Shown one piece after another: positions 1-64,000 of a DNA stretch of 64,000 nucleotides (the first letter of the stretch is position 1; each line of letters opens with the position of its first letter). Origin of the DNA: Blepharisma japonicum (lineage: Eukaryota > Ciliophora > Heterotrichea > Heterotrichida > Blepharismidae). The translations under genes were made by a program, and so were the position numbers. The stretch lies in NCBI GenBank assembly GCA_949751835.1, contig CATKHK010000107.1:1-64000 (forward strand). Direction: 5' to 3'. The notes under the pieces were generated by a model. It had not been told where the DNA came from. It was given only the letters and a program-made list of their open reading frames with translations, and searched no databases.

Positions 1-1916
1 AAAGGTCAATCATACAATCTTAGTGCCTTAGAAGCCGATGCTGATGGAGTGAGAGATGAAGCTCCAGATGTCTTAGAAGTATATAACAGTCTAAATATTT
101 CTTGGAAACTTTGCGCATTAAAGGCGAAAAAATATCCCATCTTAAGTATGCCTAATAACACAAAAATAGAGCGAGAGTTAAGGAGGACTTGCTTTCAGTA
201 TGAAATTCAGAGTCAATCCTCTAAGGTATCAGCTAGCCAAGCTTTTCAAGATTATGCTGATGCTTACCATCAGATCACATCTCTCTATCTTATTGATAAA
301 ATAGAGAAAAGAGATAGTTTATTGATATATGACACTGAAAATGAAATAGAGCAAGTGCTAGCATTGAAAATTCCATATGAAATACGTTGTTCAAAGATTT
401 TATTCATTGTATAAATTTCAAGCGGTGAGATTGGTGGGTCTGGATAATTGATAGAAATTATGGAGTTCGAGTGGTCTCATCTAAAATGGTATTTGAATTC
501 AAAACAGCTATTCATTTCAAAGGATCTGTTTATTGTTTTGGTAATTATATATCTGACACACCCACATCTATTAGATTCGATATAGATAAAAATCTTTGAA
601 TTCCATTAGCTCTTATACCACAAGGTATTGATAACAATTGCCATAGTGCAATTTTTAATGAGAAGATTTTGATTACTAGGGATCTAAAAAGAAAAATTTT
701 GCTATACTCAATTGAAATCGACTCTTTTACGACAGTTCCATATCGTTTTACAAATAAATCAAGAAAAATCCTGATAAATGGAGCAGAGAGGCTGTATTTT
801 ATTGAATCGCCTGGGTTTATTTATGAAAGCGAAGTTTGAGATGAATATACGTGGCATCAAATCGCTAATTCAACAATAGATCATAATCCTTCTCAAGTTT
901 ATTGTTCATATAATAAAGAAGGAATTTACATCTCAAACATTGATGAGAATGCTAGGGAATACTATAAGTTTGATCTTAATCGAAAATCTCTTACTGAGGT
1001 TGCTTATTATGATGAACATGTAGCTATAATAAGAAAAAATAGTAATCTTGAAGGAATCGGGTGTTATAATCAAACCTTCAAGCTCTATTCAAACGACGCA
1101 TCAGCATACATTCAAAAAGGATTCACTCTTTGAGATTTGGGGAAAAAGCTTGGAGAAATAGAGCGATATGATAAGGCAATTAAGCTAAACTCTAGCGATG
1201 CTTCTTGCTACTTTATGAAAGGATTTGCTCTTGCTAATTTAGGAAGAAAAGAAGAAGCAATCGAGTGCTATGATCAAGCAATCAAGCTAAATCCCAACAA
1301 TTGAGTTTTTTATAATAATAAAGGATGTTGTCTTTGTGATTTAGGAAGAAAAGAAGAAGCAATTGAGTGCTATAATCAAGCAATCAAGCTGAACTCTAAC
1401 AATGCTAATCTATACTATAATAAAGGAAGAATTCTTTATGATTTTGGAAGAAAAGAAGAAGCAACTGAGTGATATAATAAAGCAATTGAGTTAAACTCTA
1501 ACGATGCTGGTTTTTACTTTAATAAAGGATTGGCTCTTGCTGATTTATGAAGAAAAGAAGAAGCAATCGAGTGCTATAATGAAGCAATCAAGCTAAACTC
1601 TAACTATGCTGATATTTACTTTAATAAAGGATTGACTCTTGCTGATTTAGGAAGAATAGAAGAAGCAATCGAGTGCTATAATCAAGCAATCAAGCTAAAT
1701 CCTAGAAATGAAGATTTTTACAATTATAAAGGATTGGTTCTTGCTGATTTAGGAAGAAAAGAAGAAGCAATCGAGTGCTATAATCAAGCAATCAAGCTAA
1801 ATCCCAACAATTGAGTTTTTTATAATAATAAAGGATGTTGTCTTTATGATTTAGGAAGAAAAGAAGAAGCAATCGAATGCTATAGTCAAGAAATCAATCA
1901 AGGAATTTTACAATAA
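1..1916 (+). pseudogene. B-box/kelch/TPR gene, decayed copy 1 (5' cut by window edge)
   Basis: This is a close copy of the intact gene at 7042-9486, entering the window within the post-coiled-coil region. Frame 1 is open to 412, where a CAA of the intact copy has become TAA. About 19 nt are then missing near 430, which moves the kelch part to frame 3. From 450 the frame stays open if TGA is read as Trp (for example at 598, matching the kelch Trp), through about eight TPR units, and ends at TAA 1914-1916. The last TPR carries a further deletion relative to the paralog. The nonsense codon and the out-of-frame deletion together make a pseudogene; a sequencing error would have to strike twice. 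Confidence 0.85.
1090..1905 (+). repeat. 102-bp TPR-coding tandem array, copy 1
   Basis: About eight head-to-tail units of 102 nt, each coding for one 34-residue TPR of the type YxxKGxxLxDLGRKEEAIECY-NxAIKLNP. Units are nearly identical over their second half. Three units carry TGA where others have Glu, Cys or Gly codons, so this decayed array has drifted more than the one at 8518-9477. Confidence 0.85.
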
Positions 1917-2043
1917 TAAAGAATTGGCCCTGGAAAAAAGATAAAGCTAAGTAAGCTGGATTATCTAAAAGTTCGATTGTATAAATTAAATAAGACCATA
2001 AAAAATAGCTGAATTTATTTATAATTATTCAAAGTTTATTATC

Positions 2044-2472
2044 GAGCAACTTTTCATTGAAGATATAGCAACTATCTTGCAATTGTTATAGATTCCTAGC
2101 GTCTCTAAAGTCATATTACCACAAGGATTTATGCATAAACACTTATTCCTTATATAGCAATTCAGCTTGTCTAAAAAAGGGATTATGTAATTTTGCTGCT
2201 TGGTATAGATAGGGTGACTCTTAGCTGAAATGTGTAGAAATAAGTAGCAAACGAGTCGGCATGACCGGCGAAGGTATTCTGGTCCTATTGGTAAGTCTTT
2301 TGGAATGCATGCTCGTCAAGATAGTTCTAAAGTCTTTATCTGGATGATAAAAAAGGAAGATTCTGATGCATTTCCCTGTTGAAAAGATTATCAATCTAAT
2401 ATTATAAATTATTAGTAGCAGTATTTCGCGAACTTCGTCACTTATCACTTCATTTATCTTCAAATTCGACAG
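2044..2472 (-). pseudogene. Ubiquitin-like gene, decayed copy 1, with insert
   Basis: The ends match the intact Ubl gene at 5076-5324: the C-terminal part (2044-2155) and the N-terminal codons (2400-2472). The start codon is changed (ATG to CTG, 2470-2472) and the TAG stop is changed to TCG near 2044. The central part of the gene is replaced by about 240 nt of unrelated sequence. Upstream DNA with the ATAATTATAA box typical of this family is kept. Confidence 0.75.
2155..2395. other. Unrelated, GC-richer insert in Ubl pseudogene
   Basis: Compared with the two paralogous sites (5160-5270 and 9680-9785), this stretch replaces the middle of the Ubl gene. It contains a GC-rich core around 2250-2300 unlike the surrounding AT-rich DNA. 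No terminal repeats or coding domain could be recognised. Confidence 0.5.
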
Positions 2473-2725
2473 TTTATAATTATAAGAAACAAAAATGTCT
2501 GAAAATAATTGGAGAATTATGATAATGAAATGGAATATTCCATAAAGTAAAAGTGAGTAAAGAATTTATTTAAATGATTTTTAAGATAAAGACCTGAAAA
2601 ATTTATTTGTTAATATCGACGTAAATTGGACGAAAAAAATATTACTGTTAAATCCTCATAGATTAACTGGCAAATTTTTTCAATAAAATGTAAATATATT
2701 TATCAGGCTCTCAAAATATAAATAA

Positions 2726-3460
2726 ATGAAGCTTATAAATCTTAGCCTAGCTCAATCGCTTAATTTTCAGTTCTTAGAAGCTGTCTCTAATGTAACAAAA
2801 TGATCTCAAAGTCAAATCAATCATGATTTTGTATGAAATTTATTAAATGATCAAGAGCTAAACGCTAAATATTCCGCATTTTTAATCACAACCAATAATG
2901 ACCCAGAAATAGAGCAAGAATTCGGGACAACTTGCTTACTTTATGAAATCCAGGGCTCTGTTTCTGACTTGTCTCCAAGCCAAGCTTATCAAGAATATGT
3001 CAATGCTTACCATCACATCTCTTTATTTTTATTGATTACATGTATGATTGAGCCGGTTTTACTATTTATGATACTGGAAGCAAAAAAAGAAGTCAAAAGG
3101 TGTTAGGAAATCTAGCAATAGGTAGAGGTACTTGCATTGCTCAGCTTCCAAATAACGAATTATTCAATTATGGCAGTGAAATTTATACAGAGGACGCTGC
3201 TAATTGATAATGACTATAAAACTTGATTATTACCACCTGGAATTCCTTGTGCATACTCATCAGCTACCTATTTTAACAGAAATGTCTATTGTTTTAGAGG
3301 AATGTTAAATGTAGATGACTTATGTCATAGTGTAACATTTAATGGGAATATTTTGATTTCAGGATGGAATAAAATACTTTCATATATTTTAGATCTTGAC
3401 TCTTTTTCCCGACATTTCCTTATGATTTTAAAGAGAAAAATACGAAGATATTGATGTATT
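2726..3460 (+). pseudogene. Kelch-like gene, decayed copy 1
   Basis: ATG at 2726, then an open frame (one TGA at a Trp position) related to the region before and within the kelch domain of the larger genes: the NNDPEIEQEF...TC..YEIQ block aligns with NNTKIEQEY..TCFQYEIQ of the gene at 7042. A small deletion around 3020 breaks the frame, and the central kelch motifs retained at 5575-6606 are largely missing here (direct jump at about 3300). It lies head-to-head with the Ubl relic at 2044-2472, the same arrangement as at 5.3 kb and 9.8 kb. Confidence 0.75.
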
Positions 3461-3899
3461 TATACCTTAGTTTAAGTTCTCTATTTTATCACCAATTTAA
3501 TTCTAAATAAAAATATAACTATAAATCTCCTCAATTTAATAAAGTTTTTTTTGGTAGCTTTAAATTGTAAGTTAAATTTGTCAAAAACATAATTTAGACA
3601 AAAGAATAAAAAATAAATATATGAGTAAATTAATAATAATTATACTTGTAACGAAACAAGACTAAAACTTACCTTCATAGCTTCTGAAATGTAAATTTTC
3701 ACTAGAGAATTAAATTTTCCATAAAGTTTAAAGTTATCAAAGCATAAATAAAGGTTAGACTGAAAAAAATAATGTGTGCTTTTAACCTCATCAATAGAAA
3801 ATTTTTAATTTATGAACCTTATATAAAATTAATTTCTTTCTTTCAGAATTGTTTAATAGCTTATCGTAAAATCTTTTAATTTGTGCCTAAATTTATAGC
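3461..3899. other. AT-rich spacer
   Basis: No gene, RNA or repeat recognised; very AT-rich DNA following the kelch relic. Confidence 0.5.
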
Positions 3900-4560
3900 C
3901 ATACTGCCTATAAATTTTTTGGTCAATAAATCAGTCTTGCTGGCCTTGTCCAACGTTGCTATTCTAAGCATCTATCAACTACAGAACTACCTTATCTAAT
4001 TATATTTAACTTATTTTATAAAGCACTTCAGTTTTTATTTTTATACCTACTCTGCCACAATGAATCTTATAATTGCACAGCTAATATAAAGCACATACAA
4101 GTTCCAAAATATAGCTTTCTTATAAGAAGGATTATTAAATTCTCACATTTCTGCAAAAATGTAGCATTCAATCCCTATAATACCTGACAGCAAAAAAATA
4201 TAAAAATTTTGGTTCATTTTTATCTATATTTTAAGCTTAATCTCCATGAATAATTCCATTTGAATTTAAAATTAAAACCCAAAGCAAATCTTTAAATACA
4301 TTTTATATTTTATCCTTTTCAAAATGAATTTCGGTTTGGCATCTATAGCTTTACTAGCCCTTATTATAGTTCATGATCATAAAAGCTATATTACCGACCT
4401 CTATTTTCACTTTAATTATAGAGTGTATTGGTTATTTATTCCTAATATGCTTTTATTTAATTTTTTCACATTTTTCCGACTTGTTTATCATTAGAAGATC
4501 TAGATACATCTTAGACAAAAATTTGGCAAATCAAAATATGGTTTAGTTTGCAAAATCAGG
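3900..4560 (-). pseudogene. NEK-like protein kinase relic
   Basis: On the minus strand this stretch aligns by eye with the kinase genes at 45310-46047 and 49063-49785. Kept pieces include the region of the catalytic loop and DFG (around 4195-4290), the stretch coding for SYESDIWALGC (around 4090-4140), and the stretch coding for the hinge and MEYCENGEL (around 4345-4420). Many substitutions and indels destroy the frame. It sits between copies 1 and 2 of the 5' tandem unit, about 41 kb from its functional relatives. Confidence 0.65.
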
Positions 4561-4940
4561 TTAGTATATGAAATTGTGTTTTCATATAAAAGATAAGATG
4601 CAACAGATTTTATTAAATATAATTAATGAGTCTGTTTAGACATAAAACAGCTAACTTGTCACAGCCAATTCCCTATTACTCAGCCAAAAAGTTGCCAGTA
4701 CCACAATTGTATATACCAGTTAGCTACTATTTCCTAAAGGACTTACAACAGATTGTTTTCACATTTCACCTGAAAATTTTACTTTTAACTACTTTATTGA
4801 AATTCAATAAAGTAAATATTTGTAAAATCAAATACTTATCCTTCTCAAAAACAAGCTAGAATCATACATATAGCAAATTATCAATGCTCAATAGCAATAT
4901 TTATGCCAAATTGTTTTTACACTCACCGGTAAAGTAGGTA
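4561..4940. other. Spacer with an unsupported 77-codon ORF
   Basis: A 77-codon ORF (4626-4859, +) is present but has no relative elsewhere in the window and no recognisable motif. I regard it as chance. Confidence 0.4.
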
Positions 4941-4944
4941 TTCA

Positions 4945-4998
4945 CTGGGGATAAATTTCACATTAGCTAAGAAAGCAAAAATTTCAAAGCACTACTTT
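4945..4998 (+). other. Deletion scar: promoter flank joined to 3' flank of the B-box/kelch/TPR gene
   Basis: The sequence at 4954-4975 matches the flank just upstream of the intact gene (GGATAAATTTCATATTAGCT at 7001-7020). Within about 25 nt it changes to the flank that follows that gene (TTCGATTGTATAAATTAAAT near 5001, also at 1967 and 9519). The whole 2.4-kb gene is therefore absent from copy 2 of the tandem unit, while both flanks remain. Confidence 0.65.
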
Positions 4999-5075
4999 AA
5001 ATTCGATTGTATAAATTAAATAAAGACCATAAAAAATAATATGAATTTATTTATAATCATTCAAGAGTTTATTAT

Positions 5076-5324
5076 CTAACAACCTTTCATTGCACACATA
5101 ACAACTATCCTGCAATTGTTATGGACTCCTAGCATTTCTAAAGTCATATTGCCGTAACGACCTATGTTCAAATACTTATTTCCATAAATCACTGTAAGCT
5201 TTTCTTCAGTCTCAAACAGCTCCAGAAAAATGCTGTAAAGTTTAGCAAAAGTCCACGAACTGTTTACATATATTTCGCGAACTTCGCCTTCCTTATCCTC
5301 TACGTTTATCTTCAAGTTCGACAT
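5076..5324 (-). CDS. Ubiquitin-like protein, single domain, KGC tail
   Basis: 82 residues, intact from ATG 5324 to TAG 5076-5078. The order of elements fits a beta-grasp ubiquitin fold: strand (LKINVED), strand (EIYVNSS), helix starting at a conserved Trp (SWTFAKLYSIFLE), strand (LTVIYGNKYL), and a last strand (NCRIVVM). The length is close to ubiquitin (76). The tail is AMKGC, so the usual Gly-Gly is replaced by Gly-Cys; conjugation like ubiquitin is therefore uncertain. Upstream lies the family box ATAATTATAA next to the ATG. The gene is divergent from the kelch relic starting near 5575. No clear similarity to a named Ubl family. Confidence 0.8.
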   Translation of the reverse strand: MSNLKINVEDKEGEVREIYVNSSWTFAKLYSIFLELFETEEKLTVIYGNKYLNIGRYGNMTLEMLGVHNNCRIVVMCAMKGC

Positions 5325-5574
5325 TTTATAATTATAAGAAACAAAAATGTCTGAAAATAATTGTAGAATTATTATAATGAAATGGAATATTCCATAAAGT
5401 AAAAGTGAGTAAAGAATTTATTTAAATGATTTTTAAGATAAAGACCTAAAAAGTTTATTTGTTAATATTGTAGTAAATTGGATGAAAAAAATATTTCCGT
5501 TAAGTACTCATAGATTAATAGGCAAATTTTTTCAATAAAATGTAAATATATTTTAACGGGCTTCAAAAATATAA

Positions 5575-6606
5575 ATAAAGCCCAGAACTCTTAGCCTAGC
5601 TCAATTACTTAATTTTCAACTCTTAGAAGCTGTATCTAATGTAACAAAATGATCTCTAAGTCAGCACAATCATGATCTTGTATGATATTTATTAAATGAT
5701 CAAAAGCTAAATGCTAAAACATCTGTAATTTTAATCACAACAAATAATGATCCAGAAATAGAAAGAGACTTCAGGGCAACTTGCTCGCTTTATAAAAATC
5801 AGGACTCTGCCTCTAACTTTTTACTAAGTAAAAGCTTATCAAGAATATGTCAATGCTTAGCATCACATCTCTTTATTTTATTGATTACATGAATGATTGA
5901 GCTATTTTGACTATTTATGATACTGAAAACAAAAGAAAAGAAACTAAGGTGCTAGGAAATATAGCAATAGGTAGAGGTACTTGCATTGCTCAGCTTCCAA
6001 ATAACAAATTATTCTGTTATGGCAGTAACATTTATACAGAAACAACCCTGATAATTGATAATGATTATAGAAATTGATTATTACCACCTGGATTCCTTGT
6101 GCATACTCATCAGCTATTTATTTTAACAGAAATGTCTATTGTTTTGGAGGAAGAAACAGGATGCATACTTTGGCTCTTTCAAATAGGTTTGATTTGGATA
6201 AAAATCGATGAATAAAATTACATTCAATGCCAAATGTAGATGACTTATGTCATAGTGTAATATTTAATGGGGATATTTTGATTTCACGATGGAATAAAAA
6301 TATTTTGATTCAATAGATCTTGACTCTTTTTCGACAATTTCATATGACTTTAAAGAGAAAAATACAAAGATATTGATAAATGCTGAGAGACTGTATTTGA
6401 TTGAGACTGACAAAGGAAAGATCTATCAAAGCAGGATTGGAGATGAGCATATTTGGGAAATAATAGGAAAAACAGAAACTGATAATAATTTTTATAAAGC
6501 CTGCTGCGTATATAATAAAGGAGATTTCTATATTGGAATCTATGAAAGTGAGAAAATCAAATATTTCAAATTTGATTTGAAGAAAAAATCATTAAGCAAA
6601 CTTTAA
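5575..6606 (+). pseudogene. Kelch-like gene, decayed copy 2
   Basis: Second copy of the divergent kelch gene. The start codon is lost by a 4-nt deletion (AAATAAATGAAG in the other copies, AAATAAAG here). Several small indels break the reading frame (for example around 5810 and 5870). It keeps kelch-like motifs absent from copy 1: NVYCFGG, the RFDLDKNRW motif with TGA as Trp (about 6188-6213), and the C-terminal 77 codons (6373-6606), which remain open and end YFKFDLKKKSLSKL before TAA. Confidence 0.8.
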
Positions 6607-7041
6607 GAATAATATTTCTGATTATTGATAATAATGTATAAATCTTTACCAGCTTATACGAATTGTTTTAGAATTATGAAATTTAGTTAACTCATATTAA
6701 ACTTCCGTCCTCAGTAAATCTATTCTAGTTAAGGCTAGATTTCCAAATTTTTTTTAGATTGCGCCTTCTTATGTGTTAAGTTTAATTCTAAGCAAGAAAT
6801 TTGACTTCACTTTAAAAATGCCCAATGGAGGATTTTAATGATAATGCATTTAAAATCTCTAATTTCGGCATTTTTGGACCTTATTAAATAGTCTAAAATT
6901 TAAATCTAATATTAAAATAACTATTCAAATTTAATTTTTTTGATGATTTTATTTTAAAATAATCTATATTTATTTCCCAAAATTTTAATAGCCTAGTTTT
7001 CAGGATAAATTTCATATTAGCTAAGTAAGCTTTCACAAAAT
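6607..7041 (+). promoter_or_regulatory. Intergenic flank and promoter region of the B-box/kelch/TPR gene
   Basis: No gene. The stretch is homologous to 11060-11300, so it belongs to the duplicated unit. The block at 7001-7020 just upstream of the ATG at 7042 is also preserved in the deletion scar at 4954-4975, suggesting it was part of the unit's 5' flank. No TATA-like element can be singled out in such AT-rich DNA. Confidence 0.45.
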
Positions 7042-9486
7042 ATGTTGCATCAATGCTACAAACAGGGTTGTGAACTTGAAGTAAAGTATATATGTCAATG
7101 CTTGTCTTTTGATACTTATAGCTGCGAATTTCATCTTGTGGCTCACCTTAAACTTCCCAACAGAACTCATACCTTTGACTCTATTTTTGTAGAGCCTTCT
7201 GAAGGAACCAAAGATGAAATTTTCAGATTTCTTTTAAAAGAAAAGTCCAAGATAAAGAAGCTGAGGAAGATTATCTCTACTACTTTTAGGCCAAATCTTT
7301 ACAATTCAAGAAATAAAGTTGAAGATACTATGAGTAAACTGAATTCTGATTTAGAAAAAAATATCAGCTTAATTGAAAAGATCTCTCAAACTTCGAAAAA
7401 AGAGAAAGGTCAATCATACAATCTTAGTGCCTTAGAAGCTGATACTGATGGAGTGAGAGATGAAGCTCCAGATGTCTTAGAAGTATATAATAGTCTAAAT
7501 ATTTCCTGGAAAATTTGCAAATTAAAAGCGAAAAAATATCCCATCTTTAGCATACCTAATAACACAAAAATAGAGCAAGAGTATAGGAGGACTTGCTTTC
7601 AGTATGAAATTCAGAGTCAAGCCTCTAAGGCATCAGTTAGCCAAGCTTTTCAAGATTATGCCGATGCTTACCATCAGATCACATCTCTCTATCTTATTGG
7701 CACAATAGAGGAAAGAGATAGTTTATTGATATATGACACTGAAAATGAAACAGAGCAAGTGAAAGCATTGGAAATTCCATATGAAATACGTTGTTCAGAG
7801 AATGCATTCATTGTCCAACTTCCAAGCGGTGAGCTTTTTTGTGCTTCTGAAGATTGCTGGGCCTGCATAATTGATAGAAATTATGGAGTTCGAGTGGTAT
7901 CTGAAATGGAATTTGAATTCGAAACAGCTATTCATTTCAAAGGATCTGTTTATTGTTTTGGTAATAATATGAATGGCATATCCATATCTATTAAATTCGA
8001 TATAGATAAAAATCTTTGAATTCCATTAGCTGATATACCACAAGATATCAATTACCATTGCCATAGTGCAATTTTTAATGAGAAGATTTTGATTTCTAGG
8101 TATCTAAAAAAAAAACTTTTGTTATACTCAATTGAAATCGATTCTTTTACGACAGTTCCTTATCATTTTTCAAATAAATCAAGAAAAATCCTGATAAGTG
8201 AAACAGAGAGGCTATATTTGATTGAATGGCATGGGTTTATTTATGAAAGCGAAGTTTGAGATGAATATACGTGGCATCAAATCGCTAATTCAACAATAAA
8301 TCATAATCCTTCTCAAGTTTATTGTTCATATAATAAAGAAGGAATTTACATCTCAACCATTGATAAGCATACTAGGGAATACTATAAGTTTGATCTTAAT
8401 CGAAAATCTCTTACTGAGGTTGCTTATTATGATGAGCATGCAGCTATAAGAAGAAAAAGTAGTAATCTCGAAGGAATCGGGTGTTATAATCAAACCTTCA
8501 AGCTCTATTCAAACGACGCATCAGCATACATTCAAAAAGGATTCACTCTTTGAGATTTGGGAAAAAAGCTTGGAGAAATAGAGTGATATGATAAGGCAAT
8601 TAAGCTAAATCCTAGAAATGAAATTTTTTATAATAATAAAGGATTGGCTCTTGTTGATTTAGGAAGAAAAGAAGAAGGAATTGAGTGCTATAATCAAGCA
8701 ATCAAGCTAAATCCTAGAAATGCAGTTTTTTACTATAATAAAGGATATGATCTTTATGATTTAGGGAGAAAAGAAGAAGCAATTGAGTGCTATAATAAAG
8801 CAATTGAGTTAAACTCTAACGATGCTGGTTTTTACTTTTATAAAGGATTGGTTCTTGCTGATTTAGGAAGAAAAGAAGAAGCAATCGAGTGCTTTAATCA
8901 AGCAATCAAGCTAAATCCCAGCAATGAAGTTTTTTATAATACTAAAGGATTGGCTCTTGATGATTTAGAAAGAAAAGAAGAAGCAATCGAATGCTATAAT
9001 GAAGCAATCAAGCTAAATCCCAGCAATGAAGTTTTTTACTATCTTAAAGGATGTTGTCTTTATGATTTAGGAAGAAAAGAAGAAGCAATCGAGTGCTATA
9101 ATCAAGCAATCAAGCTAAACTCTAACGATGCTAATTTTTATAATGATAAAGGATGTGATCTTGCTGATTTAGGAAGAAAAGAAGAAGCAATCGAGTGCTA
9201 TAATGAAGCAATCAAGATAAACTCTAATGATGCTGATTTTTACTTTAATAAAGGATTGGCTCTTGCTGATTTAGAAAGAAAAGAAGAAGCAATCGAGTGC
9301 TATAATCAAGCAATCAAGCTAAATCCTAGAGATGAAGATCTTTACAATTATAAAGGATTGGTTCTTGCTGATTTAGGAAGAAAAGAAGAAGCAATCGAGT
9401 GCTATAATCAAGCAATCAAGCTAAATCCCAGCAATGAAGTTTTTTACTCTAATAAAGAATTGGCCCTGGAAAAAATATGAAGCTAA
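7042..9486 (+). CDS. B-box-like / coiled-coil / kelch-like / TPR protein
   Basis: One 814-residue frame when TGA (8017, 8257, 8551, 8581, 9478) is Trp; stop TAA 9484-9486; no intron. Residues 1-45 hold a Cys/His cluster (C5, C10, C18, C20, C28, H31, H35) resembling a B-box zinc finger. A helical, charged region (about 60-125) follows, then a conserved block (NNTKIEQEY...TCFQYEIQ), then a kelch-like beta-propeller region (about 220-485; motifs VYCFGN, FDIDKNLW, VWDEYTWHQIANS). The C-terminal third is nine TPRs plus a partial tenth. The layout suggests an adaptor or possible E3-like scaffold, but no RING is visible, so ligase activity is not supported. This is the only intact copy of this gene type in the tandem units. 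Confidence 0.85.
8518..9477 (+). repeat. 102-bp TPR-coding tandem array, intact copy
   Basis: Nine full units and one partial unit of 102 nt, each one TPR of 34 residues. The helix B half (DLGRKEEAIECYNQAIKLN) is nearly invariant even at synonymous sites, while the YxxKG half varies (NNKGLAL, YNKGYDL, YLKGCCL, NDKGCDL). This points to recent unit duplication or gene conversion with tolerance for change on one face. Confidence 0.9.
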
Positions 9487-9589
9487 GTAAGCTGGATTAT
9501 CTAAAGCAATGCTAAAAGTTCGATTGTATAAATTAAATAAGATCATAAAAATACGTTGAATTTATTTATAATCATTCAAAGTATATTAT

Positions 9590-9836
9590 CTAGCAACCTT
9601 TCATTGAAGATTAGCAACTATCTTGCAATTGTTATAGATTCCTAGTGTCTCTAGAGTCATATTGCCGCAAGGATTTATGCATAAACACTTATTCCCCAAA
9701 ATCACTAAAGTTTGTCTTGGCACTCAAACATCTGCCTAAAAAATCTGTAAAAGTTCAGCAAAAGTCCACGAACTGTTTGCATATATTTCGCGAACTTCGC
9801 CGTCCCTATCCCTGCATTTATCTTCAAATTCGACAT
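9590..9836 (-). pseudogene. Ubiquitin-like gene, decayed copy 3
   Basis: ATG at 9836 and the TAG stop at 9590-9592 are both kept. However, small indels near 9800-9815 and 9690-9730 put the N-terminal, helix and C-terminal parts in different frames compared with the intact gene at 5076-5324. The upstream ATAATTATA box is retained. Confidence 0.8.
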
Positions 9837-10091
9837 TTTATAATTATAGGAAACAAATATGTCTGAAAATAATTGTAGAATTATGATAATGAAATGGAAT
9901 ATTCCATAAAGTATAAGTGAGTAAAGATTTTATTTAAATGATTTTTAAGATAAAGACCTGTAGAGTTTATTTGTTAAAATCGTCGTAAATTGATGAAAAA
10001 AATATTACCGTTAAGTCCTCATAGATTAACTGGCAAATTTTTTTCAATAAAAATGTAAACATATTTATCAGACTTTCAAAAATATAAATAA

Positions 10092-11055
10092 ATGAAGCTC
10101 AAAACCCTTAGCCTAACTCAATTGCTTAATTTTCAGTTCTTAGAAGCTGTCTCTAATGTAACAAAATGATCTCAAAGCCAGCCCAATCATGATCTTATAT
10201 TAAATTTATTAAATAATCAAGAGCTAAACACTAAGTCTTTCTCATTTTTAATCACAACCAATAATGATCCAGAAATAGAGCAAGAATTCAGGACAACTTG
10301 TTCACTTTATGCAATCTAAGACTCTGCCTCTGACTTGTCTCTAAGCCAAGTTTATCAAGAATATGTCAATGCTTACCATCACATCACATCTCTTTATTTT
10401 TATTGAATGCATGTATGATTGAGTTGTTTTGGCTGTTTATGATACTGAAAGCAAAAAAAAAGAAACTAAGGTGTTAGCAAATATAACAATCGGGAGACGT
10501 ACTTGCATTGCTCAATTTCCAAATAATGAATTATTCTGTTATGGCAGTGACATTTATACAGAGACAACCCTGATAATTGATAACGATTATAGAACTTGAT
10601 TATTACCACCTGGAATTCCTTGTGCATACTCATCAGCTATCTATTTTAACAGAAATGTCTATTGCTTTAGAGGGAAAAAATAGAATGTCAAATATTGATT
10701 ACTTATGTCATAGTGTAATATTTAATAGGAATATTTTGATTTCAGGATGGAATAAAAATATTTTTATATATTCAATAGATCTTGACTCTTTTTCGCGATA
10801 TTTCCTTATGATTTTAAAGAGAAATATACAAAGATATTGATAAATGCTGAGAGACTGTATGTGATTGAAACTGGCAAAGGAAAGACCTACCAAAGCAGGA
10901 TTGGAGATGAGTAATGTTTGGGAAATAATAGGAAAAGCAAAAACTGATAATAATCTTTATAAAGCCTGCTGCATATATAATAAAGGAAATTCTATATTGG
11001 AATCTATGAAAGGGGGATTATCAAATATTTGAAGAAAAATTATTAAGTATACTTT
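10092..11055 (+). pseudogene. Kelch-like gene, decayed copy 3
   Basis: ATG at 10092; open with one TGA(Trp) to a TAA at about 10317, where the relatives have a Gln codon (YEIQ). Further indels follow, and the NRW kelch motif is missing by deletion near 10680. Start and 5' flank match copy 1; the 3' flank matches copy 2. Divergent from the Ubl relic at 9590-9836. Confidence 0.8.
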
Positions 11056-11822
11056 AATAAAATAATATTTCTGGTTATTTGGTAGTAATATATAATAAGC
11101 TTACACAAATTATTTTAGAATCATAGATTTTTTAGTTAAATCATATTAAAGCCTCCACCTCAATAAATCAATTCAACTTAAGGCCAGATTTCCAATTTTG
11201 TTTTCAGATTATGCCTTCTTATGAAGTTAAGTGTATTAAGAAATTTGACTTTAGACTTAAAAGCAAATCACTTTAAAAGGGCTCCATGGAGGATTCTTAT
11301 AAATAATACATTTGATTTCGATTATATTATATCCTCATGTTACGACCTTATTAAATAATCCAAAATTTAAATTTATTAAAATAAATTCTCAAATTATAAG
11401 CCATTATATGCAATTCAGTTTTATTAGCTCGAGAAATCTTTAACTATATCCTAATATCTTAAAAACAGTAGATTAATTTGATAATTAAATACTTGAAGAC
11501 CAAGCAATTTATTAATTAAAAGGGTCCTTGTTTACGCAACTTTTACAATGATTTTGTAATGTAGGCAAACATATAATTGAGAATAATCTTTTTAACTAGC
11601 AAAATGTGAATAGTATGTCTTAGTAAAGGCTAAAATGAGCTGAATTTCTTTTTATATTTTTAAAAAAATATCACCTAAGCCTGCTTTAAGAATCAGAGTT
11701 TCTTAGACAGGATTCAAATACAATTTGCAATGCCCGTAAAGTATTTTAGCTTCATTTATACTGAAATCTCAGAGTCTTAATTTAAACATATTTATAGATT
11801 TTGTAGTTAAAAATATAGCAAT
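11056..11822. other. Spacer
   Basis: The first 250 nt are homologous to 6607-6830 (end of the tandem unit). The rest is AT-rich with no recognised feature up to the ATG at 11823. Confidence 0.5.
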
Positions 11823-13337
11823 ATGGAGGTCATGCGATGCTCTGAGCCAAAGTGCTCACACGAAGCTGAATATTCATGCCAATGCCCTTTTTCTGAAACT
11901 TATTTTTGTTATGAGCACTTAGCAAATCACTGTAAATCAAATAATCTATCTCATAGAATTAAATCGCTATTCTTTCAGCATAATCAAGAAACAAAAAAAG
12001 CTATTCTTAAATCCCTGGCAGAAGAAAAATCTAAAATCGATGAAATTAAATGCAAATTAGTAGCGTCTTTTAGCCAAACTCTTTTTATCTTAAAAAACAC
12101 ATATAAAAATTTCCTAAAAGAGCTAGAATCTGATGCAGAAAAAAATAGCTACTACTTCGAGAAGGTCTGCTGCGCAAAAAAGCTTGATGATCAAATTTTA
12201 GACTTATTATATTTTGATACACAGGAAGATATCGAAAAAAAAACTAAACTAATTGTCTCAGCTAGATCAGCTATGTATCAAAATGCTGATTTATTTTGCC
12301 GAATAAATAAGAAAATTGAAAAAATAATAAATAGATTGAATGAAGAAATCCATGGCTGCTCTCAAGAAAATAAAATTTTAGAAGAAATTGCTGAAATGCC
12401 TGACGAAACAACCATCTTTAAAAAGCTGGAAAATGATAAGCTACAGGCTTATAATAAATATAAAGAAGTTATACGGTCTAACCCAGATGAAGATAATGCA
12501 TACAACCGCATAGGAATTCTTCTTAAAACAGAAAAAAGATATGAAGAAGCAATAAAATATTACAATTATGCAATTAGAATTAACCCAAATAAACCAATTT
12601 ATTATACAAATAAAGGAAATGCATTTTTTGATTTAGGGAGACATGAAGAAGCTATGGGATGTTATCAGGAAGCGATTAGGATAAATCCAAATGATGATTG
12701 CACATATAACCGCATAGGAGTTCTTTTTAAAACTGAAAAGAGATGCGAAGATGCAATAAATTATTACAATACTGCAATAAAAATCAACCCCATCAAAACT
12801 AAGTATCATGTATACAAAGGAAATGCTCTTTTAGATTTAGGTAAATATGACGAAGCTATGGAATGCTATAATGATGCTATTAGGATAAACCAAAATGATG
12901 ATAATGCATACAATCGCATGGGATTTCTCTGTAAATATGAAAAGAGACTTGAAGATGCTATAAAATTCTACGACAAAGCTATAAATATTAATCCAAAATC
13001 TTCACTTTATTATGTTAATAAAGGAAATGTTCTTTTCGACTTAGAAAGAAAAGAAGAAGCTATGAGATGCTACAATGAGGCTATTATGATCAATCCAAAT
13101 GATGAAAATGCATACAACCGCTTAGGGTTTCTGCTTAAAACTGAAAAGAGATATGAAGCAGCAATAAAATATTATAATGATGCAATCAGAATTAACCCAA
13201 ACCGTGCAGTTTATTATATTAACAAAGGAAATGCTTTTTTAGACTTAGGTAGAAAAGAAAAAGCTAGGAAATTCTATGATAAAGCTGTCAAAATAGAACC
13301 CTCTTCAGAAATATTAATAAATGCAGCTAAATTTTAA
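11823..13337 (+). CDS. B-box-like / coiled-coil / TPR protein
   Basis: 504 residues, intact, stop TAA, no TGA and no intron needed. Residues 1-45 carry the same Cys/His cluster as its relatives (C6, C11, C19, C21, C29, H32, H36). Residues 50-200 are helical and charged, a likely coiled coil. Residues 205-500 form eight TPRs in strict alternation of two types: AYNRIGxLLKTEKRYE-type and YYxNKGNAFxDLGRxE-type. The true repeat is thus a 68-residue pair present four times. It lacks the kelch part of the 7042 gene. Role inferred as a protein-binding adaptor. It is single-copy in the window. Confidence 0.88.
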   Translation: MEVMRCSEPKCSHEAEYSCQCPFSETYFCYEHLANHCKSNNLSHRIKSLFFQHNQETKKAILKSLAEEKSKIDEIKCKLVASFSQTLFILKNTYKNFLKELESDAEKNSYYFEKVCCAKKLDDQILDLLYFDTQEDIEKKTKLIVSARSAMYQNADLFCRINKKIEKIINRLNEEIHGCSQENKILEEIAEMPDETTIFKKLENDKLQAYNKYKEVIRSNPDEDNAYNRIGILLKTEKRYEEAIKYYNYAIRINPNKPIYYTNKGNAFFDLGRHEEAMGCYQEAIRINPNDDCTYNRIGVLFKTEKRCEDAINYYNTAIKINPIKTKYHVYKGNALLDLGKYDEAMECYNDAIRINQNDDNAYNRMGFLCKYEKRLEDAIKFYDKAININPKSSLYYVNKGNVLFDLERKEEAMRCYNEAIMINPNDENAYNRLGFLLKTEKRYEAAIKYYNDAIRINPNRAVYYINKGNAFLDLGRKEKARKFYDKAVKIEPSSEILINAAKF

Positions 13338-13982
13338 TAATTTAATCAATATCAATATATAATATTAACTTAATTTTAATTTATTGATGCAGTTTGATAA
13401 TTTTATGTATAAATTGGTCCTTAAAAAGTAAGATAAATAAAGTTTTTATTATTCTCATTTTGCTGTAAAAATATCAGCACGTTTATATAATATAAAGAAC
13501 TGAATTTAATTTAGCAAAAAAGTAATAACCAATTAAAAACTTATTAATGCCTAATAAAATATCTTTTCTATCTAAGATTATATAGACATGCTATAATAAA
13601 TATAGCTCATTGAACTGATACTTTAAATCAATCTATTAGCGCTGCATATCTCTAATCTCGTGTTCTCTTTATACTGCTATTTCGTCTTGCGAATTCATCT
13701 ATTTGAGACAATATTTCAAATTATTGACATTTTCTCTGTAAATTCCATCCAAAAGGGCTCTTCACTAGCCCCAATTGAAACTCAAGACTATGCCCTTTGT
13801 GCAATAAAAAGTTCGAAATTCATAAATTTTGAAGATGATGAAAATTAAATTTAACTGGCTTCCTCAAATCATCTTAAAATATATTCCTTTGATAAAACAA
13901 AGTTAAAAGATGAGCAAAGTCATCTTTAGAATTCATCATTCTATTATTTTTAATAATACTGCTTAGACCAATAAAAGAATTT
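13338..13982. other. Spacer
   Basis: Convergent 3' ends of the genes at 11823 and 13983 flank this stretch. A 62-codon ORF without ATG (13660-13848, +) has no relative or motif; I see no supported gene. Confidence 0.45.
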
Positions 13983-15812
13983 TTAGTGTTTATTACAGTC
14001 AATCAATTTTTTTTCCTTCAAATCAAACTTGAGGTAATAAAATTTATCGATATTGAATAAAATGTTTATTGCCCCTTTATTATATGATGAATAAACTTGA
14101 TAGAAATGCCTCTTTAATGATGAGTTTGCAATTCGTCTCCAGACACTGTCATTTGATACTTCGCTTTCATGGATTGATCCACCCACTTCAATTAAATATA
14201 ATCTCTCCGTATTTATTAGAACCTTGCAATTATTAATTTTAAAATCATAAGGAATAGTTGTGAAAGCGTTGCCATTAATTGAATACCGTATAATATTTTT
14301 ATTTTTAAATCCAGAAATCAATATATTCTCATTAAATATTACACTATTGCAATTGCAATCAGATTGTGGAAGTGGGCACAAGTTGTACCATCGGCTTTCA
14401 TTCATATCAAATCTCTCTGATAGTGCTAAAGGTTTGGAATTGTTAGCTTTTCCTCCAAAACAATAAACACTATTATTAAAATAGACAGCTGATGAGTCAC
14501 TGCAAGAAATTCCTGATGGTAGCTTTTGAACTTTATAATTTTCACCAATTATCAAAGAAATCCCAGAACTAGGGTCACAACGACGACCAAAACAAAATAA
14601 ACTACCATTAGGCAGCTGAGCAATGCATGTACCGCAGTCTAGTATTTCAGGAGTTTCTAACATCCTGGCTTCCGAACTATTATTTTCTGTATTATAAACA
14701 ATCAAATTAGTTATGATGTTATCATATATAATTGTATAAAGAGATGTTTTTTTGCAATAAGCACTTATATAGTCCTGATAATCTTGCTGAAGAAGCGGAT
14801 CATATATGTAGGCATTACTTTCGTAGTTTGAGCAGGTTATCCTAAAGTCTTTTTCTATTTTTGGGTCAATTGGTCTATTTAAAATTTCTGATCTTTTGTC
14901 TCTAAATGTTTGAAGTTCCTTTTGAGGTTTTAAAGTTTCGTTATTTAGAAGATTTTGAGTATTAAGCAGATCTATTTTTAGGTTTATTTCATTTTTTAAG
15001 TCTTCTAAATTTCTCTCGTATTTTTTATTCTTATTTAACAGTTTGGAAAGAGAGTCTTTGATGTGTGTTAGCTCATTACTCGTTGATCCAGCAATTTTTT
15101 TATGTTCTTCATCGCTTAGATTGATAGCCTTATTGCTCTCTTCACTATTTTCTATATCAGAAAGTCTTTTACCTAAATAAGTTTCATACTTTCTATTGCT
15201 TGAATTAATGACTTTATTGTGCTCTTCAAGACTATTTTCTATACTAGAAAGTCTTTTATTTAAATAAGCTTTAAATTTGCCTTCGATAAAACACTCAATT
15301 ATTTTTTCAATTTTTTCGTTGAGTCCACAAAATAATTTTGCACTGTTGTGCCATTCTTGATTAACTGAAATTATTTTTTTTAATTTCTCAATTGCTTCAT
15401 CAGGTTGTAAGCTCAGTAAACCTAGAATAGGATCCTGCTCTGACTTCGATAATTTTTGAGTTTGATAAATTTTTGTAAAATAATTTCTTATTTCAGCTGA
15501 GCCTGACTCAATATTTTTTAAAAGTTCATCAATATCCTTCTCTGATTCACGTAAACGTTGGCTAAATGATGCTAGGATTTTTTCTTTCATCTTGCTATTT
15601 TTGGACTCTTGCCTTGTAAGAAACTGAAGAATTGCTTCTTTTGTCCCTTTGCATGGTTCTACAAAAATTCTTTGAATTTCATGAGACTTATTAGGTACTT
15701 TTATATGCTTCCCGAGGTGCAGTTCACAAGATAAAGTTCCTGGAGAAGTGCATGGGCATGTATATTCAACCTCAAACTCGCACCCTGACTCGAAACATCG
15801 CATTAACTCCAT
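13983..15812 (-). CDS. B-box-like / coiled-coil / kelch-like protein
   Basis: 609 residues from ATG 15812 to TAA 13983-13985, uninterrupted. Residues 1-48: B-box-like cluster C6, C11, C19, C21, C29, H32, H36. Residues 50-310: long charged heptad-like region, the strongest coiled-coil candidate among these genes. Residues 320-345: the block EKDFRITCSNYES shared with the other kelch genes. Residues 380-609: kelch-like propeller (LPNGSLFCFG, NSVYCFGG, RFDMNESRWYNLCPLPQ with TGG Trp). The last motif is the yardstick showing that TGA equals Trp in the relatives. B-box plus coiled coil plus beta-propeller recalls TRIM proteins without the RING. Confidence 0.88.
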   Translation of the reverse strand: MELMRCFESGCEFEVEYTCPCTSPGTLSCELHLGKHIKVPNKSHEIQRIFVEPCKGTKEAILQFLTRQESKNSKMKEKILASFSQRLRESEKDIDELLKNIESGSAEIRNYFTKIYQTQKLSKSEQDPILGLLSLQPDEAIEKLKKIISVNQEWHNSAKLFCGLNEKIEKIIECFIEGKFKAYLNKRLSSIENSLEEHNKVINSSNRKYETYLGKRLSDIENSEESNKAINLSDEEHKKIAGSTSNELTHIKDSLSKLLNKNKKYERNLEDLKNEINLKIDLLNTQNLLNNETLKPQKELQTFRDKRSEILNRPIDPKIEKDFRITCSNYESNAYIYDPLLQQDYQDYISAYCKKTSLYTIIYDNIITNLIVYNTENNSSEARMLETPEILDCGTCIAQLPNGSLFCFGRRCDPSSGISLIIGENYKVQKLPSGISCSDSSAVYFNNSVYCFGGKANNSKPLALSERFDMNESRWYNLCPLPQSDCNCNSVIFNENILISGFKNKNIIRYSINGNAFTTIPYDFKINNCKVLINTERLYLIEVGGSIHESEVSNDSVWRRIANSSLKRHFYQVYSSYNKGAINILFNIDKFYYLKFDLKEKKLIDCNKH

Positions 15813-15947
15813 ATAATTATCGAATATTTTTTATTAAAGTTAATGCTATTTTAAGCCTTTTGTTAAATAAATTTAGATAAAATAATTTATTATATTTTTT
15901 GGCTTTTTCTGACTTTAATATAATATAATAAAGGATTCTATAATTAT
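15813..15947. promoter_or_regulatory. Centre of an inverted duplication, divergent 5' flanks
   Basis: The 135 nt between the ATG of the gene at 13983-15812 and the matching (lost) start of its inverted copy. Both outward edges carry a TTC(G/T)ATAATTAT-type sequence directly before the first codon, so the duplicated segment includes the proximal promoter. Confidence 0.5.
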
Positions 15948-17008
15948 ATAGAGTTAATGCGATTTTTCGAGCCAGGGTGCAAGCTTGATGTTGAATATAC
16001 ATGCCTATGCACTTCTCCAGAACTTTAATTTGCGATCTGCACTTCGGGAGGCATATAAAGGAACCTAATAAGTCTCATGAAATTCAAAGAATTTTTGTGG
16101 AACAAAAGAAGTGATTCTTCAGTTTCTTACAAGGCAAGAGTCCAAAAATAGCAAGATGAAAGAAAAAATCCTAGCATCATTTAGCCAACGTTTACGTGAA
16201 TCAGAGAAGGATATTGACGAACTTTTAAAAAATTTTGAATCAGGCTTAGCTGAACTAAGAAATTATTTTACAAAAATTTATCAAACTCAAAAATTATCGA
16301 AGTCAGAGCAGGATTCTATTCTAGGTTTACTGAGTTTACAACCTGGTAAAGCTATCGAGATATTAAAAAAAAGAATTTCAGTTAATCAAGAATGGCACAA
16401 CAGTGCAAAATTATTTTGTGTACTCAACGAAAAAATTGAAAAAATAATTGAGTGTTTTATCGAAGGCAAATTTGAAGCTTATTTAAATAAAAGACTTTCT
16501 AGTATAAAAAACTGTTATCTATTTCAATAATAGTGTTTATTGCTTTGGAGGAGCTGGTTCAACGTATTTACCTTTATCAGAGAGATTTGATTTGACTGAA
16601 AACCGATGAATCAAATTATGCCTACTTCCAGAAGCATATTAAAGATGCAAAAGCGTATTATTTAATGGGAATATTTTGATTTCTGGAAGTGTAATAGCAA
16701 TCTTCAACAATATTCAATTGTTAAACCAATTTCAATACAATTCCTTATACTTTAAATCTAACAAAGAAAAGATTTTTATAAATGCAGATAGATTGTATTT
16801 AATTGTAATCAATGAATTTATCTATGAAAGCAAAGTATTAAATGGCACTATTTGGAGACAAATTGTAGACTCAACAATAAGTAATTTTTTTAATCAAGTT
16901 TATATATGGTATAATAAAGGAGCAATATATATTGCACACTACAGCAGCAATGAAGCTAGATATTTCAAGTTTAATTTGGAGAGAAAATTATCAGAAGAGC
17001 TGCTCTAA
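15948..17008 (+). pseudogene. Inverted decayed copy of the B-box/coiled-coil/kelch gene
   Basis: Head-to-head copy of 13983-15812. The start codon is ATA (15948-15950) instead of ATG, the B-box region contains TAA and frame changes (16025-16080), and the coiled-coil part is open again at 16111-16530. The copy then jumps by deletion from the middle of the coiled coil straight to the kelch motif FNNSVYCFGGA at about 16520. The tail 16676-17008 is open and ends at TAA. TGA stands at the conserved NRW Trp (about 16608). Confidence 0.85.
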
Positions 17009-17858
17009 AATTATCTAATGTATATGCAATAAAATGCCTAAACCCACTATTATAATAGCAGATTACTCCATATAGCTCAAATTTATCATCACAATAAAAA
17101 AAACTATAAGCTCCTTGGACTCTCTTCCCAATCATATTCGGAATATAAAATACAAAAATATCTGGTATATTTATCCCAAATGTGCTCATTATCATTTCCC
17201 TATTTCCCAAACAATTTTCACAATACAGCAAATTTCTGCCATTATAGTCTTTCTTATCTCAGAGACTTTTTAATTTTTCGTCAATTTCTTTTTTTGATGG
17301 ATTTTTTAGAATGCAAAAAAGAGTTGGCTCTTCTAAATTTGAAAATTTTTGGCATAGTTTGCATAGAAGTTTCTTGTATAGAATCATAGAGAAATTGCTT
17401 GAATCTGATAAAAGGCCTATTAATGATAAGTAAAGCTCTTTTGGATCATTTTCTGAGTACTCATTAAACTAAGTATTTTATACCATGTGAAATTCTTGAA
17501 ATAAATAGAGCTGGAGCTTTTTTATTTCGGTTGAAATTAAAATTTGATTATTCTGTTGGACTCATGATATAATTTTTGATAGTGAAGAACATATTTTTGA
17601 GTTTAAAGGTAACTTTTGGCCAAATTCTGGAGTACTTGATAATACTTGTAGAAGGGCATTTAAATAGCAGGTATTACCAAGATTAGGAAGCCCACGTTTA
17701 GGAGATCTTATGCTATCTGGCTGGATAATATGAATTGGAAATGCTTGCGATTTTTGAGGGGCAATACTTATAGTTGGTAAATTTTGTATACTTATTATAG
17801 GCATCGGAGAATTGTAAAAGTATCCTATGAGCTTCTTAAGAAAATTTAATATCATCAT
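16971..17858 (-). CDS. USP-type ubiquitin hydrolase, 3'-truncated (possibly a pseudogene)
   Basis: About 290 residues with one 15-nt intron (17469-17483, GTATAAAATACTTAG) and TGA as Trp. The Cys box is GLPNLGNTCYLNALLQVL, the zinc-ribbon-like pair is LYCENC, and the His box is FRHFIAYTLDN. Directly after the His box the frame runs into the antisense strand of the kelch relic (overlap 16971-17008). The last USP strand seen in all relatives (W-x-EYND...YxLFY) is therefore missing. Either a truncated gene or a young pseudogene; the rest is intact. Confidence 0.7.
17469..17483 (-). other. 15-nt intron
   Basis: GTATAAAATACTTAG, phase 0, at the same place as in all other USP genes here (between the helix after the Cys box and the QQD-like motif). 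Retention would add in-frame TAA and TAG. Confidence 0.8.
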
Positions 17859-18161
17859 TCTCTATGTTTTTCATAATTGAAATTTGTAGAATTATATTTT
17901 TGATGTTTTAAGTTTGAGAACAACAAGTATTACATTACTCTAAAGCATACTTACAGAGGCTTAATCTATAAAGGATTTTACTGCTTAAAACTAAAGTTCG
18001 GTCTAAACTGCCTTACCTCTACAACACAATATAAAGACTTTTCAGTCAAATTGGACATCGAGCAAGTATTTAATTATGATACATTATTACGGAAATCAAA
18101 TGACTCATAAAATTCTTAAAAACTCTTTCTTTTCTATAAAATAAATAAAAATTTGTAAAGG
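17859..18161. other. Spacer between divergent genes
   Basis: No recognised gene; 5' flank of the truncated USP gene on one side and of the Ser/Thr-rich relic on the other. Confidence 0.45.
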
Positions 18162-18880
18162 ATGGATCTATCAACCTCAGCTTCTTCATTTTCAAACAAT
18201 AATGCTCCCAGCTAGCCCTACTCAAGCTATCACTGCATCAGATAATAGCGCTTCAGCTACTAGCGGCTTAACTACCTCTGCTTCAAAGTTCTCCGTTTAA
18301 CTGTAAAATCTTCTATTCTTTCTGCATCTGTCACATCTCCACTCTTTCTGATTCAAGATTTCTATTTCGAGCTTCCATTCCTCAACTCTATCCTCTTCAC
18401 CTGCTTCGATAATTCAAATTCAATATCTCTGCTTCAAAGATTTCCGCTTCATCTGCTCATCTTCAACTATTTCTGCTTCAAAGATTTCAATTCATCTATT
18501 ACATCCTCTACTCTTTCTGCCTCGGAGATTTTTATTTCATCTGTCACATCTTCCATTCTCTGAGCTTTGAAGATTTCTACATCATCTGTCAAATCTTCCA
18601 TAATTGCTGCTTGAACTTTTTAGCTTCTAGTATAATCTCTTCAGCCCTTGTTGCATCAAAATTATCTACTTCAGTCATCATTGATTCAAAAATCACAGCA
18701 TATACTATATCTGGTCAAATAATCAGCTATATCTGCTTCAAATATCAGCACATCAACTATTGCATCCTCAACGATAAATCTTCAAGTGTTTCTGCTGCAG
18801 CTCTCAGTACTTCAACTGTAAGTGATACAAAAACTTCTGCTTCAAAAATCACTGATATAAACAACAGCGATGAGTATTAA
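18162..18880 (+). pseudogene. Ser/Thr/Ala-rich repeat gene relic
   Basis: Starts with ATG 18162 (MDLSTSASSF) and continues as imperfect repeats of roughly 45-48 nt containing TCTGCTTCAAAGATTTC, translating as SASKIS-x-SSVTSS in one frame or another. Several frame changes and stops (18195 onward, 18298) separate the open pieces; the last (18611-18880) ends NSDEY and TAA. Low-complexity Ser/Thr composition suggests a former secreted, surface or mucin-like protein, but no signal peptide is visible. Confidence 0.5.
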
Positions 18881-19472
18881 GAGCAAAAATTTATTTTTAA
18901 ATGATAACTTCATATAAAAAATTGGGGAATATGTAGACCTAAAATATTTTAAGAAAGATTTCAAGATATTTTCTTTAATTCTTTGATGGATTTTTATTGC
19001 ACATAAAGAGGTAGCTGAAAAAAGTTTTAGTATAACTGTATTCGTGTTCCTTTATAACTTCATATTGAAAACACTTGAGTTTGGCCGTTTTTGTTAGTAA
19101 AAAAGTGAATATATTTTGAATTTTTATCTGATTCCTCGTTATATTATGCCATAATTAATTATTTCAATAGAATGCTTTGTCACAAATTAAAAGCTTGCCC
19201 TTATGATAGGACAGGATTTATTTTAATAGTAAAAAATAGTTTTTTGGATCTGAATATAGTTTTATAAAATTGATGAGATATCAAAAAGTATTTAAGTTGC
19301 AGGCATTTGAGAGATTAGAATTCCACTTTGAGACTTCTTATTACTATCTATTTGTGATATATGAAATTGGTAAATTTGCTTATTTTCAGGGACTAAGGTT
19401 ACCATTGATAATATTCAGACACTTACTATAGGCTTTTCTAAGAAAATTTAATACCCAATTCAATTATTTAAA
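18881..19472. other. Spacer with a short inverted USP fragment
   Basis: Mostly unremarkable AT-rich DNA. About 60 nt at 19400-19460 resemble, in plus-strand orientation, the 5' end of the truncated USP gene near 17800-17858 (TAAGAAAATTTAATA and flanks), a probable rearranged scrap. Confidence 0.4.
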
Positions 19473-19919
19473 ATGCATAAAAGTGAAGTAAGAAGTATCA
19501 AGATAGATGGTTTAAAGAGCTCTGAGGTTTTTGAAGAAGCGAATGCTCTTTATTGTAACAAATGTGGTTGTTTGAGAGATATGACAGTTGAGACGAAAAG
19601 TATTGAGACTTCAGCTAATTTAGCTTTCTATTTGACCCCATCATCAGTGGTTTTCATTCCAGAAGACAATATAAGAATTGAAAATAACAACTATGTACTC
19701 TATGAAGTTATCTGTCATATTGAGATGAGTTTTTGTTGGAAGTGATTTGCTTATACTGATTGCGAGGTTGAAAGCTCATGAGTTGAGTATAATGATTTTA
19801 TAGTATCCTTTGTGGAAAAGCCGAATTTTGGAAACGCTTATATGCTCTTCGATAAAAATAAAAATTGATTATTTTCGGCAGATTTAATAAGAATGATAAT
19901 TATAAGGTGCTATAATTAA
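19473..19919 (+). pseudogene. C-terminal USP fragment
   Basis: With TGA as Trp this reads 148 codons to TAA 19917-19919. It holds the zinc-ribbon pair (LYCNKCG), the strand block NNYVLYEVICH and the terminal WVEYNDFIV...NAYMLF motif of USPs. The Cys box is absent upstream, and the His of the GHYIAYT motif is missing (MSFCWKWFAYT). Treated as a fragment without catalytic function. Confidence 0.7.
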
Positions 19920-20544
19920 AGGGAATAAAATGGAATGGCATGTTAAGAATGGCAATGGATTATTGCTTTCCAAATGTGAATGCAATTAGAGGCTTTGTCA
20001 GTCCTCTAATTACAAATATCTTGTATTTGCTGGATTGCCATTTGATAAATTGATAATTTAGATTGATTATGATTCAGAATTTAGATAAAGTCATTAGTCC
20101 ATGCACACAAGAATAAGATATATATTTTAAAAATAATTGTTGAAAAATTTTGATTTAAAGAGAGAAAAAATAATATGGCGAGAAATTATATAGGAATTAT
20201 AAATAAAGTCCATTTTATCAGGCAATAGCCTTCCAGAGATGCTGAAAATATAAGTGGCAATTAGGTATTATATAGGAAAATTTTGTTTTGGTTCTCAAAC
20301 ATCTGCTTAAAATATAATATTTCGGTAAAAATCAATACTCGGCTATCCTAAATAACAGAAGTTTCTATCATTTATAATTTTTATATTAAATTATGTTGTT
20401 CAATTATAGATTTACAAGTTTATTTTAATTATTAAATAGTTAAAATGCTTTAAAATTCATTTTCTAGCAAATTGTAATGATGATAAACTCTCTTATTCTT
20501 CAATAATTATTCCACAAATCCAAAATTATTAGTTTTAAACATAA
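19920..20544. other. Spacer
   Basis: AT-rich; no supported gene, RNA or repeat seen. Confidence 0.4.
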
Positions 20545-21290
20545 AATTAATAATAAAATCCTCATTTTATTTGTGGAGAGTATGAATGATGCAGTTATTA
20601 GTTAATTTTAATTGTTTTTAAAATATCATATCCATGAGTGTTCACATTCAAAATTATTACTGTTAATTCACCTTTGATTTTCAAACGCACAAATTGATTG
20701 TGAATTAAGCATAATCCACAAGCTGTCTATTTGTAATATGTGCTATTCGCAGTTCATATCCTCTGCTCTTATCGTAAATTTGGATCTTGAAGAATACTCG
20801 TTGGCAGGCATTAGAAAACTTCAATTATTTTGAAATCGTAGTTCCGTGAGTGTCTAACTCAATTTCAAAAATTGCAGCAATTTCATCTTGATTTCCAAAT
20901 ATTGCGTAAGTTAGTTGACCATAAGGTCATAGGCTATTTACAATTATGGTGTATTTTGACAGTTTATGTTCTCTACTCTTATTTTAAAGTTAGAAACTTT
21001 GATAACACAAATGACGCAGCTATTAAATAACTCTATGGTTTAAAGTGCCAACACCTATACTCAATGCCACTCCTAAAAATTTTATATTTTTCCATTCCAA
21101 ACATTTTAATAAAAATGGCTGTGAAGTTGATCATAAGTTCACAAGCTGCTTTTTTCTAGTGTTTGCTGTTGGAGTCTATATCCTCTATTATATTTATAAA
21201 GTTTAGTAAATAAAAACACAAAAGCCACAATTATATTGCGCACTATTAATAATTCATATCTTGTACTCCTATCTTCAAATTTGACATTTT
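20545..21290 (-). pseudogene. Tandem (three-unit) ubiquitin-like gene relic
   Basis: On the minus strand three successive degraded Ubl units can be followed by the antisense of the conserved Trp-helix block (around 20700, 20930 and 21140) and by the antisense of the strand between them. The 5' end at about 21288 has the family start (ATGTCAAATTTG...). Frameshifts and stops occur in every unit. The intact relatives at 24557, 25315 and 26522 have two units each, so this was a longer chain. Confidence 0.65.
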
Positions 21291-21581
21291 AAAAATATTG
21301 TAGAATCATCATAATGAAATGAGTAATTAAGCAAAGCAAATTAGGCAATATTTTAAAATCATTTCATTCATTCTCACTGTCGATAGTAAGCAAGAATAAC
21401 TCACAAACTTATAAAGGGTTAAATTTTTTATCAGTTCTCATAAATACTTTAAAATTATTTATATTTGAGTACAAACTTTCTGCTATATATAGACTTAGTA
21501 AGAAAATTTATCAAATCTTAGAGAAAATATATGACAGAACTCAAATTAATAAATTTTATTCAGAAATCTCAATTATTTTAA

Positions 21582-21839
21582 TTATTTTTTCTGAAATGAT
21601 CCATTGAATCTGTCAAGAACTTTAATAGTGCAAATATTAAAGAACTTCAATTGCCCCAAAGTATTATTTCCATGAGTGTACAAACCCAAATACTTGACCC
21701 CAAAAATCACGCATACTTCACTTTTTCCAAACATTTGCGCAAATTGAGCGTGAAGTCGAGAATAAGTCCACGAAGGGTTTACTGTCATTGCGCGCCTTGC
21801 GCAGTCCATATCTTCTATTATTATCGTCAAATCTGCCAT
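21582..21839 (-). CDS. Ubiquitin-like protein, single domain, extended tail
   Basis: 85 residues, ATG 21839 to stop 21582-21584. Family layout: LTIIIEDMD strand, Trp-headed helix (SWTYSRLHAQFAQMFG), VCVIFGVKYLG strand, final strand CTIKVLD. The tail reads FNGSFQKK, so neither GG nor GC is present; Gly-Ser stands at the equivalent place, followed by a four-residue extension. Upstream the ATAATTATAA-like box is altered to ATAACTATAA. Orientation and spacing match a tandem row with the genes further right. Confidence 0.75.
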   Translation of the reverse strand: MADLTIIIEDMDCARRAMTVNPSWTYSRLHAQFAQMFGKSEVCVIFGVKYLGLYTHGNNTLGQLKFFNICTIKVLDRFNGSFQKK

Positions 21840-22137
21840 TTTATAGTTATCATAAACAGAAACTTGTGAAAATAATTGTATAAAAAAATGGAGAGTTTTC
21901 TTAGTGATAGAGTTGAGGTTAAGCTCTGAGCTTTGTCCAATAAAATTATTTCAAAATAATTTTAAGGGTTAAATCTAATATGATTAAGAGAAGTTCTAGA
22001 ATAATAAATCCAAAATACATAAAAGCCAAAAGCTAATAAGAAGAGGGCTTAATGTTTCTATTATAGAAAAACAATATTAATTAATATCATGATCATATAG
22101 AATAACTATTAAGAGATTTTAAATAAGAATTATTTTC

Positions 22138-22983
22138 TTATTGAGGTTTCCGCCCTGCGTAAAAGGCTAAATATAGATGTGACTTGTCAATAGAGTTTAA
22201 GCTAGCATTTCTTACAATGGAATCATTATATTCAGTTCATTTCTCTGTATCCCATGTATATGCTATATTATGTTCTGATCCGTCTCCTCCAAAATTGCAT
22301 ATTAAGCCATAAAGTTTGTAATTAGTCCCATCAATATTTAATTCTTCATTAATCTCAAAGTCACGATTTTGAGAAGGCAAATAAAAGGCAACTGTAGATG
22401 GTCAATCAATATCTTCAGTCTCAAAAGTCATGTCTTTAAAGCCATTGCAATTTTCACAATATAATTTATTATCGCCAGTTCAAGTTATTGGCTGTCTTAA
22501 GTTTGCTAAAAAATCTTGTACCAAATTGTATTTATTTCTTGGGACTATAATAAATATATTTCTTTCACTAAATATTGTATTGTTTGAGCAATCATGGCAA
22601 TGAAGTAGGCTCGTAAAAAAAATGTTAAACGAAGCATCATTATATATTACCTCTGATAACTTAGCGCTAATCATTGTCATCATTTCTTTAGGGTCTTGTA
22701 GCTATGTAAAAATTACATATGGGAATTCCGCTTCAAGCTGCTCTTTAAATGATCTTACAAGTTGCTCGATATCATCAGATCTGGGATTTCTAATGCTTGA
22801 TAATAATTGTGATAAAGTAGAAAAAAATCTATCTCTTAGAGGCTGAATTTTCTCACAAAATTCGTTATTGCTTGCAAGCACTTGCAAAATTGAATTAAGC
22901 CAGCAAGTATTTCCTATATTCATAATCCCTGATTTTCTTCTATTGTAAATCAGCGAATCACTTCTAAATAAATTGTTAACCAT
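22138..22983 (-). CDS. USP-type ubiquitin hydrolase, compact
   Basis: 276 residues after removing a 15-nt intron (22702-22716, GTAATTTTTACATAG) and reading TGA as Trp. Catalytic Cys is C27 in GNTCWLNSILQVLAS; the zinc-ribbon-like LYCENC pair and YGLIC strand follow; His is H233 in GSEHNIAYTW; the terminal strand is WTEYND...YLAFY. It lacks the long N-terminal extensions of most relatives, so it is close to a minimal USP core (about 300-350 in typical families). Expected to cleave ubiquitin or the Ubl family encoded next door; the substrate is inferred only from neighbourhood. Confidence 0.82.
22702..22716 (-). other. 15-nt intron
   Basis: GTAATTTTTACATAG in the conserved USP position; retention brings an in-frame TAG. 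Confidence 0.85.
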
Positions 22984-23144
22984 TTCGATTATTATTTATT
23001 ATAGATTTGAGTTTATTACAAGAATCTACAAATTAGACAAATATGGCGAATTCTTTAAAATAACCTTATAAAACTAATATCTAGAAAAATCAATACTCAA
23101 ATATCTGAAGGAAATTTCTACCATTAGTTATTTTTAAATCAGTA

Positions 23145-24281
23145 TTATTTTTGCTTATAAAAAAGCATATAAGCGTGATCATAATCAGGATCTTCTTCAT
23201 TCACATAAGCATCATTATATTTAATCCATCTTCTATCTTTATTTAAAGTAAAAGCAATATAATGACCAGATTTTCCACCACCATAATAGCATATAACTCC
23301 AAATAAGTCATATTCTTTTTTATCAGCTCTTATATAAATCTTTGGAACTCTCCCTTGATTTGTAGTATCTGTAACATAAAACACCAAATATTCAGGTAGG
23401 TCCAGACTTTCTGTCGAAACTTTAGTAATGCTTTCTTCACCGCATTCCTGACATATTAATTCCAATTTTTCTTCATTTTCTTTTATATCTTTTATGAGTT
23501 TTTCTGCGTCTAGCTTTTTATTCCGAGGTATAGTTAAAAATAACTGTTGCTCGTCCTTTTCCAATTCGTGACCTTTTGCACAGGTAAACAGATTAATTTT
23601 TTTTATTAAGAAGAAATTTTTCTCATTACACTCTGAAAAAAAGGTGTCAATTAAAATATTGTAAAGTTCTTTGCAATCATTTTGAGTCATTATCGAAAAC
23701 TGAGTAAAAATTACTGTTGAATAATTTTGCTTAAGCTCATTAAGTAAGGCCTCTATCAGAGGTCGAAATTTATCTTTGGAAGAATTTGAAAGAACAAGTA
23801 TAAAAATTTGTGATAAGTATTTAAACAAGTTACTATTTGATTTTGATAAGAGGTTCACAAATTTTGGGACACAAGCAAGTACTTGAATAGTTGAGTTCAA
23901 GTAGCAGGTATTTCCAAAATTAGGTATTCCAGCATTATGAGTAAATTTACTTTTGAGGAGTGGGATTTTATCATTTAATTTTCCAGAATCGATATTCTTT
24001 TTTTCTGCATATCTAAAAAAACTTCATAAACAATAAATTGGCCAACCTTGTCAGGACTGCCTTTCTTCATTTTGCCTTCTAAGATGCTTTTCTTGGTTTT
24101 CTCCATCCTTGCTTTCTTCCTTTATTGAATTATTATCACTTCTATTTTCGATTCATTTTCATGTCTTATCTCCTATAATTCATATAATACCTGCACAAAT
24201 CAGTGTTTTTATGTCTGGCTTTACACCAAACAGTGCTCATGTGCCTTCCTCATAAACCAGTATTTTTATAACTTGATTCAT
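23145..24281 (-). CDS. USP-type ubiquitin hydrolase with N-terminal extension
   Basis: 373 residues, ATG 24281, intron 23700-23714, several TGA=Trp codons in the N-terminal 60 residues. Residues 25-40 form a weak hydrophobic stretch (TLICAGIIWIIG) in the place where the 51-64 kb relatives have a membrane helix; a charged linker follows. Cys box NFGNTCYLNSTIQVLAC (C126), motif QNDCKELYNILID, zinc-ribbon-like pair LICQEC, His box KSGHYIAFTLNEDRRW (H335), end WIKYND...YMLFYKQK. All catalytic signatures are present. Closest to the membrane-anchored USPs at 51-64 kb. Confidence 0.8.
23700..23714 (-). other. 15-nt intron ending in CAG
   Basis: GTAATTTTTACTCAG. Unlike all other USP introns here it ends CAG, not TAG. 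If retained it would be translated as VIFTQ without a stop. Confidence 0.75.
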
Positions 24282-24299
24282 TTATTATATATAATCAAA

Positions 24300-24480
24300 A
24301 ATATGCCTTTTTTAGAATCTACAAAACGCAGCATAGTTTCCATGAATTCACGCAAAAGTTATTAATTAATTTAGAGTAGAAAATATTGGCATGCATTACT
24401 AACAAGCTCTTTTAGTTGATATTAAATAATTGTAGAATTTAGATATAAATAAATATTTAATTTCTCATGCTTAGTAAGAC
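24300..24480. repeat. Direct repeat, left copy (about 180 bp)
   Basis: Nearly identical to 25826-26006, beginning AATATG(C/T)CTTTTTTAGAATC and including GGCATGCATTACTA. It lies beside Ubl genes in both cases and is non-coding. Confidence 0.8.
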
Positions 24481-24556
24481 AATTTATCAATTCTTCAAAA
24501 AATTACAATGATTGAATTCATTAATAAATTTTATTACAAATTTCAATTATTTTAAT

Positions 24557-25054
24557 TTAAGAGAAACTAAACTTAAATCCTCCTTTTATCGTCTGAAGAA
24601 CACGTATGACGCAATTATTAGTGATATTTAAATGCTCCAAAGCAACAGTTCCATGAGTGTCCACACTCAAATACTTATTTCGAAAAATTACACTTAATTT
24701 ACCATCATTTCAAAACCATTGCATAAATTGGTTGTGAAGTTCAGCATAGGTCCACGAGCTGTTTACTTGCATTTGGTGAGCTTGGCCGTTTATATCCTCT
24801 ATTATTATCTGCATCAATTTCTGATCTGGAACCATTCGAATGAGGGAGTTATTAGTAAATCTCAGTTGTTCTAAAGTAGCATTCCCATGAGTGTCCAAAC
24901 TCAAATAATTATTCTCAAAAATTAATTTAAATTCACTATTTCCAAACATTTGCACAATTTGGTTGTGAAGCTGAGCATAAGTTCACGAGCTGCTTATTCG
25001 AATAGCGCGCTGTTGACGCCTTATATCCTCTATTATTATAGACAAGCTCGACAT
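24557..25054 (-). CDS. Tandem ubiquitin-like protein (two domains), KGGF tail
   Basis: 165 residues, ATG 25054 to TAA 24557-24559, with two TGA codons at conserved Trp positions. Domain 1 (1-77) and domain 2 (78-158) each have the Trp-headed helix (WTYAQLHNQ, WTYAELHNQ) and the NNYLSLDTHG / RNKYLSVDTHG strand. Between the domains stands RMVPDQKLMQ, with no Gly-Gly, so a ubiquitin-type protease cut between units is not expected. The C-terminus is QTIKGGFKFSFS: a Gly-Gly followed by six residues, a plausible precursor tail. Looks like a fixed Ubl dimer. Confidence 0.82.
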
Positions 25055-25314
25055 TTTATAATTATCTGAAACAAATTTTTCTGAAAAATGATGATTTATA
25101 ATAATGAAATTGTTAATTAAATAAAATAAATTAGGGAAATAGTAAAATATCTATTCAAGATGAAAGTATAGAAAATTGCAGAGTTTATATACAACTCCCA
25201 TCATAAATTGGATGGAAATATTTTTACTAAGACAATTTATCAAATCTTACAAAATACATTATTTAATAATTTACTCACAAATTTTCAATTATATATTTTA
25301 AATATAAATTTAAT

Positions 25315-25791
25315 CTAACATCCCTTCATTATTGGAAGAACTCTTATAAGGCAATCATTAGTGAATTTCAATTGCTTCAAAGTAGCAGTTCCTTGAGTGC
25401 CCACACTCAAATATTTATTCCCAAAAATCACATTGAATTGTATATTTTCAAACATTTGCACAAGTTGGTTGTGAAGTTGAGCATAAGTTCACAAGCTATT
25501 TACTTGCATTTCGTGCTTTTGACCGTTTATATGTTCTACTTTTATCTGCATCAATTTCGGATCTTTAATTATATAAATTAAAGAGTTATTAGCAAATGTT
25601 ATTGATTCTAAAGTCCAGCTTCCATAAGTGTCCAAACCCAAATACTTATTTTTAAAAACAACTTTAAATTCACTATTTTTATACATTTGTACCAAATTGT
25701 TGTGAAGTTGAGCATAAGTTCACAAGCTGTTTATTCATATAGTGCGTTGATGATGCTTTATATCCTCTACTATTATCGTAAAGTTCGACAT
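25315..25791 (-). CDS. Tandem ubiquitin-like protein (two domains), KGC tail
   Basis: 158 residues when three TGA codons are Trp; ATG 25791, TAG 25315-25317. Domain 1 has FTIIVED, WTYAQLHNNLVQMY and KNKYLGLDTYG; domain 2 has KVEHING, WTYAQLHNQLVQMF and GNKYLSVGTQG. The joint reads YIIKDPKLMQ, again without a cleavable Gly-Gly. The tail is LPIMKGC, so Gly-Cys ends the protein. Nearly the same as the gene at 26522-26998, evidently a recent duplicate. Confidence 0.82.
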
Positions 25792-25825
25792 TTTATAATT
25801 ATCTGGAACAGAAATTTTCTGAAAA

Positions 25826-26006
25826 ATATGTCTTTTTTAGAATCTACAAAACGTAGCATAGTTTTCATGAATTCACGTAAAAGTTATTAATTAATTTAGA
25901 GTAGAAAATATTGGCATGCATTACTAGCAAGCTCTTTTAGTTGATATTAAATAATTATGGAATCTAAATTTAAATAAATATTTAATTTCTCATGCTTAGT
26001 AAAAAT
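25826..26006. repeat. Direct repeat, right copy (about 180 bp)
   Basis: Matches 24300-24480 with few differences. The pair brackets the Ubl dimer genes at 24557 and 25315, so it could mediate their duplication or loss. Confidence 0.8.
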
Positions 26007-26167
26007 CAATTTTATAGAATCTTAATTTTCGCTTTTAATTTAATGTATTTTTTTTAAGTCTTTTTTGCAGATTATATAATAAATAGTAAATAAAAAATAC
26101 GATGAAAACTTTTTTAATTTGAGTGAACTTAATTTAAATACAAAAGAAAAGCAACAAATAAATCAAA

Positions 26168-26490
26168 ATGCCTACCAACATAAAAGACTAGGAATTCAAA
26201 ATTGAGGAAATACTTGCTCTTCAAATTCTATCATCCAACTATTACTCATCACGCCAGAATTTACTAATTCAATAAAAAGCTGGGTTATCAGATATTTTAT
26301 GATATGAGACCTCCAAATCACGATTTTCACTTAAACAGAAGAATTTCTTACTATGGCTAAGCAAGAGGTATCAAATAGTAATTTTATTTCAGTTTTTTTT
26401 GGGAAATCAAATAATTGTAAAGAGCTTTACAATATTCTGGTAAAATACTTGCAAAAGAATATTCAGATAAAAAGGGTTTCTTTACAAATT
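26168..26490 (+). pseudogene. N-terminal USP fragment
   Basis: From ATG 26168 a shifted frame gives LGIQNWGNTCSSNSIIQLL (Cys box, with TGA as Trp) and later NNCKELYNILVKYL. A 15-nt intron-like GTAATTTTATTTCAG lies at the conserved place (about 26381-26395). An in-frame TAA precedes it, and the fragment ends against the 3' side of the Ubl gene at 26522. No His box follows. Confidence 0.7.
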
Positions 26491-26521
26491 TTCAATTATT
26501 TATTTTAAGCATAAATTTAAT

Positions 26522-26998
26522 CTAACATCCCTTCATCATTGGAATAACTCTTATAAGGCAATCATTAGTGAAATTCAATTGCTTCAAAGTAACAGGTCCA
26601 AGACTGTCCACACTCAAATAATTATTCCCAAAAATCACACTTAATTTACAATTTTCAAACATTTGCACAAGTTGGTTGTAAAGTTTAGCATAAGTCCACG
26701 AACTCTTTACTTGCATTTCGCGCTGTTGGCCGTTCATATCTTCTACCAAAATCTTCATCAATTTTGGCTCTGTAACTATATAAATTGCAGAATTATTAGC
26801 AAATCTTATTGATTCTAAAGTCCAAAATGCATAAGCGTCCAAATCCAAATACTTATTTTTAAAAATAACTTTAAATTCATTATTGTCATACATTTGCACC
26901 AAATTGTTGTGAAGTTGAGCATAAGTTCACGAACTGTTTACTCATATAGTGCGCTGGCGATGATTTATATCCTCTACTCTTATTGTAAAGTTCGACAT
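26522..26998 (-). CDS. Tandem ubiquitin-like protein (two domains), KGC tail
   Basis: 158 residues, ATG 26998, TAG 26522-26524; TGA is Trp twice in the first domain while the second domain uses TGG in SSWTYAKLYNQ. Inter-domain joint YIVTEPKLMK has no Gly-Gly. The tail is IPMMKGC. Domain 1 is VQMYDNNEF...KNKYLDLDAY; domain 2 is VQMFENCKL...GNNYLSVDSLG. Divergently paired with the kelch gene at 27254, 255 nt apart, the same head-to-head layout as the Ubl/kelch pairs at 2.5, 5.3 and 9.8 kb. Confidence 0.83.
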
Positions 26999-27253
26999 TT
27001 TATAATTATCTGGAACGGAAATTTTCTGAAAAATAATTGTTTACAATAATGAAATTGATAATTAAACAAAGTAAATTAGAAAAATAGTAAAATATATATT
27101 GAATATGAAATTATAGAAAGTTGCAGAGTTATATGTAACTTTCATCATAAATTTTATGAAAATGTTTTTATTAATTCTTCCTGTTGATAACAAACAAGAA
27201 TAGTTTGCTTATTTTTTAATAATTCATTTAATACTTAATAATAATTATCTGTA
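26999..27253. promoter_or_regulatory. Divergent Ubl/kelch promoter region
   Basis: 255-nt head-to-head space. Directly next to the Ubl ATG lies the family box TTTATAATTATCTGGAACGG (27000-27019). The same box stands beside the ATG of the Ubl genes or relics at about 2472, 5325, 9837, 25055, 25792 and 29036. It may be a core promoter or 5'-UTR element; which one cannot be decided here. Confidence 0.5.
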
Positions 27254-28437
27254 ATGGAGAACAAAAAAGGTGGCCTCAAAGCTCCTCTTCCTAGGAAAAG
27301 AAAGCGATGCAAAAATTGGAGCAGCCAAAGTAAACAGCAGAATCCATCTGACAGTCATTATAAAAAATTAAATAGAGAAGCTAAGCGCTCGAACGAATTT
27401 AAAAGTATAAAATCTAAAACCAATATAAAATTGCTGAATTGTCAAATAAGCACTACTAATGATTTCAACAATGGGCTCAAAGAAACAGAATACGCTTTAA
27501 ACATAGAAACTTTAAGAAATAAAACAGCTAAGATCTTGAGTATTCCAAACAATCCAGAATTGGAGATGGATTTCAGAGCAACATGCTCAAATTATCAGAC
27601 CAATTCTAACCTTCATGATCCACTGCTAATGCAAGCTTTCCAAGATTATATTCAAGCTTATCAGCTAAAGACATCTCTTTATATTATTAACTGAGATATA
27701 GCCGAGCAGGGAACTGAGTTAGAAATTTATAACACTGAAACTGAAACAAAAGAATCTAAAATCTTGAAGATCCCAGAAAAACTAGACTTTGGTACTTGCA
27801 TAACTCAGCTTCCAAATGGCAAGCTATTCTGTTTTGGTAATACTTCATGCTCTAGAATTGCAGTGCTAATTGATGTGAATGGTGTAGTCGAAGTGCTGCC
27901 ATCTGGAACTCCTTGCGACGATTCATCAGGTATCTATTTCGATAACAGTGTCTATTGCTTTGGAGGAGATAGCAAGGGGTATGATTTAGATCTATCTATT
28001 AAATTTGATTTGGATCTAAAAAGATCAATTCAATTAACTCCAATGCCAAAAGCTGGCCACTGCAGAAATATAATATTTAATAGGAATATTTTGATTTCTA
28101 CATATGCAGATAGAAATCTTCTATTATACTCAATTGATATTGATTCTTTCTCGATAATTCCTTATGAGTTTGAAGAGATGGAAAGAAAAATCCTGTAAAT
28201 ACAGAGAGACTGTATTTGATTGAATTATGTGGACCAATTTATATGTGCGAAATTGAAAGTTACACAAATTGGAGACAAATAGGAGCCTTAACAATTATGG
28301 GTAATCTTTATCAAGTGTATTGTTCATATAATAAAGGAGGAATATACATTGGTTATATTAATGTTTGGCCAGGATTTTCAGATACTTATTTCTATAAGTT
28401 CGATTTGAATAAAAAGATATTGAGTGAATTCATTTAA
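27254..28437 (+). pseudogene. Kelch-like protein gene with one frameshift
   Basis: About 393 residues if a single 1-nt gap is bridged. It starts with a Lys/Arg-rich segment (PLPRKRKRCKNW, nuclear-localisation-like) instead of a B-box. It then has the NNPELEMDFRATCSNY block and kelch motifs (LPNGKLFCFGN, NSVYCFGG, FDLDLKRS). At 28194-28198 CTGTAAAT stands where relatives have CTGATAAAT, giving a stop at 28196. The -1 frame continues with ERLYLIEL... to TAA 28435-28437. One TGA (27692) is Trp. Everything else is intact, so a very recent pseudogene, a sequence error or a -1 frameshift site are all possible. Confidence 0.7.
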
Positions 28438-28772
28438 TACTCTTTATAAAAATTTATGAAAAATCCAAATATAATATATAAAAATAAATGAATTTATGTG
28501 AGGATAGAACTTTCGAAAATTTAAGTTTATTTTATTCAGCTTAGAAGCGTTTTCTTCTATCTATTTTCTCTTTAAAATAACCTTCTTTCATAAATTTAAT
28601 ACAATGATAAATATTCTAGATATCACTTTTATAATTACTCTTATTTAATATAATTTGTCTGTTAGATATAGACTTTGTAAGGCAATCTATCAAATCTCCG
28701 AGAAAACACATAAAAGAACCCAATAATTATTTGAATTTTCTTCAATTATTTTAACTTTAAGCATAAGTTTAT
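28438..28772. other. Convergent 3' spacer
   Basis: No gene. It includes the Ubl 3' element at about 28671-28708 (TTTGTAAGGCAATCTATCAA and following), which also occurs 3' of the Ubl genes at 21582, 24557 and 25315. Confidence 0.5.
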
Positions 28773-29024
28773 CTAAAATCCTCCTTTCATCTGCTGGAGA
28801 ACACGAATAACGCAGTTATTATTGAACCTCAATTGCTCCAAAGTAGCTGTTCCTTGAGTGCCTACGCTCAAATACTTATTCCCAAAAACCACACTTAATT
28901 CACCTGCACTTCCAAACATTTGCACGAATTGGGCGTGAAGTTGAGCATAAGTCCATGAGCTGTTAACTTGCATTGTGCGCTGTTGGCCGTTCATATCTTC
29001 TACTCTGATCGTCAAATCTGACAT
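28773..29024 (-). CDS. Ubiquitin-like protein with Gly-Gly-Phe tail
   Basis: 83 residues, ATG 29024 to TAG 28773-28775. Strands LTIRVEDMNG and TMQVNSS, Trp-headed helix WTYAQLHAQFVQMFG, strand ELSVVFGNKYLS, last strand CVIRVLQQ, then MKGGF. Known ubiquitin precursors end in Gly-Gly plus one or a few residues removed before use; this gene shows exactly that form and so is the best candidate for a conjugatable modifier here. No Lys at most ubiquitin chain-forming positions can be matched with certainty. USP genes on both sides could provide the processing enzyme (inference). Confidence 0.85.
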   Translation of the reverse strand: MSDLTIRVEDMNGQQRTMQVNSSWTYAQLHAQFVQMFGSAGELSVVFGNKYLSVGTQGTATLEQLRFNNNCVIRVLQQMKGGF

Positions 29025-29309
29025 TTTATTTTATAATTATAAGAAACAGAAATTTATGAAAATATTTGTAGAAATTAAGTAATTAAATGGATGCTTTAAT
29101 AAAATAAACTAGGTAAAATAATAAAATATTGTTTTGATAAGATATATGCAGATAGAAGACTGTAGATTTATTCCTTAGAAATAGCATGCAGTTATGATAA
29201 TGATGGAAGCGATAGATTGCATTTATTAATGATAAATTATTGCCTATTCAACTCAATCAACTACCCTGCTTTTAAAATTTCCTATTCAAAGCCGCAATCT
29301 CAATAGGAG
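29025..29309. other. Spacer
   Basis: 5' flank of the Ubl gene at 28773 (ATAATTATAA box near 29033) and AT-rich DNA before the USP relic. No gene seen. Confidence 0.4.
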
Positions 29310-30500
29310 AAAAGAAATTAATTATCCACTTATTTACAATAAGCAAAAATCAAGAATTATAACATAAGAAGCACGTGCTACCTCAAATACTTGCGAGCAA
29401 TAATGAATTTTGAGAAAAAATCCAGACTGTGAGCTACCCATTATTTTTTGATTTATCATCATTATTGCAATCTATTAAAAATTCAAAGCCCCAGTATAAA
29501 ATTAAGGTACTTGTAAGCACATATAAAAAGAAACGAGATGCTGAGTTATCATGGGTAATTTTTATTTAGCTCAGAAATTTCACTCAGCAAGATCCTAAAG
29601 AATTAATGATGCTACGATTACAGAGATTATCAGATTCACCCACAGGCGTATATCCCAGCATAATAAATGCATTTTTAAACCTCGTAAGAGTATCTGCATG
29701 GAAATCTTTTCCCATCTTGACTTCAGCAAGTCAAATAGCTCAGTAATATACATAGAATTCGGATACTTATATGGTGGGCCTTCACTAATCTCGGTTGAAG
29801 TAAAATGCAAATAATTTTCAGCAGATCTTCTTCCTTTAAATCCAAAGCCAGCATATTATCAATGTCGCTTATTGTCAGGTTTTCGAACTTCAGATCGATA
29901 AAATCTTCTGCGAATATTTTATTATTTATGTCTCATTTGCTTACATCATCCTGGGTAAAGCAATATGTGTGCCTATTCGCTGAATTTATCCAAGAAAATC
30001 TTCTTACACAATTAGAGAATGGTTTATTGCAGGGAATCGCATTGCAACTATCAAGTTTTGTATGCTTTACGACGCGAAGGGAGCTTTTCCAGCTTCGAAA
30101 TCCATATAGCATCGTGGGCGCCAAGCTTTCATGCTTCTACGAGTTTTTTAGCCTTTTTTGGCTCTTCTTTTCTATTTGGGCTGGATTCCATTTTATTTGA
30201 GTAAGCTTACAGATTTTTTTGGTGATAATCAATTATTCTGCAGCCAATGCGGAAAAATCAAAATATAATGATGGTGTATGAAGAAATTATTTGGCCTTCA
30301 AAGGTTACTTTTTCTCTTCAAAATATAAATATTTCATAATGAATGACGAATTAGAAATTAATGGAAATATTTATCATGTCATTATCAGGCCAATAAATTG
30401 TCTGGGTATTATATAGCGTCGACATGAAATTCAAAGAATTGGCTGAATATAAAGATGCCTTTATAAGAACTTTGAATTCTGGCTATATTAACATTACAAG
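29310..30500 (+). pseudogene. USP relic, interrupted
   Basis: Related to the C-terminal USP module of the genes at 31004 and 34674. Recognisable pieces: the region before the Cys box (NYPLIYN), a frameshifted Cys box (about 29350-29400), a 15-nt intron GTAATTTTTATTTAG (29550-29564) followed by NFTQQDPKELMM, and then after about 30205 the zinc-ribbon pair (LFCSQCGK) and EEIIWPSKVTFSL. A 560-nt unrelated segment replaces the middle. The tail 30424-30500 derives from the TWDTKNWTEYND region by frameshift. Confidence 0.75.
29640..30200 (-). other. Foreign, GC-richer segment inside the USP relic
   Basis: Compared with the paralogous genes, about 560 nt between the QQDPKEL part and the zinc-ribbon part are replaced by DNA of clearly higher GC. 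The minus strand has coding character in pieces: MESSPNRKEEPKKAKK... from about 30193, then in another frame CFTQDDVSKWDINN (TGA as Trp) and EDFIDLKFENLTISD. Frames are broken, and I do not recognise the family. Confidence 0.55.
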
Positions 30501-31003
30501 TGAAAATTTAAAATTTTATGAAAATGTAAATTTGCAAATAAGAGTGACTAAAATTTACTTAAATACAATAGTGCTCAGAAATAGTTGTGAATTAGCTTAT
30601 TTTTGTAGTCTTGGTAGGAGGATAGCTTAATTTTATTATTTATTTACCTTTACAAGATTATTAAGACAGCCTATTATTTCTAATTGCGAGTAAATTAAAA
30701 AAACTCAATTAAGTGACTAATAATCTTGAATTAATTTTGACAAATAATTGAAATCCAAATTGTCTCCAGTCTTTATCTGAGAGGATAATGCATGGACTTT
30801 TATCAAAACTATATGTACTTAAATCATTATAATTATATCTTTTATAATTTAACTTTGTTAAATGTTGCTTTTGTGAGTGAAACTAATTAGTCCATAGGCA
30901 AAATGGATTTTGTTGGCTAATTAGATTCTATAAATTCCTAAAAGATTCATTTTTGATGGCAGGCAGGTAAATTTATAAATTTTTATAGATTTCATTATAA
31001 TAA
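30501..31003. other. Spacer
   Basis: Contains a 68-codon ORF that is only the frameshifted end of the USP relic (to 30630). The last 100 nt resemble the flank before 34674 and are probably the duplicated promoter of the next gene. Confidence 0.45.
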
Positions 31004-34000
31004 ATGGCGCAAAGATATGATGTTAATACCTATACCTTAGCTCAAGTAATTCATGCACTGCGAACAATTCAAAGGCATTACAATATATTAGAAAACAGTT
31101 CTTCTCCTTTTTACAATGTGTTATTGAAACAAAATTCTGAGAGAATTTTAGATCTCTGCCTAATTAATGAGCTTAAAAATAGCATTCCGATCAAAGAAGT
31201 CCCTTATTCATTTATTGAACTGCTAATCTTAATTTGAAATTCAATAAATCCCATAAAGCAAATCTCTCAAGAAAATGATTCAGTATTTATTTTTTGTGAA
31301 AAATATAAATTATTGAATAAATTTTTGGAAAACAGAAAACTTAAGAATATTTTCTTTATAGTTAGCAAACGTCTCTGCAATAATGACTGAAATATTAAAG
31401 GAAACAACTATAAATGTTTATTTTTTAAACATAAAGATAATAAAAAATTTACTGTCAAACAAAACAATTCGAAGCAGCAAGTATACGAATATCGTTTTGA
31501 TGGGAGCAATGAAGATTGATATGTTTCTGGGTACATAGATTATGAGATACTGAGTAGGCAACCCAATCAGAAATGCTGAAATTCTATTAAAATCAATGGG
31601 ACCAAGAACACCGAAGATATAAAGTATCCGCCGATATATGATAAAGAAGGAATTCCAAATATATGAAGCTCTTGCTACCTTAATTCACTTCTTCAAGTAA
31701 TTGCAAATAATGATAAATTTGATGAAAAAATCCAGACTGTAAATGATTTATCACTATTATTGCTATCTGTTAAAAATTCTTTGCCTCATTATATAATTTA
31801 TAAACTTGCAAACATAGTTAAAAATCAATTAAGAATTGAATTCCCATGAGTAATTTTTATTTAGATTGAAAAATTCACTCAACAAGATTTTAAAGAGTTT
31901 TTGATGGTGTTAATAGGGAAACTTTCAGAATTTATTGAAATAGATACATTATTTAAGCAAGCCTCAAATTCCATTCAAAGAGATGAATATGATTTTCTCA
32001 GCATAGCGTCTCTACCAGAAAAAGATGAAGAAAAATGATTTTGGGAGCAAATCCTATATAAAGAAGCACCTTTTATTAAACTCAATAGTTACAGCAAGGA
32101 CAAGCCATATGCCTACTTTGAAAGAAATGACGGAACTGTTTATTTATTGGTAGCAATTTTTACTGAAAATGGACAAAAATGGATTTACAGCAGTTTCCAC
32201 AACCAATGGAAAAATATCAGTATCAATACCCAAAATAAAGAAGCAATAAAATTCAATGAAAAAACTTCATATTTTTATACAAAAATTAATAAAGAAGATC
32301 TTGATAAAGATAAGGTCAATAAGCAACTTTCTTCTGAGTGGGAAAGAGGAGAAAATGAATCAAAGAAATTGCCAAAAATAAATTTTAACAAAGAAGAAGG
32401 AAAAATAATTATATCCTTATATAAAACTCTAAGAATTATTATAAACCACTGTTGGACTCTCTCCACCTCAATAAAAGCAATTCAACAAGAAAAAGACAAA
32501 AACTATGAAAAATTAGTGCAAGAAAACCAAATTTATAAAGCTCAAATTGAAGCCTTAAATCAAGAAAATCAAACATTTAAATCGCAGCTTGAAGCCGCAT
32601 ATCAAAAGGATAAAACTTATATAGCTGAGATTGAAGCATTAAATCAAAAAAGCCAAATTTATAAAGCTCAGATTGAATCCTTATCTAAAGAAAGTCAAAT
32701 TTATAAAGCTCAGATTGAATCCTTAAATCAAGCAAGCCAAACTTATAAAGCTCAAAATGAGGGTTTAAATCAAAAAAAAATAAAATATAAAGCTCAGATT
32801 GAAGCATTAAACCAAAAAAGCCAAACTTATAAAGCTCAGATTGATGAAGCCTTAAATAAAAAAAGTCAAAATTATAATGATCAGATCGAAGCCTTAAATC
32901 AAGAAAATCAAATCATCAAATCTCAGATTAAAGACTTAAATCAAAAATGCAAAAATTATATAACTCAGATTGAAGCCTTAAATCAAAAAAATCAAGCTTA
33001 TATAACTCAGATTGAAACCTTAAATCAAGAAAACCAAGCTTATAAAGCCCAGATTAAGCCTTTAAATGAAGAAAATCAAACGATTAAATCTCTGGTTGAA
33101 ACTTTAAATCAAGATCATCAGAGTATTATATCTCAACTAAAATCATTAACTCAAGCGGTAGGAACGCTGAGGCCAGCAAAACCTAATCCAACTATAAATT
33201 ATCCATTAATTTTTGACAGAAAGAAATCAGGGATTCCTAATATAGGAAATTCTTGCTATCTTAATTCACTTCTACAAGTACTTGCAAGTAATAATGATTT
33301 TTGTGAGAAAATTCGACCGACAACAGATGAATTAATTTCTGTTTTGTCATTGCTATTAATGAACATTAGAAATTCTGAGACAAAAGATACAGAGCAGCTT
33401 GTTTTGTACTTTAAAAACGCATTTGATAGAGAATTTCCATGGGTAATCTTTATATAGTTCGGTAATAGCACTCAGCAGGATTCTAAAGAGCTGATGTTAT
33501 TACTTTTAGGGAAAATAAATAATATTGATCCTTTGTTTACGATTATATATAAACAGATCTTAAATTGCCATATTTGTTACCATAAATCAAAGATAACTGA
33601 CAATTATTTTTTTATCACAATCCTCAGTAATACATTCAGCTCTCTACAAGACTTTATAGATGATCTAAAAAAGCCAAAAATTTATAATAACAGTGAGAAT
33701 CTAATGTATTGCGAAAAATGCGAAAAACAACAAAATATGACTGGTGAATGCGAAGAAATTATTTGGCCATCTACAGTTACCTTTTATTTATCCTCAAAGA
33801 ATGGCAGCGTTAGAATTAATGAAGAATTAAACATTGAAGGAACTATTTATAGATGGTATGGATTAATATGCTATTATGGAGATTCGCAATTTGGGCATTA
33901 TATAGCATATACATGGGATACTAAGAATTGGACTGAATATAATGATATTCGCGCAGAGAGTAAGAGTAGTGGCAACGTTGATGTGGCACATGGATATTTA

Positions 34001-34027
34001 GCTTTTTATGCAAGGTCAGGAGAATAA
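31004..34027 (+). CDS. Large USP protein: USP-like half module, long coiled coil, full USP domain
   Basis: 997 residues when two 15-nt introns (31850-31864, 33443-33457) are removed and TGA is Trp; stop TAA 34025-34027. Residues 1-200: unknown helical N-terminus (YTLAQVIHALRTIQ). Residues 216-300: a USP front half with Cys box NIWSSCYLNSLLQVIA (C224; Asn and Thr of GNTC are replaced by Ser) and KFTQQDFKEFL, without a His box. Residues 497-710: about 15 repeats of QIEALNQ(E/K)xQxYKA, a long coiled coil. C-terminal USP: C746 in GNSCYLNSLLQVLAS, QQDSKELM, zinc-ribbon YCEKC, His box QFGHYIAYTWD, WTEYND. The second module looks active; the first is doubtful. Confidence 0.85.
31850..31864 (+). other. 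15-nt intron (first USP-like module)
   Basis: GTAATTTTTATTTAG following a TGA(Trp) codon, at the conserved place before the QQD motif; in-frame TAG if retained. Confidence 0.8.
32509..33150 (+). repeat. Coiled-coil-coding degenerate repeat
   Basis: About fifteen 39-45 nt units based on CAAATTTATAAAGCTCAGAT, coding for QIEALNQ-x-x-Q-x-YKA. The repeat is much shorter in the paralog at 34674 (one or two units near 36470-36540), so it expanded here. Confidence 0.85.
33443..33457 (+). other. 15-nt intron (second USP module)
   Basis: GTAATCTTTATATAG, conserved position, in-frame TAG if retained. Confidence 0.85.
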
Positions 34028-34078
34028 TAATTATTAACTAAAATTATCCATAATATATAAATTTTAAATTAATCTTTG

Positions 34079-34190
34079 ATCCTCGATGTGCTGAGGATTT
34101 TCACATTTGCATGCTCATCTTCCTGAAGGACCCCCGAGAAATACCCTTTCCTCTGCCACAGAGAGTCTCGCTAAAATTCTGGCTCGAAAC
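34079..34190. other. GC-richer island in 3' flank
   Basis: About 110 nt of distinctly higher GC than the surroundings, starting with a small inverted repeat (ATCCTC...GAGGAT, 34080-34099). The 3' flank of the paralog (after 37403) is identical up to about 34075 and then differs, so this is an insertion or recombination product. No tRNA, 5S or snRNA could be recognised. Confidence 0.45.
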
Positions 34191-34199
34191 TCTTAAATA

Positions 34200-34326
34200 A
34201 AATGCAATAGCATTTACATGAAATACAAAGAATTCTGCTGAATATAATGATGACTTCCTAAGAGCTTTGAATTCTGACCATGTTGACGTTGTAAATGGGT
34301 ATTTAGCATTCTATGGAAGGGCATAA
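34200..34326 (+). pseudogene. USP 3'-terminal fragment
   Basis: Repeats the end of the USP genes: the TGAAATACAAAGAATTCTGCTGAATATAATGATGA region (WTEYND) and a GTTGTAAATGGGTATTTAGCATTCTATG-like end (GYLAFYGRA, TAA). No frame with the rest of a USP. Confidence 0.7.
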
Positions 34327-34673
34327 ATTTGTAATAAGAGCAATAAAATTTGCTTAATGTAATAAAGCCTAGAAATATTTAGGAATTAGCTCTATTTTTG
34401 GGTCTTGGGTAGGAAGATACCTATTATTTTTTCTTTACAAAATTATTAAGACATCCTAATCTTCGAAGTAATATTTTGATAAAAATACAAAGATAATTCA
34501 AATCCATAAAGAGTATATATTATTTAATTTTATTAAATGTTAAGGCAAGTTTCATTGCTTCTGCGACTGAAAAGTAATCAGCCCCAAAACCAGAGATTTT
34601 GCTAGCTATCTAGATTTTCTAGGTAATATATTTAAAATAAATAAAATATAAAATTATAGATTCGATTATAAAA

Positions 34674-37403
34674 ATGGCGAAAAGACAAGATATTTACACT
34701 TATACCTTGTCTCAAGTAATTCATGCATTCCGAACAATTCAAGAACATTGCAATATACTAGAAGAAGGTTCTTCTCCTTTGTACTATGAGATAAAAAAAC
34801 AAAATTCTGATGGAATTTTTGATACCAACCTTCTGAATGAGCTTGAAAATAGTATTCCGCTAAGAGAAATCCCTTATTCATTTTTTGAGCTGCTAATTTT
34901 AATCTGAAATTTAGTAAATCCAGATAAGAAAATCTCTCAAGAAAATGGTTCAGTATTTATTTTTTGTGAAAAATATAAATCATTGAATAAAATTTTGGAA
35001 GACAGAGAACTTAATGATATTTTCTTTATAGTTAGCAAGCGTCTATATAAAATCGGCTGAAATATTAAAGGAAAAAACTATAAATGCTTATTTTTTAAGC
35101 ATAAAGATAATAAAAAATTTTTTGTCAAGCGAAACAACTGTGAGCAAGTATATTATTATGATTTTGATGGGAAAAATGAAGATTGATATATTTCTGGGTA
35201 TATAAATTATGAGCTGCTAAGCACACAATTTAATCAAATATCCTCAATTTTACAAAATCCTATTAAAAGCTATGAGATCAGGAGCATAAAAGGAAACAAT
35301 TACGATAAAAAATTTTCAAGAATTTCAAATATACCGAGTTTTAAATACTTTAATTCGCTGCTTAAAGCACTAGCGAGCAATGATGAATTTTACCAAATAA
35401 TCCAGACTGTGAATGACAAATTATTTGTTGATTTATCATCATTGTTGCTAGCTATTCAAACCTCTTTGCCTCATTATAAAATTCATAAACTTACAAAGTT
35501 ATTTAAAAATCAATTAGGAATTGAATTTCCATGAGTAATTTTTATATAGATTGAAAATTTCACTCAGCAAGATTGCAAAGAATTAATACTTGCCTTGATA
35601 GGGAGACTTTCGGAATTTACTGAAATAAATTCATTATTTGCAATTAAATATGAAGGAGGCGAATATGATTTTCTCTGCATAAATCGTCTTTTAGAAGAAG
35701 ACGAAGAAAAATGTTTTTGGAAGCAAGTCAAAGATAAAGAAGCACCTTTTATTATACTCAAAAGATTAAGTATAGAGAAGCCATATAATTATTTTAAAAG
35801 AAATGATGGAACTGCTTATTTATTGACAGCAATTTTTACTGATAATGAACAGAAATGAATTTATTGCAATTTCAGCAGTCAATGGAAAAATATCAATATA
35901 AATCCAGAAAATAAAGGAACTGAAATAATATTCAGTGAAAGAACTATATATTTTTATACAAAAATTGATAAAAATAATCTTGAAAAAGATAATGGTAATA
36001 AGTGATTTTCTTATGAATGAGAAAAAGGCCAAATTAAACTGAAGAAATCTCCAGAGATAAATTTTAGCAAAGAAGAAATCAAAGTTAACGTCACAGAAAA
36101 AATAATAAATATTGAAATTGGAATTGAAAGCCAGCAAGAAATTCAAAATAAAGAGGATATTATAAAAATCTTGTTAGAAAGCTTGACTATTGAGGAAATG
36201 AAAAAAACTGCTGAAGAGCTGAATAAATTAATTGAAGAAAAAGAAATTTGTGAAAAATTACAAAAAGATAGTGAAATCCCCCAAAAAATTCAATGGGAAA
36301 CCCTAACTTACGAAAGATTAGTAAGCTATTATTCAAGTCAGCCAAAAAAAATTAAAAATAAAAATGATAGCCCACAAAACAATATAAAAAGATACGAATT
36401 CCTAAAATTGATAAATGAAAATATAAATTTAAAAAACATTAATGCAATTCTACAGGAAAAAGACCAAAAAACTGAAGCTCTAAAGGAAGAAATTCAAAAT
36501 TATATAGCTAACATTGAAGCCTTAATTCAAGAAAATCAAAAAATTAAAAATAGAGAAAACCTAAATTATCCATTAATTTTTAACAGAAAAAAATCAGGGA
36601 TTCATAATTTAGGGAATACTTGCTATCTTAATTCACTTCTGCAAGTGCTTGCAAGCAACAATACATTCTGTGAGAAAATTAAGCCACTGAAAGATGAATT
36701 ATTTTCTACTATGTCATCATTGCTAGTGGATATTAGAAATTCTTGGTCTAAGGATAATACAAAAAAACTTTTAAGTTCTTTTAAAAGCAAATTTGATAAA
36801 GAATTCCCATTGGTAATCTTTATATAGCTAGGCTTCTTTCAGCAGGATTCTAAAGAAGTGATGATAATGCTTATAGAGAAATTATCAAATTTAATTGATA
36901 CTGATCCTTTGTTTACGATTATATTTAAACAGATCTTCAATTGCCATATTTGCTACCATAAAGCAAAGAAAACTGAAAAAAATACTTTTATAATAGTTCC
37001 CAGTAATAAATTAAGATCTATACAAGACTTTATAGATGATATAAAAAAGCCAAAAATTTTTACCGGCAGTGAGGGTCAATTATATTGCGAAAACTGCAAT
37101 AAACAACAAAATATGACTATTGAATGCGAAGAAATTATTTGGCCATCTACAGTTACCTTTTATTTGCCCTCAAGTAATGGCAGCACTTGAATTAATGAAG
37201 AATTAAACATTGAAGGAACTATTTATAGATGGTATGGATTAATATGCTATTATGGAGATTCGCAATTTGGGCATTATACAGCATATACATGGGATACTAA
37301 GAATTGAACTGAATATAATGATATCCGCGTAGAGAGTAAGATTAGTGGCAACGTTGATGTAGCACATGGATATTTAGCTTTTTATGCAAGGCCAGGAGAA
37401 TAA
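34674..37403 (+). CDS. Large USP protein: dead USP-like half module and C-terminal USP domain
   Basis: 899 residues with introns 35535-35549 and 36813-36827 removed and TGA as Trp; stop TAA 37401-37403. Paralog of the 31004 gene. The N-terminal 200 residues are alike (YTLSQVIHAFRTIQ). In the first USP-like module the Cys box is NIPSFKYFNSLLKALAS: Lys replaces the catalytic Cys, so this half cannot act as a thiol protease, although QQDCKELI is kept. The coiled coil is short (about residues 480-620). The C-terminal USP has C645 (NLGNTCYLNSLLQVLAS), QQDSKEVM, YCENC, QFGHYTAYTWD and WTEYND. A TGA at 37188 stands where the paralog has Arg. Confidence 0.83.
35535..35549 (+). other. 15-nt intron (first USP-like module)
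   Basis: GTAATTTTTATATAG after a TGA(Trp) codon; in-frame TAG if retained. Confidence 0.8.
36813..36827 (+). other. 15-nt intron (second USP module)
   Basis: GTAATCTTTATATAG; identical to the intron at 33443. Confidence 0.85.
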
Positions 37404-37905
37404 TAATTATTAACTAAAATTATCCATAATATATAATATTTTAATATTAATCTGCCAAAAAAACTGCATTAACCACAATTTATCTTAATTATATATATTT
37501 CACTAATATTCGCAAATAAAAAATAAAAAGAGTTAATGCAGAAAATAATTACTTATAAGTTTGTCTTAAATTCAACTTTTATAGAATTGTGGAAAGATTT
37601 TTTACCTTAAAAAAATGAAGAAATTTATAATATGAAGAATTAAAAAATTGATAGAAATATTATTGATGATATGGATTAATATACCTCTATCTAGCGATTA
37701 ATAGTATATGAATTATACAGCATATTCACTAGATGCAAAGAACTAGACCTGAATATAATAATTTTATTGCAGGAGATGATAATTCTAGCTATTCAAATTA
37801 ACTTTAATGTAGTTGAGTTTTATGTAAATTAAGTTTAATTTAAGTGGAAAGATGGGCTATTTTTTATGATTTGTTTTGGTTTTAGTTTAAATTCTATAAA
37901 TAAAT
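37404..37905 (+). pseudogene. Spacer with USP 3'-terminal scrap
   Basis: The first 40 nt match the 3' flank after 34027. At about 37660-37800 a degraded copy of the USP end is visible (ATTATACAGCATATTCACTAGATGCAAAG and GAATATAATAATTTTATTGCAGG, reminiscent of HYTAYTWDTKNWTEYNDFIAG). Otherwise nothing. Confidence 0.55.
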
Positions 37906-39453
37906 ATGGGTAACACTTTCTCTCAACTTGATTTTGCCTATATCTGAGTGTTAATATCTCGTGGCTGAAATGTATGCTTAGAGAGTAGAATTTCTAAGAA
38001 CTTATTACAACTTGCAAAGAAAAGATGAGCTATAGGTTCCATTGCAATATCTTCTTCTATTGCTGCTTATTATTTATATCATAAACGTGCAAAAATAATT
38101 CAAAACCAGCAAAAAGAGTCAGAATTTCTCCCCTACTGAATTATATATAATTTATCAATCAAAAATAATTTCTTCAATTTCTATAGGTTTTATCAAATAA
38201 CTAGTAGCGAAAAGGATGCTGTGGATCTTAAAAAAGAGCTAAAAAATGATTTTGAAGTAATTTCATCCCCTAATATTCATATAAAAAATCAAGGAAATCA
38301 AGAAATAGTGCAAGCAGAAAATAGAGAAGGATTTAAAATAAAAGAAGGCAAAATTCCAATATTTATTGGGTGGGAAATCGCGAAATCTGCTTTAATCCAT
38401 TTGAAAACTTATATTTTAATTCCAAATAAGCCGATAACTATTATTTCATTTTACAAAGATAGTCAAGAATTCAGGAAGGAGGTCAAAGAAGAGCCAGGTT
38501 TATTATGCATCGAGTCAAATTTAGATTTTGACGACAAAAATTGTGAACAAAAATTCATTGGAATTATTGAAGAAGTAATAAATCGAGCAAAAAATAAGAA
38601 TCCTCCAGCAAAAAATAAGAATCCTCCAGCAGAATTAAGAATTCCTCAAGGATTGCCTAATATTGGAAACACTTGCTATATGAATTCTTTGATTCAAGTA
38701 TTCTCTATCATGCCTGGGTTCGATGATGTCCTTAACAAAATTAAATTACCTATATTCATGCCTCTTGCAAGGATTCTGTCAGCATTGAGAATGAGAGATC
38801 AAAATTTTCATTACCGAGAAGATTTGATAGAGTTCCAAAGCAAAATTTATAATCATTTTCATATGGTAATATTTATTTAGTTTACACCTCATGCTCAGCA
38901 TGATACCAAAGAGCTATTTAATGTTCTTATTGATGAAATAGTATCAAATTCTGAAGAACACCAAGATAATTTTACAATTCTCATCACAAAAAAATTTCAT
39001 TGCGAAGGAGTCCATGATCCAGAAGAAAAAAAGGAAAGTCAGCTATTTTTAGTTATTCCTAGAAATTCTCTTGGGGAATTTGATGCTCATGTAAGAATGG
39101 ATCATTATTTTGAGGGCGAAAATAAACTTTGGTGTGAAACTTGTGGGGATCTGAAAGATACGCAATTAACAGTTGAAACTGTGAGGTATCCTTTGAATCT
39201 AGCTATTTATATTTCTGGAGATGGAGTGATTAGGGAGCTGGATCATAATATTAGGCTGAATAATGAAGATTATCACTTATATGCGGTTATTTGTCATGCA
39301 GGAAGTAATTTATTTGGACACTATTGGGCACATTTATTAATAGATGGTAAATGGATTAAATGCAATGATGATTTTGTTCAAGAAAGCTCCCCCAATTTAT
39401 TAAACTGCTATATGCTTTTTTATTCTAAAGGAGTAATTAGGCTCCATAATTAA
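37906..39453 (+). CDS. USP-type ubiquitin hydrolase with possible N-myristoylation signal
   Basis: 510 residues with intron 38866-38880 (GTAATATTTATTTAG); five TGA codons as Trp in the first 90 residues. The N-terminus MGNTFSQ fits an N-myristoylation motif (Gly2, Ser6). A hydrophobic stretch follows at about 43-58 (AIGSIAISSSIAAYYLY), so membrane attachment is likely. Residues 100-240 have no recognised fold and include a short duplication (AKNKNPP twice). Cys box NIGNTCYMNSLIQVFS (C257), AQHDTKELFNVL, zinc-ribbon LWCETC, His box LFGHYWAHLLID (H467), WIKCNDD end. All key residues are present. Confidence 0.83.
38866..38880 (+). other. 15-nt intron
   Basis: GTAATATTTATTTAG, conserved USP position. 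Confidence 0.85.
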
Positions 39454-39599
39454 CTTTCTTTAAATTTAGAGTTTTATTAGTATATGAACTTATATAGAAG
39501 CAAAATAGATTGAGCAGAAATCAGCAGGCCAAAATTAAAAATATATTTTCTATTCCAGATTAATATGTAACGATAAATTTTGAGCAGAAGTAGCTCTAT

Positions 39600-40260
39600 A
39601 AATATAAAACTGTTTTCTATATTTTCTTAAATGCATATTGATTTTATATCGGATCAAAAGTTATTTATAGAGATTTAATTTTGGTTTTTCCTGACCAAAA
39701 AATTTTATTGTAAAGAAGATCATGCTCCAACAGAGAAAAAGGAAAGTCTGCTATTTTTAATTATTCCTAAAAATTCTTTTACGGATATTGACACCTATGC
39801 GAAAAGGAGCATTATTTTAAGGATGAAAATAAATTTGGTGTGAAACTTGTTGGGATCTGAAAGATATGCAATTAAAAGTTTAACTCGTGAAATAATATCC
39901 TTTGAGTTTAGCTATTTATATTCCTAATGGAGCTATTGGGAAGTTGAATCATCAAATTAAACTGGATAATGAGGATTATAGCTTATATGCGGTTATTTGC
40001 CATGCAGGAATTATACATACAAGATATTAATTGTTTAAAAATAATATTTTATATTTATAATAAAATTAAAATAGATATATAGATGATTTAATTTAATACT
40101 GTATCGCTCATTTGGTCACTATTGGGCAAATTTATTTATAGATGATAAATGGATTGAATGCAATGACAACATTGTTCGAGTTAGCCACCCAGTTTATCAA
40201 ACTGCTACATGCTTTTTTATTAAAAGGATTAATTAAACTTCACAATTAGCTTTCATTTAA
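39600..40260 (+). pseudogene. Partial duplicate of the preceding USP gene (3' half)
   Basis: Parallels 38970-39470: the EKKESLLFLIIPKNS block, YFKDENKF(G)VKLVGI(frameshifted zinc ribbon), NEDYSLYAVICHAG, FGHYWANLFIDDKWIECND and the gene's 3' flank. Small deletions break the frame several times. An AT-rich insert splits the His-box region. Confidence 0.8.
40011..40108. other. AT-rich insert in the USP duplicate
   Basis: About 95-100 nt with only about 13 G/C inserted between CATGCAGGAA and TTTGGTCACTATTGGGCA, which are separated by about 8 nt in the parent gene (39295-39330). It is flanked by TA-rich edges. Size and composition recall a ciliate internal eliminated sequence, but defined terminal repeats could not be fixed by eye. 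Confidence 0.5.
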
Positions 40261-40760
40261 ATTTAAAGTACTTTTAATATATGGACTTAGCGATATTCTT
40301 TCAAATGCTATTGGAGACTTACTTAAATACAAAAAATTCAGATTGAGCAATGCACTCAGCAAGACGGTAAAGAAATTTTAGCGAGATTTTAATCAAAATT
40401 GAAGAGAATGGTAATGTCTTAATATTTTTTCAATTCTTTTGATCAAGTATTCGCTGCTAGTATAAGTATCAAACAGCATATGATTACATCCAAAAAATTT
40501 ATATTAAACTATTTTATATTAAATTCAATTAAAAATATTTTGTTGCTTCTATACAATAGACTATTTTATGAACATTATCAGAATAGCTATTGGCCTCAAA
40601 TTTAGCAGAGCCAGTATAATCCCAAATCAGTAAAATTTTTTTAAACACATTAATATTCGAAATCGATTTTTTAAATTGGTAAATGGACTCCATATTTTTT
40701 AAAGCTTACCAATGCTAGACTAAAGCTCTTAATTTTTATTTAAATTTAGATTATTATGGC
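40261..40760. other. Spacer with a QQD-motif scrap
   Basis: At 40350-40390 a fragment reads QCTQQDGKEIL(A), the USP motif after the intron, followed by TAG. The remaining DNA is AT-rich without a recognised feature. Confidence 0.5.
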
Positions 40761-42389
40761 CTATGAGCTCATATAAAATGCAAGATAGCACGCACTGAAA
40801 TCTGGCTGCCAAATCTTTGAGTAATTATCTAAATATTCTCTCCATAAATCTCCATCTTTTGTATACGCAACATATTTTTTCACGTTTTCTAGCTGATATA
40901 AAGATTTTATTGCCCCATATAAGCAATATTTTGACCCCATATAATTAAATTCTTCAGGAAGAGTATATTGATTATCCATTGGCAATTTTAACATCAAAAT
41001 CGATGACAATTCAAAGGATTCTACTGTCCTGCTCATCCATTTATTTTGATTGCAAGAGATACAAAAATTTTCATAATAAACACTTATTTTTATAGCTTCA
41101 TCAATTTCTTCATTAATTGGTTTATTTGTAATATTCATAAACTCAATTATATTTGTATAGTCATTTTTTATAAACTCATGCCCAACGTCACAATTAATTT
41201 TATTCATCAATAATGGTGAAAATAATTTTTGATTTGGATAATATTCATACAGCTTATTTATGAGCCAGTTAATGAAATTAGTAGGGTCTTTTTCAAAGTT
41301 AGTCTATATAAAGCTTACATAATAAGAGTTCTGCATTAAAATTATGCTAAAATCTGATAGCAAATTATCAACGAAATTCTGGATATTTGGCTTTTTCATA
41401 GCAGAAAATAAAATACTTAAACTCATCAGCACTGGGTCTTTCGTATTTTTTGACAATTCAACAAATAGACATGAGCTGGCAAGAATCTGAATCGCAGATG
41501 TGAGATAGGAATTATCATTTATATCAGAAAATCCATGTTTTTGGTCAGGGAGAAGCGAAATATTAGAATTAAATAAATCACTGTTTCCTATTGTTCAGTA
41601 AGCTTGGCTTGAGCTGAGATGCTGATCGGCAGCTTGGTAAGTATAATAATCCGGTATTGGCTCATAATAAGCACTTTTTTCCCTTATTGGCTCATAATAA
41701 GCACTTTTTGATAAATCTAAATTACTCACATCTGGTACCTGGTTTTTGTTGACTTGGCTCGGATTTTCAATGATTTGGCTAAGTCTTTTTACCTCTTTTT
41801 TCAAATTATCCACGTCTTTTTCTAATTCTTTTATTTTTGCTGTGTGATTTTCTCTATTAATTTCTAACGTCCTCTCACTCCCTTGATTGTGCCCATTCAA
41901 TACACAGTTGCTTGCAATATCACCATAATTAATAAATTCGCTTATCAAGCTTTCTAGCTGCATTTGCACCTCATTAGTATCATTATTCAATAGGAGTTTT
42001 AGTAATGGGTCTTCTTCATTTGTCCTTATTTCTTTTGTTATCAAAATTTTTCTTATACATTTATCAATTATTCTGATTCCTGTGTCTAGTGATTTTATCC
42101 CATTTTTATTGATTTCTTCAAGGTTTTTCATATTTGTAGAAACTTCAGAAAAGAACTTTGATTTAATATTTTGGATTTTGGATTTTTCTTCTTGTAAAGA
42201 TCGTAGAATGCTTACTGTGGTGGGCTTGGAGCGCTCACGGTATAGATATTCAAATCTGTGAGACAAAGAGCTAGAAGTGGAGTGGGATTTTTTATGTCTT
42301 TTGCAAAAAACTAACTTTTCAGCTTGGCAGTCGCAAATGTACTTGGGTTTTTGCTGACAAGATGGGAAGCTACAAATATTGTAGTTCAT
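40761..42389 (-). CDS. B-box-like / coiled-coil / inactive USP fusion protein
   Basis: 537 residues: ATG 42389, intron 41304-41318 (GTAAGCTTTATATAG), TGA=Trp at the junction (about 41595), stop 40761. Residues 1-50 carry the B-box-like cluster (C6, C11, C19, C21, C29, H32, H36). Residues 55-215 are helical with a heptad-like stretch (KIKELEKDVDNLKKEVKRL). A Tyr-rich linker with a duplicated SAYYEPI follows. Residues 275-537 follow the USP fold, but the Cys box reads INDNSYLTSAIQILAS (Ser for Cys) and the His box reads VKKYVAYTKDG (Lys for His). The zinc-ribbon pair CISC and the terminal WREYLDNY are partly kept. Likely a pseudo-enzyme that binds rather than cleaves. Confidence 0.82.
41304..41318 (-). 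other. 15-nt intron
   Basis: GTAAGCTTTATATAG in the USP position, kept even in this catalytically dead USP module. Confidence 0.8.
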
Positions 42390-43293
42390 GATTAAATTTT
42401 ATTAAGAAATTTATTTTTAACTTAATATTTTATAAATTTATATAAATTAACCCTATGAAATATGAAACCGGAGAAAGTTAATTTAAAAATTAAAAATTTT
42501 AAAATTTAATATTTAAAAGAAATCTAGCAAGAAATAATATGCAAATTATTTATACATTATTATGAATATCAAAATAATGAAATAATTGATGCTTAAGAAC
42601 TGATTAGTAATTATTATTTTAAATAAGTATAAAATATAGAATTCTATTAATTTAAATTTTAAAATTAAATCCATTTTTAAGATTTTGGTAATTCAATTCA
42701 TGTTTCCTAAGAGAAAGAGAAATAGTAGCGTTTATGTATTATACGAATTATAAATTTTGATAGGAAGATTATAAGAGCTCGACGTTTCCAAATATTAGGA
42801 AAATCTATTTAGGTTAGCTTTATTAAATAATTTAGTAAAGATTTATTGCCAATTTTAATTTGATGGCCTTTAAAAAATAATTGAAATAATTAATTATTAC
42901 ATATAAATTGAACTAAAATTGTAATCTATATAAAATTTAACAATCAATTAATTAAAAGAAGGAAATTATGCTATTTTTAAAAAATTTACTGAATTGCATT
43001 GCATTATGAAAATTACAATTCTCAATATTAAAAGTTACTTTATGTCCAAAGTCAATAAACAAATATAAGGACAATTTGCTCTTATATATAAAAACTTCCA
43101 TAAATAAAAGATCAGATATTATGCAATCCATTAAAATTAGAAAATATATATACTTAAGGTGCTCTGATCCTTCTTTTCTCTTCTTAATTTATATAAGTTT
43201 CATTTATCTTAAACATTGGTTTTCAAAAATATAAAATTAATTCTTTACACTAATTAATGATAAATTCTTTAAATTTGTAGATTTTCAATAAAT
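42390..43293. other. Long AT-rich divergent spacer
   Basis: 900 nt between two divergent genes, with no relative elsewhere in the window and no recognised gene or RNA. Confidence 0.45.
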
Positions 43294-44151
43294 ATGGGTG
43301 GCTGTTTAAATAGGGATGATTATGAAGAACCAAGCGAACTTCGAAGTGGGATTCCAAACATTGGAAATACTTGCTACATGAACTCTGTTGTTCAAGCATT
43401 AGCAGGCACTCCTAACATCTTAAAAACTCTAGAAAATGCCGAAAAAGCTGAATTAAATTCTTTAGAGAACCTTATTAAAGGCTTGAATTCAAGAAAAAGC
43501 TCAATAAAATTATTATCAGATTTTGCAAGTGATTTTAAAGATAAGATCTCTAAAGCATACTCAATGGTAATTTTAAAATAGTATGAAGGAGCTCGAGAAA
43601 ATGATGCCAAAGAATTATTATCCATTATATTATCCTTTTTAGATGAGGAAAAGGCAACAAATCCCTTCAGTATCACTTACAAAAATGCATTTAAATGCAA
43701 TTCAAACCATGACTTTTCTAATGAAGAAAAGTCGAATTTTATTGTAATTCCAAAGGGAGCCAACATTAAAAAATATTTCAAAAAAATAGGCTGCGAAAAG
43801 AAGTTTACAGGGAACAATAAGCTCTATTGTGAAGAGTGCAAAGAATTGAAAGATACGACAATGAGAACAGAAATATCTAAGTATCCACAATTCTTGGTCC
43901 TTTATACTGCAAAGGATGGGAATCAAAAAAATAATACTAACTGTGTGAAAAGAATTAATATTAAGAAGGAATCGTACGTGCTTTATGCTGTTATATGCTA
44001 TGACTCAACGATTCGGCATTTTTACACGTATGAAAAAACGTTAAGGAATTCTTGATGCATATATAACGATGATTATGTAAGAGAGGAAAAGAGCTTTCCT
44101 GAAAACAAGGCATATCTTTTGTTCTATAAAAAGATTAATAAAACTTTATAA
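43294..44151 (+). CDS. USP-type ubiquitin hydrolase, compact, with MGGC lipidation-like start
   Basis: 280 residues with intron 43567-43581 (GTAATTTTAAAATAG), one TGA=Trp (44053), stop TAA 44149-44151. MGGCLNR is a typical Gly2 myristoylation plus Cys palmitoylation-like start. Cys box NIGNTCYMNSVVQALAG (C27), ENDAKELLSIILS in place of QQD, zinc-ribbon-like LYCEEC, YVLYAVICY, His box TIRHFYTYEK (H237), end WCIYNDDYV...YLLFYK. The core is near minimal, so the catalytic domain would sit directly on the membrane. Confidence 0.82.
43567..43581 (+). other. 15-nt intron
   Basis: GTAATTTTAAAATAG, conserved USP position; in-frame TAG if retained. Confidence 0.85.
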
Positions 44152-44298
44152 TATAATGATTTCTAATCATACTAATTAATATCATAATAAAATTATTATA
44201 AATAGTTTAAATTTAAATAATTATAAAATATTGTTTAGTCTAATATTAATGCTTATAAATTCTTAGTCTATAAGTAAGATATAAATTTTAGCATAATC

Positions 44299-46047
44299 TT
44301 ATCTCTGCTTATAAAAAAGCATATAGGCGCGATTATAATCAGGATCTTCTTCAACCACATAAGCGTTATACTTAATCCATCTTCTATTTTCATTTAGTAT
44401 AAATGAAATATAATAGCCAAGGCAATAGCATATAACTCCAAACAAGTCATATTCTTTTTCATCAGATCTTATATAAGTCTTTGGAACTCTCCCTTGATTT
44501 GTAGTATCTGTAATATAAAACACCAAATATTCTGGCAGTTCCAGGCTTTCTGTTAAGATTTTAGTCTTGATTGCATAACCGCATTCCTGACAATATATTT
44601 CCAATTCTGTTTCCTTTTCTTTTATATCTTGTATGCATTTTTCTGTGTCTAGCTTTTTATTCGGAGGTATAATTAAAAATAACTGCTGCTCTTCCTTTGT
44701 CATTTCATGACCTTTTTCACAAACAAATAGTTTATGTTGTTTTATCAAAAATAAATTTTTCTCTTCACATTCTGCGAAAGCGCTATAAATTAAAATATTG
44801 TATAATTCTTTGCAATCAATTATAGCTATATTTTTTATCTAAATAAAAGTTACCATAGGATATTTTTGATTTAGCTCTCTAGTAAAGTTATCAATATATG
44901 ATTTAAATCTACTTGGATGCCCATTCGATAAAATAATATTAAAAATTCGTAATAAGCATTTAAATACGTTGCTATTTGATTTTGATACAAGGTTTACAAA
45001 TTTTGGGATATTTGCGAGAATTTGAATAGCTGAATTCGATAATTGATAGTTAGAAATCCCAACATGATTTAATCTGTGTATTTTTTCTTCTTCAATAGAA
45101 TGAATATTACGAAAGTTTTGAGACGATGGTTGCCTATTTTTCAAACTATTTTGTTGCTGCTCATAGATTCTTTTGATTTCATCTTTTTTGCTTCACAAAA
45201 TAGAAGTGTTTGGGATATTTATACCTAAACTTATAATTTTTTTGGCAATTATTTCTCTCTCTAATAAATTAGTAATAGTTGGCCTTCTGCTCTTTTCTTT
45301 TTCTAAGCATCAGTCAACGATAAATCTTAGATCATCTGAGTATTGATCTCTAATGGGCTCATGCTGCTCAAATTGTATTTTCATGGAATCTCCATTAAAA
45401 GGGATTTCAAAATTGCACATCTGATATAAAACACATCCAAGGGCCCAAATATCACTCTCATAAGAAGGTTTATTATTATTATTCCATATTTCTGGAGCAT
45501 GGTATTGAAAAGTTCCTGCAGGAGCTGAAGCAATCTCGTATCGTGAAAGCCCAAAATCCCCAATTTTTATGTCTCTATTTTTATCTAAAAATATATTTTG
45601 TGGCTTGATATCTCGGTGAATAATTTTATTTGAATGTAAGCATTCAAGTCCAAGGCAAATTTGTATAAAATACTTCCATATTTCGTCTTCTTCAAAAGGT
45701 TGAAAAACTGCTGCTCGATCATTTATAGCTTTATCGAGCTCTCCATTTTCACAGTATTCCATGATGAGGTAAACTTGATTGTTTTCCTCGATATTACGCT
45801 TTAAATGGACGGTGTATGGGCTGTCTATCTGAGAAAGTATTCTTATTTCTGTTTCTATATTCTTCTTGCTTGTCTTATCTGCAGGAGATCTTAGAATTTT
45901 CATTGCATATAGCATTTGGCTATTCGTATCATTTTTGCACTTTTCTTTTAAAATTAAAACTGCCCCATAAAAACCATATCCAATTATAGTTCCGCAAGCA
46001 AAAAATTCGTTAGCTATTTCGCTTGGTACATTTATCATAACCATCAT
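44299..46047 (-). CDS. NEK-like protein kinase fused to an inactive USP domain
   Basis: 577 residues in one frame: ATG 46047, intron 44839-44853 (GTAACTTTTATTTAG), TGA=Trp at about 45307 and 45192, stop 44299. Residues 15-270 are a Ser/Thr kinase: Gly loop GYGFYG, Lys50 in YAMKI, HRDIKPQN (D146), DFG (D164), APE, SDIWALG; NEK-like by its MEYCENGEL hinge and IWKYFIQICLGL helix. All catalytic residues are present. Residues 300-340 are a polar linker. Residues 345-577 match the USPs at 51-64 kb, but the GNTCY core of the Cys box is deleted (GISNYQLSNSAIQILA) and the His box lost its His (CYCLGYYISFILNENRRW). The USP part may act as a ubiquitin/Ubl reader or dimer module. Confidence 0.82.
44839..44853 (-). 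other. 15-nt intron
   Basis: GTAACTTTTATTTAG at the USP position within the kinase-USP fusion gene. Confidence 0.8.
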
Positions 46048-46560
46048 ATTTAGTGTTTATACATATTTTAAAATCTACAAATTTAGAAATTAAAATGTAA
46101 TAAGCACATAATATATCAGCTAAATTTTACTTTTCTTTTCAATTATGATGTTATTTTTATTTTAATTAGAAAAGAATATGCATATATAACAAGAAAGGCT
46201 ATCGCTTTTATTTCTTATTTACAAATAAGAATTATTAATCAACAGTTATTTGCTTATAATAGGGTATGCTTAATAGAAGTTCAGAGGATTTATTGTTTAG
46301 AATTCTAAGCAGATATAGCAATTTTATGAGATTTATGTATATTCATATGGCCATTATTTATAATAAATTTGTATATTATTTAATGTTATTGTAGGCAGCG
46401 ACGCCTCCAATTGACAATATCTGTCTTTTTGTACTTTTTTCATCGATTTATATTTTAAAAGAATTTATAGAAATCTAAAACTTGTAACAAAATATTGTAT
46501 GCTTTTGCTTGCTGCTATATTGTACAATGCAAAATTAAAGGATTGTATAAGCATTAATTA
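46048..46560. repeat. Dispersed repeat, copy 1 (5' flank of kinase gene)
   Basis: Matches 49786-50220 along nearly its whole length (TAGTGTTTATACATATTTTA, CTTATTTACAAATAAGAATTA, GCAGCGACGCCTCCAATTGA). Shorter related stretches lie at about 56340-56745 and 62270-62760. It holds the kinase promoter, but its presence away from kinases shows it is a repeated block in its own right. Confidence 0.75.
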
Positions 46561-46574
46561 AATTCTAATAGGCA

Positions 46575-47240
46575 AACTTTGCGCATACCAGTAATTATAT
46601 CATCTATTTCCTCTTCAACGTCAACTTCTACTTTCCTGGTTTTTCATTATTTCCTTAAATTCTCCCCATTCAAAATTATTTCTTCAAAATTTTCACACAG
46701 CTCGTCCGATTTCTCGAGATTTCTCAGTAATTTAATAAATCTAAATCACTCGCTATATATCCCCTTACAAGGATTTTTCTAAAAATATATAAAAATTTCA
46801 AAAATAATTCTTCTATTCATTTTGCACTTTGTAAAGTTTATACCTATGCTCAAGCAATCTTATAATAATTTTTTCTCTAATCAAGGACTCAGATTTATTG
46901 TCTACCAGTTCAGCACCTGCTTGCAATTTTCCCCTCAATCTTATTAAAATCCGCTTGCTTACGGACACTGTCATCTTCACACTGGCCTTCTCATCTTTCA
47001 CTACCTCCTTCATCTAGAACTCCGATATACAGTCTACCGCTTCTCATTCTGAATCATAAATTTTTCTCCAATATTTTTGAATTCCACTTTTTCATGGGCA
47101 CTTTTTATGTTTACCCAAAACTTCACCTTTTTCACCAACTTCTTCATCTATGCTAGTTTCTACATCTCCTAAGACTTTGAAATCAGCTAATCAATTTATC
47201 AGCTGGATAAATGTTCAAAGAGCTCGATAAAAAAATTCAA
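46575..47240 (-). pseudogene. Unidentified coding relic, copy 1
   Basis: The minus strand carries open pieces with protein-like composition shared with the copy at 50235-50865: GDVETSIDEEVGEKGE near 47140, a 66-codon piece KMTVSVSKRILIRLRGKL (46813-47013), and an acidic end RKVEVDVEEEIDDIITGM near 46600. Frames are broken by stops such as the TAG at 46813. No family recognised. Confidence 0.5.
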
Positions 47241-47407
47241 AATAAGCTGCACACTCTTAAAAACACCAATGTTGCTAATTAGATGAAAAAATAGTGTAAA
47301 AGAATATGCTTATAGCTTTCTAGTGCTAATAATTATCAAAAATCTCTCAAAAAAATATTAATTATTATAAAACTGATAATACACTTATTAATTATCTTAA
47401 TAATTTC

Positions 47408-48430
47408 TTATTTCTCCACATGCCGATAAAATGCCATGTAGATATAATTATAATCAGGCTTCTCATCAGACACAAATATGTCATTATACTCTCTCCATAT
47501 TTCACCATGTAATGTATAAGCTATATAATGCCTGCATGATGGATAAAAACAAATCACCCCATAAAGCTCATATTCTTTGCCTTTAAATTTCTCAGAGTTC
47601 TTAATATTCCTTATCTTTGGGTTTCACTAGAAAAATAAACAGCTAAAATCTTCGGAAGCTTATATTTTGTGTAAACTCGAGTGTTCTTCAATGCATCACA
47701 TGTATTGCACTACAAAATATTGTCACCATTAAAGACGCTTTTCTCTTCTGAAATATTTATAAAGTCACTAATATCTTTATCTAATCTTCCTGGGACTACT
47801 AAAAATGTATTCACCTCTACTTTTTCTTCTTTATGCCCTTTTCCACAAGTAAAAGTTTTATATTTCCTAATAAAAAATAATTCCTTTAGGCCTTCATTAA
47901 TTTCTGTGAATTTATTGATTATAATTGTATATACCTCTTTACTGTCATTTTGTCTGCCTAGTGTAAACTATTTAGAAAATACGTGTGAATATGCTTTGTC
48001 GATGATTTGTAAAAAGTTATCAATTTCCAGTCTAAAATTAGCTTCTGAGTTTCTATTTATCATATTGATAATACCAAATAGAGTTCCTGGGAGCTCAGAG
48101 TCTTGATTTAAGTATTTGTAAATTTCTGGAGTGCTTGCTAAAATTTGTAGAACTGAATTTAAATAGCAAGTGTTTCCATTATTTGGGATACCTAATTTTC
48201 TAGGATAATTTGCTTTTTTGTTGGAGTTGAATATCCATCTGAAGCATCTTGCTATTAAACCGCATATCTATCTGCAGCATCTAGCTGTTAAACCATATGT
48301 CCATCTGAAGCAGCTCCAAAATTGAGTAATAAGGTATCAGAGTCATAACTTAACCTTGGAACGTCAACTTTAGCGTCTTTTCTGCTCTTTTTCTTTTTCT
48401 TCTTCTTCTTCTTGCATTTTTATATATTCA
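47408..48430 (-). pseudogene. USP pseudogene with repeat linker
   Basis: Readable USP: Cys box GIPNNGNTCYLNSVLQILAS, a 15-nt intron GTATTTTCTAAATAG (47969-47983), GRQNDSKEVYTII, then TAG (47711-47713) at the LYC position of the zinc ribbon, a frameshift near 47620, and the end RHYIAYTLHGEIWREYND...YMAFY to TAA 47408. Upstream (48190-48310) a threefold repeat CA(A/G)-GATGCTTCAGATGGATAT with Gln codons turned to TAA/TAG. One nonsense codon and one indel in an otherwise good gene suggest recent decay. Confidence 0.78.
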
Positions 48431-48684
48431 ATAGGGTAATTTATAGAATCTGAAATGGTGGCTGAACATTTGACTTTCTATAAAATCGGAGTATACTGAT
48501 ATTGCTATGGCTCTAATTCATTAGAATTAAGCACATGCTTACTAGAAAATTAATTAAAATTAGCTGTCTTAATAATCACCAAATTTTGAAAATAATCTGC
48601 TTATAGTCAAAATTTTAGTAAAATATCTTTACGCATGAAATTAAATTAGAAAAGTTAAGACTTATCTCACCTTCTAAATAAATT

Positions 48685-49785
48685 CTAACATCCTTTAAGA
48701 TGTTTGATAATAGTTAATCTTTCACAATCTTCTATTCTAAGCTCTCTGAGTGTTTTATCTTTTGAGACTTGAAAGAGCAAAATATTGCCTCTAGCAATAA
48801 CATAATTTTCATCAGTCTGTATCCCATCTACCCCATTTCTTTCAAGTTCTTCACATAATTGTTTATATGTTCAATAAGGGTTTGCCCTTATACATTTCGT
48901 ATCTCCAGTGGAATCGTCTTCTACAATTATACAAATCTTACGAGACAACAGTACAGAAGTGTTTGGGATATTTATACCTAAACTTATAATTTTGTTGGCA
49001 ATTATTTTTCTCTCTAATAAGTTAGTAATAGTTGGCCTTCTGCTCTTTTCTTTTTCTAAGCATCAGTCAACGATAAATCTTAGCTCATCTGAGTATTGAT
49101 CTCTAATTGGCTCATGCTGCTCAAATTGTATTTTCATCGGATTTCCATTAAAAGGGATCTCAAAATTGCACAGCTCATATAAAACACATCCAAGGGCCCA
49201 AATATCACTCTCATAAGAAGGATTATCATCATTCCACATTTCTGGAGCATAGTATTGATAAGTTCCTGCAGCCTGGTATAGTGAAAGCCCAAAATCCCCA
49301 ATTTTTATGTCTCTATTTTTATCTAAAAATATATTTTGTGGCTTGATATCTCTGTGAATAATTTTATGTGAATGTAAGTATTCAAGTCCAAGGCAAATTT
49401 GTATAAAATACTTCCATATTTCGTCTTCTTCAAAAGGTTGAGAAATTGCTGCTCGATCACATATAGCTTTATTGAGCTCTCCATTTTCACAGTATTCCAT
49501 GATGAGGTAAACTTGATTGCCAACCTCGATATTACGATTTAAATGGACGATGTATGGGCATTTTACCTGAGAAAGTACTCTTATTTCTGTTTCTATATTC
49601 TTCTTGCTTCTTTCATCTGCAGGAGAATCTAGAATTTTCATTGCATATAGCGTTTGGCTATTCGTATCATTTTTGCACTTTTCTTTTGCTAAGAAAACTG
49701 TCCCAAAAGCGCCAGATCCTATATTTGCATTTGGGATAACTTCAAACTCGTTAATTAATTCGCTTGGTAATTCTATCGTAACCAT
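48685..49785 (-). CDS. NEK-like protein kinase with C-terminal ubiquitin-like domain
   Basis: 366 residues: ATG 49785, TGA=Trp at about 49060 and 48870, stop TAG 48685-48687, no intron. Residues 15-270: kinase with full GSGAFG loop, Lys50, HRDIKPQN (D146), DFG (D164), APE and SDIWALG. Residues 283-366 match the free Ubl family: ICIIVEDD strand, YWTYKQLCEELERNG (Trp-headed helix), TLRELRIEDCERLTII, and the same KGC end (HLKGC). The kinase half is about 85% alike to the one at 44299-46047, so two sister kinases gained different ubiquitin-system domains. The Ubl could be intramolecular or serve recruitment. Catalytic activity is expected. Confidence 0.83.
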
Positions 49786-50220
49786 TATATTTAATGTTTA
49801 TACATATTTTAAAATCTACAAATTTAGAAATAAAATGTACATATATAACAAGAAAGGCTATCGCTTTTATTTCTTATTTACAAATAAGAATTAATAATAA
49901 GCAGTTATTTGCTTATAATAGGGCATGCTTAAGAGAATTTTTCAAGGATTTATTATTTAGAATTCTAAGCATATATAGCAATTTTATGAGATTTATGTAT
50001 ATTCATATGGCCATTATTTATAATAAATTTGTATATTATTTAATGTTATTGCAAGCAGCGACGCCTCCAATTGACAATATCTGTCTTTTTGTGCCTTTTT
50101 TATCGATTTTCATTTTAAAAGAATTTATAGAAATCTAAAACTTGTATTGTATGCTTTAGCTTGCTGCTATATTGTGCAATGCAAAATTAAGGATTGTATA
50201 AGCATTAATTAAATTCTAAT
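49786..50220. repeat. Dispersed repeat, copy 2 (5' flank of kinase gene)
   Basis: Near-identical to 46048-46560, apart from short gaps. It includes the kinase promoter and the GCAGCGACGCCTCCAATTGA block. Confidence 0.8.
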
Positions 50221-50224
50221 AGGC

Positions 50225-50865
50225 AAACTTTGCGCTTCCCAGTAATTATATCATCTATTTCCTCTTCAACTTCTACTTTCCTGATTTTTCATTATTTCCC
50301 CAAATTCTCCCCATTTAAAATTATTTCTTCAAAATTTTCACACAGCTCGTCCAATTTCTTGAGATTTCTCAGTAATTTAATAAATCTAAATCACTCGCTA
50401 TATCCCCCTACAAGGATTTTTCTGTAAATATAAAAATTTCCATAATAATTCTTCTATTCATTTTGTCCTTTGCTAAGTTTATACCTATACCCAAGCAATC
50501 TTATCATAACTTTTTCTCTAATCTTGGACTCGAATTTATTGTCTACCACTTCAGCACCTGCTTTGCAATTTTCCCCTCAATCTTATTAAAATCCGCTTGC
50601 TTACGGACACTGTCATCTTCACATTAACCTTCTCATATCTCGCCACCTCCTTAATCTAGAACTCCGAAATACAGTCTACCGCATCTCATTCTGCTTCATA
50701 AATTTTCCTCCAATATTTTCGAATTCCATTTTTTCATGGGCACTTTTATGTTTACCAAAAATTTCATCTTTTTCACCAACTTCTTCATCTATGCTAGTTT
50801 CTGCATCTCCTAAAGCTTTTGTCTGCATATCCACTTCGAAATTATTTTAAATCAATATTATCCGT
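50225..50865 (-). pseudogene. Unidentified coding relic, copy 2
   Basis: Parallel to 46575-47240, extended at its 5' side: FEVDMQTKALGDAET, SIDEEVGEKDEIFGKHKSAH, EKMEFENIGGKF, then stops. The two copies decayed independently: copy 1 keeps the central 66 codons, copy 2 the N-terminal part. Confidence 0.5.
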
Positions 50866-51182
50866 TTTAATTTTTATTTTTGTATAAGTATAAAAATCTT
50901 TAAAAATTATTCTATGTATATAATGGTGCTCATAAGAGCCAGGAAGATTTTCTTTGGAAATAGATATTTTTTATTTTAACAATAAAATTGGATATAAATT
51001 TTAATAATATTATGAATTCCCAATAATAAGAAAGCTCTCTGTAATATAGTTATTTATATGTAAGTTTATATTTTATTATATATTCAGGGTTTTTTTATTT
51101 ATTCTATTAAGTTCAGCTTATGCTTAAAATAATTAAATTTATGCATAATTTCAATAATCTTTTAAGATATAAATTTTTATGG
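50866..51182. other. 3' spacer of USP-A
   Basis: AT-rich. Related in sequence to the 3' flanks of the other cassette genes (53700-53990, 56740-57016, 59890-60165, 62760-63067), so part of the duplicated block. Confidence 0.6.
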
Positions 51183-52838
51183 TTATCTCTGCTTATAAAA
51201 AAGCATATAGGCGTGATTATAATCAGGATCTTCTTTATTCACATCAGCATCATTATATTTAATCCATTCTCTATCTTCATTTAAGGTAAAAGCAATATAA
51301 TGGCCAGATTTTCCATCACCATAATAGCATATCGCTCCAAATAAGTCATACTCTTTTTCATCAGCTCTTATATAAGTCTTTGGAATTCTCCCTTGATGTG
51401 TAGTGTCTGCAATATAAAACACCAAATATTCAGGCAGTTCTAGGCTTTCTGTTAACATTCTAGTATTGATTGTTTCGCCACATTCCTGACATATTGATTC
51501 CAATATTGATTCATTTTCTTTTATATCTTGTATGCATTTTTCTGAGTCTAGCTTTTTAAATGCAGGTATAACTAAGAATAACTGAGGGTCAATATTTCTC
51601 GATTTGTGACCTTTTTCACAGATAAATAGGTTAGTTTTTTTTATCAAAAACAAATTTTTCTCTTCTGATTCTGTGAAAAAGTTGTCAATTAGAATATTGT
51701 AAAGTTCTTTGCAATCATTTTGTTTCATTATCGTAAACTAAATAAAAACTACCATGGGATAATTTTGTTTAAGCGCATTAATTAAAGCTCTTATCAGAGG
51801 TTTAAAGCTATTTTTGGAATTATTTGATAGAACAAGGGCAAAAATTTGTGATAAGCATTTAAATACGTCGCTATTTGATTTTGATACAAGATTCACAAAT
51901 TCTGGGATGCATGCAAGTGCTTGAATAGTTGAGTTTAAGTAACAGGTATTTCCATAATTAGGGATCCCAGCATTATGAGGAAATGTATTTTCCGGAGGTG
52001 TAATTATAATGTTACCTCCTGTAGAATTGTCAGGATTATTTGGCTTTCCTCATGAGGATCTTCTTTTTTCATCTTGTTTTATAGTATCGATACAGTGACT
52101 TTCTTTTTTTTGCCCTTTTTTACCTAAAGGTTGGCTTTCTTCATAATTAGTGATCCCAGTATTCTGAGTAAATTTTATACTGAAAGAAGCAATTTCGTCA
52201 TTTAATCCTTTTGAATGAAAGCGCTTGCTCTCTTCATAGCTAGAGTTCCTTGACTCACATTTTGAGGATCGTTTTTCTTCTTGTTGTTTTATAGGAGGGA
52301 TAAGATGACTTTGTTCGCTCAGTTCTTCCTTAATTAAAGGTTGGCTTTCTTTATCATTTTGAGAAGATATCTTTTTAGGTAATGTGGTCTCTTTATTTAA
52401 TCCTGCAGAATCGATATGATTACTCTTTGGAGCTCCTTGTGGAATTTGTTTTTTTTTATTTTGTTTTGCAGGAGTGCTAAGATCATTTTTTTGAATCTGT
52501 CCTTCTTTACTTGAAGGTTGGTTTTCTTCAGAATTAGGGATCGCAGCATTATGAGTAGATTCCTTTTTGGAGGTAGTCACTTTGTCATTTTTCTCTTTAG
52601 GATCTATATTCTTACTTTCTTTGCCAGATCTCTTTGATTTTCCTTTTCGGGATCGCTTTTTTTTATTTTGTTTTCTAGGACTTTTTTCCTTAACTAAAGG
52701 TTGGTATACTTCATTTATTGAAGAATTATCACTATTATTGCTACTTCGTTTTTTATATCACGCCACTATCCCTCCTATAATGCTTGCAGTGCTTACAATA
52801 CCGAAAGCAACCAGTATTCAGAACACCCATGTCTCCAT
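51183..52838 (-). CDS. Membrane-anchored USP, cassette gene A
   Basis: 546 residues: ATG 52838, intron 51738-51752 (GTAGTTTTTATTTAG), TGA=Trp in the membrane helix and linker, stop TAA 51183-51185. Residues 4-27 (WVFWILVAFGIV...GGIVAW) form one transmembrane helix, followed by KKRSS, so the bulk should face the cytosol. Residues 30-280 are a Lys/Glu/Gln/Ser-rich linker with recurring modules (PLxKExxxxxSHLIPPIKQ, GLNxEI). USP domain: C299 (NYGNTCYLNSTIQALAC), KQNDCKELYNILID, zinc-ribbon-like SICQEC, H508 (KSGHYIAFTLNEDR), WIKYND and YMLFYKQR end. All catalytic elements are present. Confidence 0.85.
51738..51752 (-). other. 15-nt intron
   Basis: GTAGTTTTTATTTAG, identical in the B and B' genes. 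Confidence 0.85.
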
Positions 52839-53991
52839 TTATATATAATTCAAATATGCGTTTGTTTATTTAGAATTTACACAGAGCATAATTCCCATGC
52901 AATCAAATAAATTGGCAATTTACTTAAAGCATAATTTAAGAATACATCAAACTCTTATTTAATTGCAAATTAATAATTATCGAACTTTTCGAAGTAAATA
53001 AATTTTTATGCTAAGCAAAATAAATTTTGTAGAATCTTCATTTTGGCTTTTGAAAATTATTTAAGTATTTCTAAGATATAAAACCTATTTAAATTTTCAA
53101 ATATTGATAATAATTATAAAGAAAAGTCCTTTGATTAGAGTTAGATTAATTATTCTTTAGTTAGTTTATAAACGAAAATTTAACAATAAAGAAAAATTGA
53201 TGCTTCATAGAAAATATATCCTATTCACATAATGATAGGAGAAAATTGTCTAGGAAAAATAGTGGTCTCGAATAATTGAATTAACACTAAAATTAAATTT
53301 GTAGAAATGGAAATCAATATTCAAAATGCTACTGAAGGATGCTTATTTTGGTTGATTGAATTTTTTTTATGATAACTTTATTCCTTAGGAGAAATATTTT
53401 AATTATCATTTCATTTACTTTTTATAAAACTTTCACATTATATAATGATCTTTATAGGATGATTATTTTCTTCTTTAAATGCAAAAGAAAGACAGCAAGA
53501 GCAAATCAAAATGTCCACTGCTATGGCCCAATTACTCTTGGTGGACAAAATGAGAGAGGATGCCTGATGTGAAAATGAGCTGAGTGAAATGGGTTTTTTA
53601 TAGGTGAAAGGATGCACAATGGATAGGAACTTGAACAAAATGGATTAGTTGCTGTGCATGCTTTAGATAATTTTCTAATCAAAACTTCGAAACTTGTAAA
53701 TCAATATTTTTCAATTTTAATTAACATAAAAGTCTTTAAAAATTGTTATATGTATATAATGGTATTCATGAAGATTTTCTTTGGAAACAAATATTTTTTA
53801 TTTTAACGATACAAATGAATATAGATTTTAATAATATTATGAGCTTAGTGATAAGGAAGTTCTCATATAATAGTCATTTTATATATAAGTTTATATTTAT
53901 TGTATACCCAGCTATTTTTATATTTATTCTATTAATTCTGCCTATGCTAAAAATAATTAAATTGATGCATAATTTTCTTAAGGTTAAATTT
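52839..53991. other. Spacer A-B with a repeated coding scrap
   Basis: Duplicated as 59075-60165. Around 53470-53690 the plus strand keeps an open, protein-like frame with TGA as Trp (CYGPITLGGQNERG, WNGFFIGERMHNG, HALDNFLIKTSK), reminiscent of a MORN-type W-NG-F-GE pattern. The duplicate at 59650-59870 has a frame change. No start or clear family; probably a relic. Confidence 0.45.
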
Positions 53992-55578
53992 TTAGCTTAT
54001 GGTTATTCTCTGCTTATAAAAAAGCATATAGGCGTGATTATAATCAGGATCTTTTTCATCCACATAAGCGTCATTATATTTAATCCATTTACTATCTTCA
54101 TTTAAGGTAAAAGCAATATAATGACCAGAAATTCCACCACCATAATAGCATATCACTCCAAACAAGTCATACTCTTTTTCATCAGCTCTTATATAAGTCT
54201 TTGGAACTCTCCCTTGATTTGTAGTATCTGTAATATAAAACACCAAATATTCAGGCAGTTCTAGGCTTTCTGTTAATATTCTATTATTGATTGCATAGCC
54301 GCATTCCTGACAATATATTTCCAATGTTGATTCATTTTCTTTTATATCTTGTATGCATTTTTCTGAATCAAGCTTTTTATTTGGAGGAATAGTTAAAAAT
54401 AACCTTATCTCTTTCTTTTTCATTTCATGACCTTTTTCACAAACAAATAGTTTGCGTTGTTTTATTAAAAATAAATTTTTCTCTATACATTCTGATTCTG
54501 TAAAAAAGTTGTCAATTAGAATATTATAAAGCTCTTTGCAATCATTTTGCTTCATTATCATAAACTAAATAAAAACTACCATGGGATAATTTTGTTTAAG
54601 CCCATTAAGTAAGGCTCTTATTAGAGGTTTAAAGTTTTCTTTGGAAGCATTTGATAGAACAAGGCCAAAAATTTGTGATAAGCATTTAAATACGTCGCTA
54701 TTTGATTTTGATAAAAGATTCACAAATTTTGGGATGCATACAAGTACTTGAATAGTTGAGTTTAAGTAGCAGGTATTTCCACAATTAGGGATCCCAGCAT
54801 TATGAAGAAATTCCGTGTCAGGGAATTTTATTTCTTTATTTAATTCTGCCTCAATATTCTTATTTTTTTCATCAAGATTATTTGACTCATCTTGTAGGGA
54901 ATTTTCTTCATTTTGTCTAATAGGAGGGATAAGATGACTATTTTGGCTCGGTATTTCCTTAATTAAAGGCTCACTTTTTGTGTAATTAGGGATTTCAGCA
55001 TCCTGAGGAAATTTCCTTATAGGGAATATGATTTCTTCAGAGTCGATCTGCTTATTTTCTTTATGGTCAGGATTCTTTGGCCCTCCTTGTGGGGGATATC
55101 TTTCTTCATTTTGCTTATTTTCTTTATGGTCAGGATTTTTTGGCCCTCTTTGTGGGGAATATCTTTCTTCATTTTGTCTTATAGGAGTCGTAGGATAAAT
55201 TTCTTGGTTCAGTTCCGGCTGAATTAAAGGTTGGCTTTCTTCATAAATAGGGATCTCATCATTATGAGAAAAAATATTTCTGGAGGAAGTGGTTTCGTCA
55301 TTTAGTGTTTTAAAATCGGTATGAGTACTTTCTTCATAGTCAGGGCTCTTTTTCTCTCCTTGTAAGGATATTTTTTCTTCATCTTGTTTTTCAGAAGCGG
55401 CAAGATTACTTTCTTGGTTCGGTTCTTCTTTAACTAAAAGCTGTCCTTCTTTATTTGCTGGATGATAATCACTATTATTTCTACTTCGTTTGTTATATCA
55501 TATGATTGTCCCTCCTATAATACCTCCAACACCTACAATACCGAAAGCAATCAGCATTCATAACACCCATGTCTCCAT
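53992..55578 (-). CDS. Membrane-anchored USP, cassette gene B
   Basis: 523 residues: ATG 55578, intron 54565-54579, stop TAA 53992-53994; TGA=Trp at residues 7 and 27 of the start region. Membrane helix 4-27 (WVLWMLIAFGIVGVGGII...). Linker 30-250 contains near-identical repeats (PQRGPKNPDHKENKQNEERY then PQGGPKNPDHKENKQ). USP domain: C270 (NCGNTCYLNSTIQVLVC), KQNDCKELYNILID, IYCQEC, H481 (ISGHYIAFTLNED), WIKYND, YMLFYKQR plus ITIS. Much of exon 1 has no Met codon, yet it is open throughout. A 41-bp tandem repeat spans the start codon. Key residues intact. Confidence 0.85.
54565..54579 (-). other. 15-nt intron
   Basis: GTAGTTTTTATTTAG at the conserved USP position. Confidence 0.85.
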
Positions 55579-55644
55579 TTCTATATAATTAAAATATGCG
55601 TTTACACCCATGTCTCCATTTCTATATAATTAAAATATGCGTTT
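55562..55644 (-). repeat. 41-bp tandem duplication across the start codon of USP-B
   Basis: The block ACACCCATGTCTCCATTTCT...ATGCGTTT occurs twice in a row. On the minus strand the upstream copy gives ATG (55619) GAG ACA TGG GTG TAA, a five-codon upstream ORF METWV that ends before the real start at 55578. Confidence 0.85.
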
Positions 55645-57016
55645 ATTTAGAATTTACACAGTGGAGCATAATTACCATACACTTAAACTAAATTAGCTAT
55701 TTACTTAAAGCATAATCTAAGAATACATCAAGTCTTATTTAGTTGCAAATTAAATAATTATCAAACTTTCTAAGTAAATAAATTGTTATGCTTAAGCAAA
55801 ATAAATTTGTAGAATTTTAATTTTTGCATTTTAATTTTATCTTTAACTAATTATTTAAGTATTTCTAAGATATAAAAATAAAATACGAAGAAAAGTCCTT
55901 TATTAGAATTAGGTATAACTATTGCTTTAGTTAGTTTATAATCGAAAGATTGATACTATATAAATGCTTCATAGAAATATATTGTCTGTATAATGATAGG
56001 AGAAAATTAAATAGGAAGAATAGTTATCTTTAATGATTGAATTATCACTAAAATAAATTTATAGAAATGGAAATCAATTATTAAAAAGCAGCTGATTTTT
56101 CTATGCAATCTTTATTGCTTAATTTCCCATTTGGGAAATTTCCAATAAAATAGTTGAAGGAGATAGGAGAAAACATAATTTATAGATCCTTGAATTTGAT
56201 TTTTATAAAATAATATTCATAGGATGTTTATTTATTTCTTTAAATGCAAAAGGAAGACAGCAAAAACAAATCAAAATTTTTGCAAGGACAAAATAAGAAT
56301 TTCTTATTAAGGCTAAGCAAGAAACATCAAGTGATATATTTTTTAAATCTATATAACAAGAAATGTCATCGCCAATTTTCTTGTACATTTCTTATTTACA
56401 AAGGGCGATTAATTTAAAAATAATAATGAAATTTTGATTTTACAATTAATAACTATTCGTTTTTTGCTTATAATAGTGCATACTTAAGTAAGTTCAAATG
56501 ATTAACTTATATGACTATAAACACATCATTTATGGGTTATGCTCCATTATTTATAATAAATTTCTCTACTATTTAATGTTAATACTGGCAGCGAAGCCAA
56601 CAATGGAAATATCTGTCCTTGTGTGTCTCTTTTCCATTAATTTCATTTTAAAAACTTTTAACAATGTATTCTAGTTTTAGCCTGCTATTATATTGCATGA
56701 TATAAAATTCAAAGATTGTATAAGCCTTAAAAGGCTTTAAGAATTTCTCTATGTATAATGGTGCTCACAAGAGTGAATCAGGGAAATTTTCTGGAAAACA
56801 GATATTTAAATATAAAAATGATGTAAATTTTTTTAATAATATTATAAGCTCTCAGTAATAAGGAAAACTCTCAATAATATAGATATCTTATATGTAAATT
56901 TATATTTCATTAACTCTCGATCTTTTTTCAATTTACTAAAAATTTAGCCATGCTCAAAATCATTAAATTTATACATAAATTCCATATTTTTTTAAGAAGG
57001 AATCTTTAACTTATGG
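55645..57016. repeat. Spacer B-C with dispersed repeat copy 3
   Basis: The first part (to about 56090) matches 61680-62140 (B'-C' spacer). From about 56340 to 56745 lies a diverged copy of the dispersed repeat (TTATTTACAAAGGGCGATTA, GGCAGCGAAGCCAACAATGG). A 61-codon minus-strand ORF (56203-56388) is non-conserved. Confidence 0.6.
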
Positions 57017-58072
57017 TTACCTCTGCTTATAAAAAAGCATATAGGCATGATTATAATCAGGATCTTCTTCATCCACATAAGCGTCATTATATTTAATCCA
57101 TCTTCTATCTTCATTTAAGGTAAAGGCAATATAATGTCTAAGATGTACATAACAGCATATCACTCCAAACAAGTCATACTCTTTTTCATCAGATCTTATA
57201 TAAGTCTTTGGAATTCTCCCTTGATTTGAAGTATCCGTAATATAAAACACCAAATATTCAGGCAGTTCTAGGCTTTCTGTTAACATTCTAGTATTGCGTA
57301 TGCCGTCGCATTCCTGGCAATATATTTCCAATGTTGTTTCATTTTCTTTTATGTCTTGCATGCATTTTTCTGAGTCTAACTTTTGATATGGAGGTATAAC
57401 TAAGAATAACTGTGACTCTTCCATCGTATTTTTGTGACCTTTTGAGCAGATAAATAGAATACGTTTTTTTATCAAAAAGAAATTTTTTTCTTCACATTCT
57501 GCGTATAAGCTGTCAATTAGAATACTATAAAGTTCTTTGCAATCATTTCAAACACCTATTCCAAACTAAGTAAAAATTACCATGGGATAATTTTGTTTAA
57601 GCCCATTAACTAAGGCTTCTATTAGAGGTCTAAATCTACCTTCGGAAGTATTTGATAGAACAAGGGCAAAAATTTGTGATAAGCATTTAAATACGTCGCT
57701 ATTTGATTTTGATACAAGATCTACAAATTCTGGGATGCACGCAAGTGCTTGAATAGTTGAGTTTAAGTAGCAGTTATTTCCATAATTAGGGATCCCAGCC
57801 TTATTCGGAAATTTCATTTTAGGGAATTTTATTTTTTCATTTAATCCTGCAGAATCGATAAGCTTACTTTCTTCATTTTGTTTTCTAGGATCTAGAAGAT
57901 GACTTTGTTGGTTCTGTCCCTGCTTAACTAAAGGTCGGCTTTCCTCATTTATTGAATAATTATCGTGTCTATTTTTGCCTTGATTTTTATATAAGCATAC
58001 CCCTATCACTGTCCCTATAATGAAAATGATAATTATAAACCCTACAATCAGATATCATATGTAATCCTCCAT
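57017..58072 (-). CDS. Membrane-anchored USP, cassette gene C
   Basis: 346 residues: ATG 58072, intron 57566-57580 (GTAATTTTTACTTAG), stop TAA 57017-57019, TGA=Trp at residue 6 and after the intron (GIGVWNDCKEL). A clear membrane helix at residues 5-31 (IWYLIVGFIIIIFIIGTVIGVCLY). The linker is only about 60 residues. Cys box NYGNNCYLNSTIQALAC (C101; Asn for Thr before Cys), IYCQEC, His box HLRHYIAFTLNEDRRW (H308), WIKYND, YMLFYKQR. The Thr to Asn change is conservative, so activity is still likely. Confidence 0.85.
57566..57580 (-). other. 15-nt intron
   Basis: GTAATTTTTACTTAG at the conserved USP position. Confidence 0.85.
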
Positions 58073-58321
58073 TTATTATATAATTCAATTATGCGTTTAT
58101 TTAGAATTTATCTTAAATAAAATAATTACCACATGAGGATTAAATAAAATTTGAAGAAAATTTTTTTAATTAGAGTCAGCTTTACTTATAGTTTCAGCTA
58201 GTTTAAAAATGGATATTTAATAATAATGAAATGTGTAGGAAACATTATCTAATTCGCATAATTATAGGAGAATTATCTAATCTTAAATGATAAAGAATTA
58301 GAGGATTACGTTAAATTTTTT

Positions 58322-59074
58322 TTTAAAGCTCTTATCAGAGGTCTAAAGCATTTTTTGGAAGCATTTGATAGAACAAGGGCAAAAATTTGTGATAAGCATT
58401 TAAATACGTCGCTATTTGATTTTGATACAAGATTCACAAATTCCGGGATGCACGCAAGTGCTTGAATAATTGAGTTTAAGTAGTAGGTATTCCATAATTA
58501 GGGATCCCAGCATTATGAGGAAATGTATTTTCCGGAAGTGTAATTATAACGTTATCTCCTGTAGAATCATCAGGATTATTTGGCTCTCCTTGTGGGGATC
58601 TTCTTTTTCATTTTGTTTTATAGTATCAATAAGGTGACTTTCTTTGTTTTGCCCTTTTTTACCTAAAGGTTGGCTTTCTTCATAATTAGTGATTCCAGTA
58701 TTATGAGTAAATTTTTTACTGGAGGAGGCAATTTCGTCATTTAATCCTTTAGAATGAAAGCGCTTAGTTTTCTTCAGAATTAGGGATCTCAGTATTATGA
58801 GTAGATTTCCTTTTGGGGGTGTCACTTTGTCATTTAACTCTTTAAGATCAAAATTCTTACTTTCTTTGCCAGATCTCTTTGATTTTCCTTTTCGGATCTC
58901 TTTTTTTAAGAGCGATAGGATGGTTTTTTTCCTTAACTAAAGGTTGGTATACTTCATTTATTGAAGGATTATCACTATTGTTGCTACTTCGTTTTTTATA
59001 TCATACCACTATCCCTCCTATAATGTGCTTACAATACCGAAAGCAACCAGTATTCAGAACACCCATGTCTCCAT
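58322..59074 (-). pseudogene. USP-A' (decayed, truncated duplicate of gene A)
   Basis: Starts like gene A (ATG 59074, METWVFWILVAFGIV) but lacks 7 nt in the membrane-helix codons (near 59020), much of the linker, and one nt in the Cys box (near 58490). It ends abruptly in the helix after the Cys box at about 58322. No intron, QQD-like or His region follows. Confidence 0.82.
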
Positions 59075-60165
59075 TTATATATAATTCAAATATGCTTTTA
59101 TTTAGAATTTATCTTAAATTCTTATTTAATTGCAAATTAATAATTATCGAACTTTTCGAAGTAAATAAATTTTTATGCTTAAGCAAAATAAATTTTGTAG
59201 AATCTTCATTTTAGCTTTAACAAAGTATTTCTAAGATATAAAACCTATTTAAATTTTCAAATATTGATAATAATTATAAAAAAAAGTCCTTTGATTAGAG
59301 TTAAATTAATTATTGCTTTAGTTAGTTTATAAACGAAAATTTAATAATAAAGAAAAATTGATAATATATAAATGCTTCATAGAAAATATATCCTATTCAC
59401 ATAATGATAAGAGAAAATTATCTAGGAAGAATAGTAGTCTTAAATAATTGAATTAGCACTAAAATTAAATTTGTAGAAATAGAAATCAATATTCAAAATT
59501 CTACTGAAGGATGCTTATTCTGGTTTATTGAGTCTTTTTTATGATACCTTTATTGCTTAGGAAAAATATTTTAATTATCATTTCATTTACTTTTTATAAA
59601 ACTTTCACATTATATAATGATCTTTATAGGATGATTATTTTCTTCTTTAAATTCAAAAGAAAGACAGCAAGAGCAAATCAAAATGTTTACTGCTATGGCT
59701 CAATTGCTCTTGGTGGGCAAAATGAGACGAGGATGCCTGATGTGAAAATAAGTTGAGTGAAATGGGTTGTTTATAGGTGAAAGGGCTGCACAATGGATAG
59801 AAACTTGAACAAAATGGATTAGTTGCTGCGCATACTTTAGATAATTTTCTAATCAAAACTTCGAAACTTGTAAATCAATATTTTCCAATTTTAATTCGCA
59901 TAAAAGTCTTTTAAAAAATGTTATGCATGTAATGGTATTCATGAAGATTTTCTTTGTAAGCAAATCATTTTTATTTTAATCATACAAATGAATATAGATT
60001 TTAATAATATTATGAGCTCAGCGATAAGGAAGTCTCTATAATATAGTCATTTTATATATAAGTTTATATTTTATTGTATACCCAGCTATTTTTATATTTA
60101 TTCTATTAATTCTGCCTATGCTCAAAATAATTAAATTTATGCATAATCTTATATTTTTTTTAAGG
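59075..60165. repeat. Spacer A'-B', duplicate of 52839-53991
   Basis: Same order of blocks as the A-B spacer, including the LGGQNE coding scrap (59690-59730) and the flank before the USP-B stop. It shows the duplication covers genes plus spacers. Confidence 0.75.
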
Positions 60166-61663
60166 TTATGTTAATCTCTGCTTATAAAAAAGCATATAGG
60201 CGTGATTATAATCAGGATCTTCTTTATTCACATCAGCATCATTATATTTAATCCATTTCCTATCTTCATTTAAGGTAAAAGCATTATAATGACCAGAAAT
60301 TCCACCACCATAATAGCATATCACTCCAAACAAGTCATACTCTTTTTCATCAGCTCTTATATAAGTCTTTGGAATTCTCCCTTGATTTGTAGTATCTGCA
60401 ATATAAAACACCAAATACTCAGGCAGTTCTAGGCTTTCTGTTAACATCCTAGTATTGATTGCATAGCCGCATTCCTGACATATTGATTCCAATTCTGTTT
60501 CATTTTCTTTTATATCTTGTATGCATTTTTCTGAGTCTAGCTTTTTAAATGCAGGTATAACTAAGAATAATTGTGGTTCAATATTTCTCGATTTGTGACC
60601 TTTTTCACAGATAAATAGGTTATTTTTTTTATCAAAAACAAATTTTTCTCTTCTGATTCTGTGAAAAAGTTGTCAATTAGAATATTGTAAAGTTCTTTGC
60701 AATCATTTTGTTTCATTATCGCAAACTAAATAAAAACTACCATGTTATAATCTTGTTTAAGCCCATTAAGTAAGGTTTCTATTAGAGGTCTAAAGCTTTC
60801 TTCTGAAGTATTTGATAGAACAAGGGCAAAAACTTGTGATAAGCATTTAAATACGTCGCTATTTGATTTTGATACAAGATCCACAAATTCTGGGATGCAC
60901 ACAAGTGCTTGAATAGTTGAGTTTAAGTAGCAGGTATTTCCACAATTAGGGATTCCAGCATTATGAAGAAATTCCGTTTCAGGGAATTTTATTTCTTTAT
61001 ATAATTCTGCCTTAATATTCTTATTTATTTCAGCAGGATTCTTTGACTCTTCTTGTTGGGAACTTTCTTCATTTTGTCTGATAGGAGGGATAGGATGACT
61101 TTTTTACTTGGTATTTCCTTAATTAAAGGTTCACTTTTTGCGTAATTAGGGATTCCAGCATCCTGAGGAAATTCTCTTTTGAATGTGATTACTTCAGAAT
61201 CGATCTGCTTACTTTCTTTATGGTCAGGATTCTTTGGCCCTCCTTGTGGGGAATATCTTTCTTCATTTTGTCTTTTAGGCTTCTTAGGATAAATTTCTTG
61301 GTTCAGTTCCGGCTTAATTAAAGGTGTGCTTTCTTCATAAATAGGGATCTTAACATTATTAGAAAATTTATTTCTGGAAGAAGTGGTTTTGTCATTTGAT
61401 GCTTTAAAATCGGTATGCTTACTTTCTTCATAGTCAGGACTCCTTTCCTCTCATTGTGAGGATATTTTTTCCTTATTTTTTCTTTTAGGAGCGGCAAGAT
61501 TACTTTCTTGGTTCGGCTCTTCTTTAACTAAAGGCTGTCCTTCTTTATTTGCTGGATGATAATCACTATTATTTCTACTTCGTTCGTTATATCATATTAT
61601 TAACCCTCCTATAATACCTCCAATACCGAAAATAATCAACATTCAGAACACCCATGTCTCCAT
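60166..61663 (-). pseudogene. USP-B' (decayed duplicate of gene B)
   Basis: ATG 61663 (METWVFWMLIIFGIGGIIGG...), TAA 60166-60168. Most of the gene is intact, including the Cys box NCGNTCYLNST, the 15-nt intron (about 60727-60741) and the GISGHYNAFTLNED His box. Two single-nt deletions break the frame: one near 61105 in the linker and one in a poly-A run near 60630 (TTGATAAAAAAAATAACC against AAAACTAACC in gene A). Both are in homopolymer-like sites, so sequencing error is possible but two would be needed. Confidence 0.75.
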
Positions 61664-62529
61664 TTATATATAATTTAAATATGCGTTTATTTAGAATTTA
61701 CACAGTGGAGCATAATTCCATGCACTTAAACTAAATTAGCATTTACTTAAAGCATAATCTTAGAATACATCAAGTCTTGCAAATTAAATAATTATCGAAC
61801 TTCCCGCAGTAAATAAATTGTTATGCTTAAGCAAAATAAATTTTATAGAATCTTAATTTTTGCTTTTAATTTTAGCTTTGATAATTATTTAAGTTTTTCT
61901 AAGATATAAAAATAAAATACGAAGAAAAGTCCTTTATTAGAATTAGGTATAATTATTGCTTTAGTTAGTTTATAATCGAAAAATTAATAATAAATAAAAA
62001 TTGATTTAATATAAATGCTTCATAGAAATACATTGTCTGCATAATGATAGGAGAAAATTATATAGGAAGAATAGTTATCTTTAATGATTGAATTATCACT
62101 AAAATAAATTTATAGAAATGGAAATCAATATTTAAAAAGCAGCTGATTTTTCTATATAATCTTTAATGATTACGCCCCATCTTTGACCAAACTAACTGCA
62201 GCTGTTCGATTAAGATGCAGTCTAAAAACTCTGATAAAATTTATATATTTTAAACCAGTATAATAAGAAAGATTATCAATAGTTTATTGTTTTCTTTCTT
62301 ATATGCAAAGGGCGATTACTTTAAAAATAATAAAGAAATAATGATTAATAATCAACAGTATTTTCTTATAATAGGGCAAGCTTAATTAAGTTCACAGGAT
62401 TAATTGCTTATAATTCTAATCTCATCATTTATTAGTTTTTATGCGATTCCATATCTCTATTATTTATAATAAATTTGTCTACTATCTAATGTTAATACAG
62501 ACAGACAAGCCAACAATTGGTAATATCTG
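61664..62529. repeat. Spacer B'-C' with dispersed repeat copy 4
   Basis: Matches 55645-56620. The dispersed repeat lies at about 62270-62530 (CTTATATGCAAAGGGCGATTA, GACAAGCCAACAATTGGTAA). At 62150-62250 a short stretch of higher GC (GATTACGCCCCATCTTTGAC) replaces the corresponding DNA of the first cassette. Confidence 0.6.
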
Positions 62530-62640
62530 TCTTTGTGTGACTATAAAAAATATGGCTAAGCAACAAATTCACGTAAAAATCATCGTTATTGGTTCCGTCG
62601 ATTCTGGAAAGAAGTATGAAAAGGAAGATCTTTGTGTGAC
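62530..62640 (+). pseudogene. Elongation factor 1-alpha 5' fragment in a repeat, with flanking direct repeats
   Basis: From ATG 62552 the plus strand reads MAKQQIHVKIIVIGSVDSGK, a clear match to the start of eukaryotic EF-1alpha including the GxVDSGK P-loop, then KYEKED, recalling the later FEKEA segment, as if about 40 codons between had been removed. The 12 nt TCTTTGTGTGAC stand at 62530-62541 and again at 62629-62640. The related sites at 46420, 50085 and 56615 lack the insert. It looks like a 99-bp insertion of EF-1alpha sequence with a duplicated target. Confidence 0.75.
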
Positions 62641-63067
62641 TTTTCCCATTAATTTTGATTTTAAAAGAATAAGTATTTATAGAAATCTAAAGCTTTTAAC
62701 GAAATATTGCATATTTAGCCAACCCTTATATGGCACGATGGAAAATTGAAAGATTGTATGAGCATAAAAGTCTTTAAGAATTATTCTATGTATATAAATG
62801 CGCTCACAAGAGTGAATCATGTAAATTTTCATGGGAAACAGATATTTTTTATTTTAACTATAGAAACGATATAAAATTTTATAATATTATATGCTCTCAA
62901 TAATAAGAAAGCTCTCTATTATATAGTTATTTTATATATAAGTTTATACTTTATTGTATATCCATCTATTTTTTGATTTTTCTATTAACTTCAGCTTATG
63001 CTCAAAATAATTAAATTTATGCATAATTTTTCATATATCTTTTAAGGTAGAAATCTTTAACATAATG
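62641..63067. other. 3' spacer of USP-C'
   Basis: End of the dispersed repeat, then the cassette-type 3' flank as at 56740-57016. No gene. Confidence 0.6.
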
Positions 63068-64000
63068 CTATCTCTGCTTATAAAAAAGCATATAGGCGTA
63101 GCTATAATCAGGATCTTCTTCATCCACAAAACTGTCATTATATCTAATCCATCTTCTATCTTCATTTAAGGTAAAAGCAATATAATGGCCAGAATGTCCA
63201 TAACCATAGTGGCATATCACTCCAAACAAATCATACTCTTTTTCATCAGCTCTTATATAAGTCTTTGGAACTCTTCCTTGATTTGTAGTATCTGCAACAT
63301 AAAACACCAAATATTCAGGCAGTTCCAGGCTTTCTGTTAACACTCTAGTATTGCTCATGCGGCCACATTCCTGACAAATTAGTTCCAATGTTGTTTTATT
63401 TCCTTTTATATCTTGTATGCATTTTTCTGAGTCTAGCTTTTTATTTGGAGGTATAACTAAAAATAATTGCTCCTCTCCCTTTGTCATGTCGTGACCTTTT
63501 TCACAGATAAATATAATATATTGTTTTATCAAAAAGAAATTTTTCTCTTTGCATTCTGTGAATAAGTTGTCAATTAGAATATTATAGAGTTCTTTGCAAT
63601 CATTTCGACCAATAACGGTAATCTAAGTAAAAACTACCATGGGATAATTTTGATTAAGATCATTAACTAAGGCTTCTATTAGAGATCTAAATCTATCTTT
63701 GGAAGCATTTGATAGAACAAGGCCAAAAATTTGTGATAAACATTTAAATACGTCACTATTTGATTTTGATACAAGATTCACAAATTTTGGGATGCACGTA
63801 AGTACTTGAATAGTTGAGTTCAAGTAGCAGGTATTTCCATAATTAGGGATCCCAGCCTTATTAGGAAATTTCCTTTTAGGGAATGCTATTTTCTCATTTA
63901 ATCCTGAAGAATCGATAAGCTTACTTTCTTCATTTTGTTTTCTAGGATCGAGAAGATGACTTTGTTGGTTCTGTCCCTCCTGAACTAAAGGCCGGCTTTC
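63068..64000 (-). CDS. Membrane-anchored-type USP, cassette gene C' (5' end beyond window)
   Basis: Open from the window edge to TAG 63068-63070 with intron 63623-63637 (GTAGTTTTTACTTAG). The visible linker (SRPLVQEGQNQQSHLLDPRK) matches gene C, so an N-terminal membrane helix is expected outside the window. Cys box NYGNTCYLNSTIQVLTC, GRNDCKEL, LICQECG, His box GHSGHYIAFTLNEDRRW, WIRYND, YMLFYKQR. All catalytic signatures are present, and GNTC is the standard form, in contrast to GNNC of gene C. Confidence 0.85.
63623..63637 (-). other. 15-nt intron
   Basis: GTAGTTTTTACTTAG at the conserved USP position. Confidence 0.85.

Follow-up and report, generated by a model that had tools for sequence, protein, structure and literature searches.

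How do two kinase genes that are near-copies of each other come to end in opposite parts of the ubiquitin system, and do the resulting fusions work? The question is raised by a locus of Blepharisma japonicum (contig CATKHK010000107.1; the window is the whole stretch analysed, the first 64,000 nucleotides, and positions beyond it are those of the same contig), in which one NEK-like kinase ends in a USP domain and its neighbour in a ubiquitin-like (Ubl) domain. The original prediction explained the pair by a swap of C-terminal domains after duplication. We hypothesize that these are two real fusion genes that arose by segmental duplication and insertion, and whose proteins would be kinases steered to the ubiquitin/Ubl pathway of the surrounding gene array, a reading to which we give slightly less than an even chance.

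Structure of the two fusion genes

Read with UGA as Trp and with the intron excised, the first gene (44299-46047) encodes, as had been expected, a protein of 577 aa in which a kinase domain (Pfam PF00069, E 7.5e-58, residues 19-265) is followed by a UCH/USP domain (PF00443, E 4.4e-9, residues 338-574; 36.8 bits, cut-off 23.9). The use of UGA for Trp and the 15-nt intron length accord with Blepharisma (excerpts of PMC9942806). In the DNA comparison, similarity between the kinase parts stops near 45202 and USP similarity sets in near 45037. The domain matches the USP profile of C19 peptidases but lacks their Cys-His-Asp triad: the catalytic Cys aligns to a three-residue deletion, the His position is occupied by Tyr, and the Asp has gone with a one-codon deletion, so that the predicted loss of Cys and His is correct and a loss of these two alone is ruled out. 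The CxxC pair C169/C172 is retained. We call the domain "dead" as a prediction, because some USPs without the canonical triad, USP39 and USP52, are reported to act nonetheless (excerpts of PMC10919355).

The second gene (48685-49785) is intron-free, with a kinase domain at residues 20-260 (PF00069, E 3.5e-59) and a tail that has no Pfam match of its own at E<=1. Compared profile to profile, this tail matches the free Ubls of the window (hhalign 96.8%, E 3.1e-10), and to that extent its original family assignment stands; its best relative, however, is encoded outside the window, as domain two of a double-Ubl gene (contig 80509-81090; 74-75%), and the free Ubls at 5-29 kb are rejected as its source. 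The tail does not end in Gly-Gly, and its Gly-Cys end bars it from the usual route of conjugation.

It is very improbable that each open frame spans two transcription units, one for the kinase and one for the C-terminal part: each gene has one start and one stop, the stretch between its domains is free of in-frame stops, and the exon that codes for the kinase of the kinase-USP gene also contains the former Cys-box region.

The kinase parts of the twins are 80% identical, and the next-closest kinase in the genome, among the 112 of 1101 candidates that were scored, is 49% identical. Their closest solved relative is NEK1 (4.8e-44), followed mostly by NEK7 and NEK2, and no IKK or TBK1 chain occurs among the best 60 of 2760 solved sequences; two closely similar NEK-like kinases are thus present as described. 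Both retain, as read from the translations, the Lys of AMK, HRD and DFG, which we take to be the kinase catalytic motifs. The genes are indeed adjacent, their coding regions lying 2.6 kb apart and not 3 kb.

Table 1. Features of the locus, ordered by position
Feature	Position	Strand	Remarks
Further free Ubls within the window	at 5076, 21582, 24557, 25315, 26522		
Free Ubl	28773..29024	-	C-terminus Gly-Gly-Phe
Second such fusion	40761..42389	-	Cys/His-rich and coiled-coil-like N-terminus joined to USP-like domain without Cys and His
Kinase-pseudo-USP fusion gene	44299..46047	-	577 aa with one intron removed
USP part without Cys, His, Asp	44299..45037	-	paralogue of USP array at 51-67 kb
Intron GTAACTTTTATTTAG	44839..44853	-	15 nt; same alignment columns as introns of related USP genes
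NEK-like kinase coding part, duplicate block A	45202..46047	-	
5' flank common to copies A and B	46048..47178	-	71/1029 bases differ; 9 indels, 1 a multiple of three
Inverted copy of contig 80844-82567	47169..48931	-	Ubl2 coding part, spacer, USP gene
Decayed USP copy within inverted block	47399..48590	-	frame breaks, in-frame stops
Kinase-Ubl fusion gene	48685..49785	-	366 aa, C-terminus Lys-Gly-Cys
Ubl part, residues 285-366	48685..48931	-	38/247 bases differ from donor, 0 indels
Duplicate block B	48955..50819	-	kinase part and 5' flank
Three complete USP genes (51183-52838, 53992-55611, 57017-58072)	51183..58072	-	triad in 3/3; relatives of USP half

Origin of the fusions

The proposed duplication of the kinase parts with their 5' flanks holds: 45202-47178 and 48955-50819 are 89-91% identical in DNA, and the duplicated unit consists of the kinase and about 1.1 kb of 5' flank. 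Mis-assembly of one gene into two is ruled out, as the copies are about 7-9% apart and each is followed by different DNA. Between them lies an inverted block of 1.76 kb that is 88-90% identical to contig positions 82567-80844, and whose source is one half of the double-Ubl gene together with the neighbouring USP gene. Because copy A (45202-47178), the inverted Ubl2 and USP block (47169-48931) and copy B (48955-50819) abut end to end, the Ubl tail of copy B must have come with the inverted block. The USP half of copy A is nested in an eight-member USP clade (support 100/100) and, judged by its sequence, derives from the array of USP genes between 51 and 67 kb; its synonymous distance to six relatives is 0.42-0.50, against 0.07 between the kinase twins, so that it would have split from these relatives before the kinases were duplicated. 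The kinase-USP gene is probably the older fusion of the two. A simple swap of C-terminal domains after duplication is therefore not supported.

USP, Ubl and E2 genes form a tandem array here that changes fast, and within it the history may have run in four steps: a NEK-like kinase gene would have fused to a USP gene; the fused USP domain would have lost catalysis while retaining its framework; the kinase half with its 5' flank would have been duplicated; and an inverted Ubl and USP segment arriving at the 3' edge of a kinase copy would have provided the Ubl tail. The kinase-Ubl gene is a domain fusion caught in the act, with donor, acceptor, junctions and decayed by-products on one contig. Decayed kinase copies lie nearby (64648-65223 and 4064-4324); none of the six telomere-like words tried is stacked at the contig ends.

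Selection on the fused parts

On the branch of the dead USP domain dN/dS is 0.40 (bootstrap 0.28-0.63), which shows the signature of purifying selection; part of this constraint may date from a time before the domain was fused and lost its triad, and the constraint may largely be older than the kinase duplication. Between the kinase twins dN is 0.106 and dS 0.068 (dN/dS 1.55 overall), so that the time since the duplication shows no sign of purifying selection on the kinase residues. The coding parts differ at 77/831 bases, a proportion not below that of the flank, and codons beyond 100 have changed at the flank rate (22/425 sites, p 0.24). In the Ubl part, dN/dS against the donor is 1.0. Frames have been kept while the kinase twins and the Ubl tail changed at or above the neutral rate, and drift is therefore a serious rival: an often-recombining array would yield chimeric genes as by-products, and the twins, young at a dS of just 0.07, would be drifting, unbroken so far and functionless as fusions, which we consider a substantial possibility. 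The broken copies on the same contig, one of a USP gene and two of a kinase, agree with such an origin, but the three kinase coding indels are all multiples of three, compared with one of nine in the flank (Fisher p 0.018), and none of 76 coding substitutions creates a stop (chance 0.046). Both tests are modest; retention of the catalytic motifs in the kinases and, subject to its age, the constraint on the dead-USP branch weigh on the same side. The rest of the inverted block has six indels in 1473 aligned bases, and the indel-free Ubl part is modest evidence of a kept frame, about one indel being expected.

In the N-lobe of the kinase (98 codons), 44/236 nonsynonymous sites have changed, compared with 71/1029 flank sites (one-sided p 1.6e-7) and with 5/58 synonymous sites (p 0.045), and the difference between the Ubl part and its donor exceeds that in the remainder of the block (105/1473 bases, p 4.4e-5). 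Together with the large paralogous families, these excesses would fit an arms race: diversifying selection would act on the kinases and the Ubl tail, as it does in gene arrays that are selfish or serve allorecognition or defence, and the fusions would be sensors or decoys. We regard this as improbable: over the whole kinase dN does not significantly exceed dS (p 0.10), synonymous change in the Ubl part is raised too (dS 0.18), for which gene conversion by an unseen paralogue is a better account than selection, and each selection test on the kinase or the Ubl part compares two sequences only.

The surrounding arrays

USP, Ubl and E2 genes are intermixed on this contig. The three complete USP genes have, by eye, a hydrophobic, membrane-anchor-like start, and in the C-terminal region of 14 Ubl genes (the kinase tail included) eight have Gly-Gly, five Gly-Cys and one Gly-Ser. 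Two of the three free-Ubl proteins tried reach PF00240, at about 0.013 only; a 22-domain Ubl profile leads to ubiquitin chains, with natural single copies at about 0.002-0.013 among the best 60 of 300 matches. Two related arrays also hold UBA1-type E1 genes, and in the sister array C46 genes for E1, E2s, GG-tailed Ubls and USPs stand side by side.

It is possible, though less likely than not, that the arrays constitute a lineage-specific Ubl conjugation system, with GG-tailed Ubl precursors matured by USPs, a dedicated UBA1-type E1 clade and the array's own E2s; the twin kinases would be its signalling arm, one with a non-conjugatable Ubl and the other with a dead USP able to hold it, so that the twins could dock to one another or to targets marked with Ubl. 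How a new Ubl pathway splits from ubiquitin could naturally be studied on such arrays, in which a eukaryotic-type genome keeps E1, E2, Ubl and USP genes together. This wider context is a larger surprise than the twin kinases.

Possible function and comparison with known systems

If the twins are real fusion genes, as we tentatively favour, both would be expressed, and the neighbourhood and domain types suggest steering to the Ubl pathway. The dead USP domain would be a reader holding ubiquitin or Ubl, free or conjugated (pseudo-DUBs are reported to be scaffolds or allosteric activators; excerpts of PMC10919355), and the Gly-Cys Ubl tail would be a fixed tag docking onto USP-type domains, possibly including the dead USP of its twin. 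A working pair would be a signalling switch made from both partners of a Ubl/USP pair.

The kinase-Ubl protein resembles IKK/TBK1 in having the Ubl directly behind the kinase (kinase 20-260 and Ubl 285-366 here; kinase 1-307 and ULD 308-384 in TBK1, excerpts of PMC8994244), but its kinase is NEK-like by sequence search, its Ubl was recently taken from a neighbouring Ubl gene, and its last residue, 366, is also the last of the Ubl, with no coiled-coil dimerisation part behind it. The kinase-USP protein shares with the pseudo-DUBs USP39 and USP52 a USP fold that has lost triad residues (excerpts of PMC10919355); here, unlike there, none of the three is left and two align to deletions, and the domain is fused behind a protein kinase and belongs to a young local array. 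As in bacterial Bil operons and the Caldiarchaeum ubiquitin cluster, where Ubl, E1, E2 and a deubiquitinase occur together (excerpts of PMC11354881), the four kinds are found in C46, but in a eukaryotic-type genome with tiny introns, with a UBA1-type E1, and in several tandem copies on both strands instead of one operon; the deubiquitinase here is a USP, whereas Bil is reported to have a JAB-type enzyme.

Among the papers listed by literature searches, no title or abstract opening describes such fusions or arrays. Within the genome, no other scored kinase match lies less than 2 kb from a USP match, the nearest being about 11 kb away, on C52, by a check made by eye on a kinase list of 112 of 1101 candidates, which may miss other fusions. 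Kinase relatives at 19 loci (L003-L021) gave 16 gene models, none with a Ubl or USP end by eye and nine with a Kelch-like tail, Kelch scoring below the Pfam cut-off in L003, the one of the nine compared with Pfam. The window holds a second fusion of a comparable kind (40761-42389), which matches no Pfam family at its cut-off, and whose Cys/His-rich N-terminus is presumably B-box-like.

Structure of the two fusion genes

The contig that holds the window (C107, 133.9 kb; the window covers its initial 64 kb) carries two genes in which one and the same NEK-like kinase is followed by a USP domain or by a ubiquitin-like (Ubl) tail (see table), and we regard their gene structure and origin as well supported. 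UGA stands at the expected kinase Trp and at the expected conserved Ubl Trp, as read in the two fusion genes, and the introns are of 15 nt (GT..AG). UGA as Trp and tiny introns match Blepharisma stoltei as published (41 Mbp genome, 15-16 bp introns, UGA=Trp; PMC9942806).

Coordinates of the fusion genes, duplicated blocks and arrays (positions on C107 unless another contig is named)
Feature	Position	Strand	Description
Kinase-pseudo-USP gene	44299-46047	-	577 residues: NEK-like kinase, linker, USP domain
Kinase-Ubl gene	48685-49785	-	366 residues: same kinase, then ubiquitin-like tail
Block A	45202-47178		kinase half and 5' flank (self-comparison)
Block U	47169-48931		inverted copy of 80844-82567, 88-90% identical (self-comparison)
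Block B	48955-50819		second copy of A, 89-91% (self-comparison)
C46 array, first half	E2 62575, E1 63896, USP 67560, Ubl 71044, USP 72181	+, +, -, -, +	in order; Ubl ends GGN
C46 array, second half	E2 75388, E1 76628, USP 79906, Ubl 82469, E2 82972	+, +, +, -, -	in order; Ubl ends GGKNK..
C170 array			in order: E2, USP, E2, USP, E2, E1

Among the best 60 of 2760 matches to solved sequences, the kinase is nearest to NEK1, followed mostly by NEK7 and NEK2; a profile built from 12 USP stretches of the window matches PDB entries such as USP15, USP8 and USP5. Taken by itself, the Ubl tail gives no Pfam match, yet profile-to-profile comparison pairs it with the window's free Ubls (96.8%, E 3.1e-10), in agreement with the predicted common family, and a 22-domain Ubl profile recovers ubiquitin among the best 60 of 300 matches, with strong matches to polyubiquitin chains and values of about 0.002-0.013 for natural single ubiquitins. 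On these matches the Ubl label appears sound but remote.

The USP tree comprised 34 domains with a minimum length of 200 residues, drawn from C107 and from 30 kb of contig C46. A complete Cys-His-Asp triad is found in 31, and the model at 16971 ends before the Asp; catalytic residues are lost in the remaining two, gene 40761-42389 (Cys and His) and the kinase fusion, which had been predicted to lack Cys and His and indeed does, with Asp gone as well. The kinase fusion's USP falls in an eight-member clade with genes of 51-67 kb (support 100/100), on a branch (0.25) longer than those of six fellow members (0.09-0.17); the seventh, the gene at 99201, has 0.5. The dN/dS of this branch is 0.40 (0.28-0.63), while five live relatives give 0.54-0.92 with wide limits; the ratio points to constraint on the dead-USP branch, during a time part of which may predate the fusion or the triad loss.

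Gene 40761-42389(-) is itself a second fusion, with a Cys/His-rich N-terminus and a coiled-coil-like part before its USP-like domain; it reached no USP family in Pfam but was matched in the genome USP search and the comparison of USP domains. The double-USP genes 31004-34027 and 34674-37403 each have a short, defective first copy and a second with the full triad; the C-terminal half is missing from both first copies, and the Cys from one of them (under 200 residues, they stand outside the tree).

Origin of the fusions

Blocks A, U and B stand end to end. The kinase halves and 5' flanks are duplicates, as first proposed, and block U derives from a double-Ubl gene, of which it holds the second domain, together with the next USP gene, so that the Ubl tail of copy B came with block U. 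On the 3' side of block A lies the USP half (44275-45037), 78-81% like array copies at 51-67 kb. The original prediction of a simple C-terminal swap after duplication is not supported in that form. The USP half split from its relatives earlier (dS 0.42-0.50), so the kinase-USP gene is probably the older fusion. The flanks of A and B differ by 6.9%, and the part of U outside the Ubl has diverged by 7.1% from the DNA it was copied from, so the duplication and the copying are of similar age. The few bases shared at the A|U junction would be compatible with template switching.

Retention or drift

The main rival explanation is that the fusions are products of drift in a restless array. The dN/dS of the kinase twins (1.55) and of the Ubl part (1.0) speak for drift, and by these ratios the kinase and Ubl residues appear to change at the rate of neutral DNA or above; two broken kinase copies also lie on C107 (64648-65223 and 4064-4324). 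Retention, however, is favored by indels in multiples of three (3/3 in kinase coding sequence versus 1/9 in the flank, p 0.018), by the lack of stops among 76 kinase substitutions (chance 0.046), and by a Ubl part free of indels, whereas the USP copy of block U is broken. The excess change is found in two places, the kinase N-lobe (dN 0.21, dS 0.10, 98 codons) and the Ubl part (15.4% versus 7.1% in the rest of block U); past codon 100, the kinase shows no difference in rate from the flank (p 0.24). This excess could come from either diversifying selection or gene conversion, two causes that a comparison of two sequences cannot separate.

E1-E2-Ubl-USP arrays in the genome

The searched genome (45.2 Mb, 224 contigs) has 81 USP-like matches (36 on C107, 22 on C46, five on contig C170), 127 E2 matches (eight, four and three, respectively) and 24 ThiF-type E1 matches. 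Of the last, C46 has four, in two full two-repeat genes, C170 has two, in a single gene, and C107 has none. The arrays in which UBA1-type E1 genes accompany E2 and USP genes span C46:60001-86000 (loci L051, L049, L050), where GG-tailed Ubl genes lie as well, and C170:7001-22000 (L052, L053). The E1 at C46 63896, the one examined with Pfam, has ThiF, FCCH, 4HB, SCCH and UFD parts and is closest to UBA1. Array-type E1s on C170, C46 (the second) and C53 (an interrupted one) are 78-85% identical to it; that on C9, presumably the housekeeping E1, is 47% identical.

Of the 15 array E2 matches, 12 were read as genes (six on C107 and three each on C46 and C170), and all 12 have the active-site Cys and the HPN motif. 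Eight of the 14 Ubl genes read (a Ubl-like frame at 90920 was left out) have GG, in every case with residues beyond it, as precursors would. Lys-Gly-Cys ends replace Gly-Gly in the Ubl genes at 5076, 25315, 26522, 48685 and contig position 80509; such Ubls could not be conjugated by the usual route. The genome's ordinary ubiquitin family is large as well (150 scored matches), so ubiquitin itself may still be what the arrays act on.

Elsewhere, match lists place ubiquitin-like matches beside a USP match (C66:151087-158409) and a run of roughly twelve E2 matches at C21:79768-92030. G+C is 29.0% on C107 and 29.2% at 60-86 kb of C46, versus 32.1% in 28 other kinase loci.

Proposed role

We take the fusions to be real genes whose products are most likely kinases steered to the ubiquitin or Ubl pathway of the arrays; we infer this function from domain type, the constraint on the dead USP, and neighborhood. 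The dead USP domain would serve as a reader and the GC-ended Ubl as a fixed tag. TBK1/IKK likewise combine a kinase with a ubiquitin-like domain, but the kinases here are NEK-like and without coiled coils; USPs without the triad are already known. Bacterial and archaeal Ubl-E1-E2-DUB clusters are described in PMC11354881, whereas the present arrays are in a eukaryote. Among the papers listed by searches of an open-access library, none describes a kinase-USP fusion, the two architectures as a pair, or eukaryotic arrays of this sort, which is weak evidence of absence.

Apparent module shuffling and a repeated upstream sequence

Proteins at 7042-15812 share a Cys/His-rich start, presumably B-box-like, with TPR-like tails, Kelch-like tails (that at 13983 is under the Pfam cut-off) or both. 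At other loci, among them L003, L004 and L006, similar Kelch-like tails follow NEK-like kinases, so modules seem to be shuffled often here. A repeated upstream sequence occurs at the kinase copies (46223-46557, 49882-50208) and elsewhere in the array (56544-56730, 62336-62768); near 62.5 kb it continues into a short frame that we take to resemble the start of elongation factor 1-alpha.
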